A DNA stretch of 64,000 bases from Phoenix dactylifera (lineage: Eukaryota; Streptophyta; Magnoliopsida; Arecales; Arecaceae): the NCBI RefSeq assembly GCF_009389715.1, contig NC_052409.1:3127275-3191274 (forward strand), in the 5' to 3' direction. Position 1 is the stretch's first letter. Every line of letters begins with the position of its first letter. Positions 1 through 64,000 of the stretch are shown here, piece by piece. The notes under the pieces are model-generated. The model made no database searches. It saw only the letters and a list, made by a program, of their open reading frames with translations, and was not told where the DNA came from. Position numbers and translations under genes: made by a program.

Positions 1-159
1 CCCAGGATCCCTCCTCCCTGGCATCGCCTGGCGGGCGAGGCTCGCGGCGACGCGGGTATCAGCCTCCGAGGAGGCCAGCGACGAGATCCACCTCCTCGCC
101 GCCGCTGTCGGCCGACGGACAGCGGCGCCGGCCCTCAACAGGCCGTTTAGAGCCGCCAT
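1..159 (-). CDS. 5' end of an unidentified gene, presequence-like N-terminus (partial)
   Basis: The GC-rich first 159 bases are open on the minus strand from an ATG at 159 and run off the window edge, giving 53 codons. The peptide starts MAALNGLLRAGAAVRRP and is rich in Ala, Arg and Ser with almost no acidic residues in its first 30 positions, which is the composition of a mitochondrial (or plastid) import presequence. The purine-rich sequence at 160-300 would be its leader. The mature protein lies outside the window, so no function can be given. The sharp change from GC-rich to AT-rich DNA near 330 supports a gene start here. An antisense plus-strand reading looks less gene-like. Confidence 0.45.
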   Translation of the reverse strand, partial: MAALNGLLRAGAAVRRPTAAARRWISSLASSEADTRVAASLARQAMPGRRDPG

Positions 160-3100
160 CGCCGAGGAGAAGGGCGGGAAAGCTCGGATTCTTGTTTTGT
201 TTTGGGTTTGGGAGCGGGCGATGGCGAGTGGTTTTGGTTCAGAGAACGTTGGAAAACAGCAGTGACTCCGGAGGACGGCGGCGATGAAATAAAGGGGAGA
301 GGACGGGAGAAGAAAGAAGAGAACAGGTCAGGTCACGTGTGGGTAATTGCGTCACACAGTAGGGCAATGGTTTCGTTTATTAATAAAAGAGTAAATTATG
401 GAAAACTTCTAAAATTTAAAATAAATTCTACTTATGTCCAATAACTTCAAAATTTTGTACTCGTCTTCCCCTATTTATTTTTATCTATTATGTTAATCTA
501 TAACTTAACAAAATATAAATTAAGTAGTTAATTTTAATATAAATATTATATAAAAATTCAAAATAAGTATTAGTGGTATAACAATTACTTAAGAGCATTA
601 AAAAAAAAAAAGTGTATACTCTTCTTCCTATCTACATGATTAAATGATTTTGCTAACATCATTAATTTAACTGGATGTAAAGATAGATTTTAGAAATTAT
701 TTAATGTAACTGTAATATATGTAAATCTTTAAAAAAATTATAATTTACTTTTAATAAAAATTAAGGGTTTTTTGACAAAAATATTTATTATTTTTTATCC
801 AAAAAAATTATAAACTAATTTATTAGATCTGATGCATGAAGGCATATGCTCGTATGCATCTCAAGTGGTCTTTTTTTTTCGAAATATCTTAGTTTATAAC
901 TAAAATTGGATTATCAAATGATTTGAAGATTAAAATATTTCATACTAATAAATCATAAAGAGACCATTATTAAAACATTGGGCCGGTCTTTGCTTTTCTG
1001 AGGTATCTTATTTTCCACGACCATGTGAACCAAGCGGGTGGGTCTGCTTCATTATGTTTTGGAGATTATAGGTTCAAAATACACACACTATAAATAAATA
1101 AAAAAAAAAAACTTCATCATCGCTCCACATGCAAGATTAAACCTTTATACATCCAACTTCTTTTGGATCATGCAATAGTAGAAACCTCATGCACCGTAAT
1201 GCCTATGGTGCTATGTGCTTGCAAAACCTACGGCCGATCCATGTTTTTCGATCAACTTCTTTCTGTTTTCCAAACAAGATAATGATTGGGTTCTGAAATT
1301 TGATGCATCCTCTTCCCCCTTTTTTTAAATATTCAGAAAAGAGAATAGAGTTTTCTTATTGCCTTGGTTCTATATATGGATGGCTAATACAAGAGCATTC
1401 ATCACAATTTAAACCATGCCAACTGACCGCAAATTGAGTATCTGATCATGCTTCCAAACTAGCAGCGTTGATTGTATAGGCAAGTCTCATTCATGCAAAA
1501 CAGTGGAAGAATTGAAAATGGTGTTTGGCTTCTAGCGTTGCTCGGTTGCAAGCAGGGCAGGGTGATTTGCAGCCTAGAGAATTGCCTGCTTCGTGAACTG
1601 ACGTCCGCAAATGGGAACATCACAATCACAACGCGCTTCACATGGAACTCGACCTGGCATTGAGGGGTTTTTTTTTTTTTTGGCTAGAGGAGGCACGTCA
1701 TACTACATGACTACAAACACATTCAATAAAGTTCGAAAGCAAAAGTCATGGGAGTGCCCTACACAGCTCCCCTTCTTAGGTCCACAGAGTACCGTCCGAA
1801 TAGTTGGCCATATAAGCAGCTACCTAATCTGCGGTCTTGTTGGCCTTCTTAAATACATATTTGGGAACTGGGGGAGATAGTATTTGCTTTTGGCTGTGAT
1901 TGGTGGTAGCCAAGACACTGACATGCAACAAATTGCATGCATGGCGTGGTTGGCCTGGCTACGTGGACATTTTGAGGTCGTTGTCTTTCTCAAAAGGTGG
2001 TCAAGCAGAGTAAAAGAAATAGGCCATGGGCTTAATTTTCAGGCCTGTTATTTGGTCTGAGGTGGGACTGGGCCGTGGTTTATGAAACATACTTCATTGT
2101 AGCCTTGTAGGTGTCGGAAAATTTTTCATGAGACCATAAATGATTACAATCGAGACTTTGAGAGTCACCACAAATGCGTCTACTCTTTTCAATTCAAGAA
2201 CAGAGAAGATAATAATAATAATCATCATATCCTTATAGCTCATTATCTTGAATTCTAGTGTCAAGATGGTATAGATTATTTATAAACTTTTGTTTTCATC
2301 TGACAACAAACCTGAAAAGAGTTTCTTCTTTTCTGAAAGTTTTATGGTTATATGATTCTTTATGAAGTAATGACAACATAAGTGAATATTATTGTAATGA
2401 ATCTACAAAACATGCGGCTTGTGCAAGAAATGACCATGTAAGTGAACATTGTTGCAATGATTGTTTGGTTCAGCAATTAGACATGCATGTAATAGATATA
2501 TTACTAAGTGGAGTTGTTTCATTTTTTACGTCAGACATTGGAGTCTCTTTGCTATTATTTAATAACCAAATTCTTCCCATTAAAAAAAAAGTTAATGGAT
2601 TCCTCTTTTCATAGATACAAAATAATGCTTCATTGAATCATTCTATTCGTTTCAATATTTAAATTTATTATTTAAAACAGTTAAAATATCAATAAATTCT
2701 GCAATTTTTCTACACCATATATAGCATTCCGCAGAATATTTTAAAAATAGTTATTCACAAATAGTCTCTATTTATGCTACAATTAGAGGCTAGTTTACAG
2801 TATAGATTCGTGTAAAATATAAAGTAGAATTGTCGATATTGATAAGTATTTATCATAACTAATTTTTCATATTTTTAAGTTTTAATAATTTTAAAATTAC
2901 ATGGCTTTCACTCTACTGCAGGAATCCACTGGAAAGTCGGGCCGAGTCTGGTTCCTGGGTCGAGTTAGGTCTCAAAGAAAGCAGATCGGGTAGGGCTTTG
3001 GGCCTGGAAAGGATTTGAACAGATCATTTGTTAATTTTGAAGAGGACCATAAACAGGAAGATAAGTTCACCAAGAAATCAACAATTTGGGATTTCTCTGA

Positions 3101-3410
3101 AATCGACAAATTTGCCTAAGAACTGCAACGTTTTTGTAATGTTTAAAAGGGTAGTTTATAAGGCATTGGTAAAAATCATGTTACAAAACACCAATCATAA
3201 AAAAAAGAGAGCCAATAGACAGATATAAACAGAATTGCAAGAAAGGGTGGCTAAAGATGTTTTTTTTTTCTTTTTTTTGGCTGACAAAGACCTATGTAGC
3301 ATTGAGAGTGTCAAAAAAAGCACAGCATTACCATCAACAAAAACCAGATATCTCAAGGCTTGAGGATAATGAAGGCACCATTTGAAATATGATAAAAAAA
3401 AAAAATCTAC
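160..3410. other. Intergenic, AT-rich
   Basis: This stretch separates two minus-strand genes. It holds the probable leader of the first gene, simple A/T runs and a short AAT microsatellite near 2210. At 2935-3010 there is a GGGTCGG-rich scrap of the kind seen in dispersed non-coding repeats of this window. I see no coding potential: open frames are short and use no recognisable motif. Confidence 0.6.
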
Positions 3411-3415
3411 TTCCA

Positions 3416-3421
3416 TTTATT
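3416..3421 (-). terminator. Probable poly(A) signal of the polyamine oxidase gene
   Basis: AATAAA reads on the minus strand 45 bases after the stop codon of the polyamine oxidase gene, in T/A-rich DNA. Position and sequence fit a plant near-upstream element, but such hexamers are common in AT-rich DNA. Confidence 0.35.
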
Positions 3422-3465
3422 TCCATATAATCCATGGTTTCGTTATTGATCCAGCAAGAAATAAA

Positions 3466-6400
3466 CTACATCCTAGATATTTGGAAGGGTATCATTTCGG
3501 ACATTTTCTCCCTTAATATAATCTGGAAGCGATCTGAGATACCATGCTGCAATAATAGACGCCTTCGGCAGTCTTCAGCAGCCACGATACCTGATGTATA
3601 AGCTCCATGAACAGACCCAGAATGATCAACACTTGCTGCTTCCCCAGCAAAATATAAATTATCCACAGGAGCACGAAATCTCTCATACAAATCAGCTGGC
3701 TTCCCAACCAGATCACAAGAATAGGACCCAAGGGAATCTGGATCTGTACCCCATCGAGAAACCAAATACTGAACCTGAAAAAAATTACAATTAAAAAGAT
3801 TAATGCGAAGCTAAAACACCATTGGAGTGCAGCACAAACACAAATGGATACAAGTGATAGAATCTTACCGGTTGTGTGGCATCTGGAAGCATTTTCTTGA
3901 GCTGTAACATCACAAAGTTAACAGCTTCTTCATCAGATAGTTTCTCAATGTCATAAGCAAACCTTCCAGCAGCCATGTACACAAGAACAGGATGTCCTGT
4001 TGCTTTGTGGAGATTGAGAAAATAGCCACATGCATAAGATGTTGGAGCAACCATTCCTAAAACTTCTACATTAGGCCAAAAAGCAGTACTAAAGTGAAGA
4101 GCTATCTTGTTTTCATTCCCAACACCAAGATCGGAGATAGCTGAGACTTTCCACTCTGGTAGCTTAGGATCAAATTCAATCATATTTGCTTTAAGAACCC
4201 CAAGAGGAACAGTGATGATAGCAGCATCCGCTACAAAATTTGTGCCATCCTCCACAGTGATCATTACTTTATTGCAGTGTTGGATAATTTTTGTGACCCT
4301 AGTTACCATGATTATAGAAGAGTAAATGGACAGGAAATAGATTCTGAAAATCCAAGTTTCCAAAAGAATTGCCAAAATACCTGAAGTGTAAATGTGCAAA
4401 TCTTTCAAGACATTTCCCTTCATCATAATCAAGCACTAGGAGGCACCACACGGCCTTAAAATGGTGATGCTATCATGCTACAATATTCAACTAGCCTTTG
4501 AAACAACTGCTACAGCTAGCGTGCAAGTACTTTCTTTAATTAAGAGTAAGATTTGCAACTTTAGTTTTCACATCCGCATCTAACAAAAAAATGGTGTCCC
4601 AGTGCATGAAAGACTCCCGCTACTGCATGGTCTAGGGAGATTCAAACGTATGTAGTCTTACCTCATGTATGGAGAGGCCATTTCCAAGTTTTGAACCTAT
4701 GATACCTAGGTCCCAATGGAGCAACTTTACCATTATGCTAGGAATGCCCTCTTAACATCCACATCTAACAACAAATTTAAAAAGTAAAATCACATAGCAG
4801 CAGAGCTGAAACTAGGCCAGGCAGACCTCCCTCTTACGGTCTTACCTGAGCCTGAAGCCCTAGGCTGATGCTAGGCAGGGGAGGGGGCAGAGGATTAGGT
4901 GGACGGATAACAAATTAAAAAGGAGACATGGCCCTTGAATTCAATGGTGGGGTGAGAGAGAGAAAACGGGACATGGGAAGAGAAGAGGTGCGCATGGGGT
5001 TGAAGATGCGAGATCAGAGGAGAGGTTTGCGTGGGGTATGGGGTACAAACTCTAGGTTATGTTTTGGGTGGCGCTCGAGTATCGGACTCGACTTTGAACT
5101 AGGATAAGCTTTGTCTATTTTGCTCGGCCCAAAATTTTTCGAGCTTTGGATTCGAGACCTGAGCCCGACAAGCAAGCCTAACCCAACAGGCTGTGGGCCA
5201 TGTCAGGCCCATTTCTGGTCCTACAAAGCAGCACAGGCATCAATGTATGTTTAGAACAATATTCAGGAATTCACAATTTTGATGATTGTCCAAGACTGGA
5301 TGAAAAAGGTTGAGGGTTGATTTTAGGCCGATAGCTTGTCCCAAGAAGCATGTCCAACTATAAAATGGATCCAAATAGGAATCAATGTCAAATCAAGGTC
5401 AATGAATCCAACCTCAAATAGGTCCAGACAAGGCTTGACGGTTATTGTTATGTTATCCAAAAAAAAATCACAGAATGGAATCAGGCAGAATGGTTCAGGT
5501 CATCCATTAACAACCACTCTCCAGAATTTGAAGGCATTCACCATCACATGCACAAGACCAATGTGAACAGCAACTAAGAAGACTAGCATAAATGCTGTCA
5601 GCAAAAAACAACTCTACACCATACTCATAAGGACAGGTTAGTTTCGAGATGTAAGAAATTACAATTTCTGCTTATTTCTTAGTTAATACGATTTCTATTA
5701 AGAAGATGAAAACACACCTGTGGTTCAGACGGATATCAAGATCTTTGGCAAGAGCTTTGATAACAGGATAATATCCCTGCACCATAAGTCCATGGCCACC
5801 AGAAAGAACATGCTCCTGTACATAAAAGAAGATGGTAACTTCCAGCAGACTAAATAATTTTTCGCAATTATTCAGCAGTAAATAAGATGGTTCCCTTGAA
5901 ATTGCTATTCAAAACTGACAATATTGTGGTCAAAACCAATTCCAAACATCATTATATAGGCTTCTCAAGGTTGTGGAATAAGACAAGGTTTGCACTGGAA
6001 ATATCATCAATTACTTTGCTAAGGAGGTAAGACGGACTTGATTTTTACTTAACAAGTTATGCTTATTTATGCATATGATTAAAAGTCTCTATCATAAAAA
6101 CTTGGAAAACTTTCCTCCCCAGCCGCTTAAATGCCTACGCACTATAGACCATACAGGAGGTCCACCGCCTAGCCTTGCCTAGTTTGATAACCTCGGTGGT
6201 ATAATTTCTCTAGAACCAACAACCTTAGAATAAACCTACTTGCACTTTCCTTGTTACTCCAGCAAACATAAACTTAGGACCAAGTGTTGAACCACCCCTT
6301 TTGATACCTATATCGATATCTTACTAGTACCGAACAATACTGTTTGGACACCTGATACACCTTTTGTTGCCGTCATAGCAATAGTAAGGTGGTACCATGT

Positions 6401-9400
6401 GTCAGCATGCTACCATTCCAACAAGCATACTGGTACCTCACTTTTATAGTACATCCAACAAGTGCTGGTGTCTAAATCCTTACAGTAAGTACTTTTCATC
6501 ACAATCCTACCTACATTTATTCTAAAAAATCCTCCAAGGTTCACAAGTCTCCCATTAAAAGAGATTAAGTAGTAGATATGGTGAACACGCATATTTTGTC
6601 TTGTCATACATGTAACTAGGTGATAATTCTATTTTTACTCAAATAGGGAACAAAAAAGCAACTCAAAAAGCCTCGAGCTATAAGCATCAAAATTCCCATC
6701 TAAGGCCTATTCTCCTAACCAGTGAAAAGTGGAAGGTAATGTTAAAGGTGACGTGTATTCATTATCATATATTGTCAAGGCAATCATACGAAAATGACTA
6801 ATGATTCAATATATGAACTCCACCATCCATGTCTAAACTAATAAGGTTTTGGATCCTATTTCCTAGATTCAATTAAGATATCAAATTGGATTAAAAGGTT
6901 TTCTGGAAGAAAATCCTTCTTTTTAGATAAATAACAAAAATATGTAAATATGTGCCTACTTATGTACTTATGCACATGTTTATGCATGTCTGACCTATCT
7001 CTTCGAGGTACAATATATGATTTGGAAAGAAAGCTTCCATCATCTTGTTAAATCGTGTTGCAGAAAGGGGAACCAACTTTGTAGCAATGATAACTTAGGT
7101 AAGTCATCACCTGATCCCAGCTTTTCAAAGATATGGTATCCACATCTGCAGCAAACCACGCCTCCATTCTGCATATATACCATTGCAACACTTCATATGC
7201 CAACACTTCTTGCCTACAAAATGAAGAAAATGTGTCAGGTGAACTCAAATACTCCACATTGCAGATCATGGCACATCAACAACACATTATAGTTACATGT
7301 ACATAATTATCCATACCTTAGCTGTGGATTTCTGTCCAAAACAATAGAAATAGCTTGGAGCAGGGACATGTCTTCAGCATGTTCATCCCTTACTTTCTCT
7401 GTCTGCAGTACTCCAAAAGGTAAACCTCTAATTATCACTATAAGAAAACCAAGTAATGTGGGAGGGAAAAGAGTGAAGAATTAAACCTCTTTGAGAATTT
7501 TCTCAAATATTTCTCCAACTTTAATGACTAGCTGTTGAGGTACTTGGCGACCAGCCATATCAAAAAGTGCATAGCTACATAAACCATGAAAAAGGTCAGC
7601 ATTTGATATGTAAAAACAAAATTTACTTATGCAGATGCATAATCATATTGAAATTAAATTATAATGAAGAACACAAACACTGATTTTTCATAAATAAACA
7701 TAAAATGCAAATCAAATTACAACAAAGATCCACTTTGTAAATACACAAAGCTAGTTTGACTTGTTATATGCTAAACTTAATTCAACTTTTGGTGCTCATA
7801 GACTAGGAGAAGTCTTGAAACTAGAATAGTTAGCAAAATGAGCTTGAATCAAGATTGGAGGGCTCAATTTTGTTTAGGTTCACTCAGATTTTAATATGCA
7901 AGTTTATTATATGCTACAAACCTTAGTACAACCATGAGTGTTGATGGTTAAAATTATGGTTTTGAATACCAACGGAACAGGATAGTACAACTGGCACATT
8001 ACCATTCCGGTTGAAAAAGGCACAAGGGCACTCTCGGGTTGCTGAAACTACAAAAAATGGGGCATGCCAACAAAGTTGGGTCGGTTATAGTTGGAAATCC
8101 CAATTCTACCGATGCAATGCACAGATCGAGCATCCTGGCCAAAACGGGTCAGCACTACTAGGTACTAAGATTGGTTTAACTGGCTTGAAGGTTATACCGA
8201 CATGGTGCCTTCTCTTTTAAAATCGAGGAGAGGGGACAGGAGGCCATGCAGCATGTCCTTCCCTCCAATTACGCATCCCTGAGAGGCACTAAAAGAGGAG
8301 GGAGAGAGAAAGAGGAGAGCAAGAAGGGAAGTAAGAGGAGAAAGGGAGTGGAAAGTCTTGGCAAGGAGGGGAAACCAATATCCTAGAAGAAAGGGCTAAC
8401 CAGTGAGACCCTTCTTTCCTCCATTAGTTTAAATGACAAAAATGGCAAAACCCAGGAAAATAAGGGGAAGTTATGCGAAATTTTTCTTATTTTACATGAT
8501 TTTCGAATATGTTGTAGGATGGCAGCACCCTACAACATGATGATTTGTTCTTTATGAATGATTTATTTTTATATTATGAATATTTTATACTTTATCATTT
8601 ATTCATATTTTATATTAGAATATTTTAATAAAAATAAATTAATTGGGAATGAAAAATTGTAGCATACATGCACCTTTACTGTGCACATGCTACAAATTTT
8701 TTTGGCTTTGATCAGACACCATTAGATCGCATCTAAAAGTGCCTAAGTTCGAAATTGTAATCATTTTTAAATTATCCTAGCAAAAGAATATATAGGAATC
8801 TATTGAAGCCCTTAAAGGAATCTATTTTTTAAATTATTGAAGCCCTTAAAGGAATCTATTAAAATTTTATAATATTTTAATTAATTTTTCATCAAAAAAT
8901 AATTAAAAGTATACAAATTTTGAAAAATCTATAGGAATTAATAATGTCTTAAAGTCTAAAAATATTTTATAAAAATAATTGTCACGCATTTCAATAATTA
9001 ATGAAATTAAATGTAAAAAAAATGCAATACACAAAGATAATTAACAACATAAATTTTAAAAATGGTGATCTTCTATTTTGTTGATTAACATATTTTTTGT
9101 AACTGTAAGTTGTGCTTAAAATCATAAAAAATATGATTAATTGTTAAAACATGGAACATGCAGTGATTATTAATAAGGAAAAAAATTAAACCACTTATCT
9201 TGTACTTTGTTTGTCGACAGCATTTAAATGTTTTTAATTATTTTAAAATAAAAATTAATTATACATTATAAAAAATATGATTAAATTTTAAGAATATGGA
9301 ATATACGCCAATAATAAATATGTGAATGCTAGTTGTTTATTATTGAATATGTAGGAAAACAGATATTTAAGTTGGCATATGGCTTCGAGTAAAAAGTCAA

Positions 9401-12400
9401 AGAATTGGATACTGGATGATGCAATAGAAAGATACAACCATAGAGTGGATAATAAAGAAAGTTGGGTCACTCAATTAAAGCAGCATATGGCAGGAGATTA
9501 GCAAATATGTACTAAAATGCCTAGGGAGGTTGGACGAGCAATGACGGACCACTCACTCTGCCTAAAGTGAAGCAAGTGGCATGACTAAAAAAGAGAGAAC
9601 CTGGAAAGGCCGCAAGGTAGCCAAATTCAATAGTTAGCCTATCAGGGATGATCGGATAACATGTATAAGTAGCCTAATCAATATATCTAGGATGTTATTT
9701 GGGCTTCAAAGTAGATAAATTGGGAGTACAAAAAGGTGATGAGACATCATGGACAATTTGGACCTTCACACTACAAGATACGTGGTACAAGGTTCGCCGA
9801 ACCAGTACCAATGGTTGTACCGGCCGACGATCAATTCAGCATGGTACAGATCCATAACGTACCATTCTGAAGCATACTGAAACAAGGAGAGAGGGGGGGC
9901 GTGGGAGGAGCAGGAGGACGAGAGAGAAAGGGAGAGGGAGCAGAGGAAGAGGAAGGAGGATAGAGAGGGAGAGATAGGTTGAAAGCTATCGACGAGGAGC
10001 TCCAAGAGCCCCAAATCCGGCAATGAATCGAGAGAGGGGAGAGAGAGAGGTCAAAGGCCATCAATGGAGAGCTCAGAGAGCCTAGACCCAACAACGAACT
10101 AAGAGAGAAAGAGGGGGGGAGAGGGAGAGGGAGAGAGAGGGTGGAGAGAGAGAAGTAGAAGGCCATTGACGGGGTGCTCCGAGAGCTCCGGATATAACGA
10201 TAGACCGAGAGAGAGGGGGGAGAGAGGGTGAGGGGAGAGAGGAGAGGGAAACAAAGCGACTTACCTAGGGGCCTCATAGTCGTCATCGTCCAGCAACAGC
10301 GTCAATTCACGAGGATGAAGGCAACCAGGGTTAGAGTTTTCAAATCATCCGAACTTCGAATGGGGGAGGGGACTCATTTATATCCCGAACCAAATTAATA
10401 AACTATGTCGATAACCGATTGGTCTAGTTAGGTACGCCCCGAACTGGCCAGTTCAGCATAGTTTGGCTAACAAGAAGGTGGCGAATCTGATGCATTAGGA
10501 GGCACACAACTAGAGGCAGCCCTGAGTTATGAAGAGTCAAAGGAAAAGGTAGAGACATCAGATCCATGTTCAATTCATTCGAGAGCAAGGAAACAATACC
10601 ATTCAGGACCCAATAGCTAAGCATCCTTAGATAGATGACTACATCAGCAAGGACAAGAAGACCATGATAAGGACCGTCATCACCAAGTGGTTCCATTATA
10701 ATCAAATCCTAGCTTTCGCTATGGTGATTAGTTTTTTCGGCAACATTATCAATTAAGTGCAAAAGCAGAATTCAACTATTGAGCTTCCTACACCATATGA
10801 GATACACAGGTCATTTTTGAACAATAAGGTTTAGGATCTAAAAAGGTGCACCAACTCATATAAGCCTCAGTATGGGTTATGTTGATGTGAAAAGGCTGGT
10901 CTGAGCCAACTAGGAACATCGTCAACTTTCTAGTATATTGTGATAGGTTGACTTTCTTCCACAAGTCCATTGATACATCTGACAAGGTCCATGATGCTGA
11001 GTACATCCTGAGGCTAATGAGGCAGGTGATTCGAGAGATTAGTGAGGGTAATTTTGTTTATGTGGTGACAAACTATGACTAGCAATATAAAAAAGAAGTG
11101 AAGGATCTGATGTAAGAGGTGTCACATTTATTAGACACCTTGTGTAGCCCATTGTACAAACTTGATGCTGAACGACATTGGGGACATGCAATATTTGAAA
11201 TCAGTTGTGGAGATAGGGCAAGCTATTCAAAGCACATATATAATCATTGATCGATACTTGCTTTTATGACCTAGTATATGGGAAGAGAACTAAAAGGCTA
11301 GGCATTACACAATTTACCATGAACTACACAGCCTTGGAGAACCTCCTTGAAAACAAACCAGGTTTCAGAATAATGTTTATCTGCAGCGAGTGGATGAAGT
11401 CCAAGTATGGCAAGTCATCTAAGGGCCAGAGAATGAAGGATATTGTTCCAAGTCAGAGCTTCTAGGATAAATGTGCAGATGTGGCAAATGGAGTGCATCC
11501 CTCATATGTAGTGTTGTGAATGGATAACGGCAAGAAGTGGCCATAGATGGGCTTTCTTTACCCAAAGATACAGGAAGCCAAGGAACAAATTATTGAGGTA
11601 ATGATTGAGGGGAAGGCTTCATTTAAACTTGTGCATCATAGACAACAGATGGGACCTATAAATGGGCAGGTAATTCCATCTGACAGGTATAACATGATCA
11701 AATGAGATAACCTAACACCTAGTGTTTGCTTAAATGACATATCTTACATCTCAATGACTATACATTTTGTCCTTCATTACACACAACTTAATACTCAAAT
11801 CCAAAGAACCAATATAATAAGTACATAGGCCTTGATGAGGAGCTACTATGGCAATCAAGGCGGTGGTGCAACAAAAGTCAAGGGATTTGGGTTTGGCTGC
11901 AGAAGTAATCAACAAGAAAATAAACTAAATAGTGTATTTTATATCTAACTGAAATTGACGTCAAGTCTATACTATCTAATCAAGGAAAAATATTCCAGGA
12001 GAAGCGTGAAAGTTTGAGAACTAGGGCTCAACAAACAATTTCTAGGATGTCTTTAGGTACCATTAGGAAATTGTTCAAATGAGTCACTCTTCTAGTGTTC
12101 GTTAGGATTTAATGCATCCAAGGCTTATGTGACCTTGAATTATTTGGATGCGAGGGAGTGGTGGGTCCAATGAGCACCAATGCACCCAATGTGAGGAAGA
12201 TTGCTTCCAAGTCCCCTTGTAGATAGTTCATGCATCTGATACAAGCAGAACCAGTGTACCTTTGCCCTAATCCAGGGCAAGATCCTTAACTACTAATGAA
12301 CAGGAGACTGCATGACTTGGTTTTCACATTAAGACATGAGGCCAAGATAGAAGTACCTAAAACAGGATAGAAGAACAAACAGGAAGACCTATTGGCAGAT

Positions 12401-15400
12401 GACTTTTGTTTGTGATGATGATGCTTCTATAGCTGGATAGCTTGTAGATCAGTAGGCTCAAGACAAGCCTATGCTAGATGAGCCCAGGGATCCTCCACAA
12501 CTTGGCAGAACATCATGGAGGAGGTGAGTGTGCGTGATGTGGGCAAATGGGCACAGAAGATTATTTCACCCACCACGAGCAAGACCTAATAGGAGTCAAG
12601 ATTGATCAACAATCCGATCGCCAAATGTTTGGTTCATGACGGCATATATGGGCTTTTAGGGCCATTTAGGGCAGAAGGTAAAGCAAGTCCAAAGAAAAAG
12701 CAATGACATACCAATCCATGAAGATGACGAAAAGACACCAGAGCTATCAAATCCTAGCTTGTCTAGATCATCTCGCCATACTAGTAATAATGACAGTTCC
12801 AATGATGGACTAGAGTCAAGGGTAGATAGAGTGGCCATGTAGAGGTGGTGATGGTTATGCTCAGAGGCTTGGTCCATTCATCAGGCATAGTTCACACACC
12901 ACGCACGATCAGGACCATTAGGTCGGAACAAAATCTAGACATGACAAGAAGATCTTGTCCTACATGAGAGAATTCAAGGGTTGTGCAACATATGACACAC
13001 AAAATCAGGGTCATGGGGATAGATACATAGAGATTGAATAATTGATAGAAGCCATGTTTAGGGGTAGGAGGATCATATGTGCACTCCGTGCAATAGAAGT
13101 TGAGTTGATTGAAAAAAAATAAACATGTGGCAAAAGAAGATTAGTACTAGGATTCTCCAGAGCTGTTACATTGAAAGGAGTGGAGACTAGTGGAAAATCT
13201 ACTATATAGTTATAGCGACGGCAGATCACATCATACGTCGGAGGTAGGTCTCATAGTATATAAGATATTCAGAAGTGGACAGTATGCCCCATTCACGTAT
13301 GATCCATATGCATTCTTCCACTTATCTTATCTGGGAATCAAACATTACCCCTTACGAATATGAATATAGGCATAGCCAAGAGAATACAATGCTGCCTCCT
13401 ACTATCCTAAGTAGGTATGGCCGAGCTACCAAGACTACCACACATACACATAGCCACAGCATCAAGAGCCATAGCCAGAACACTATCAGATATTATATAA
13501 CCAATAGAAATGGGGACAGTATCCAAGCTGGTATAATATCCAAGTCCAAACTACGAACAAGATCTGGATGTCCATGAGAACCATAGACACTGACACTCTA
13601 CATGGGATTGAATTTATAAAATGAGTTATTATAAATTTTTTACAATATTATACTTTATTTACTATTTTTCACTTATAAATGTTGTTAGTTTATTGATCCA
13701 TGTTGACTTAATGAGTATTAGTATTGATATTGTCAATCCGGTATCATATCCATTAAAAAATGCAACTAAAATACTAAAATATAAAAGAAAGTTACTCCAA
13801 TAACCTTGTTGTGTATAGAAATATATGGAAAAAAAAAACAAAAAAGGACTTTTTGCCATCACTATATGGTATTAGGACAGAGCCCCGTACCGTGTATCGA
13901 TACAGGATGGAGTAGTATCGTACTAATCTACGAAAAATCAGGGCCACCACCTTACCTTTTTTTTAAAACCTTGGTTACAACAAAACCCTAAAACCACTTA
14001 TAAATAATTTTGAACTATTCTAAAGCTAAAATACAACAATAAAGTCTAAAGAATTAAAATCAAAATAGTACCTCTCTAGATCATGGTCATACAACACAGA
14101 GTGGTCGCCACTAGTGCGGTATAATCTTAGGCCTAGACCACGAATAAATGGTGCCAAAGGATTTTCATTGCAAACACCATGTAGCCTGAATGACCAAATA
14201 TCAAAAAAGTAATCTAAAGGGAACGTTGCACTGCATTTTAATCAACAAAGACAATATAAATAATACGTCAGCTGCCATATGAGAACTCACCATGATGCCC
14301 CCATATCAATAGGACAGCCAAAAGAATAGTCAGTATGCACTCGACCCCCAAGCCGATTACGAGACTCTAATAGAATGACCTGAATAGAACAAAAAAAAAA
14401 TAGTTACATGACAAGCATACCATACATCAGTTTTTTGATTGTTTGTAAGTCGATTGCAAAACATTCAAAAGTAAACTTTCTAATTCTCATTTATTACTGG
14501 ACAAAGTAACATAAGCAATAACTACAAATAAATACAGAATCCCCAAGACATCATTATATGAGAACATGTATTACCTTAAATGAAGCATTAGACAATACAC
14601 GCGCAGCTGCGATCCCTGAAATGCCTCCACCAATCACAATGACTGAAGGGGAGGGAGGTTGTTGCCTCTCAAAGTGTGAGAGAAAAATACCTGAATCATG
14701 CATGAAAAACATTAGCAATACCATAATTAGCTACCAATATAAATGGAAATAGAGAGAAAGAGTGTGCCTGTTCATGTGATCAAACTTTACTAATTTGGAA
14801 CCGATTTTACTGAGATAGAAAGTCAGAAAAGATGCATTATGTAAATCAAAGTTTTAAGTCCCGATGGGATGGGGGGTCTTGGCCATCCCATCTCGTTCTT
14901 ATAAGAAAACGGGACTGGGATGGGGTTGGGACTCTAAAACCCATTCATAGGGGAGAGAAGAAGTAAGAGGAAAGAAAAAAAAGAAAGGAAAGTGAAGAAA
15001 AGGGAAAAAGTGAAAGGAAAGAAGAATAAAAGGGAAAGAAAGAAAGAAAAAAATAAAGAAAAAATAAAGAAAGAGATTAAAAAAAAGAAAAAGAAAAAGA
15101 CAAATAAAGAAAGGCATGCAAGAAGGAAGAAAAACAAAGAAAGAAAGAAAGATAAAAATGAAAGAAAGAAAGAAAAGAAAGAATAAGGGAAGAGAGATGG
15201 AGGATATCTACAAGACCACTACTAGGATGGGGCGGGACAGTAGTGCATCCCATTCCACAGAGAAACCGGGACACCCCCCTCCCATAGGATTTAAAACCTT
15301 GGCGTAAATATCCATATGTTATTATCTAGAAACTAAAGAGACTAAATTGTTAAGAGAGAGAAAGCATGGATGGGAGAATTTAGGGTAACTGCATTTCTTT

Positions 15401-16557
15401 TAGTTTCTTGGTAAGATGAATTTGCAATATTATAGTCATATAGTGACAAGAAATATTTTATGCTGTCTAACAATACCGGTAAAGCATGTGAAGCCATCCA
15501 TGCAAACACAAATTAAGATTGCTTGCTTAGAACAGAGGTAGGATAAAAAGATAGATCTGACAAATTATAACGACAATGTGCAACCTCCTTAAAAACTTTT
15601 TGTTGTTAGACAAGGCAAAAGTAAAAATAGATTCACTGATAATATGCTATGGCCAAGAAATGCAAATTCCTATTTCCTTATGTTTAAATTTTCTAGAATT
15701 CTCTTTCTTTTATAATGACTCATTTGATCAGGCAAAAAAAAGAGCAAAATAGCATGGTCACACACAAAAGCATCTACTGGGACAATTTTCCTAGTTCAAT
15801 ACCTTATGTTTTAAATGGTGCATTTGCTTTTTGACTACTTGAGTTGAGCCCATCCATTCAATGATGATGTAAAGACTAGGTTTTAAAAACATATGTTTTT
15901 TTAATCAAAAAATTAAGACTCTTTTTCTCATTAAGAGATCCACTCCTCAGGGATTGGAAAAGAAAATTTCCAGTACAAACATACATTAGTGAATTTTTCA
16001 CATATCTTACTACATCTTTCAGAAATCTAATTCATATTTGTAGAAGAAACAATCTAATGAACAAACAAATATAAAAGTATCCGAGAAAAGAACCAGCTTC
16101 ACATACATCAATGCATAAATTTTAAACCCAACGCGGCACCATTGACCATAGAAAGAATCAGTAGAGATATCAGCAAAACATCCAAACCATTAAAAATGGC
16201 ACATTATAAACAACAAAAAAAATTTAAAAACTTTGTTTCTTATTCTAATAGAAAAATCCAAGAATCTATTAAAAAGACCTAGAAAACAAATCCAACGAAA
16301 TGATATCAATCATAACAAATCTCTAAATAGCTTGTTACATTCATCGAAATAATGATACCGTAAAACATAACGGCAAGAGCTACCGACGGAAAACCAATCA
16401 AATCCCATCGTCCCACCGACCAAAAAACCATCAAATCCGGCATCCGTTACATTAAAAAGACAGCATAACAAACCCATCAAACAAAGAAACCTTGGAAAGA
16501 TCGATGATTACCGCTGATGGCAAAATTGTCGCGGTCCGAGCGGGTCTGGGGCTCCAT
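3466..16557 (-). CDS. PAO: Peroxisomal polyamine oxidase (PAO2/3/4 type), ten exons
   Basis: FAD-dependent amine oxidase that back-converts spermine and spermidine, releasing H2O2 and 3-aminopropanal. Minus-strand exons: 16557-16512, 14690-14575, 14379-14291, 14185-14072, 7574-7487, 7402-7317, 7213-7111, 5815-5718, 4298-3869 and 3774-3466. All introns are GT-AG, and the phases join into 492 codons plus stop, the usual length for the Arabidopsis PAO2-4 group (about 490). Seen in the protein: the FAD Rossmann motif [10 protein letters not shown] at residues 32-41, then RNRLGGRVH; the family block [15 protein letters not shown]; the NENKIAL lysine region; the C-terminal FAD motif [19 protein letters not shown]; and the final tripeptide SRM, a PTS1 peroxisome signal. 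Start: ATG at 16557, just before a GT donor. Intron 4 is 6.5 kb and carries old transposons; intron 8 carries a SINE. No break is seen, so the gene looks functional. Assignment among PAO2, 3 and 4 is not resolved. Confidence 0.95.
4586..4754 (-). mobile_element. Au-like SINE in polyamine oxidase intron 8
   Basis: On the minus strand this 169-bp block reads as a tRNA-derived SINE. It has an A-box-like TAGCATAATGGTAAAG near its 5' end, a B-box-like GGTTCAAAACTTGG, a middle that resembles the Au family (GTAAGACTACATACG, then AGCGGGAGTC), and a short 3' T tail, the known ending of Au SINEs. It is flanked by a 16-bp target-site duplication with one mismatch: ACATCCGCATCTAACA at 4570-4585 and ACATCCACATCTAACA at 4755-4770. 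The Au assignment is from memory of the consensus; the duplication and T tail are seen directly. Confidence 0.8.
7925..8420. repeat. Dispersed repeat with polypurine tail
   Basis: The stretch has GTACAACTGG/ACCATTCCGG-type words followed by a polypurine run (8225-8390, GAGGAGAGG-like). The same architecture recurs at 9765-10470, 14848-15302 and 48050-48700, so I read it as a copy of one non-coding dispersed family. The boundaries are approximate. Confidence 0.35.
8509..8693. repeat. Two hairpin-forming inverted repeats
   Basis: Perfect 10-bp arms ATGTTGTAGG (8509-8518) and CCTACAACAT (8529-8538) flank a 10-base loop. About 120 bp further on, GTAGCAT and TGCAC at 8659-8673 face GTGCACATGCTAC at 8681-8693. 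Both lie in intron 4 of the polyamine oxidase gene, next to repeat DNA, and probably are parts of an old element. Confidence 0.5.
9765..10470. repeat. Polypurine repeat module with about three diverged subunits
   Basis: Arms rich in GTACC/GGTAC words (9780-9865 and 10400-10470) surround about 370 bp of almost pure G/A on the plus strand. Inside, a subunit recurs three times: a GAAAGC/CAAAGGCC/GAAGGCC start, GAGCTC(C)GAGAGC, then a tract of GAGAGA. It lies in polyamine oxidase intron 4, so the sense transcript carries it as polypyrimidine. Long C/T frames on the minus strand here are low-complexity artefacts. Confidence 0.6.
10778..12400 (+). pseudogene. Decayed hAT-type transposase (DUF659 and C-terminal hAT regions)
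   Basis: Conceptual plus-strand translation in shifting frames gives pieces matching plant hAT transposases in the right order. They are [28 protein letters not shown] with [17 protein letters not shown] (DUF659 core); [20 protein letters not shown], the counterpart of the family's [32 protein letters not shown] and [14 protein letters not shown]; and near the end a [20 protein letters not shown] stretch matching the hAT dimerisation region. Stops and frameshifts interrupt every segment, so it cannot encode an active enzyme. The Tyr/Ser/His-rich frame at 13275-13577 may be the usual low-complexity C-terminal tail. I could not find terminal inverted repeats. It lies antisense to the polyamine oxidase gene, in intron 4. 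Confidence 0.75.
14848..15302. repeat. Polypurine repeat module in polyamine oxidase intron 1
   Basis: A core of GAAA-type purine DNA (14950-15190, almost no pyrimidine) is flanked by arms containing GATGGGATGGGG (14863 on) and GGATGGGGCGGGAC (15224 on). The outer edges are GTTTTAAG and, inverted, TTTAAAACCTTGG. The related ending TTTTAAAACCTTGG also occurs at 13962. It codes for nothing; Lys/Glu-rich or Phe-rich frames here are artefacts. Confidence 0.55.
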
Positions 16558-16599
16558 GCCGGCGATCAAAGACGGAGGTTCGAATCCCTCGAACGCCGC

Positions 16600-16728
16600 T
16601 TAAGATTGTATAGGATCTAAGGAAAGGTACGAACGTATAGGAATCGAATGATGGAGGATAAAGATCATCAGGCCGTCCATGAATCGGCTCGCATTCGACG
16701 AGCGAGGTAGCTTATCAAACCAACTCAT
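16600..16728 (-). promoter_or_regulatory. Upstream ORF in the polyamine oxidase leader (42 aa)
   Basis: A 43-codon frame (stop included) starts at ATG 16728 and ends with TAA 42 bases before the main ATG at 16557. The peptide begins MSWFDKLPRSS, has a hydrophobic middle (LMIFIL) and ends LDPIQS. It lies in the region expected to be the 5' UTR. An upstream ORF that represses translation has been reported for Arabidopsis PAO2, so a control role is plausible. I infer function from position and precedent only. If TTAG at about 16640 were used as a leader-intron acceptor, the ORF would be cut. A separate leader donor (AAG then GTAAAA, near 16815) suggests a 5' UTR intron ending upstream of the ORF. 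Confidence 0.6.
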
Positions 16729-18774
16729 GCCCTCCAGGGATCGGCAAACCGGCAACGACCGAAGGAGACCGAGAGATCGACAAAGAGATCGATCAAGATT
16801 TTTTTTTCTTTTACCTTCAGGTCTCTGCAGGTAGCAGGGAAAGAGGGGGGAGGCTGGGGCTTACATTGATGACAAGTTGGAAAGAAGAAGACGGGCGTTT
16901 ATACCACCAAGATGGTAGCACGGTGAGAGCGGGACTTTAATTTCACCGGAGTGGTTCAGATTCGAATCGACGCAGGCATCAATTAAATGTAGAAATTGGA
17001 TGTCTTTCACCTAATTTATTAGATGAAATTGTTATCCCCAGGGGTCAGTGTGGGGTTGCTACGCGGAAGAGGTCTTTCTTTCTCCCTCTTTTCTTTTTTT
17101 GTTTGGCAAAAAAATAAAAAAAGGGTGTTTATTTTTTTCCATTTATTTGCGATACTGACCCTGACCGAAGAGAGGATGTTTCGTTTTGAGTATTTGCTAT
17201 CCCTCATTATGTATGCGTGGAGAATTGATGCATTTGGTGTTTAGCAAACCAAAGTGCGCTTCAGTCATTTCACAAACGAAAAAAAAAGTAAAAAGTTTAA
17301 TTTTATTTTTTCAATTTTGAAATATAAAGTTTTAAAAATGAAATATTAAAAAACTTGAATGATAATATTTATCTATTTTAGATTTTTCATATTTAAATTG
17401 TCAGTCTCATCTTAATAACCACCTCATAATCTCCTACTCAGCAAGAATTTTTTCACCTCATCCACATTTCATTTATTTTAATTGTGAATTTTACTTGACT
17501 AGTTAAAGACAAACTTTATGTTACATGATTCGGTAATGTTATATAATATAACTAGTGTGTTTTTTTTAATTATTCTATGGTTGTTTCTGCATTTGAAACT
17601 TTTATTTTTTATTAAGAAAATATTTCATACGTGTCCTTATATTAATTCGCACACAAATCAATAGTAATCCACATTTTGTTTCCAATTATATTTTATAATT
17701 TTATAACTTTTAAGAATTCTCTCTCAACTCATTTTGTAGAATAGATATATACGTAAATTAGAGATAATCTGATATTTATTTTTATTTAGATTTTATTATT
17801 AATGTTGTTTGAAGTCTTTTCGAATTTTTGGTTTTTTGATGATTTTTTTTACAACGACTGTTCACGTTACTTTGGTGTGCGCACAGCCAACAGAGTCAAG
17901 AGAGAGAAAATGACAGAGCATTGGAGAGGCATTCTTGAGCTATGACCAAAAGATTTTTTTGGAGTGCAGGGCTGCATATGTGGCAATCCAGTCTGCAACT
18001 TTGTTTGTCTCTCGGTACACATGTATGACTCGAAAGGCGCTACAGTCTACTACCAACCATAAGATATCAGAGATATAGAACTTTTTACCGAATTCTATAC
18101 AATCGGCTGCGGAACTTTTTTGTTAAACGGTGAGGGGGTAATTTAAGAATTTAGAAAAACATGGTTGTAATTTAGATTACTGTTGGAGGGCATTCTTGTC
18201 TTTTTCTGTGGCAACCAGAATTGGACCGCGATCTTGCGGATATTTTGTGAGGCGAGGGAAGGCCGGGGGAAATGGAAAGATTTGACCCATTTGTGACACC
18301 AAATAAATTATGCAACCAAAGCAATCAATGATAGAATAATGCACATATATTTAATCACAAAAAATACAGCTCCCAGGCAAATATATATGAGGCTCCTTTC
18401 TATACTCCAACAAGGTCGCCCATGGTCTAAGCTGGCTAGATCCATATTAGGTTAGGTTCAATATTTAATAATAATTGATATTTGACACTTGCTATGCCTA
18501 TAGTTGCTTTCATTGAAGACATAGCAAGTCTATTATTAGATAAAAATTATTATTAGGAAACATATTACGTAAAGATTTCAGAAGGTGACATTGTATGTTT
18601 GCATTATAAAAAACAGATTCTTTGAACTATGATGAAGGGAATAATGCTACCATGCATATCAATTGCTATGATCGAATAAAAAACATCAATCACATCACAT
18701 CTAATTGGACTAGGCTCGTATTGTGTCCAATCATTGTCCGCTCGATTTGATGGATAAGCTTTAGGTAAGCTAAG

Positions 18775-19312
18775 TGTTAAATTTTTGGTCTATCCCATCC
18801 AACTTTCATGCTCTTATTTCTTCCTTTACTATTGAACAGTGAAAAAAACTTTATAGATATCAACTCAAATTAGTTACATATCATAGCCTCGACCATGATA
18901 GCCACCACGTATACTTGCAAAAAATTTACCTAAGTGAACAAATTGCTTAGAATGATCTCTATTTGCAAAACTACTAATCTCTAGCGAGATATGTGGTAAA
19001 TAGGCCTAGGTATGTTTACGACAGTCTGATTTTTCAATGAAAGTAGTGGAATAGATAAGTCAAGATGATCATATATATGCTTACGAAATGCCCTCATTGA
19101 TTTAGGGATACCTAACATTTCGAGCTGTGATAATCTTGCATATATAGCTCAACATCAATGATTCTAACTCAACATAGCAAATACTTTGCCATTTATTGGA
19201 TGGGGTAGGAAAAATTCTAGAAAGATGTTGAGGATCTTGTACAAGGTTTAGTCCAAGATAATCAATTAATGTGAGAAGGATTCTCCATCTTCCTAACAAG
19301 TGGTATCAGAGC
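18775..19312 (+). mobile_element. LTR-like remnant followed by tRNA-iMet primer-binding site
   Basis: TGGTATCAGAGC at 19301-19312 is the standard primer-binding site complementary to initiator tRNA-Met. Two bases before it a sequence ends in TAACA (19298), and 524 bp upstream TGTTA starts at 18775, so TGTTA...TAACA would be a short LTR. No second LTR and no gag or pol are seen downstream, so it is a truncated element. The primer-binding site is firm; the 5' boundary is a guess. Confidence 0.45.
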
Positions 19313-22300
19313 TTATAGACGATGATCCTTGGTTAGAATTGGTGGCTCTTATAAAAGAGGTGACGTGCATTTGGAAGAATAATTAAGCGTGGAACATTTT
19401 AGTTCAATATAAATGAATAAAATGTTTTCATCAAAATTCCTAGAACATCATCATGCTTTTGCTACTGCACCAATGTTCTTCATGCTTTTATTATTTTTTG
19501 TTGGAATCATGAATTATACCAGTGATACTCCCATCCCTCTCTGAGGACAGGTTTCACATTCTTGGTTTATAAGGAGATCCCAGAGGCAGTGGGTGCCATC
19601 TGATTCTTTAAACCATAATATTGGATTTTATCCCATCCAGTCTTTGTTCTCATATCCGGATATTCCAACAACAGATCTTGAAAAATAGAAATAATAGTTA
19701 TCTTCCTAAATATATAATTATTTTTCTTAGAGAAGATTTTCTTAAACTTATCATAGTGATAATGAAGCATTATCTTGTTGGCTAGTTTCTCGTCAGCAAC
19801 AAGGCATCTAATAATGTCAGAAACTTTGACACCACAAGTGCCAAATAAAACATACTTGCCAGGGTTTGAGATTTGGGAGATGGAGATAGAGATTTTTGGT
19901 GATATCAAGAACATGGTAGATGCACTTTTTTTTTTTGTGGTACATCGATTGCTCACACTAATCTCACATGAGCACAGCCAGCTGAATCACTAAAAAGTAG
20001 ATTGTACAGTAGTAGAGCAACAGAGGCATGCCCAGTCCAAAAAAACTCTCCTGAATAGTAGATGCTCTTCAAAGTTTCCATGGTGGCGCACGTGTGCCTC
20101 CACCAAACGTGCGAAGTGGCCTCAGCCGAACCATGCTCTGAACCTGATCCCCTTGCAATTTCCTAGTTCTTGTCCGTTCAAAATCCATGGCCTCCCATAT
20201 CCATCTTTAGAACGGATAAGGATGTGGTGGTGGACAGATGTGCGGCAAGGATTAAAAGTTGCTCGCGTGATGAACGGGCATCGCTTTCTCATGGGGCCTC
20301 TCTCCATGTGCACAAATGCCCCGTTCACCCGAGAGTACACAAATATAAAGTTTCTTTTCTTCTTTTGCCCCCTCTCCGTATGATATATAATATGACTAAT
20401 TAAGAGTAACAAGAAAGAGATATATTTTGTCTACCTGCTAATTAGCTCATAATGTTAGTGAAATCACTTTTACATGATGAATTGTACATCATCTATTATA
20501 TTAGATAACTAAAAAATTATATATTTTCTTGAGTAATAGCAGCTTATATTATATTGTAGCTAATATATTTAAGGGTTAAAAAAAAATCCAAAATCTGCTT
20601 CATAAAGAATAAGAAATGATATAGGGCATTCTCACAAGAAAGGTTTGTCCATCAAGCTGTATTAGATGATTAGTAGTATGGTATAGTTGAAAATAATTGA
20701 TTCAATACGTAAGATGTTGCTCGAATCATGAGCTACCACGTCTCTCATGGTAGCTTAATTACTACTTTTTATTTTTTATTTGTTGATCGATCACCATTCT
20801 ATAGCATTTTTCACAATGGCTATCGGTATATCCATAGTTTAAGCATGGCGGGCAAACTAAACAAAGGTACGATGGATGATTATAGCCATTGCATCCAAAG
20901 CTAGCCAATATAGAATTACCACAATGGTGATCCATGTGTACCTAAAACATGGTGGACTAGCTAAATGAATGTATCATATAAAAGAGTTGGTAAAGATCTT
21001 TTTATTTCATTCCTCTTTTAAAGTAGGAAGAAATGAGCCAATTGAAGTTTCTTGGTCCCCCCACAATGGGCCAAGTTAGGTAAAGGGCACAAGATAAGCT
21101 TTGGATATCGTACATGAGTTTGTGGCTACGGTCCCCCCACAAGGGCTTAGGACGTCAAAATGAGATGATGAAAGGTGTATTAACTAAATAACAATAACAT
21201 GAAAACTTTAAACTATATAATTCCATCGTCTCTATCCAAAAGAGGTAGAAGAGATGGATGAAAGTTTCAACCTAAAGTTATCAATAAGCCGAAATCTCCG
21301 AACGACCAATCTGCTCAAATCATTCTTTATAATATAACAAAAATAAGTAAATAATCATAGTTATTCGTCCAGTTCTATTAAAGAATGACCCTTGTTGTGA
21401 CTAATATTTATCTGATAACAGGAAAAAAAAAATAAAAGTATAATTGTGTAACGTGATCTTGTCACAATTTATGAGATAAAGAATATTTTTTTGAAGTATC
21501 ATCATAATTTCAGTTTAAAATGCATCATCTTACTAGAATGAACAATAAAATGCTCAAATGACAACAATTGATTCTGCCATATAAAGACTGTGCAACAGGA
21601 TTATAGTTAAGGCCTTGTAAATTGTTATAATGGCAGATATAATGCTATGCAGCTATAACATGATGCATTTCCAAAACTTCTCTCTGTACTATCCATATTT
21701 ATTATTATTATTATTATTTTGTTTAGGAAAAGAAGGGGAGCGGAAGGGAATTAACTCCACCTACATAGCAGCCCCCACTGGGTCCTTCTTCCACCAGGAA
21801 ATATCCGATGCGGATAGACAATACGCTCATACCCTTTCCGACCCGTGGTTATCCACGTGTGAGTACGTTATCCCAGCATCATCTCAGTACCAGCGGATCA
21901 GAAGTGAAAAACTCTGATGCACCTGCGACCGGTGAGAAACCTATCTACAGGACGACTTTCGGGGTTAAAGGAGCAGGCTCAATGGACAACGGGGATGGAA
22001 TAGCTGTTGGATGGTTAGGGCTATGGGCGACATTGAGAGAAAACTCGACTACTTTGAACCTGAAACTAGGGCTGATAAGATCGTGGCCGTCTGCCCGGAA
22101 GAAGAGCTCGTGGAGAACGAAAAAAGTTGGAAGAACATTTAGATGAAAGTACCTGCTCCCATTGAGTGCGTCCAGACGGAGGGCATCCGATCCCCATATT
22201 TAATCGACGTCCGCGCGTTTCGAATCTAAACCACGCTGATAGAAACAAAGCCGTGTTCCACCTGTGCTACCATCTTGGTGGCCCATACTATCCATATTCA

Positions 22301-22513
22301 ACATGGTAGAAGAGGACTGGTCTCCGGTTGGGCTCCACAATATTAAGTCTATTTTAAATCTTGAATAAAAGTGGGATACTTTTGTGCATAAAAATTTTTT
22401 TTCCAGCTCGGCACAATATTTTTAAACTTTCAAGATGGCATCTCTTCATTCCCAAAAGCATTTTTTTTTTAAATATACATCAATATTATACAAAAAAGAA
22501 TGCATTAAAGTTA

Positions 22514-22655
22514 GGGGAGAGTCCTTATCTACCAAAATGAAAATATTATAGTACTATATATATTATGAATAAGTATATTAATTCTAGAAATAAATGCTGC
22601 TGTTTTCATAGTAAAGAATGGGGAGAGTCCTTATCTACCAAAATGAAAATATTAT
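22514..22655. repeat. Pair of perfect 36-bp direct repeats
   Basis: The block starting GGGGAGAGTCCTTATCTACC occurs at 22514-22549 and again, unchanged, at 22620-22655. The start-to-start distance is 106 bp. It lies about 0.5 kb upstream of the OXS3-like coding region. Confidence 0.8.
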
Positions 22656-23126
22656 TACGTACATCTCACACGCCATCAATCGCCGAATTGTATTGCGGTT
22701 GGCTACGAGTAAGATGAGCACGAAATGAATGGAGCCATGCTAATGCCAAAGAAGTTGACAGCTCGTACCAGTATCGCCGTTGCAATAATGGCTCGCCAGA
22801 AGGGGAGAGTACGGAAAAGTAAATGCGGATAACGCCGAATCTACGTCAAAGCTGAGGCAAAGCCACCAATGCTTATCCTCAACAGCCCTCCTCCTCTCAT
22901 AGCTTTCCGGTCCCGCAGCTCACATTCCATCCCTTTTTACGTGTGCGCCTCCAAAACAATCTCCTCTCCCACACTCAACTTCATGCTTGTTATTTGTGGG
23001 CATCATATGGAGGGAAGCACTTCGGATCCAAAAGGTATTAGGGATGGTTTCTGAGGCTTAGGTGCATGGTTGTGGGGTGGAAACTGGGCTGTAGGCATAG
23101 ATCAAGAGAATTGAGAGGACGTCTGA

Positions 23127-24049
23127 ATGAGAATGGATGCTTCTTTTATCCCACAAAGCAACCATGGGACCATGGTTGAGAAGGAGGACCTTGGGTCCAT
23201 GTCTTCTTCCTCCGAGAACTCTTCGGCGTCGTCGGACTTCATGGAAGATGCAACCTCTTCCGCATCCTCCTCGTCGCTGCTGAACAAGGACGATCATTTC
23301 GAAGGTGGACCTCTATATCGCATGTCTTCTCTCGCAGCCCAGCTTCCCTTCAAGTAAGTTCTTGCCTTCTTCCCCCTTTGCCTACCCTTGATGCCTCAAA
23401 TATTCTGCAGCCTTTGATGTTTTAACTATTAATTTACAATTGATTATATTTTAATTGTTGTACGAGGAACAGCTTACATGGCCATCACAGGCTAATAATT
23501 TTTCACTTTATTATTAGATCCTATGATCTGTGTGGGCTATAGCACAAGTTGCACCAAATAGGTGGTCTTAATTAATCATAGCAATTAAGACCAAGCTATA
23601 AAAATAAGCATGTTAATTCTATGGCAGGATACTTTGCATCATCCTTTCTTTATGCACCAATATATCATTTAATATATTCCTCAAAAAAATAGTTTCTTAT
23701 TTTTTTTAACTTATGCATTTTTTTTTTCAGTTATAGGAGAGGGCTGTCGAAGTTTTACAACGGGAAATCTCAGTCATTCACATCTTTATCCAATGTGAGG
23801 GGCTTAGAGGATCTTGCCAAGCCTGAGAGGCCATGCAGGAAAAAACTCAAGTCATCCAGGAGCTGTGGAGGGGATTTGGACTGGCAGAAATCACTGTCCC
23901 TTAAAGGGTGTTCCAAGATTATCACGAAGAAGGCTTCAAGGGGCTCCTCATTTTCACTCGGTGCAAGGAGTAGGCCTCCCATTCCTCCACAGAAATCTAG
24001 CAATTTTTCGAGCAATAACCTTTTGTTTGCTTCAAGGTGTTTCGAGTGA
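23127..24049 (+). CDS. OXS3: OXIDATIVE STRESS 3 (OXS3)-like protein, two exons
   Basis: Exons 23127-23353 and 23737-24049 join in phase to 179 codons plus stop, close to the family length. The N-terminus is acidic and Ser-rich (MSSSSENSSASSD). The family signature crosses the intron: GGPLYRMSSLAAQLPFKRG followed by LSKFYNGKSQSFTSLSNV. The C-terminal half is basic and Ser-rich (PCRKKLKSSRSCGG, ITKKASRGSSFS). The acceptor TTATAG at 23731-23736 is preferred over CAG six bases upstream because it restores the conserved FKRG junction. A TGA directly before ATG 23127 fixes the frame; MDASFIPQ, two codons in, is an alternative start. Arabidopsis OXS3 is a nuclear, chromatin-associated protein linked to tolerance of cadmium and oxidative stress. 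A 61-codon frame at 22869-23054 may be a leader uORF, but this is weak. Confidence 0.85.
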
Positions 24050-24468
24050 TGCATAGAGATTAGAAACTAATCGTGATTTTGGTTTGAGTAGTTAAGTGAT
24101 CTAATTTTGTTATGATGCAAGAGAAGTTGTTCGTATACATTTATGAATGTTGTTGGTGGGCTGTTTTCTAATAGCTAATACACACAATTGTCCAGATTTT
24201 ATTGGGTTCGAAGTGGCAATTAGGCAGAAGTTTAAATGTTTAATAGCTAGTTATTACTTTCTGATATTTTGAAGGCAAGCTACAGGGATTCAGTTCCGTG
24301 GCTGCATACATCTCCTGTTGAAGGAAGTATGATTGACCTTTAAAAGGTGTTTCTGGTAGTGCGTGATATGTGATGAGGTGTCCATCTCTTATCAATAGTC
24401 TTAATGATAATCTTTAAAATATGGCCTGAATTCATAGCGGTGAGAGGCAATCACTTTTCTGAGACTAA

Positions 24469-25988
24469 GGCCCATCTGGGGGAGAGCTTTTCCAAACAAA
24501 ACTGTCGGAAAAGAGTTTTTGAAGAATAGCTTTTATAAAAAATTATTTGCTATTTAGTAACTATATTTCTAAAGTATTATATATATTTGGTAAACAAACT
24601 GAGAAAATACTTTTACATAACAAAATTATCATAAAAGATATTACAGAGTATAATAAAATATAACATATATTAATATATAAATATATGATATAATATAATA
24701 TTACTATAGTATAATATAATAATATTATAATATAGTACTATAATATTGTATACTATAGGATAATAATTTAATATAATATTAAATTATTTAACATAATATA
24801 TCAATGTATTATGATATTATGTAATATAATATTATATTTATAGTATAATACTACAATAAATGTATAAAATATTATAATTATTAGTGTAAATTAATTTTTC
24901 ATCCTTTTTATGATCATTTATCTCTTTAACAAATTATCTTTTTACTTGACTAATTATAATGATGACAAATTCACTGTACCTATCAATATCATAAAGATCA
25001 GATTATTTGCCACTTACTTATTATTATTTTTATTTATATATTTATTTATTTGTTCCTTCGTATATATATTTACTTTACGCATTTTATTTATTTTTTATTT
25101 TTTTATTTTATTCTTTGAAATATATTTGTTTATTATCTTATTTATTTATTTATTCATTCATTTATATACATATTTATTTATGCATTTATTTATTTTTTTT
25201 CTTTTTTTTTCTCTTTTTTCTTTCCTTTTCTTCTTCTTTTTTTCTTTTCTTTTTTCTTCTCTTCTTCTCCTTCCTTCCTCTCCTCCCGCAAGGCCGGCAG
25301 CACCGGCAGGGGGCCGGGCCGCGGCCGGCGGTGCCTGCGGCAGTCTCGGTGGCCACGGTTGGCCTCCTGTGAAGTGTTCTCCTCCCGCGAGGCCAACGGC
25401 GCCAAAAAGGGGCCGAGCCGTGGCGAACATAGGAGGGAGGTGGGTCGTGGCCGGCGGCGGCCGCAAGAAGCGGGAGGGTGCCCCCTTCTTCTTTCTCTTC
25501 TTCGGCACCTCCCCACTCGTGGGGGTGGCGACATCCATGACGACCGACCCCTTCTTCTTCGGCACCTCCCCATCTGTGACTAGGACATCGTGGCCCGGCG
25601 GCGGCCGCGGAAAAGGGGAGACCGACCCTTCTTCTTCCTCTTCTTCAGCACCTCCCCACCGTGGGGGCGGGGGCATGGGGGGCGGCGATAGGGGAGAGGA
25701 AGGGGGATGGGTGGGAGGAAAGAGGCGGTGAGATGGAGTGTTTTGGGAGGAAAAAAGAATTTTTAAATGGAGATATTTTAGTCCAAAAAATAGCTTTCCA
25801 ACAAAGCTCAAAACAGCTTTTTTGGAAAACTCCAAAATGGAGCTTATGCCAAAATTTTTTTTTTAGTTTTCTGAAAAAGCTAAAATAGCTTTCCGAAATT
25901 TTTACCAAATACTATTTTTTATCTAAAAGTACTTTTAGAGGGCCAGAAAATGCTTTTTGGTCCTCCAAAAGCTCCCTCAAATGGGGCC
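24469..25988. mobile_element. Tourist-like (PIF/Harbinger) non-autonomous element, 1.5 kb
   Basis: The element is bounded by TAA duplications (24466-24468 and 25989-25991). The left end reads GGCCCATCTGGGGGAGAGCT; the right end, inverted, reads GGCCCCATTTGAGGGAGCT. A 3-bp TAA duplication and GGCC-starting ends are typical of Tourist/Harbinger MITEs. The inside is unusual: an AT-rich arm (24540-24900), a TTTA/TTTC tract (24990-25280), a GC-rich block (25290-25700) with GGCCGGCGG-like words, then AT-rich DNA again. No transposase is seen. The long frames on both strands are low-complexity artefacts. Confidence 0.7.
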
Positions 25989-26083
25989 TAAGACAATGGA
26001 GGAATAGTTGATCCTAAGTAGCTTAGGCATACTTAGGTGGAACTTCCTAAAAATATTGAGGAAGCTTGAAAACCTGTTAGGCT

Positions 26084-26295
26084 TAAGAGTGGCAATTAGG
26101 TCGGGTCGGACAAGATACAGATCGGGTCGAATACATGATAAATCAAAAATATATCAATTTGAATTCAATATTTTTATTAAGTGGGTTTAAATCCAAACTT
26201 GAACCTGATTATTTTATTAAACAAGTAACCTGATTTAATCTACAATGGGTTGAATCATGGCAAATAGTTAAAACTAATCGAGCATTGCCACCCTA
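26084..26295. mobile_element. 212-bp hAT-type MITE with 8-bp target-site duplication
   Basis: Ends TAAGAGTGGCAAT (26084 on) and, inverted, TAGGGTGGCAAT (ending 26295) form terminal inverted repeats. GTTAGGCT flanks both sides (26076-26083 and 26296-26303), an exact 8-bp duplication as made by hAT transposases. The inside holds GGGTCGG words and no coding sequence. Confidence 0.8.
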
Positions 26296-26483
26296 GTTAG
26301 GCTCGGGTGCTTTATCACCTGGTTAGTCAAAGAGTGTATATTATACATGATATCCTGAGTGAAATCTAGATCCAGATTATCCAGTAAGCCAAGGGAAGAT
26401 GAAGTAAAGAGTGCTAATCTAAAGTCCAAATGAGTGGGAAAGGCAATACCGAATGCTCGATGGAAGAAATTATGAAGGATGAA

Positions 26484-26643
26484 GGATGTTGGCCATTAGA
26501 GTAGGATCTCTAGTGGTTTCTTCACCCCATGATGAGGTGGAGATGAAGTTGCATTTTGCCCTAGGATGTTGGCCATTAGAGTAGGATCTCTAGTGGTTTC
26601 TTCACCCATAAGGTGGAGATGAATTTGCATGCATTTTGCCCTA
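26484..26643. repeat. 80-bp tandem duplication
   Basis: Two adjacent copies (26484-26563 and 26564-26643) start GGATGTTGGCCATTAGAG and end ATTTTGCCCTA, with only small internal differences. They are non-coding. Confidence 0.8.
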
Positions 26644-27246
26644 ACCGATGCAATTCTGTGGAAAAATTGGACTTCTCCAATTCAATCTGAATCAGAGGAT
26701 TCCAACTTATAAACTATATCACATATTGATAGGACTTGGAGACTAGCAAGGGTGAAAATCCAAGCTGATATAAAGGCGGTACGGCCAAAAATATGGGCTA
26801 ATATTGACCAAGACTGCACGAATTCGAAAGTACCTGGTTTCAGATGATCTAAACCTAATTACCTGATTTGCAAAAGTTACTTGATAAAAATTTACATCTA
26901 TTATTATGAGCTTGACAACATCCCAAAAAAAAAAAAAAAATCCCAACCTAGTGTCCTAGACCAATAATTCAAACTAAGTACAATTCAAGCTGGAACTAAT
27001 GCAAGCCCTAAATATGACAAATTCAGTAGCACAAAAAGAGGTCACACGTGTAGGTGTTGCTAAATACATTTGCATAGAACATCTTAGTCACCATAATATA
27101 AGATGTAACAAAAACAATACTCCCAGTTGTACCAATTGGCACCTATCACAAGAACAAAAAGCTATGAATTTTTTTTATTTTAAATCAAAACAAAGCAGTC
27201 AATTGTTTGACCATCTTCAAAATATTGCTTCTTCAAAATGTCGTTA

Positions 27247-27343
27247 CTCCACTGGTACTAGATCGGACTCGAACTTGAAAACCTCCTGAGCAAATAAATG
27301 ATCAATCTCAATCTTTGCAACCACCCCTCGTGAAAGGTCATAC
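27247..27343 (-). other. Exon-like open stretch, unidentified
   Basis: On the minus strand a CTACAACC-side acceptor (TTGTAG at 27344-27349) precedes 97 bases with balanced codon use, ending just before TAA. The peptide contains YDLSRGVVAKIEIDHLFAQE. I do not recognise it. It could be the last exon of a lost gene, a retained gene fragment, or chance. It lies about 440 bp beyond the F-box stop codon. Confidence 0.2.
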
Positions 27344-27702
27344 CTACAACCAACATAGATCAATTCTAACTTTAAAGATAAAACCTTAAAATTAACAAAT
27401 GCGTACATACATACAACATACATACATACATATATATATACACACACACAATAAAAAGAAAGTTTAGTGTATGTGCATGCACCGTAGAATGTTGAGTAAT
27501 GTTTGATAGCCACCATATTTTCCGATCAAAGAGATGGATGGTTAGCTGGATGGCCTAATATGCTATATAAGGCATGTCCTTCTTGATAGCCATCCATCTC
27601 GTGATGGCGGCTGGAGCAAATACTGCGGTGCAAAACATGAACAGCAAATGCTAGATGAGGGTGTACACACGTTAGAGCTATATGAATTGCCCTTTTCACC
27701 CT

Positions 27703-27767
27703 AAAAAAAAAAAAAAAAAAAAGAAAAAGAAAAAAAGAAGAAGAAGAAGAAGAAGAAGAAGAAGAAG
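27703..27767. repeat. Poly(A) run and (GAA)n microsatellite
   Basis: A run of about 20 A is followed by A/G-rich DNA and about ten GAA units (27737-27767). It ends 15 bases from the F-box stop codon, so it falls in that gene's 3' UTR, read there as UUC repeats. Confidence 0.85.
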
Positions 27768-27781
27768 CTAGATGAGTAACC

Positions 27782-28759
27782 TCACCATGCAACCCTGAAG
27801 AAACTGCTCATAAATGCTACATCAGACAAACATAAATCCTCGATGGTCAAAGCTGGGTCATTGATGCAGGCTTCTAAGCTCACCACCTTTCTCTTCTCCC
27901 ATCTTTGCTCCTTGTAATTGGCCATGACCCAAATCTCCATCCACTCTTTCTCAACGAGCACCAAGCAAAGTTGGCCTTCACACTTCACTAATTTCATGCA
28001 GTCCCACCTCATCTCATCTTCCCCAACCTCTTCAGGCAATAGAATCAATTTCCAGGTCTCCTCGCGGATATCAAATGCAAAGATATTACCATCGTACATC
28101 CGCCAATGGAGGGCTCCGTTGACTGATACTGCTGCCTCCTGCCTGAGTGAGCCTGGAGGCAGCTGGACGTCCCTCGACCGCCTCCAAGCTTGAGACCGCG
28201 AGTCGAAGATCTCACACCGCAAGTAGTCGAACTTCTGTTTTGGCTGCGAGAACCGAATAATCTTGTACTCCAACGGTCCAGTGGAGCAGGTCACCATAGC
28301 AATCTTCTTAGTGAGATACCTGGTCTTTGGATTTGGTATCCGCCACCATTGTCGAGTTGCTGGCTTGCAGACATAATACCGGGGGATGCCGTGGTACCAC
28401 TGGCTGGTGCAAAGCACGATGCCTCGACATCCCACTGCTTCGATCTTCACATCTTTGGGAAGGAAGTCGAGGAGTAAAAGTCGGACCGAGGGCGGCAATG
28501 GCTGGATGGAGACGAAGCTCGAGTGGAAGTGGTTGCGCCGCATACTCTGGATGAAGTAACCTGATATCGTCTGGGTTCGGCTGCAATGGAGGGAGGTGAA
28601 GATCGGCTCGTAGGTGATCTGACGCCATTGCCGGCACACACGTCGGCAAGCAGGGAGCGCTTCGAGTGAGACCCGGGTGAGGATCTCGAAGACGACAGCC
28701 TCAGGCAGCGTGGAGGAGCTCTCGATGTCTTCATGTCGACCTTCTTGCATGGACGCCAT
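27782..28759 (-). CDS. F-box protein with F-box-associated C-terminal region
   Basis: Single exon, 325 aa. Residues near 20-65 (LPEAVVFEILTRVSLEAL, then RRVCRQWRQIT) form an F-box, which binds SKP1 in an SCF ubiquitin ligase. The rest resembles the F-box-associated or degenerate kelch region of plant FBX proteins: CKPATRQWWRIPNP, YKIIRFS, EIFDSRSQAWR, VNGALHW, FDIREETWKLI. This part would choose the substrate, which is unknown. ATG 28759 is chosen because the upstream in-frame codons have no ATG, and a TATA box at 28808-28814 puts the cap site near 28780. The frame is intact and ends FFRVAW. The family is large and fast-evolving, so no orthologue name is given. Confidence 0.9.
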   Translation of the reverse strand: MASMQEGRHEDIESSSTLPEAVVFEILTRVSLEALPACRRVCRQWRQITYEPIFTSLHCSRTQTISGYFIQSMRRNHFHSSFVSIQPLPPSVRLLLLDFLPKDVKIEAVGCRGIVLCTSQWYHGIPRYYVCKPATRQWWRIPNPKTRYLTKKIAMVTCSTGPLEYKIIRFSQPKQKFDYLRCEIFDSRSQAWRRSRDVQLPPGSLRQEAAVSVNGALHWRMYDGNIFAFDIREETWKLILLPEEVGEDEMRWDCMKLVKCEGQLCLVLVEKEWMEIWVMANYKEQRWEKRKVVSLEACINDPALTIEDLCLSDVAFMSSFFRVAW

Positions 28760-28807
28760 CTTTCTTGATCTGCAGGAAGACACAGCTGTGTGAACTCCCC
28801 AGGTACG

Positions 28808-28814
28808 TTATATA
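28808..28814 (-). promoter_or_regulatory. TATA box of the F-box gene
   Basis: TATATAA on the minus strand (context CCACTATATAACG) lies 49 bases upstream of the ATG. This predicts a very short leader and supports ATG 28759 as the start. Confidence 0.6.
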
Positions 28815-28829
28815 GTGGAGTTTACTTGG

Positions 28830-30577
28830 CGGAAAAGATTGTGGGCGAATCGAAGAGTTCAGGAAAACTGCACTCCTACTGGGACTTGGAGGGAGAGCGG
28901 TAGCTACGGAAGTGGAGTATTTATCGGAGTAGGATTTGTTTCTTTCTAGCCAAGTTAGGGTAATACACGCCTTCAAAGTGAGAATTAGTCATTACAGCAT
29001 GGGCCATAACTGGCTCGAAATAGATTTTGTGTCCACAGATGGTCATCTTTAGTTTGCAACAATCAGAGATCGACGTGGGATAGATTTGGCTTGGGCTTTG
29101 ATCTTGAAGATAAAACAGAGATGACTAATGACCAGGGTTGAAACTGGTCAGGTTGGATCCAGATGGCCTAACACAAAGCTAGCCCGAACTGGCTTCTAGT
29201 TTAAGCTTCAGACTCTAAAGTGAACCGATTACTCATCTTTGCAACGTAATCCTGTTTTACGTCCAAGAATTAGCAGTCTAAACAAAATAAGACATCGATA
29301 GGTTATCTTTTCTTTTTTCCCTCCAGCCTATGGATGCAATGTATGGATGATGGATCCGTGAACAACTTATAATAATAAAGAAAATCCAATCATTAAGAAT
29401 AAACAAATCTTATCTTCTGGTAAAAATTAAAATTTAAAAAAAAAACAGTAATACATCGTCAAGCCTAAGAATGACTCATGATCCTACAGTTATCTGCTTG
29501 AATATGGTCAACGGTTTCGTAGATACTAGTAATTTGAGGAAAAAAAATAGATATGACAAACCCAAAATAGAACAGCAGCCAAATCGGTATTTCAGTATCA
29601 TGACACAGATGGACACCTGAAAGAGGCGACCGATACTTAAGGTAACAGAACAGAATTACATGCTGAACTCCCTGAAAACACAAGCAAGATAACTCTCTGT
29701 ATGTAGGGTTGTGTAGATGTAACAGATGGGCAATAAATACTTTTAGGAGTTGTGCAAACAGGACCTCAGTCTTTGTGCACAGATAGGTACACTAACATGG
29801 ACTGACTCATGCATTGCAATGTGACCCTGATACCAAGCAAAGCCTGAAAATGAGATACAAATTTTGGGTGCCCAGGCCAAGCGGCACCTATCACTAAATT
29901 GCCGTTGGTGAAGCAGTGATCAATGGGTTCAGGCTCCGACCATGTTGCTTAGGCCAGCATCACATTAAGCTTCCCCTACAACAACATAGGCACGCAAGTA
30001 CTTCTAATGTATTGTCAATTAACAGAAGAAAGAGTATACATTTTTCCATTTTTGAAAAACCATGAGTACGATGCCTGGCATGGATTAGCACAGAAGACCA
30101 GAAAGCAAACATTTGAGTAGATCCGCTTATAGATAATATAACTCATGAAAGGGAAATGCATCCCATTCGAGAGTAGGGTGTTTCACAGAGATGAAGGCGA
30201 GAAAAGCGGCAACTGAAATTATGTAATGGATGTCAGATTCATTATAGTGGAAATGCGAAGCGAAACAAGTGCCTGCTCAAAGCGTAATGGATCAACAACA
30301 TTTAAATTATATAACAGATCTAGAGGCATACCACAACATTCAGCAAATGTCAGAGTCCAACCGAGCTAGAAACCATTTCATGTTTGTCTTGGGATTACCT
30401 GAAAATGGCTTCTTCAAGAATAACTAGGTAGGGTCTCAACTCTCAGGTATTATAATTGGACTTGTCCATAGAGTAAGGATGGATCATGATAGTTATCTAT
30501 ATGGTAATCTTGCAACCTTTGATGAATTGCCAATTACGTAATTAAGATTTGATGCAATTAAGGTTTGAGGAATGGAA
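28830..30577. other. Intergenic, between F-box gene and Copia element
   Basis: The first few hundred bases should hold the F-box promoter. The rest shows no coding region, RNA gene or repeat structure that I can support. Confidence 0.5.
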
Positions 30578-30582
30578 ATCCA

Positions 30583-31404
30583 TGTTAGCAATATATTATA
30601 TAAATAAACAAATAAATCTATAAATGCAATTAATGGAAAATCTTAAAAGAAATAATATGTATATCATTCAGTATCCAAATAATTCTATTTTAATGTAAAA
30701 TAAATCTATGCATTTAATAAATTTATATCATAGAATTTCAAATCCTACAGATCTACTAATATTAAATTAAAAATAAAGGTAGAAGAATTAAAGTAGCCTA
30801 ATTGAAGGCAGGTCGAAGCGCGTAGATACTGTCCCAAATAAGTATTTGCCCCCACGTACGGATCTCCCGGCAATCTTTTTCTGAGATACGACGACCCTAT
30901 AACTTCTTCTTCGGCACGTCTCGGAAGAAGTCAAAGCGAACCCGATTAGACTTGCAGATCCAGCGAAGAATGAAAGAAAAGGCTAAAATAAAATATAAAA
31001 GAACAAGAATAAAAATCACAAGTGGCTAAGAGGAGGAAGAACTTTTCTTCAGAATTTTTTCAATATTTTTCTCTAATTTTTCGTGTTTCGAAAGAGATGA
31101 AATTGAGGGGTATACATAGGGGTATGGGATCAGGGGCAAAATGGTAATTTTGCGGATGCGTCTGCGGTAATTATGCTGCCAACGTTGGCGTTTCGCTGAT
31201 TTTAAACGTACAAACCCGCTGGCGTTTCCTTGTTCTCAAACGCGCACGTGCATGACTGGCCAATTAGAGCCACGAGGTGCGTGGTCCCCAGCTCAAATCC
31301 AAATAACACGATTTTAAACGCGTAAAACCGCTGGTGTTTCCTTTTTCTCAAATGCGCACGCGGCCCGAGATTTGGTCGTGTGCGCATTTAAGTTTTTTCC
31401 AACA
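30583..31404 (-). repeat. 3' LTR of the Copia element (822 bp)
   Basis: It runs from TGTTAGCAAT to TTTTTTCCAACA on the plus strand. It matches 36763-37597 along its length with scattered substitutions and small indels. Relative to element sense, this is the downstream LTR. Confidence 0.93.
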
Positions 31405-31931
31405 ATCCCCCACAAAAATTAAAATAATTTTAAACTCAAAATAAAATGTTGGATAACTTATATTATGTAATAGGTGTAGGTACCTTTCGGTTTGAACCTT
31501 CACTTAGTGACAATTGATTACATCTATGGAGCCAAGGTGGTCTTAACCTTGAACCTCGGTCCATGGCTTAGAATAAATCAATAGCAAACATAATATAGCC
31601 CGATCTGGGTTCTAAGCGGGTTGCGCTATTATGGCCATGCGCAGGTATCTATCATGTGCTTTTTAGGAAATCAACCATTTGCCATAATCGCGACATCACG
31701 ACTACACATATAGGTGAGTCCTAATAAGGAAGCTAGCAAGAAAGCTTCTGCCTCTTGGATCTCGGGCTCATTAAGAGTTATACAAACGAACTCATTCTAC
31801 CGCTTGCTTTTATGAGCACTAGCGCCATAGGGATGAGAAAAACATGAAATAGTGCTCCTTTTAGTCACAATCTGATTTGTTTCTACCCATTGAATCTTTT
31901 AAGATTGGGTTTTCACCGTGGTGATCTATCT

Positions 31932-33420
31932 TTATGGGCTAAGCCACATCCCCCTCGACGACTCTAGAACCACTATTCTAGATAAACCTTTTGTAAGCTG
32001 ATCAGCCAAATTATTTTCTGATTTTACAAAATTCAGAGCAATAACGTTATTTTTTAATTTATATCTTAATGATTTATAATGCACTTTTGAGTGCTTGTTC
32101 ATTTTTACATTGGTATTTTCTTGGTTGCACTTATCTATTGTAGATTTACAGTTACAATGTAAGGAGACAGGTGGTAAAGGTGACTCGTCTACATGAAGGT
32201 CTATTAGTAGATCTCCAAGCCACTCAGCCTCAGTGCTAGTGGTATCTAAAGTTATCAGTTCAGACTCCATGGTACTCCTAGATATTAAGATTTGTTTGGT
32301 GGATTTCCAAGACACAGCAGCACCTCCTAGAAGAAAGACGTATCCTATGGTGAATTTAACATCTAGGGTATCGCTGATTCAGTTGGCATCACTATAATCT
32401 TCTAGAACAGCAGGAAACCCACTAAAGTGCAAATTATAGGACTTGGTACCCTTAAGATACCTAAGGATCCTCTCTAATGCTGTCCAGTGATTTCTATTTG
32501 GATTAACAGTATATTTACTAAGTCTATTTACATCATATGCTATGTCTGGCCTGGTATAGTTTGCTAGAAATCCTAGTGAGCCTATGATTTGAGCATATAG
32601 GCTTTGAATGATAGAAATTTTTAAATTCTTCTTAAGGTGTGTAGAGGGATCAAAGGGAATTGGAATAATAAAATTTATTGAGTATCTTGTCAACATAATG
32701 ACTTTGGGATAACTCAATTCTATTTGCACTTCTAATTATTTTGATATTTAAAATTAAGTCAGCTTATTCCAAGTCTTTCATATCAAACTTATGACTTAAA
32801 AAATTGTTTTACTTCATCAATTATCTGAAGATCTGTCCCAAAGATCAGTATATCATCTACATAGAGGCACAAGATAACAAATTTATATCCAACTCTCTTA
32901 TGATATACATATTCATCTATGCTATTGATTTCAAAACCAAATGTCATTATGGTTTCATCAAATTTCAAGTGTCATTGTTTAGGTGCTTGTTTAAGACCAT
33001 AAAGAGATCTGACTAGTCTGCAAACTTTATTTTCTTGGCCTGGGATTACAAATCCCTCTGACCGGTCCATATAGATTTCTTCATTTAAGTCTCCATTTAG
33101 AAAAGCTGTCTTGACATCCAACTGATGAATTACTAATCTATGGATGGAGGCTAATGATATAAGAACCCTAATAGTTGTAATCCTAGCTACAGGTGCATAG
33201 ACATCAAAGAAATCTACCCCATGTCTCTAAGTAAAACCCTTGGCAACTAATCTAGCCTTAAATTTATCTACAGAGCCATCAGGCCTAAGTTTCTTCTTAA
33301 AGATCCATTTGCACCCTATAGTTTTACAGCCAGGAGGAATATCAATCAATTCCCAAGTATGATTTTGGATGATTGACTACACCTCATTGTCCACAACTTC
33401 TCTCCAAAAAGGTGAGTCCA
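31932..33420 (-). pseudogene. Copia reverse transcriptase and RNase H, broken
   Basis: Minus-strand fragments in several frames give RT motifs in order: WIFKKKLRPDGSVDKFKARL, LDVKTAFLNGDL, EIYMD, and the catalytic LYVDDILIFG (YVDD near 32852-32863). RNase H pieces follow: STEAEW and [10 protein letters not shown] at 31932-32315. Internal stops (for example near 33230) and frame changes separate the pieces, so no active enzyme is expected. Confidence 0.85.
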
Positions 33421-33802
33421 AGAATTTCATTGCAGCCTCAAAGGTAGTTGGAGAGTCTTCTATAAGAAAGGTATAGAAGTCATCTCCAAATGTTTTCTCT
33501 ACCCTGAATCTTTTACTCCTCTTAGGTTCTGCTTCTACTTCTATTTCACTTGTCCTTATTCTACTAGAGTTAAAAGCTATACCGCTATCTACTCTAGTCC
33601 TAAGTGGAAAGGCATCTTCAAAATATGTTATATCTCTGGCCTATATGATGGTGTTGTTACTAATATCACTTTCTTCTGAATTAATCACCAGAAATCTATT
33701 GGCATTACTATTGACTGCATATCCTATGAATATAGCATCCAATGTTTTAGGTCCTATTTTCTTTCTTTTAAAATCAGGTATTTTTACTTTTGCCAAGCAT
33801 CC

Positions 33803-34777
33803 TCACACTTTCAAATAGCTAAGATTAGGTTTTCTATGTTTCCAAACTTCATATGAGGTTAGATCATTATTTTTAGAGGAAATCCTATTGAGGATATAAT
33901 AGGCTGAAACTAGAGCCTCCCCCCACAAATTCTCTGGTACTCCTGAGCTTATAAGCATGGAGTTAACTATATCCATTAAAGTCCTATTCTTTCTTTCTGC
34001 TACTCCATTTGATTGGGGAGAATGGGGTGTTGTTACTTCATAAATGATTTCATGATCTTCACAAAATTGAGTTATATCATTAGATGTATATTCACCTCCC
34101 CTAAGTATTTTAATATTCTTTTCCTGTTGGTTCTCAACTTCGATCTTAAAAATCTTAAATTTGCTGAATACCTCATTCTTGATTTTAATTAGGTAGATGT
34201 AACAAAATTTGGATAGATCATCTATGAAGGTCACAAAGTATCTGTTACCTTTCCTGAAAGTTCTACCCAAGTCACAAACATCACTATGGATTAACTCTAA
34301 TAGATCCGAATCCCTATTAACAGATTTAAAAGGCTTCCTAAGAAGTTTTGCTTCCACACAAATTTGACATTTCTCATGGTTCTTAAGATCACTTTTTGGT
34401 ATTAGATTTAGGTTCATGAGTTGCTTAATTGAATTATAATTTACATGACCTAATCTACCATGCCAAATAGAAGGAGGTTCTATATTCATAATCAAAAGAT
34501 TTTCATTCATTGAGGGAGATATTACATTCAACTTAAACAATCCTTCACTTATGAACCCTTTTCCAATAAACATTACACCATGAGAAATTACAACCTTATT
34601 GGACTCAAAAACAAGACGAAAGCCTTGCTGGACTAGCAAAGAACTACTAATGAGGTTTCTCCTAACAACTGGAATATGTTGGACACCGTGCAGGGACAGG
34701 ACTTTTTCAGAGGTAAGCTTTAAGTCCACACGTCCTACTCTTAGCACACGCGCCTCCAAGTTGTTTGCCATGATCAC
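33803..34777 (-). pseudogene. Copia integrase region, open but truncated
   Basis: A 324-codon open stretch. It holds the pre-integrase zinc finger IWHGRLGHVNYNSIKQL with CQICVEAKL (HHCC), then the catalytic core: HSDVCDLG (first D), GEYTSNDITQFCEDH (second acidic site) and the Copia block SPQSNGVAERKNRTLMD with its Glu. It ends at a stop after SYLKV, just before a readable continuation (GCLAKVKIPDF), so one stop splits pol here. Confidence 0.88.
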
Positions 34778-35035
34778 AACTCCTCCACTTGAGATCTGGT
34801 AAGAAAAAAACCAGAAGCGATCCGAACAAATATGAATACCAGCTCCGGTATCAATCCACTAATCAAGTGCTTGTAAAGTCATGTTAACTTCAGGAGCGAA
34901 GAAAACATATTTGATAGCTGTCTCAGAGGAGCCAGCGCCGGAAGTCACTATGTTGACTTGAGCACTGGTTGTGAGTGGACCTTTCTTCTTAGATTGAAGA
35001 GGTGCAGTCTTCTTATAGAAACACTGGAGAGATAA

Positions 35036-35981
35036 ATGGTTGGTCCGACCACACACATAACAGAAACGAGCACCACCTTCCTCTTTCTTCTTCTTCTGCT
35101 CCTGGGATTGAATAGGTTTTCTATTGTAGTGGTGGTTTGGGTTTCTAGGGTAGTAGGGTTTCTTTTTGAAGTTCTTACGGAAGGGTCAGTTCTGATTTTT
35201 CTTAGGAGGGGCCTTTACATTATATGCATTATTCTTGGGTCCAGTAAAGGTATTACTCCTGAGCCTGTGCTGCTCTTCAATCCTAATGGAGTTCAAAACT
35301 TGGGATAGGGTGAGAACTTTTTGGGTATGGCTCAGGATCTTAGTAAAATCAGACCAGAAAGTAGGTAGTTTATCAATCAACAGGCTACCTAGAATGATTC
35401 ATCCAAATTGGTTCCATTAGCCCTAAGCTGGTGGATCAGAGTTTCAAAATCATGGATTTGGTCACTCATAGCTTTGAGTCCACCATCCTAAAATTATTGA
35501 AGTCGGAGGCCTTGAACCTTTTTACCCCAGCATCATGAAGACCATATTTGCTATCTAGGGTGTCCTAGAGTTCTTTGGCACTCTTGGCTATATAATAAAT
35601 ATCATACAACCTCTCAGAAAGAGCACCTAGAATTCTATGGATACAATGATAATCTATCTTGTCAGGTGTCCTAGAGGGTGTGCTAGTAGAGGCAGAAGGT
35701 TCAGTGTTGAAAGAGGTTGAGTTTTGGTGAGTAGCATATCGTAAAGTAGTTGGGTTGGACCCGTTATTAACTTTAGTAGTACTTTCACCTATGGCTGAGA
35801 TCAATCCCAATGTGGTGAGCCAGAACTGCACTTGGTTCTGCCACTTCCTAAAGTTATGACCATTAAATTTTTCAGATTTGGCACTAAGGTGGTCACTAGT
35901 ATTTGAGGCCATAGGATCAGGGTTACAGAATAGAGACAAAAACCTAAATGAAGGCAAAAAGTCTATGTCAAAAGATTGCAC
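35036..35981 (-). pseudogene. Copia gag with zinc knuckle, broken
   Basis: It starts around ATG 35912-35981 (MASNTSDHLSAKSEKFNGHN, then FRKWQNQVQFWLTTLGL), a typical Copia gag N-terminus. It continues through frame breaks to CYVCGRTNHLSLQC, a CX2CX4HX4C zinc knuckle near 35036. It would form the virus-like particle; stops near 35400 and 35560 disable it. Confidence 0.8.
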
Positions 35982-36229
35982 TAATATTTATATTGAATTT
36001 TGGATATCTAATTGATATATCCAAAAAACTAATAGCCAGATCAGCTCCAGATCAGTGGTGGAGCACTAGGCTCACTTAAGTACCAGCCTTTCTTAGGCAC
36101 GTATGCCTTTTTGACAAGCTTTTCTTAGACACTATTAGCTAGTGGATATAGTCACTAGAAATCACACAAATTCAATTTTTAGAAAAACCAAAGTGCAAAC
36201 TTAAAAATTTGTTAAAAAGGATTAACTAA

Positions 36230-36755
36230 TTTTTTTCATTTTTTCATTTGAATTTTTCGAATTAGTAACAATTGATTACTAAACTTAATGCTAGCAATTA
36301 TTGTAATTGAAATCTAATTTGTCAATTCAATGAATTATATATATTAGAATTGATTTATTTCCTTATTAGAATAATTGATTACTAATTTAGTGCCAACAAA
36401 TCAATTATTGTAATTGAGATCTAAAATATCAATTCAATGAATTATAAAATTTATTATCTTATTAGAATAATTGATTGAGATCTAATAAGTCAATTTAATA
36501 AATTAAATTATTATGTATTAACCAATTTCTGAATTTTTCGTTTGAATGAGATCTAGAAATTACTCCATGAGGAGTCCAAATGGAGGTATAATAAACCTTT
36601 TGGAGGTTAAGCAAATTGTTACCTTTTTAGAATAATTGATTATTAATTTTTATGATAGCAAAACAATTATTTTAATTAAAATCTAATTTGCCACAATTGT
36701 AATAAAGGATTTAATGAATTATATATTACTAACAAAAAAAATAAACAATTACTTC
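36230..36755. repeat. Diverged AT-rich tandem repeats in the Copia leader
   Basis: About four unequal copies of a unit of roughly 100 bp, built from AATAATTGATTACTAATTT, a CAATTATTGTAATTGA block, GATCTAA and ATTCAATGAATTATA. Copies start near 36257, 36363, 36459 and 36627. They lie between gag and the 5' LTR. Confidence 0.6.
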
Positions 36756-36762
36756 TTTGGTT

Positions 36763-37597
36763 TGTTAGCAATATATTATCTAAATAAACAAATAAATCTA
36801 TAAATGCAATTAATGAAAAATCTTAAAAGGAATAATATATATATCATTCGGCATCCAAATAATTCAATGTAAAATAAATCTATTCTAGCACAAAATAAAT
36901 CTATGCATTTAATAAATTCATATCATAGAATTTCAAATCCTACAGATCTACTAATATTAAATTAAAAATAAAGGTAGAAGAAAGTAGCCTGATTGGTTGA
37001 AGCGCATAGACGCTGTCCCAAAGAAGTATTTACCCCCACGTACGGGTCTCCCAGTAATCCTCCTCTGAGATACGACGACCCTACAACTTATTCTTCGGCA
37101 TGTCTCGGAAGAAGTCAAAGCAAACCCGATCGAACTTGCAGATCCAACGAAGAACGAAAGAAAAGGCTAAAATAAAATATAAAAGAGCAAGAATAAAAAT
37201 CACAAGTGGCTAAGAGGAGGAAGAACTTTTCTCCAGAATTTTTTCAATATTTTTCTCTAATTTTTCGTGTTTCGAAAGAGATGAAATTGAGGGGTATATA
37301 TAGGGATATATGATCAGGGGCAAAATGGTAATTTTGTGGAAGCGTCCGCGGTAATTATGCTGCCAGCGAAATGCCAACAGGCGTTTCGCTGATTTTAAAC
37401 GCGCAAACCCGCCGGTGTTTCCTTGTTCTCAATTGCGCACGTGCATGATCAATCAATTAGAGCCACGAGGCGCGTGGTCCCCAGCTCAAATACAAATAAC
37501 CCGATTTTAAACGCGTAAACCCACTGGCGTTTCCTTTTTCTCAAACGCGCACACGACTCGAGATTTGGCTGCATGCGCATTTAAGTTTTTCCCAACA
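36763..37597 (-). repeat. 5' LTR of the Copia element (835 bp)
   Basis: It runs from TGTTAGCAAT to TTTTTCCCAACA on the plus strand. It has a short insertion near 36880 (an extra AAATAAATCTA-like unit) compared with the other LTR, so the pair has diverged since insertion. Confidence 0.93.
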
Positions 37598-37602
37598 ATC
37601 CA

Positions 37603-39617
37603 TAGTCAAAGTTCTTGATGTTTGTTCATCCAAACCTTAATCTCAATATGGATAATTGAAGATTATTTGGAAACCGAATTCTTAGATCGTCGACTTAAAA
37701 GGTCATTTACACACCAGAGGATCATTCTCTAGCATATAGTTTCATTTCAACACTAGCCTGTCAAAAAAATTATGGAGGTGAAGTTTACAGTCATTAATAG
37801 TTGCCTTCTTGAAAACTGATACAAACGATAGGGATGGAATAAGCAAAGGCTCCCCATTTTGGACTTACATATTCACAATTTCAGCAAGTCAATGCAAGTT
37901 CATTATTTTCTCCAAGAAGTGACAAGAAAGCAATATGAGACAAACTACTTCTAATTGATTTGCTTTGGTTCCTTGACACTGAAGTTGAACTAGGTGTCTA
38001 ATTAGTATGGTGCCTAAATTGGACAAGTTCTCAAGAGGCTTGTGGTAGGGGTTTTAGTTGTTTAGTCTTTATGGACACCAGCAAAAGCCCATATAGTTGT
38101 TCAGAATAAGATGCCAACAAATATGAAGAAGATTTTATAAACACTCAAAAAGTCTGTTCTGAACCCTCCATTCTTATGCATGAGCCTCTATATAAGGTTA
38201 ATACATTATGTATTTGGGTTCATACATCCATCACTTGTTGTATCGTTCTATATGCGTATGTTCTTTATATACTCAGCTAGGTTGCCTGATGCCTAAATAA
38301 AAGATGGCGCTTAATTAAGTTCCTACACAAGTTTGATGGTATCAGTCTATCAGAGCATGGGATACAGCTATTGGCTGTTGTTTTGTTGACACCAACCATG
38401 GGGACATCACATATGCAACAGCTGACCCCAAATTTGCTACCATTCACTTTCATGGAAACCCTGAAGAAGTTGTATACTAGATTAGACCAACAACTCAAAA
38501 ACTTGTAGTTGGTCAATTGTTAAGGGCTTAGATCATTCAATTGAGGAAAGTTGATCCTACTTAAGAACCTGAGATCTGAACTTGATAGTAATGAAAAAGC
38601 CTCATAACTTATATGAACTGACGTCGGGTGGAAACTCAAGCTCGAAAAATAATTTTGCTGCATTTTTTTTTATTTTCAGAATAAAAAATGAAGGATAGAA
38701 TTCTAACTCCATTGATCTTTTCCACTTAGCCTACAATAGACCTCCTAGTTAGTAGCTATGAGTCTCAACCTAGTACAAGGGCTCTCCTAAGTCCTAACCA
38801 ACTGCTCCACATAAACCTGATAATGTGGTCACGTTGCTGCTCTGACAAGTCCCGTTATTGTGGAAAGCAAGCAAGATAGAGGACTAACCCATGAGACTGA
38901 TGATTGAGTTGAAATGTTGCAACTTGGAGTAAAGGAGGGAGGTGGCGATACAATAGCGAAAGAAAGTATTACTCTCAGAAGAAGTCTGAATTTGATTGCC
39001 CTGCAGGAATTTGGAGATGGCACTGGACTGAGAACTGCATATCCAAAAGATTGAACTTCATTACTATAATGACCCAGATTTTTGGGCTCGTGTGCCAGCC
39101 CAGCCCGACCCAAACTAGCCCAGCCTGTGCGCTTATGGGCCGGCCCGAATGGGCTAAGCCTGAACCCAACCTGTGCTCGGCATGTGGGGGGATCGGGGAA
39201 GAAGACCTAGATTGAGAGTTTTCTTTCTCCATTAGAAATTTCTTCCTTTCCGACTCTGGTGGAAACGATGACTCTCCGAGGGCAACTCGAGTTCGATTCG
39301 AACTCAAGGATCTTGGAATTGGTAGCTGGCTGTGTCTGTTCCACTAAGTACAATGTATATTTGTTTGCTAAATTCTTGGATTATAAGAAATAGTGGTCAT
39401 CATACGGTGTATGCGCAATTGCGTATCCAGCTATGCTTAATAATAAGTGCAATTATCTCCATAGAAAGCCTTATACGACGCATGATCTGCCGTCTGTTGT
39501 TGCTCCTAAACACATCTTTTCCGTCTGTGTATCGAGAGAGGAGAAGGCCTGGTGCGATGGTTTGCAGAGATAACGATCGGACGCCCGCATATCATTTGAA
39601 CGCGAGACAATATCCCT
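37603..39617. other. Intergenic, between Copia element and CTNNBL1 promoter
   Basis: I see no coding region. A split primer-site-like string (GGTATCA ... AGAGC) near 38339-38357 hints at an old retroelement scrap. GGCCC/GGGCC-rich non-coding repeat sequence lies at 39070-39190. Confidence 0.45.
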
Positions 39618-39620
39618 TAA

Positions 39621-40052
39621 GGGCTCGTTTGGTTCGCAGGAAAACGAGGGGGGAAAGTGTGGTCAACGGAAAAGTAATGAAATGCCTCTTGTTTGGTTGG
39701 AGTTTTCAAAAGAGAGAGATGGGAAAGTGGTATTCCCATAGGAATATGATTCCCACATTTCATGGAAAAGTCTTTCCCATGAGAAACATGGGAAAGTTAC
39801 TTTCCCATGAGGTGGGAATCACTCCTTTTTTATTTTTTCCCAAAAAGACCCTTCAGCATTAAAGAAGCATTAAAGAGGCATTAAAGACCTAATTTTTATT
39901 AAGGGCATAATAGGAATTATACATAACTTTCCTAGGAAAGTGGATGGTCAACCAAATATAAGCACTTTAGAAATTAGTCACTTTCCCATGGTTAACCAAA
40001 CATGTCAAAAATACTTTCCTAGGTATCCTCTTCCCGCGAACCAAACGAGCCC
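39621..40052. mobile_element. 432-bp Tourist-like MITE at the CTNNBL1 promoter
   Basis: The ends are GGGCTCGTTTGGTTCGC at 39621 and its near-perfect inverse ending at 40052, flanked by TAA on both sides (39618-39620 and 40053-40055). This is the Tourist/PIF-Harbinger pattern. The inside has repeated, mirrored GGGAAAGT/ACTTTCCC words that could fold back. It ends 130 bp before the CTNNBL1 start codon, so it is inside the core promoter or 5' UTR. Confidence 0.85.
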
Positions 40053-40182
40053 TAAAAAGGGAAACGGGAATTTGAAACGGGAAGGGGTTTTTTTTGTCCA
40101 AAAGCCTCGTTTGGTACTCTCTGGAAGTCTGGATGGTTCGCTGGTCTTGACCTAGGGTTTGGTGTTCCCTTCTCTGAGAGCC

Positions 40183-43100
40183 ATGGAGAACCACCATAAG
40201 CGGAAGCGCGACGAAGCGCCGGCGAGTCCTACGGCCTCCGTGGAGGCCGCCAACGGCGGCGGAGAGATCGACCTCTCCCTCCTGGAGGCGGTGGAGAAGT
40301 CCCAGAACGGCGGCGTGGAGGTCCTCGACCTCCGCGCTCTCAAGAAGCTGGTGCTCTCCTTCGAGCGCCGCCTCCGCGACAACCTCGAAGCCCGCATGAA
40401 GTATCCCGACCAGCCGGAGAAGTTCGCCGACACCGAAATCGAGCTCCACGAAGAGATCGAGCGACTCAAGATCCTCGCTGGCGGCCCCGAGCTCTACCCG
40501 GACCTCGTCGCCCTCAACACCGTCCCCTCCATCGTCGGTCTCCTCGGCCACGACAACACCGACATCGCCGTCGACCTTGTCGGCCTCCTCATGGACCTTA
40601 CCGACGAGGACGTCCTCGAGGACAACGATGAACCCGCCCGCGTCCTCGTCGACGCCCTCGTCGAGAATAACGCCCTCGAGCTCCTCGTCCAGAACCTCGG
40701 CCGCCTCTCCGAGGCCGACCCCGACGAAGCCGCCGCCATCTATAGCACCCTCGCCACCATCGAGAACATGATCGAGGTCAAGCCCACGGTCGCCGAGCTC
40801 GTCTGTGAGCGGACCAAGCTCCTGCGCTGGCTCCTTGGGAGGGTCAAGGTCCGGGAGTTCGACGCCAACAAGCAGTACGCGTCAGAGATCCTAGCGATCC
40901 TGCTGCAGAACAGCACGGCTAACCAGAAGAGGCTGGGACAGATGAATGGTGTCGACGCGATGCTGCAGGCCGTGGCCATGTACAAGTCGAAGGACCCTAA
41001 GAGCACGGATGAGGAAGAGATGCTGGGGAACCTGTTCGACTGCTTGTGCTGCTTGCTTATGCAGATGGAGAACAAGGAGAGATTCTTGAAGTCGGAGGGG
41101 GTGGAGTTGATGATCATCATAATGAAGCAGAAGAAATCTGCTTATGGGTCGGCAATCAGGGTCCTTGATTTCGCGATGACAAAGTATCCTCCAGCTTGCG
41201 AGCGATTTGTGGATGTGTTGGGCTTGAAGACGGCATTTGCTGCTTTCATGGGTAAGGCAAGTTCTCCACTGCTACCTTCTTCTTCAATACTTTTCTGTTT
41301 TTAGATTTGTTAAGGATGAGATGCATTTTAATTTATTCTCCATATCTAGATATTGAGCTAGACTGGCTTGTTTTTGCTCCTTTGCATGTTGGATTCCATG
41401 TCATAGCCATAACTCCTCAGCTAGTCTGGAAAATTGAGGCAAATTTGATGGTTTCGGTGGTCTTGGCTCTACTTTTGGCATTTCCATCCAAAGAATTATA
41501 AAAAGAACCAACGGTTAATTAAAAAAGGGAAAAGGTCGAATGCACAAAAAGAAAATGTCAATAAAGCTAATAGATGTTATTTGAATTTTATTTGGGCCTG
41601 GTTGATGTGCAGTTTCAGTGATTTCATGCTAAAATTATTTAAAACTGAATATTTTTTCAAATGAAAAGCTAAATAAAGCTTGATTTGTGGTTTAAAAATG
41701 TAATGGATCATTTTATTGTTCTGATGGCAATCTAATTTATGACTATTTACATATTCATGAGATTTGAGCGTTAAGACTGTAGAGCTTATGTCAAAAATTT
41801 GCTTTCTTTTTTTGATACCTAAAGCCACAACAATTCTAAATCTTTGAAAAACTCACAAGTTTGAGTTTCTTGCTAATAGCAAATATTAGCTGAAATTATC
41901 TGTATATATGATAATTTTAGCCCCTATAGTTAGTCTTTGCTGAAAATATGAAACTTACTTTAGATTTTGGTTTAGTTGTGGATTTCTGTTTTGGGGTTCA
42001 GGCTGAATCTCAAAAGCATATTTCTCAATTTAACTGCCTTTTGGTTGTTGAATCATAAGCGAACTACTGCTTATGAAACTAGTGAAGCAATAGTTGAAAA
42101 TAGCCCTTCACAGGAAAATGGTGATGAAATAAGACCAAAGAAGCAACTATTCATAATGGGGACTCTTATAGACTTGTCACCTTCAGCTCCTGTGAATATG
42201 AGAAAACAATTTAACTCAATATCCTAAGTTGGACTTTTAGTTGTTCTGTTTAGATTTCAACAATTGAGAAATCTTATAGTTGGATAACTAGTAATGCATA
42301 TCTTTTGGGTTTATCTGTACATGAAGGTCCATTTATCTAATCCCACTGCCTTTTCCTCTTAAAATTGATAATTAGTTGTGTACAACTTCATGTGGCTTGA
42401 GATAACCCATTGTAAATTGTTTATGTCATATTGGTGACCCATGGGTGATGTTCTATAGAAAGGGACATGTTGTTGATCAAAATTTTCAGATCCAAGGCCA
42501 TGATACCCTCCAAAATTCCACATTATTATATTGTAATCTGTAAAGATTGATAATTACTCCTTGCTATGTAAGCATCATTATAGTGCCTTTTTTTTTTTTA
42601 AAGTCAACTACCCATACAAAAAGAGGCTTACCGATAACACAACTATGAGGTACCAAATGCCTTGGTTTAAAAGATGATGATGCGGAAAGAATTTCTTTAG
42701 ATGATTGGTTTTCTGCTGCACTGTTGGATTCGCAAGTTGTAAGAATAATGTTCTTGCTGGCATTGTGTGGCTTCTATTTTGGTGACTCCATCCTCATCAA
42801 GGTCTTCCAAAAGGGCTTATTTATTTTGTTGTCTCATCATTTCAATTACATATCTTCACCAGGTAACTTCTTGATGGTTTCAATAAGTGCATATGTAATA
42901 TTTAGTGCCACTTGACAGGTGCCTGGGACATTTGACAAAAAAACATGATGGATGTTTTGAAATAATGCTTTCATAGCACTTTGATGTAATTATGGCCCTA
43001 TGCTTCCATGTTAAGGATTCAGGTCTTTGCTGTGAAATTTGTTTATAGAACTATAACTCAAACAATAAGACTGATGTTCTAATGCAAAAGAGAGTGGCCT

Positions 43101-46100
43101 TATTGTATTAGTATCTCTTAGGTGATGAAATCAGCATCTTTGAAGGCAACATAATGTTGGAAGGGTGATGATGTGATAAGAATGCAGATTTAAATGTGTC
43201 TAGTTTCAGAACCGACCTATTTTTAACTATCATGTAAAGTGAGATAGCATTAATAAGAATAAAAATGAAAATGTATAGAAAGTAATAACGGACCCGCATG
43301 AGAGAAATCTACAGCCACTAGCATTAGTTATTGAACTCTTAACCTTGCCAAAAGAAAAAATTCCCCCTAGGCATAGGTAGGGGTGGTCAACCTAGGTCAC
43401 GTGCTGAGATTCTTTAGGGTTATCTAGAATTTGGATAGTAACAAGAAAAAGCAGCCTGTGTAGTACTTTCGGGGCCTCTGTGGTTTTCAAATATATAGGC
43501 TCATATTGGTGCTCAAAACCGTTACCAGAATGGCCCAAATTTTTAATCCATGATGTTTCATAAGGGGTAGAAGTGGATCCTAGTGAGCATTAGTTGGTGA
43601 ACAATGCCCAAGCCATAGGCAGATCAGGTCTTGTTATTGGCCGCTCTTGCGGGATTCTCCCCTCTATTAGTGCCCACATGACTTTTTCTGAGGGGTATTG
43701 TATTGTAATTGTAATTCCAAAAGGAGCATGTAATTAAACCAGGGACTGTAGGAGAGTATGATATGTAGAGAGGCGGCCTCAGATTGTGAGGAAGCATCAA
43801 AATAAAGATGGGCAAGGCCATGGATTTGTAAACTTAGCTTGTATGTTTGATGTTTCTCATGATGAGAATAATTGTTCCAATGCATGTGAATCTATAATTT
43901 CCATAATGATTTGAGTTGCTAAGATACTCCAAGATGTGTTGGTCAAATTCATTCCTTTTGCATTTAGAGTTATGTGGTTTTGTCTTGGCAGGAAAATGAT
44001 ATAATTTCGGTCTCTTTCTGATAAATGCCATCTCTATTTGTTGATATTTAATATTTATGTTCCATGTGAATTTTTATTTCCTCTTAAAGCAGGATGATCT
44101 TGTGGGTTGTTTTCACATTGCTGTTTGTTGGACTGTGCCCCTTGTTTGTCTGTGTTACACTTAGCCAGAAATGAGTTCATACTTCATAGTGCTTTTTAAA
44201 TTGATCACACCCTTATTCTTTTCATGCATTATTTTATATGCATTGTTTGCATATCATTTTCATTCATGCATCCTTTTTTTAATTTTATATTCTATTTAGA
44301 TTCCGGTGGGCAGGAAAAATAACAAAGAGAGCTACCAAGAGGAGTTAGAAGAGCGACTGATTTCGCTGATTGCATCATTATTTGGTAAGGCAAGTGGATT
44401 CTAAAATTTTGAATTTATTGTTATCTTGTATCTTACATGTCATGTGTTTGTTAATTTGCGAGTTAATTTGTTTATGACTGTATATTCCACTCGTGGAACC
44501 CAGTGTGTCTATACCATATTGTTGATCTTGAGTCCTTGATGATGGTGAAGTTGGACGAAGTTAAGTATATCTGATAAGCAAAGTAATTGTTAGGTTTGAT
44601 GCAAAATGAGAGACAATTTTGTGTAGATTTGCTGGAGAATATTGTTAATTACTTACTGATGTTAATATGGTAGTACATCAGGAAGAAGGCTTGTTTTACA
44701 AAGTAGAAAACATGAAAACCTGAGTTTAGAAGGAATGAAGAATCATATATAAATATGCATATGAATGACTTATATATCTTCCCACTGATTCTTGATGCAT
44801 CCTAGGGTTAGGTCTGCATGAAATATGGTTTGGAAACCTTGGAGAAAGGAAAATTAAGTTTCAACTAGATTTCTAGGCTATGTCCCGAAATTCCAGGAAG
44901 CAATAAAGGCACCTAAAGTGCGAGAAATCCCTTGACTAAGTTTGTAACAAAATAAAAACAAGAAGGAAGATGTTTACTGCTGATATAAAGTTTCAGCATG
45001 CAGAAACAAGGCATTAGCATGCAAAGATCTCAATAAATATGTTCAATATAGCAAATCAACCACCAGAAATAGCATGTAGCAAAAGATCTTGAAGTATGCA
45101 TGCTATTTAATATATAAAACTAGGATAGCAACAGATATAAATAAAGATTCGGAATAAACAACACCAATTTCAGCAAGCAAGATAGGAGGGAAAATAAGTG
45201 AAGAGGAAGAAGAGGAAGCAGAGAAGAGAAAAGAAAGAATGGGAGAGATGGCACCAAGAGGCTGTCAGGGAGGAAGCCATCTTTTTGTTTCCTCAACTGT
45301 CCAAGAAAAACTGACTAATTAATCCAATAAATGCTTTTGTAGTAAAGGAAGCCCTAAATAAATTGAGTTCCCTAAAATACCCTTCAGCGGTACGCTAGCA
45401 TGAATAGTAGTACATCATCTAGCTAGCGAAATAAGTCCTCAGATTGTTAAATCTCACCCCTTTATATTCTAGACTTGCTAAAAATTAAATTAATACAGAG
45501 ATGAAAGAAGGAAAAAAAGAAGATTAAAAAATAGTAGATTAAAATATTAAGCTAGTCTAGGCTCGATGATGATGACTTGCAGCCCATTGCGCTTTGCTCG
45601 CCTTCGACCTCGATGTCTATCTTGGATATGGTCCAAGAATTCCTTTGTAAGTGGAAGCTATTCTCATTTGAGGAATCCGGTGTGAAAAGCAGTTAACTGC
45701 ATATCATATTTTTAGCTTTGGTTTCAGAGGATGCAAAGTTGCAAACAATGATGTCGCCTTTTACTGTAAAGGGATAGCTGTTCATCCTTGTTACATGAAT
45801 AGCATCTCAATCATACAACCATGGGGATCCAAGTAAAATATCACAGGCATCCTTCAGGACTACAGTGCATCTAACTTAATTTCACCCCCACCTCCAAGGT
45901 GAAATGCAAACTACGAATCTTTGTAACCATGGTTTGATTATATTTTGTGAGCCAATTCAAGCTATAAGGTTTTCAATGTGGTTCAGTTTTAAGGCCCAAT
46001 CTCTTGACTATCTCTATAACCAAATTATCCATGCTCCCACCATCAAAGATCAGAATACTAGAATGTCCTTTGCACTTGCCCATTGTACTGAAGATGCTAT

Positions 46101-49100
46101 CGCTTGTCCACTTATTATAACATCATGCCATTAGGGCCAAAGGCTCATTCATCGAGTCACCCTTCACAGTCATATGTAGGATTTGATTGTCTTGTTCTTC
46201 AATGACTTCAACCTCATCCAAGTCTGCTGCTAAAGTAGTGATGGTTTTCCTTCAGGGCACATGCTGGCCATGTCCCTTCTTCCCATCGTGATGACTAGTC
46301 ATGCCTACAGCCTTGCTTTCTCACTCACTTGATTAGCCGTTGCCAGTGTAATTGGAGCAACTGGACATGGCCTATGTGCAATCTCTTGGAGTGTCTTTAG
46401 AGCATCGCTCTTTTAAAGCTTTGCTTCAATCTTAAATGCATCATGATATAAATCCTCAACTGTCCAATATCAATGTCCAATCAAATTTTTCGGAATTTCT
46501 TCTTTCAGCCCATGCCTTATATTTAGTTGCCAATGTCCTTAGAATGAAATAAAACTATCCGCATGGCCTCCTCATGAACTGTTCAGTGTAGACTTGCATG
46601 TTATCATCCTTTTGATGAAGCTTATGAAACTGAGGTTGTAGATGATGAACATAACCTGGAGGAAGAAACCTTTCTCATGCATCTGTCACCTCCTCCCAAG
46701 TTTGAATACCTCGGCCTTATCTTCTACTATCATCCCTCCACCATATGCATGCTGCTCTTGTCAACTTTAGCTGTAGCAGATGAATTTTCTCACTTCAGTC
46801 AGCTGATGCCAATGAAAGAAAGCATGGCAATCAAAGAAAGCATTACAATTTGCCTCCCAATCTATAAAAGCTTTCAGCTGCATCTGACCTTGAAATTCAG
46901 GTACTTCCGAACCTTATGTTCTTCTTTGCTGAAAAGTGATATGTACATGGGCTGGTGCTAGGTTACCCATGGATCTATAGGTTCCACTCGAATTGTATCC
47001 AGTCAACCTGTTACATGAGATGATTCTGATGGCTCCTTTACTTTCCATTTGACATCCTCCTGAAATTGAAGCTTTTAGTTGCCACTTGTCTTCCAGATGC
47101 TTGAATCATTTATCTAGCCATGCTTATGATCCATCAAGTTGCTCCTTATTCTCTTTCTTTAGATCAGGGTATGAAAACATAGCAAAGGGTTCAGATTTTG
47201 GAGAAAATCGAGGGATCCAGTGGGTGCTCTGATACCAAAGTTATACAATTTAGGGTTAGGTCAGCATGAAAGATGGTTTAAAAAACTATTAGAAAGGAAA
47301 ATTAGGGTTTCAAATAGATTTCTAGGTGCTGTCCAGAAATTCCTGCGAGCAATAAAGACTTCTAAAATTGTGAGAATACCCTAGACCGATCATCTTTTAT
47401 AAGTTTGTAGCAAAACAGAAACAAAGTGAAGATGTTTACTGCTTCTATAAAAGTTTCAGCATGCAGAAACAAAGCATTAACTTGCAATGATCTCAATAAA
47501 ATCATTCAGTGCAGCTAATCAGCCACCGGCAATAGTATGTAGCAAAAAATCAAATAGTATGAATGTTATTTGAGATACAGAATAAGGAAAACCAATTTCT
47601 GCAAGCAAGATGGGAGAGATATGATCAAGAGGCCGGTGGAGAAGAAATAGAAGAAGCCTCCCCCCCCAAACCCTTTTTTTTCCCAATGTCCAAGAAGAAA
47701 CTGATTACATTAATCCAATAAATGTTTTTGTAATAAAGGAAACCCTAAGTAAACTTAGTTCCCTAAATTGCCCTTCAGAAGCAACTGGTTACCATTCATG
47801 GGTATTGTAGCATGAACAGTACCATGCACAGTACTGCTGTAGTATGGGGGATCATCTAGCTATCAAAATAAGGCCTGAGATTGTTAAATCTTACCCCTAT
47901 ATATTATAGACTCACTAAAACTAGACTTAAAACAGAGATAAAAGAAGGGGAAAAAGTAGATTAAAATACTAAGCAAATCTAGGCTCTATGATGATGACTT
48001 GCAGCCCATCAATACATCAATTCTATATTAAAAGCAAATGATTTTTTTGACATAGTATTGATCAAGGATTACTGTGCTGGTACTGGAGCCCATACCAATC
48101 AGCCGGCGGCATGGTTCGGTACGCCCCCATGCCGTTCCATGTTGGGCCCGTACCGACATAGCAGAGAGGGCAAGGGAGAGGGAGAACGAGAGAGAGGAAA
48201 AGAGAGAGGGGAAAGGAGGAAGAGGGAAGAATGGAGGAAGAGATGATGAAGGCCGGCGGAGCACGGCCAGACACAACAGAGAGGACGGGGGAGAGGAAGA
48301 ATGTGAGAGAGGAAGAGAGAGAGAGGGAGAGGGAAGGGAGAGATATGGAGGCCACTGGAGGGTCGAGGAGTGGCGTGGAGAGGCAAGGGGGTTGTTGATT
48401 TCACTTAATATATGCAAAATAAAAAAAGGCCCCGACGAACCCTTATTTTAAAACGAAACAGGGATCCAGAGGGTGTAGCCTTTCCTTTGCCCCCCCCCCC
48501 CCCAACGCTACTCCCCGGCCCTCCGATGGCCTTCTCACTGCGCCCTCCTCTCTCTCTCTCTCTCTCTTTCTATCTTTCCTTCTTCCTCTTCCCCTCCTTC
48601 GCCAGTTTCTTGTTTTGAATGCCAGAACCGTCCTGGTCCGCCGCCAGCACGAGTCAATATGTGCCGTACCGAACTGTTCGGGATGGTTCTGCATTCCTTG
48701 GTCTTGATTATTACATTGTATTTGACTACTTCATTTTTCTATTTTCTTTTTGTGGATTTGGCTATAGTGGTGGCGGTGGTGGTAATGCTAGCAAGGCTGT
48801 GGTTATGGAGGTGGTAGCTCTACAAACAGAAAATGAAAGCTTAGAATCACAATATTTTGTACTTGTTTTTTGGATATTTTGAATATCTTTTTAAAAATGA
48901 AATCAACAAAAAAAGTTCGTCAACTATGTTTTAGATTGTCTTTTTTGTTTTTCTGCTTTCAAAAGTTAACAAACAGGAAACAAAATTATTGTCAAATGGA
49001 CCTTTAGCTCTGCTTTTTCTTTAAACTAAGATTTGGGCTTTTTGTCTACCTTAGAATTTAACCCGCAAATGTTGATGCATTGGTTTGTGCATTTTAGCTT

Positions 49101-52100
49101 TCTTTTATTTATGCCTTTGTTTACCTAATTTTTGGCACTACTTGTATCAAAGATCTCCCTTTTTACGAAATACCAAGCACTAGCAAGCCTTCTCCGATGA
49201 ATATGGTTGTCTTTATGGATCAAAGTTACACCAATAATTAATTAATTATATGTGTATGTATGTATTTCGTATATAGCGGTGGAAAATGATTGGGTCCAAG
49301 TCAAATCCAAGTTCAACCATCTGTAATTATAGCTATTCATCTATGATCTGTCCTAGACCCAACCAAAGCCTCGTTCTCTGACAAGATTGTATGTTGAAAA
49401 TAGAATTTTGTTCAATCTGGTCAACCCCGATGTGATCTGATTCTCAACCACAACAGTGATCGACTATAGTAATAGGGACATGGGGATGTGGTGCATTTTT
49501 TTTATTTTATTTTTATTTTATTTTATTTTATTTTTTTTTTGGGGGGGGCGGGCGGGGGGTTGGGGAGGTGCAGTTTGGTCCCTTTAGGCAGGAGATCTCA
49601 GCCGGAAATTGCGCATGGAGGGGAGAGCAGAAGATGTTAGGGTTTCTTTAGAGAGAGAAGGGGGTTAGGGAGGGGGGATGAGGTATACCTTGTGGCGGGT
49701 GGTGAGGAGCGTGATTTGTAACCGTCACCTGGGTAAGAATCTCATTGACATAATTAAGAAGTGCATGGGAGTGTGAGTTTAGGTGTACAAAGCATAGGAG
49801 TCCAACACAAGGTGGGAAAGTTAAATGCGGTTATCTGTATCTCATGTAATCTCTTTGTGTTTGGTTAGGGTCACGAAAGGGAGGATGGATGGGGTTGGAA
49901 GGATGGATGGCCTCCATCCACCGTTTGGTTTCATAAAATTTTAGGAAAAATGAAGGGAACATGTGAGGGGTGGGTTTTTACGTTGACAAAATTACCCCTT
50001 ATTTTTTGACAAAAGATAAGAGGCCCACACACCACCTTTTTTTATCAAAAGGTATTTTAGCAAAATTGTGATACAAATATCATCCATTCTTCATTTCGTT
50101 CTTCCTATACCAATCAGAGGAGGAAATCATTCCTATCTATCCTTTCATGTTTTGCCAAACACATGGGAGAATGGATGGAAGACCCATCCATCCTCTCCCT
50201 CATCCGCCCTTCGTCCAATCCATCTTTCGTACCAAACAGAGGGTTAGAGATATATCGTGTGTCTTTATCTCCTATTCCATCAAATAGAATCACAGCCATT
50301 CCTTTTTAATCCACCTGCATTGCACGTGTGAAAGACATGAAACACTAGCTATTTTATCTCAAACACTTTTTTAGTCTCTTATCATTTATCATTCTTAACT
50401 TTTCTTGATTTCTACATATCATGATTTTTTTTCTTTTTTAAATATTTATATTAAATATAAATTGTTCTTGTTTCATCTTAGAGGGTTCTTCTTCATTATG
50501 TATTGAAGCTTCAGAAAGAACTCATAGTTGCTCTGTACATGATTCGCATACCAATTTATAGGGGTTTGACATGGGTTAAGTGCCAATAATACAATCTCAA
50601 ACTTTGATGGATCATGCTTTGGTTAATAAAGCTGACCTTTGAAGCTGGGATTAGGTTCCTGCTTAAGCTCTAGGAAAGTTTTTTTGGTTCAAACTTTTTT
50701 CTAGAAGCAGCAAATTCTTCACCAATTTCCACTACCATGCTTATAAGCCTTCTGGTTATTTCAATCAATCTGGATTCCTATTTTTTTTACCCCATTGAAT
50801 ACAGGTAAATTAATTTTTATGGTAAATCAATTCAATACTGATTACTGACATTTTAATGCTTGGACACTTTAACTTCCTGTTATCTTCTAGGACTACGTTC
50901 CATATTCCTGCACCTCTACCTACTCCTACCTGGAGCTAGCGTTTTTTTTTTTATCCTTTGGTACGGCTATTCATCTGTATATCATCCATCGCTATAAAGG
51001 GGACAAATTTTAGGTTAAATAAAATATAACAATTTGTACACTCATCTCATCTCTTAGCTAGTTAGCCTAGAGGAAATCAATCAGTTGATTACAATTGTAT
51101 GATCTGCTTTAAAATTCTTTTAGCTATTAGTTCATTGGTTTTTAGAAATTTTATTTAATTTAGTCATCACTGTATTGTTTAAATTTCAAAATTCTTATTT
51201 GTCCAGTTTAATCTCATTTATATCCTGGTATATGATAATTTTCCATCAGGTGGTATTGTGAGAGGTTCAAGAAGGGACAGATTGTTAAGCAAATTTGTAG
51301 AAAATGAATGTGAAAAAATCGACCGACTGATGGAACTCTATATGCGGTAAATTTCCAAAATCTTGATGACTTCTTTACAGAATCTTTGTTGCTTGAGTTT
51401 GATTTCTTGATACTGATGTTTCGACTTGTTGCTTCTCACATATGATCAACTGTCATAATTTTTAGGTATTCTGACAGAGTTAAAGCCGAGTCTGAACGAC
51501 TTAGTGGACTTGAATTGGATGATTGGGAGGTCACTATCTCATCTCAGTTTAAAATTTGCATCAACATATTACCTAGGGTTAAGCCTGACATCTGGTCACT
51601 CTTTATTTTTATAGATGGATGAAGAGGAGCGTTACAATCGAAAACTGGAAGCTGGGCTCTTTACTCTTCAAGTAAGCACTATGTTATGATGGTGCACTGC
51701 TGTTATTTTTCTCAAGCATTTCATGGATTAATTTTTCTCAAGCATTTCATCTTTTCAGTTGATTGCAGTTATTCTGGGCCATCTCTGGTGTTCTGAGTAA
51801 GTAGAGCTCAAGCAACTTTTATTTGATCAATTAATTCTGAAACAATGTCCTAGTCTTAATTTTAGATGATGGTTATATGTAGGCACCCACGCATGAGGGC
51901 AAGAATAGAACTACTACTTAGACAACAGAGATTGACAAAGAAGGATGTGAAGGATATACTTCAGGTATGCATTCTGGGAAAAGCCTTTTATTTAATCACT
52001 TCTTCCATATCAGAATTACCTTGATTTTTTGTGTGTCAATCGATTAGGGCTATCACTAATAGCTTTGATATGTTTTCTAAAGTGAAAGTTCCTGCTAGTT

Positions 52101-53216
52101 AATTTCTGTTTATGGACTTTTAGTGCTTGATTAAACTTCAGGTTTCTTTTGTATTGTTTGAGTGACATTATAACTATCATATACAACAGTATGAGAACTT
52201 CACGGAATAATTTGCAACTCACTTTCTGTTAGTATCATGGATGTCATGGTGAAGTGCTTTTCCGTTTTTTTTTCCTTCTTTTTTGAAAAAAAAGAGGAGA
52301 GATGGTGGATGACCCAAGAACAGGAATTACTATTTCCGCCCTCCTCTTTTTTCTGTCCATTCTTGTAGACTGGAGCTTGAGAATCTAAATTTTATTTTCT
52401 CATACGATTTGACAATTGTGTTAGAGCACTATGGTTTTCTCTCTGGGGAAATAGAAGTATGCCCATGTGATGCCCTTGGGTCAAGAGCATTCCAATCTCT
52501 CCCCACTCTTTAAGATGCGGAGTTCAAGAGTTGGAGTCATTTCTTGCTTCCTCATCCTTCTCATGGGTATCCTGGCCATACATGCCGTGGTAGTCTAAAA
52601 GTGTTACATAAGATTGGAGTGCCTTATACATAATGCTGCACTTGGGTTGGAGAGAGATCTCTATTATTTGCATATGTGTAGTATAAATTGCGCGCGACAT
52701 GAATGATTCATGTGTTAATATGAGAAGAGTATTTTTATGGATGATTGTGGGTATCACACTTGACGCCATTCTGATGTCTCCCCCTTTTGCATGCACGGCC
52801 CTTGTATAGCTATGAAATTAAGTTGAAGCATTGAAAAAGCAACGTCTTGGCTAAAAAAGTGGAAGAGAAATGGTACTAAAGTAGGAGCTGCATCCTGTAA
52901 ACTGAATTTCATGGAGGCCAAAGCTACAGCTTTTCTGTATGAATGACTATGGTATCACTTTTATATAGAACGGTGCACTTGGTTAGACATAAGAGCTTCT
53001 TCAAATTGTCATCCTTGGGTCCAAAAAGTTGATGTATTGTCGCTTTTTTTCCAGAAAAGCTAGTCAAATTTCTCATCTATTGGCTTGTCACCAATGTGCT
53101 TTCCATTTATATGCCTCATATTGCAGGAATATCATGATAATATTGGAGATATGGATGGACCTGAAGAGAAGGAGCGAGCACAAGCAAAGATCCAAAAATT
53201 CATTGCTGCATTGTGA
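40183..53216 (+). CDS. CTNNBL1: CTNNBL1 (beta-catenin-like protein 1), ARM-repeat splicing factor, eight exons
   Basis: Exons 40183-41256, 44300-44384, 51250-51346, 51466-51529, 51615-51671, 51759-51796, 51883-51964 and 53127-53216 join to 528 codons plus stop, near the family length. The N-terminus has a basic nuclear signal (HHKRKRDE). The body carries helical armadillo-like repeats, with family blocks LRALKKLVLSFERRLRDN, NTVPSIVGLLGHDNTDIAVD, MDLTDEDVLEDNDEPA, LLVQNLGRL, EEMLGNLFDCLCCLLMQ, QEELEERLISLIASLFGG and ERYNRKLEAGLFTLQLIAVI. In animals CTNNBL1 binds CDC5L and PRP31 in the Prp19/NineTeen complex of the spliceosome; the plant protein is expected to act there in the nucleus. Intron 1 needs a GC donor (AAG then GCAAGT) to keep the reading frame; the others are GT-AG. 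Intron 2 is 6.9 kb and holds a Gypsy element. Confidence 0.95.
44793..48008 (-). mobile_element. Ty3/Gypsy-like element reduced to gag and protease, in CTNNBL1 intron 2
   Basis: Two similar long repeats, 44793-45586 and about 47241-48008, are LTRs; in element sense (minus) they start TGGGCTGCAAG. The primer site TGGTATCAGAGC lies on minus at 47226-47237, a few bases inside the 5' LTR at right. Conceptual minus translation gives a gag piece near 46560-46680 (RFLPPGYVHHLQPQFHKLHQ, then MQVYTEQFM). A protease-like piece follows near 45700-46110 (IFDGGSMDNLVIEIVKRLGL, then KTEPH). Stops are frequent. Reverse transcriptase, RNase H and integrase are absent, so it was mobilised in trans or is an internal deletion. 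No clear target-site duplication is seen. Confidence 0.8.
48114..48674. repeat. Fold-back repeat module with polypurine and polypyrimidine arms
   Basis: Perfect 10-bp inverted words GTTCGGTACG (48114-48123) and CGTACCGAAC (48665-48674) bound the module. The left half is nearly pure G/A (48150-48400). The right half has a C run (48489-48504) and a CT-rich tract (48550-48605). The halves can partly pair, giving a long imperfect hairpin. Overlapping low-complexity frames on both strands are not genes. Confidence 0.6.
49494..49565. repeat. (TTTTA)n tract followed by a G-run cluster
   Basis: A TTTTA/T-rich stretch runs into four or more G tracts at 49541-49565 (GGGGGGGG, GGG, GGGGGG, GGGG with 1-2 base spacers), which meets the G-quadruplex pattern on the sense strand of the CTNNBL1 intron 2 transcript. 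Confidence 0.7.
49851..50245. mobile_element. Probable MITE with GTTTGGT-type inverted ends
   Basis: The left side reads CTTTGTGTTTGGT and, further in, CACGAAAGGGAGGATGGATGG. The right side, inverted, reads CCTCTGTTTGGTACGAAAGATGG and then GAGGATGGATGGG. These mirrored words make inverted ends and subterminal repeats like other MITEs in the window. No convincing target-site duplication was found, so the limits are approximate. Confidence 0.45.
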
Positions 53217-56050
53217 GTGGTACCAAAGCATCAGTTGTGGGGATTTCAATTGTGGAAGTGGTATTGAAGGCTGTCCCAAAGTCCGAGTTCTGTCCTGGGA
53301 TGCTAGTGGATGTTAACATGATGATATATAGCTTTAAGAGTTTTAAAATATTTAAACGTGATAGTAAATTCTAAGCAGGATTGCGTTGTTTGTTGAACTC
53401 AAAAGGCATATTATTGTTGAGAAATCAATGCATAACCTAGGAATTCCGGCATATCAAAGTGAAGTTGCTTGAGTGTCCACACCCATCCGGTGTTGCATTT
53501 CTCCCTCCAACATAGGGAAGTCACCTTACGCTTCTCAGTTTTTAACTGATTAGCATTGTACGTTTGCTTGCTTATGATTCCAACATAATTATGTGTGAAT
53601 CAAGCTGTCTACGTAATTTCAGATGGGGCTTAAAGCATCCATTTTTTGATGCTGAATATTATTTTTCATCTGTTTTCGCTGTCCTGCTGCTGGTGTTTTT
53701 TAAAGCGGATCCACAAAGTGCTGTTGTGCTTCTGTGCCCAGGACAAGTGAGCTGTTGTGACAGGTCAAATGAAATACTAGCTCTGGAAAGATCTTTCTAG
53801 CAGTGACACCAAATGTTCTCCCGTGATTCTGTTACTACCCTGTTCTTTCTTAACTATTTTGTTAACTTTTTTCTTTTCCATCCGAAAGCTTTACTTTTCC
53901 TTTGCTGTGAGTTTCCTTGCAAACAAACAAGCCTTGATCTCTATGTTCAGTGATAAAATTTTCTTAGCAGAATTCCGCGCACGGTCATGCATGTGGTGGC
54001 TAAATTCACTCGTCTTGATTTTGTTCACTTCTAACAAAAGAAAGTAAAAGACCATGATTATAACTATAACCATTCAATCTTACTCCCAAGAATGTAGGAT
54101 TGGGTCTGTGGATCAGCATTCACCATATATTTCTACTCAGAACCATCCAATTTTTAATACTATGCAGCATCCTATCGAATCACAATAGTGATGGGACTCG
54201 AGCGGAAACCAAAATAAACGGCTGATGTTTTATGCCTAGACATAATATTTAGGAATCAAATAACTCAAGATTTTGATATGGTAATCACCATGTTCTTCCA
54301 TTACCGTTCTCCTTCAATCTCAAAGCCTCAACTGAATACTGACTGAACCACTCCAGGTCATGTATTTAATGAACCTTGCCCTATAAAATACACTAATTTT
54401 GCAATTTCAGTCTTATAAATTTGCGCAAAAACCAGATGTGCTTACTCCAAAACAAATATTAAAATTAGAAAAAAAAGGAGAAAAAGTACTAAAAGGTAGG
54501 CTGTCGTAAGAGTATGACACATTAAATAATTCTGGCCATGATCATTCATCCGTCAGGGCGGAGCCTTCTTCATTGGTTGTCGATTGAAGGTAAAGCCGAG
54601 ATTAGATTTTGAAAATTGGGATATTCTCGTTCCTTCCTAAAATGGAAATAGAACTCCATTCAGCCTCATCTTTCAGCCTTTCATCAATTCGAAGGCCACA
54701 AACCACACAAATAATACCTGACACCATGGGCTATAATTTAGGGATGGAGAAACATTCAAGTTTCAAAAAGATGTGTGGAATTAATCAATCATTGCTTTCA
54801 AAAAGTTCTCAAAATGCAAAAAGTTTCGAAGAAATAGAAGAAAATGGTTGATTTACCAACTAAAAATAGCTAAAATATCCTAAATAATTCTGTGGTCTGA
54901 TTTGCAGAACAATTGATCGGCTCTTAGGTAACTTAAACCTCTTGACCAAGAGGACTAACTACGAAAACCACAACAATACTACGATAGGCATCCCAAGCAA
55001 ACATGCCACATCTCATGTTCATACTTCACTCCCATCATAACTTACCAGCAGATATTACAGTGGCACCCACCTTCAAAGCAGTAGGTGCTGAGGAAGATGG
55101 TAGAAAGTGGTTTCGAGAAAGCATAAATGATAAACTAGAATAGCACAATTTTTTATACAGATTTACGCACTATAGCTTTTCTTTTCCATCAATCGGTGGT
55201 TTGCAAACACTAATGCCACAAGTACAATACCCAGGAGGAACTCAGCCTGGAAGTCTGAAGCCAGAACCAAGGGGCAGAAAACCCTCAAAAGTTAGAGAAG
55301 ATTTTGAAATATTATAATGAATTATTATAAGGGATCATATAATAGATACACCGATCCACTACTGTACGCAAAAAACAACAAACGAGGACCAGTAAAGCGG
55401 GGAGATTTTTTTGTGAATAACATATCAATTATTCATTGTTAAAGTTATAAGCTAGTAGATATTTAGTTAATTCCCCCCAAACAGCTGCGACAAGGCTCAA
55501 GTTCTGGCTATTCAAAAGCAGTTCTTTCACCGGCTACAAGACATTTTTAAATTTAATGCACTGTCCCCGAGAAAGACTGCATATCCTTGGTGCCTAAAAG
55601 AGTACAGACACCAACATTAAACCACAAAATGCGACTCAAATTTCATTTATTCATGTCAGGTACAAACTACAGTAGCAACATAGGATGAAACCAACTATAG
55701 AAACACCAAATAAAATATTGTTTTGTTTTTGAGTCAAACATGGGCTCGCATAGACTTGCTAATAAGATGTGGCAGGACCGTTATTCTTATTTCAGCCTCA
55801 TAAGTCTGTCCAGGTGCTCTTTCATGGGGTTCCCATAGCTTATCATTCTCAACAGTTACTATGAAAAGAAAAGCATACGCAAATTTTGTGCCGTATATAA
55901 ATCAGATTATATTTATGAAGCTAAAGGTGGGAGAAATATGTACAAGGACTAAAACAGCCAGAGCCAGAGTACCGAGCAAGCAATTTGCATTTCCCATATA
56001 ATTTACAGCAGAACTGGAGCTAAGAAATTAACGTACTAAGAACCAGTTCA
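53217..56050. other. Intergenic, between two convergent genes
   Basis: This holds the 3' UTRs of CTNNBL1 (left) and the zinc-ribbon gene (right). No coding region, RNA gene or element ends are recognised. Confidence 0.5.
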
Positions 56051-58135
56051 TCAGATTCCTAACCTCTTGGTACCACATTCAGAGCAGAATTTAGAAGTCT
56101 CCCTCAAGTAGGGGGCACCACATTCATCACAAAACTTTGCAGGACTTGTGGGCTGAAACAGAAAGATCAAATGGATCAGAAAAAATAAAAGGTGGGGCAT
56201 AGAGAGCGCATCTTTCAATAGTTGCTGTGGGGTAGCTTTAGTGTTATGGCACGCATACTTTCTCCCTTCATTTTGTCAATAAGTACTACTAGAAAAGGGT
56301 ATAAGCTAGACCCCGCTCAAACATATACGTGTGCACAAAAAAAAGCCAAATATAAACAGAAAGAAGCTATTTCATTTGAAGGAGTAATTAGATGGTTGCA
56401 AAATAATGAAGACTGTAGACCAAATCATAGTTATTAAACCATACTGGCTGTCCTAACTGATGACTGAAGCCCTAGGCAAATGTGGGCACTTGAAGTTATT
56501 AGAACTTGGACATGTAATGCACAGGGCAGCATATAGGAGGAAGCTTGGGTTGCTTAAGGAAGAGAGAGCTGTAGCATCATATGGCAATATGAGATGAACT
56601 GTGGTACCAGGATGTCTGATTAAGTGCTGTAAGAGCAGCGGAGTCACAGAGACAGACAAACAAAGAGGTGCCTAGGAATTCTAGTTACAAGAGAGTGAAA
56701 CTAAGTAACACAAATGTATCCAATACAAATATTATATAAGTTATATTTTAAAATATATTCCAAAGTTCCAGACAACAAAATATGAAACTTCAACAATATT
56801 TTTTTTGTGCAACAATAAAACACCTGTCCAAGGTGGACTATAACATCACATTAATACATGAAAAATTTCAAACAAGGAGAAGGATATTTGACAGATCATG
56901 AATAGTATGTAAATGCCATTGGTTCAAGGGGAACATGATATTTTATGGATCAATGTTATTTCGTACTTCTAAGTTTGAATCCACACAAAAGTTGGGTCAA
57001 GAAAGACAACTCTGTCGTGAAGATAAGAGGTATAAACAGGATATATCAAGTGAATGTGGGAATTATGTTTCCTCGGTTTATGTAACCACACTAGTTCATT
57101 ATAGTTGCAATTTAATACAAGAAATCATTAATGCATACAAGAATATATAAATAATGTAAAGCAACACTATTTTATGGACTTCTGTCTCCACTATCTAAAG
57201 CATTATCTGGAGAGTATCGAGGAATGTTTTTCCTGAAAAAGAGTATATACCGTTTGGTCGATATTACACCCCAAGTTCCCTTTATGTTTCTTCTTGAAAG
57301 TCTACTATTATGTGAAGTGCAACTATAAGAAAAGGGAAATCATCATTGCTTAATATGTAGCGTATTGTATTGAAACAAAAAGCACTTTGAGTTATCTCAA
57401 GCAGTAAAACCATCTATAAGGTGACACAGAGTTGAAAGGGTTAAAAGAGCCTATCAAGTCACTGATCTTGTCTACTGGATAAAATTAGGCTAATATGGCT
57501 CTAAAATGGAGTAGAGCAATGTTTCGTAAAGCAAACAGGTAGAGCTTAGCAAAGAGGGGCAAAAACACATCAAGGCAAAGGCAATAGGTGATGCGATGTT
57601 TTAGGTGGATGGGTGGGTGGCATGTTTAATTCTTTTGAATATTAGATTCACAAGAAAATTTTCATTGGAATAATTCAATAATCAGTAATTGCTTGAATAT
57701 CATCTGTACAGCATTTTCTTGTAAAGTTCATTACATAAAATCAATGATGTACTTTAACATATTCATGACCAAGATAATAAAACAAGATAAATAAGTAAAT
57801 AATTACACTCTCCAATACTCTAAGAGGAGTAGTAAATCTGCATCTAACATAGAATCAGCCATTTATCAACAATATGCAGCTCATATCATGTCCTAGTAGG
57901 ACAAGCACAACATGAGTATGTGTTTAGAACTCAGCATTGCAAGATTTTAATCTGCATAACAATAAAGGGTTTGTGCCCCTTGATTTCTACTTTTAGTTTT
58001 TGGGACTTACAAGCAGCTTTTTGGCATATTGCTTAAAGTTTGAATATAACATCTTAGAGCAACCGAATGCAATCCAATACTCTTATTTCAATTTTAGAAT
58101 GAAAAATCATTAGCAAAACCAGCTTGTTAACCATG

Positions 58136-58177
<42 letters not shown>

Positions 58178-61100
58178 CATTTTAGAAGTTATGTCAAAAG
58201 ATCGAAAGATAAAATCTCACCAGCAAATGCAAACGCCCTCCAACATGACCTCCACAAAATGATTGCAAGCAAGCCAGATGTTGAGATATAGTCTGTGATT
58301 GATGTTGGTGAGGAAGATCTGATACATGAGAAGAATGTGTACACTGATGTATGTGAGATAAGTGGGCAGTGTGTTGATTTTGCTGAATGGTTTGGTTATT
58401 TGTTTGATGGAGAGGGTGAAACTGAGGCTGCTGTGGAAGTTGTTGCATGGGATGTTTTGAAGGAGACTGCTGCAAATTTTGCGGCTGAAATAGAATAAAA
58501 TGCATATTACTAGTCATCTGCTCCCAAATCGAAAGCACATATACTGTTATATCTAGAAAGAACAATAAATTATTAAAATACATGAACAAGTTCATTAAAA
58601 CATAATGACAAATCAGATAATGAGACTTACATAACTAAAATAATGCAAATCTAAGCAGAACAAAAACCTTCTTAAGTACCTCTTATTTTGCATGACACTC
58701 TTGTAGCTGTAAAATTGGAAATGTAAAGAATATTCACTTTCTAGTGCAAGAAATAGTTAACATCGATGTTCTAAAAACCAAACCAGACCAGATGATTGTA
58801 CCAGTTAAACCGCCGCCCGGCCATGCATCTGGTCAGAGCAAGCCTTTAAAACCATTTCTACTGAAAAACTGGATTAAACCGTGTGAACTACTAGTTAAAC
58901 AGGTGATTTATTCAAACAATTCCGTGTGAACCGGACTGTTTTCACTTTACCCATAAAATTCCTTGTGGGATTGGGACTAGTGCATGATTGTGGGCTCTCC
59001 CTTCTACATGCCACACTACACTTCTTTGCCTTCCTCCAGAAGTGGATAGTGGCCTCCATGGTCCCCGCCTCTCTTTCTAGGCAAGCCAAACCTCGAGCTC
59101 CACCCACAACCTCCAGCACCCCCCGATCAAGTACCACCTTCCTCCCCCACCGCCCCCCCCTCTCTCTCTCACCCCTCAACTCTCAATGCTCAAGACCTCA
59201 ACCCTTGGGCTTTAGCAAGAGTAGCAAAGAGCAACACCACAACCCACAACCTCTCCATGTCTTACCCTAGCCTTAAAGTAGCAAGACCTTATACCTCTAG
59301 CTACAGCAGGAAGGCCGTGGCCATGATGGAGATTTTCTCTATGAAGTTTCTAAATTTACAAATAATATATAATATATGATTATAAATATGTAATTTAAAC
59401 TTAACGTATGTATGATATCTAGTAATAATATACTTATAATATTATGGTGATGACATAGTTCAGTTCTAGTTGACCCCATAATTGAACTGGTGACCCATGA
59501 CCTGGTCATCTTCCGGGTCAATCAACAATCGAAGCTTTAAAACATTAGTTGATATAATTAGATTTCACTATCAGAATTTTCAGTGATTTGTGAGAGAAAA
59601 ATAGCTATCAGATGGGCGTCAGGAACTAAATCTAATGTAATATATGTAACCCCAAAGTGGAAAACAAGTAATTTATTCGCCTTTATATCATATAGATTGG
59701 TGAAATTGGAAGACATTTTTTCCTTGGTAAATAAGATCTCCATTCAAATTGAAAGAAAGGAAACTGCTGCTCATCCTAATCCTCTCTCTCGCTGCCTTAA
59801 TAGCTCCCTGCCCTTCAAATATGTTTTCTTTAGCTCCAATTTTTCTCCATTTAATCCTATTTCTATCTTTGTTTATTTTTATTCTTTTTCTACGCTTAAT
59901 AATTGCACGTGCCTATGGACTGATACCTCTAACAACTTCAAATTAATTAAGAATTTAAGCCTCTGAAATCTATTCACATATTAAAAGATATCAGTATTAG
60001 TGTTGTTTAATAACTAAGCTGCAATAGTCCTTTGCTTCAGTAGATCAAAAATCTTATGTGCGAAGTTCATGCCAAAATCATGTGTTGGAACAAAGATTTT
60101 TTTTTTTTTTAATAAGCAACCTTTCTGGTTCAGGGGATAAACAATACCTTCTTGAATTCTTAGAGATGTTTTTTGTAGACATATACGTGGATAAGATAAT
60201 TTAAAACTGACACTATAAAAGAAAGTCGTCTCACAGATGACAGACCCTTCTTGCACTTGATTGGAAGTGATTGTTCTAGAAAATGATTTCATCCGCAATT
60301 TCAATTACTAGTATTTGGTACGTGCAATTCATGTGAGAAGAAGTAACAATGGTCATGAAACCCTCCAAGAATGTGGAGCAGGCTGAAAACTTTTATGTGG
60401 GGTGAGGCCCACGAATATTATTATTCGAACACTCTCTCTTGGAGGCCAACTTCAAGCAGAAAGTTCAGCCATACAAAGCCCCATGTTGTACATGGTAGAT
60501 GATTGATGAATAGTCTTACTCATATTTAAGAATATGAAGAGAGACTGTTCTACGCCAGTCAACTTCAGTTAGTAAAGAAAATTCCATGCAAAAAATACAC
60601 TTAATATGATCAATGAAGCAGACTCTTGTGGGCAACGAATGTAAGCTCGTAGAAAGAAATATCTGAGAGAGAAATTTGTAATCTTGTAATAGAACGTTAC
60701 CTCATTTATAGGACGGAATCCCGTGGCATTAGACAATGAAGAAGAACTATCAGGACCTGACAAGGCCTAGTCAAATGTAAAGGAGAAAGAAATAGCAAAA
60801 TTAGATGCAACTTCAATTAAGCGTGCAAAACTTGGCATCTAAAATATCATGCAGAACTTACAGCCAACCCTGGGATGTTAGAGACAGATGGAGATGCAAC
60901 CCGCCTGTACTTATGACGGGGCGAGTAAAATTTATAATCTCTTGCTGAGATAGCAACCTCATGCCGACCGGTCAATCGTTTGAACCTAGCATACACAAGA
61001 TGGACAGATAACCTGATCTTAATTCACATCATGCATTTAACAGTTTATTAGATGAGTCAACAAGTAGACAAAAACGATACTCTCGCAATTGTTATTGTAA

Positions 61101-63248
61101 AAGGATAACCTGTCAATGACTGTTTGTACAAAGCTGATGATAAATCCTACATTTCATGTATCATGGTGAGTGAATGTGTTTCATGATTCAAGAAAATAAG
61201 ATATTACAATAAAAGTTCAAAATGATTTTGTATATGAACTAATTAAAGAAGTGAATCTTTGGTTATGTTATATGCCCTACTGATGGACTACTCAATCTCA
61301 ACTTTGATGAAAGTACGCCCCTAACTTGAAGCAAATTACTCTGACTACAAATTACTATGATTTACACATAATGGAAACAATAATTTCTGCAAAGTTGGGT
61401 TGAATCTGAACAGCTTTGAAGCTTGAATTTTATCCATCAACCATCAAAGATACTCCATTGATACTAATTGATGGACCTCCATATTAGTGACATAATAACG
61501 AAAGTTTGCAAACTTGTATTCACTTAGGGGCTGGATAGATGCCTAACTCATATTCATGTCATATATCCCACGTGACAGGGAATAGGGTGAAGACAGGGAA
61601 AGGTATGAGTTATTGATGATTGTTACCACAGCCCCAAGATTTCCAAATCGTAAGATTGCAGGATCAATGCCTTCCCAATTCCATCTAAGTTATCCTTCAC
61701 CTCATCTCCTTGACCAAATCCTACTCACGTTCATGAAATCACAAAGATATGATAGTTGGGCATCCATGCAGCCCCCTCTCCCCCCCCACCCCTTTTTTTC
61801 TGAAAAAGCTTTACATCATCTTTTTAAGCTTAAGCATCAATTTTGTCATGGCCTTGTATCTAGGCTAAGGCATTATTTTTCTGTGCATCCATGATGACTT
61901 GTATTATCATTAATGCAACCAGTCTGGATGGACAAGTGATGAGAAACATAAGGATTACAATTCAAACATACCACTCTGCATCCTCGACAGTCAGACTGCT
62001 TGGTTTCTCAATGATCACCAAACCATTGACTACTACAAAGCGAACACGTTTTTCCTCATGTACCACTAGCTCGGGAAATCTTGTCCTTGTTTCAAAAGAA
62101 GTTGCCAATTCTCTTCGCCTAAAGCGAGAAGGTCCTACAACATCAGTAGCACAAAATAATTAGAAAGATAACAAGTTAGTCAAGAACTTTCTTCTGAAGC
62201 TTCTTCAAGTTACCTTTCCTAGGAAACTTTTTTGCTAGTCTTCTATACAAACCACCAGCTGCTTCAAGAGCCACCCCAATGTTCTTCTCACGAATACCAC
62301 CCAAGGAAGCAAGACGCATATTCACATCATTCACTAAGGTTTCATACAAATTTGCCACATACATCAGTGGTAAGACGAACCTTGGGTCACCTTCATATTG
62401 TATTTCTCGTGCCTTTCTTTTGTTTAATTTATCATGCCCCTGACCATAGTCAGCATCAGCAGAGTCTGCCACTTCAACTACATGCTCTTTGATAAAATGC
62501 TCCACAAAAATTTGCAAGAACCTCGCCCTTGCAGTCTCTATTGGTGAAACATCTGTCCCGATGGTTGGAAGTAAATCGATCATTTGAAATTAGTGGGAAA
62601 CTAAACATAGTGCAGTTAAACTTAAGTGAAACATCCATGATAACTAGAAATTGCAAAGTGCAAAAATTTAATCGCCCGGAGAAGATACCATCGATTGTCA
62701 ACATGTTGTAAGGTGAACTTGAAGACCTGCCACTATTTTCAATGGCAGATTGGTCTTCGTCAACTCCGACACCATGAAGGGGAATCGAATTCCTATATGA
62801 TCCAGGTATGCAGTCCTGGCAAATTTAACAAATAAAATGAGCAACCACTTAGGTTCAAATCGAATAATCTAATAACAGTCCAATTTCCATGCAAAGATCA
62901 CAAAAGATCACAGCCTTCGACTGACCACAATTTAACCAAGAAAACCTTGCATCCTATCATTTCCTCCTACCATGATCTCGGGTTCAATCTTTCGGTAAAA
63001 ATTCAAACTATTGATCAAAGTACAAAAAGATTCAAAGACAGGAATTAGAGGAAAGGGAAGCATACCACGGAATTAGATTCATCGTCATCGTCCAAGCTGT
63101 CTTCAGTGACGGCATCACGATCGACATCACTGATCCCCTCAATCTCGCCTGGGCGAGCGTCTACCGTGTTAAGATCGTGCAGCGAGCCGCTGATGAAAGA
63201 ATTGGCCGGTCTCAAATTGTAGTGCTGCACCGGAACTCTGGTCCCCAT
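56051..63248 (-). CDS. Conserved plant protein of unknown function with C-terminal zinc ribbon, eight exons
   Basis: Minus-strand exons 63248-63066, 62815-62689, 62552-62214, 62134-61972, 60985-60862, 60766-60701, 58484-58221 and 56152-56051 join in phase to 455 codons plus stop. The N-terminus MGTRVPVQHYNLRPANSFI, then an acidic stretch (DSLDDDDESNS), looks like a conserved plant family. Residues about 105-215 form a helical region (IETARARFLQIFVEHFIKEH, then LYETLVNDVNMRLASLGGI). A short basic/beta region follows (RFVVVNGLVIIEKPSSLTVE). Residues 335-422 are Gln/His-rich. The last 33 residues hold CDEC and CSEC (Cys 430, 433, 445, 448), a four-Cys zinc ribbon. I cannot name the protein. The acidic, Gln-rich and zinc-ribbon make-up suggests a nuclear or protein-protein role, but that is inference. 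ATG 63248 is the only ATG in the open first exon. Confidence 0.88.
58139..58175. repeat. (TA)n microsatellite
   Basis: Eighteen or so uninterrupted TA units in intron 7 of the zinc-ribbon gene, 46 bases beyond the 5' splice site of exon 7. Confidence 0.95.
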
Positions 63249-63399
63249 CGATCGACGATCTCCCTCGAACCCTAGTGTCAGACGCCTCCTCCGCCACGAG
63301 CACCAAATCCTAGCAGGAAGAACTCGTCCCGCCCGTGCTCCCTTCCACCTTCTTCCTTCTTCTCGATCGAGATGGAAACCCTGCAAGCCATAGAGAAAA

Positions 63400-64000
63400 C
63401 CCTAGCGCCATTTTTTCGCTGTGTTTCGGAAAACCCTAGGGTTTCCTGGCTCTAGTTTTGAAGTAAAGAGAAACTGCGATCCAAACCTGAGGCCGGGGGC
63501 GAGCTTCCGCTTCTCGGAGCCTGTCTCCAAGCCTCTCACTGCAAGCTTCCGCACCTGCTTCCAAGCCGACGGCTTCCCCTAATTCCCAAAAACCCGCGCG
63601 GCCAGGGAAAGACTGCCCCCGTTCATACTAGGAAATTACCAATCATTGGCACGTGCACTGCACGTGACTGGAGGAACTAGAAAAATAAGCTAGCATTTGA
63701 TTTTCCCTTTAAAAAAAATAAAAAGCATTTGATGCATTGATGTGATTTTCCACCTAGATTTATTAAATGTACTTTTATTTACATACTTGTTTCATTTTTT
63801 TGATAGATATCGTAGTTCATGATACTCTCTCACTACAATTTTCAACCAGTATTTCATTTATTCTGATGCAACAACGGTAGATTGAGAAAATGTTTTATAC
63901 TTATATGAATTGAATGCAACACCCATGATTAAAAAGGTTGGGCTTTGCTTTACATGCATATAAAACTTGCTCCTATTTTATTTATATAGTTGTTCCATTT
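63400..64000. other. Leader and 5' flank of the zinc-ribbon gene
   Basis: 63400-63600 is C/G-rich with TTTCCCTAG-like leader words. It has a possible 5' UTR donor on minus (CCTCAG then GTTTGG near 63487), so the leader may contain an intron. 63650-64000 is AT-rich, and I see nothing else in it. Confidence 0.4.

Follow-up and report, generated by a model that had tools for sequence, protein, structure and literature searches.

A frame-required GC donor beside a stronger-pairing GT donor at intron 1 of Phoenix dactylifera CTNNBL1, and the same 12 bases in the other register at exon 2

An intact CTNNBL1 gene lies on the forward strand of the window, the 64,000-nt stretch of Phoenix dactylifera DNA analysed here, and its gene model comprises eight coding exons encoding a protein of 528 aa. 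The identity proposed in the first-pass annotation is borne out by a full CTNNBL armadillo domain in this protein (Pfam PF08216, positions 3-474 of 474, E 2e-170) and by seven chain sequences of human CTNNBL1 structures that match it (E 7.9e-118 to 7.8e-117). Coding exon 1 (40183..41256; 358 codons) closes with an AAG that precedes a GC donor, and is followed by a phase-0 GC-AG intron 1 of 3043 nt (41257..44299, acceptor TTATATTCTATTTAG), exon 2 (44300..44384; 85 nt, or 90 nt with the GC donor instead), a phase-1 GT-AG intron 2 of 6865 nt (44385..51249), and exon 3 (51250..51346), whose phase-1 start is also compatible with the GT donor of exon 1. Exons 4 (51466..51529), 5 (51615..51671), 6 (51759..51796), 7 (51883..51964), and 8 (53127..53216, carrying the stop codon TGA) complete the coding sequence, and each of exons 2-8 is at most about 32 codons long. 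The TAG at the acceptor of intron 1 reads in frame into exon 2, and the acceptors tried upstream of 44300 included none that keeps the exon 2 frame. Three of the human CTNNBL1 alignments cross the exon 1/2 and 2/3 junctions in frame with gaps of one or two residues there, and support the reading frame at the junctions and not the exact residue at the join. The literature searched on CTNNBL1 yielded nothing about the donors of this gene, which is no claim of absence from print; in the available text of PMC7415139, CTNNBL1 appears in the reference list only.

Two successive coding exons end in the same 12-mer, GGTAAGGCAAGT, as had been proposed, at 41251..41262 and 44384..44395 on the forward strand, and no further exact copy is present on either strand of the window. 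At exon 1, the codons GGT AAG (Gly-Lys) before the intron make up a decoy donor G|GTAAGG (GT at 41252), five bases upstream of the productive donor AAG|GCAAGT (GC at 41257); at exon 2, G|GTAAGG is the productive donor (GT at 44385) and AAG|GCAAGT a downstream decoy (GC at 44390). Introns 1 and 2 thus both carry consensus-like tandem donors that lie a few nucleotides apart in different frames; around the other five CTNNBL1 donors, no competing site of -4 kcal/mol or better lies closer than or at 15 nt. When the four donor pairings were translated, only GC at exon 1 with GT at exon 2 gave the 528-aa protein, in agreement with the earlier reading of which donor each exon needs. The other three stop early, and the quick stops predicted for a wrong choice were recovered as TAA after the GT donor of exon 1 (M-DSGGQEK-stop) and TGA after the GC donor of exon 2 (FGKVVL-stop). 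These stops lie 326, 400, and 405 nt before the last exon junction, hence more than 50 nt in each wrong pairing, and their positions support the type recognised by nonsense-mediated decay (NMD).

The check called for beforehand, for an extra exon that would explain the frame with GT donors, was run on intron 1 and returned no plausible exon. Of 175 AG acceptors tried downstream of exon 1, four leave an open frame with its GT donor, and all four are purine-rich, lie within exon 2, and delete part of the protein. The GC donor of exon 1 is compatible with the normal acceptor at 44300, plus four weak purine-rich AGs in exon 2. Intron 1 contains 129 AG..GT segments of 9-300 nt that would restore the frame, and not one of them combines a pyrimidine-rich acceptor with a GTAAG or GTGAG donor; an extra exon or another acceptor rescuing the exon 1 GT donor was ruled out by these acceptor and segment scans. 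The reading frame therefore demands a GC donor and an AG acceptor, and with a donor near the consensus AG|GCAAGT intron 1 fits the U2-type GC-AG class.

With Watson-Crick pairs only, U1 pairing is stronger for the upstream GT at both sites (-8.3 and -8.5 kcal/mol, against -5.4 kcal/mol for GC), the GT of exon 1 forming six unbroken pairs and exceeding its GC by about 3 kcal/mol. When wobble pairs were forced in at exon 2, GT stood at -5.7 and GC at -5.4, a margin of 0.3 kcal/mol, so that under either pairing scheme exon 1 is the only place where the required donor pairs less well than its neighbour. AAG|GCAAGT itself falls within the top 0.25% by U1 energy among the 4856 GC sites on both strands of the window. 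With U1 pairing tilted towards GT, the two donors should genuinely conflict at exon 1 only, and the GC at exon 2 probably has no effect. The two copies of the tandem are needed in opposite registers, as had been read earlier, but the two sites are not equivalent. A register hidden by local RNA structure was not upheld: at exon 1 no consistent difference was found across three fold lengths (mean unpaired 0.33-0.44 at both sites), and at exon 2 the GT site was the less open one in two of the three folds and the more open one in the remaining fold.

The 12-mer was also considered as an enriched genome-wide signal, which was ruled out by 32 copies in the genome versus 33 of the reversed control word. 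Given these 32 copies, 0.002 same-strand pairs are expected within 3133 nt, and in a model, an exact GCAAGT follows directly on a GTAAG donor with a probability of 2.9e-4 per donor (117 of 400,000 draws); both figures concern a word chosen after it had been seen. The two matching 12-mers at successive donors are a rare coincidence of a word unenriched in the genome. Such rarity of identical 12-mers at consecutive donors speaks against an accidental origin of the decoy. For GGTAAGGTAAGT, 19 genome occurrences were counted, and its reversed control was unusable at 693, probably inflated by resemblance to satellite sequence. The frames around 10 of the 30 other 12-mer copies gave no Pfam match; an open-frame test on these 30 copies is weak, because exons 2-8 of CTNNBL1 itself are so short.

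A second CTNNBL1 copy (the C17 copy), decayed and collinear, is located on another linkage group. At intron 1 it also reads GGGCAAGT, with the donor GGG|GCAAGT, so the GC is kept; it lacks both the GT decoy of exon 1 and the 5-base spacing of exon 2. With the GC common to both copies, a sequencing error is rejected, and the GC is old and predates the gene duplication. The absence of the tandem from this copy, itself decayed, weakens a selected function without excluding one. Over 2227 aligned bases, intron 1 is 80.3% identical between the two copies, and by eye conservation immediately past the donors does not clearly exceed that of the intron as a whole. No other plant homologue was present among the viral contigs or genome contigs searched, and a Pfam search of 14 control genomes returned no matches.

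On balance, we lean towards a GC-AG intron 1 with an accidental GT decoy, a leak at exon 1 that should be detectable but not regulated, and a GC at exon 2 that is nearly unused. Intron 1 would be a U2-type GC-AG intron of the ordinary form AAG|GCAAGT, before which GGT AAG would by happenstance create the decoy, leaving either register open to U1. Choice of the GC would yield the protein, while choice of the GT would yield a frameshifted mRNA with an early stop, destined for NMD; we infer this use of the GT, the removal of its product, and the absence of regulation. At exon 2, the same 12 bases would have arisen independently, the upstream productive GT being at least as strong and the GC essentially unused. 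Were U1 strength the sole determinant, splicing at exon 1 would mostly use the unproductive GT, so either another factor favours the GC or the leak is large enough to affect expression. According to the available text of PMC7072748, GC-AG introns make up 1.488% of plant introns and are often kept between species, and in human and mouse they are enriched as first introns (PMC7242645). PMC1769492 gives alternative donors 5 bp apart as the second commonest spacing (265 cases in rice, 97 in Arabidopsis), with GC strongly over-represented among them, and for human GTNGCN/GCNGTN tandems PMC1779574 has U1 strength deciding in 26 of the 29 confirmed cases.

A less probable but still credible alternative is that both decoys are inert, with only GC used at exon 1 and only GT at exon 2, the choice being made by U6/U5 pairing, exonic enhancers, or intron context, and the 12-mer match being coincidental. 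The background frequency of the 12-mer is consistent with this, as are nine selected tandem donors in human whose two sites both pair strongly with U1 and for which PMC1779574 reports no alternative use by RT-PCR, and At3g02710, represented by 12 cDNAs/ESTs and listed without alternative splicing in a 2004 Arabidopsis survey (PMC545797). However, the six unbroken U1 pairs of the exon 1 GT argue otherwise, and the survey is a weak parallel, since a match of its donor sequence to the palm is not established and NMD would hide the product.

It is rather unlikely that the CTNNBL1 level is governed by the choice between GT and GC at exon 1, and perhaps also at exon 2, through feedback from CTNNBL1, the Prp19 complex, or U1 availability, as the first-pass annotation had suggested for a spliceosome protein. 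The stops of all three wrong pairings, 326-405 nt ahead of the last junction, would suit such a scheme; GC donors are described as enriched in alternatively spliced genes, and one of them as required for the regulated splicing of nematode let-2 (PMC2490688), and human GC-AG introns occur preferentially in alternative 5' splice-site events (PMC7242645). Against it, the tandem is not kept in the decayed copy, and the region past the donors is by eye not clearly better kept than intron 1 overall. In the literature, CTNNBL1 is described as chaperone-like and as belonging to the Prp19 complex; it is not known to choose donors by binding RNA. Our analysis offers no positive evidence for self-regulation of CTNNBL1 by unproductive splicing. 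More speculative still is a U1-sensitive expression valve on a spliceosome gene, in which strong U1 would favour the unproductive GT at exon 1 and lower CTNNBL1 output at high donor-selection capacity, the pair with swapped roles at exon 2 would act as a second, weaker check, and the exon 1 GT might also give an in-frame form without exon 2.

That the exon 1 GT serves a protein isoform, by joining to exon 3 with the loss of exon 2 and 30 residues, is very improbable: the joined sequence stays open as far as the normal stop (498 aa), but a join of this kind would be in frame by chance one time in three, and the lost residues are part of the CTNNBL domain, whose PF08216 match drops from 567.7 bits as a single stretch to 527.3 bits split over two. 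An assembly error, whereby position +2 of intron 1 is really T, would with a single change create a much stronger donor AAG|GTAAGT (-10.1 kcal/mol), but is scarcely credible, as a C also stands at this position in the second copy, which lies on another linkage group.

In the palm CTNNBL1 gene, the frame obliges a GC donor to compete with a better-pairing GT five bases away. This is a clean natural example and, with exon 2 using the identical 12 bases in the other register, a compact test of donor choice beyond U1 pairing in plants. Annotation programs that ignore GC donors would truncate or misjoin the gene. Like the U2-type GC-AG introns known from plants (PMC7072748), intron 1 has GC at +1/+2, a near-perfect AAG|GCAAGT, a normal AG acceptor, and an old copy that also has GC; unlike the usual ones, it has a stronger GT donor 5 nt upstream in another frame. 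With the splicing-related genes known for regulated unproductive splicing, the palm gene shares a splicing-related product and wrong splicing that predicts NMD targets; it differs in that its unproductive site is absent from the decayed copy, the one relative compared, that regulation is not expected under the preferred reading, and that the palm case is read from its DNA sequence. The frameshifting tandem donors 4 or 5 nt apart reported in rice and Arabidopsis (PMC1769492) and in human (A5E-delta-4, PMC2423196) resemble it in overlapping U1 sites, a 5-nt offset, and a frameshift with an early stop. The palm pair, known from its DNA sequence, differs from those described there in having a GC member, productive at exon 1, and in the recurrence of the word with swapped roles at exon 2. 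Donors 5 nt apart that include a GC member are already a known plant pattern, and the palm case is an uncommon instance of an otherwise ordinary type of splice-site arrangement.

A complete gene model was built around the two donor sites, comprising eight coding exons (40183-41256, 44300-44384, 51250-51346, 51466-51529, 51615-51671, 51759-51796, 51883-51964, and 53127-53216) that encode 528 aa. The product matches Pfam PF08216 (model positions 3-474 of 474, E 2e-170) and human CTNNBL1 structures with E values of 7.9e-118 to 7.8e-117, by which similarity the palm gene is identified as CTNNBL1. In three human CTNNBL1 alignments examined, both junctions are spanned, gaps of one to two residues occurring at the joins. 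According to the gene model, intron 1 is GC-AG and introns 2-7 are GT-AG; the intron 4 donor (GAG/GTCACT, 51530) pairs very weakly with U1 (0.1 kcal/mol), yet is demanded by the model.

Other features in the window, those named here all on the minus strand, include an amine/polyamine oxidase exon (3803-4435, Pfam Amino_oxidase), an F-box protein gene with an F-box-associated beta-propeller in a single 341-aa open frame (27785-28807), and a Ty1/copia-type retrotransposon piece (33806-34858; Pol_BBD, gag_pre-integrs, and rve). Related-looking open pieces lie around the latter at 31935-35987, the Pfam scan of this element covering the one frame at 33806-34858. An open frame with a zinc-ribbon motif (56051-56275) is probably part of a separate gene downstream of CTNNBL1.

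The 12-base tandem donor GGTAAGGCAAGT was found exactly at 41251-41262 and 44384-44395, as the first-pass annotation had reported, with no further exact occurrence in the window. Its proposal that exon 1 needs the GC donor and exon 2 the GT donor five bases upstream in the word was borne out by the reading frames and an acceptor test. GT use at exon 1 gives seven new residues (DSGGQEK) and then TAA, and GC use at exon 2 gives GKVVL and then TGA, so the quick stops also held. Among the 175 AGs from 41281 to the end of exon 2, only four keep the exon 1 GT frame open to the natural stop, all of them purine-rich AGs within exon 2; the GC frame is open when joined to the regular acceptor (44300) or to any of four weak purine-rich AGs within exon 2. 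An extra exon might have explained the frame with GT donors; intron 1 contains 129 AG..GT segments (9-300 nt) able to restore the GT frame, but none of them combined a pyrimidine-rich acceptor with a GTAAG or GTGAG donor. The GC donor is thus required at exon 1. Stops of the three wrong donor pairings lie 326, 400, and 405 nt upstream of the last exon junction, which is the usual layout of NMD targets. Joining the exon 1 GT (41251) straight to exon 3 (51250) stays in frame and gives 498 aa with 30 residues lost, and the Pfam match of this form is split into two stretches (527.3 vs 567.7 bits).

GT is the stronger register at both exons, because its U1 energy is lower under both measures used. 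With wobble pairs allowed, locked U1 duplex energies were -8.6 (GT) and -5.4 (GC) at exon 1, and -5.7 and -5.4 at exon 2; with Watson-Crick pairs only, GT reached -8.3 at exon 1 and -8.5 at exon 2, against -5.4 for GC. The GT advantage is clear at exon 1, while at exon 2 its margin depends on the measure. Only at exon 1 is the productive donor the weaker one, so that the sites do not mirror each other. Among the gene's seven donors, only those of introns 1 and 2 have a rival within 15 nt that reaches -4 kcal/mol or lower. Predicted folding at exon 1 favoured neither register. Of 29 confirmed human tandems with a GT and a GC donor spaced by three bases, 26 had more ESTs for whichever donor paired with U1 at lower energy, and ESTs averaged 116 for GT and 4 for GC (PMC1779574). 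Applied to palm exon 1 by analogy, this rule would predict notable GT use; strong pairing was reported to be insufficient, since none of nine selected human candidates was spliced both ways (PMC1779574).

Across the 773,078,369-base assembly (2391 contigs), GGTAAGGCAAGT occurs 32 times, compared with 33 for the reversed word. Its 30 further places form 25 groups after merging four repeat-copy sets, and the longest open frame leading into the word has at most 66 codons in every case; a Pfam scan of 10 of these 30 frames gave no match. This test is weak and some of the 30 could be exon ends, because CTNNBL1 exons 2-8 are themselves short. At three of these places the word is carried by a repeat family in near-identical context. 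Given 32 copies, 0.002 same-strand pairs are expected within 3133 nt, and the modelled chance of GCAAGT immediately after a GTAAG donor is 2.9e-4, making the pair a rare coincidence for this single word; the word was, however, chosen post hoc, and donor consensus at both sites together with exon 1 Gly-Lys coding explains much of it.

The arrangement is best fitted by a GC-AG intron in which the Gly-Lys codons at the exon 1 end would create a strong GT decoy by accident; donor choice there would probably be leaky, with some GT use, and the GC after exon 2 would be inert. Self-regulation of CTNNBL1 through this donor choice, as the first-pass annotation suggested, would be possible but is the less likely reading.

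A decayed copy of CTNNBL1 exons 1-2, introns included, was identified on linkage group C17 of the same genome, the window itself lying on C18 (3127275-3191274); window 40128-44484 aligns with positions 1907-7986 of C17:12818601-12826600. Seven pieces of window 20160-38077 match, in order, the 10 kb preceding this copy, and one more (22172-22281) matches 3' of it, out of order and in reverse. The collinear block and the introns rule out a retrocopy and indicate a segmental or whole-genome duplicate. Exon 1 of the copy is disrupted by frame breaks and in-frame stops. A search of the 20 kb beyond the copy recovered none of exons 3-8, with cut-offs that might miss very short exons. Intron 1 of the two copies shows 80.3% identity over 2227 aligned bases (K2P 0.23). 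Where exon 1 ends, the sequence of the copy is ATGGATGGGGCAAGT, with the GC donor common to both copies and the GT decoy missing; the intron 1 GC therefore predates the duplication, which rules out a sequencing error. The corresponding sequence of the copy at the end of exon 2 is TTTGGCAAGAAGGCAAGTGG, in which the upstream site is GC instead of GT and which is three bases longer, the downstream AAGGCAAGT being common to both. The tandem as such is kept at neither exon end, a loss that says little on function, the copy being dead.

According to previous studies, GC-AG introns account for 1.488% of introns in plants and are frequently conserved across species (PMC7072748). Alternative donors are most commonly spaced 4 and 5 bp apart (308 and 265 in rice, 186 and 97 in Arabidopsis), and GC is over-represented among them (P = 3.05e-47) (PMC1769492). 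GC-AG introns are enriched among first introns of human and mouse, and those of human take a preferential part in alternative donor events (PMC7242645); human 4-nt tandem donors mainly yield early stops and NMD targets (PMC2423196). For At3g02710, the Arabidopsis CTNNBL1, which was represented by 12 cDNAs/ESTs, a 2004 survey recorded no alternative splicing (PMC545797). In light of this plant and mammalian literature, the palm tandem is a fresh instance of an already known arrangement.
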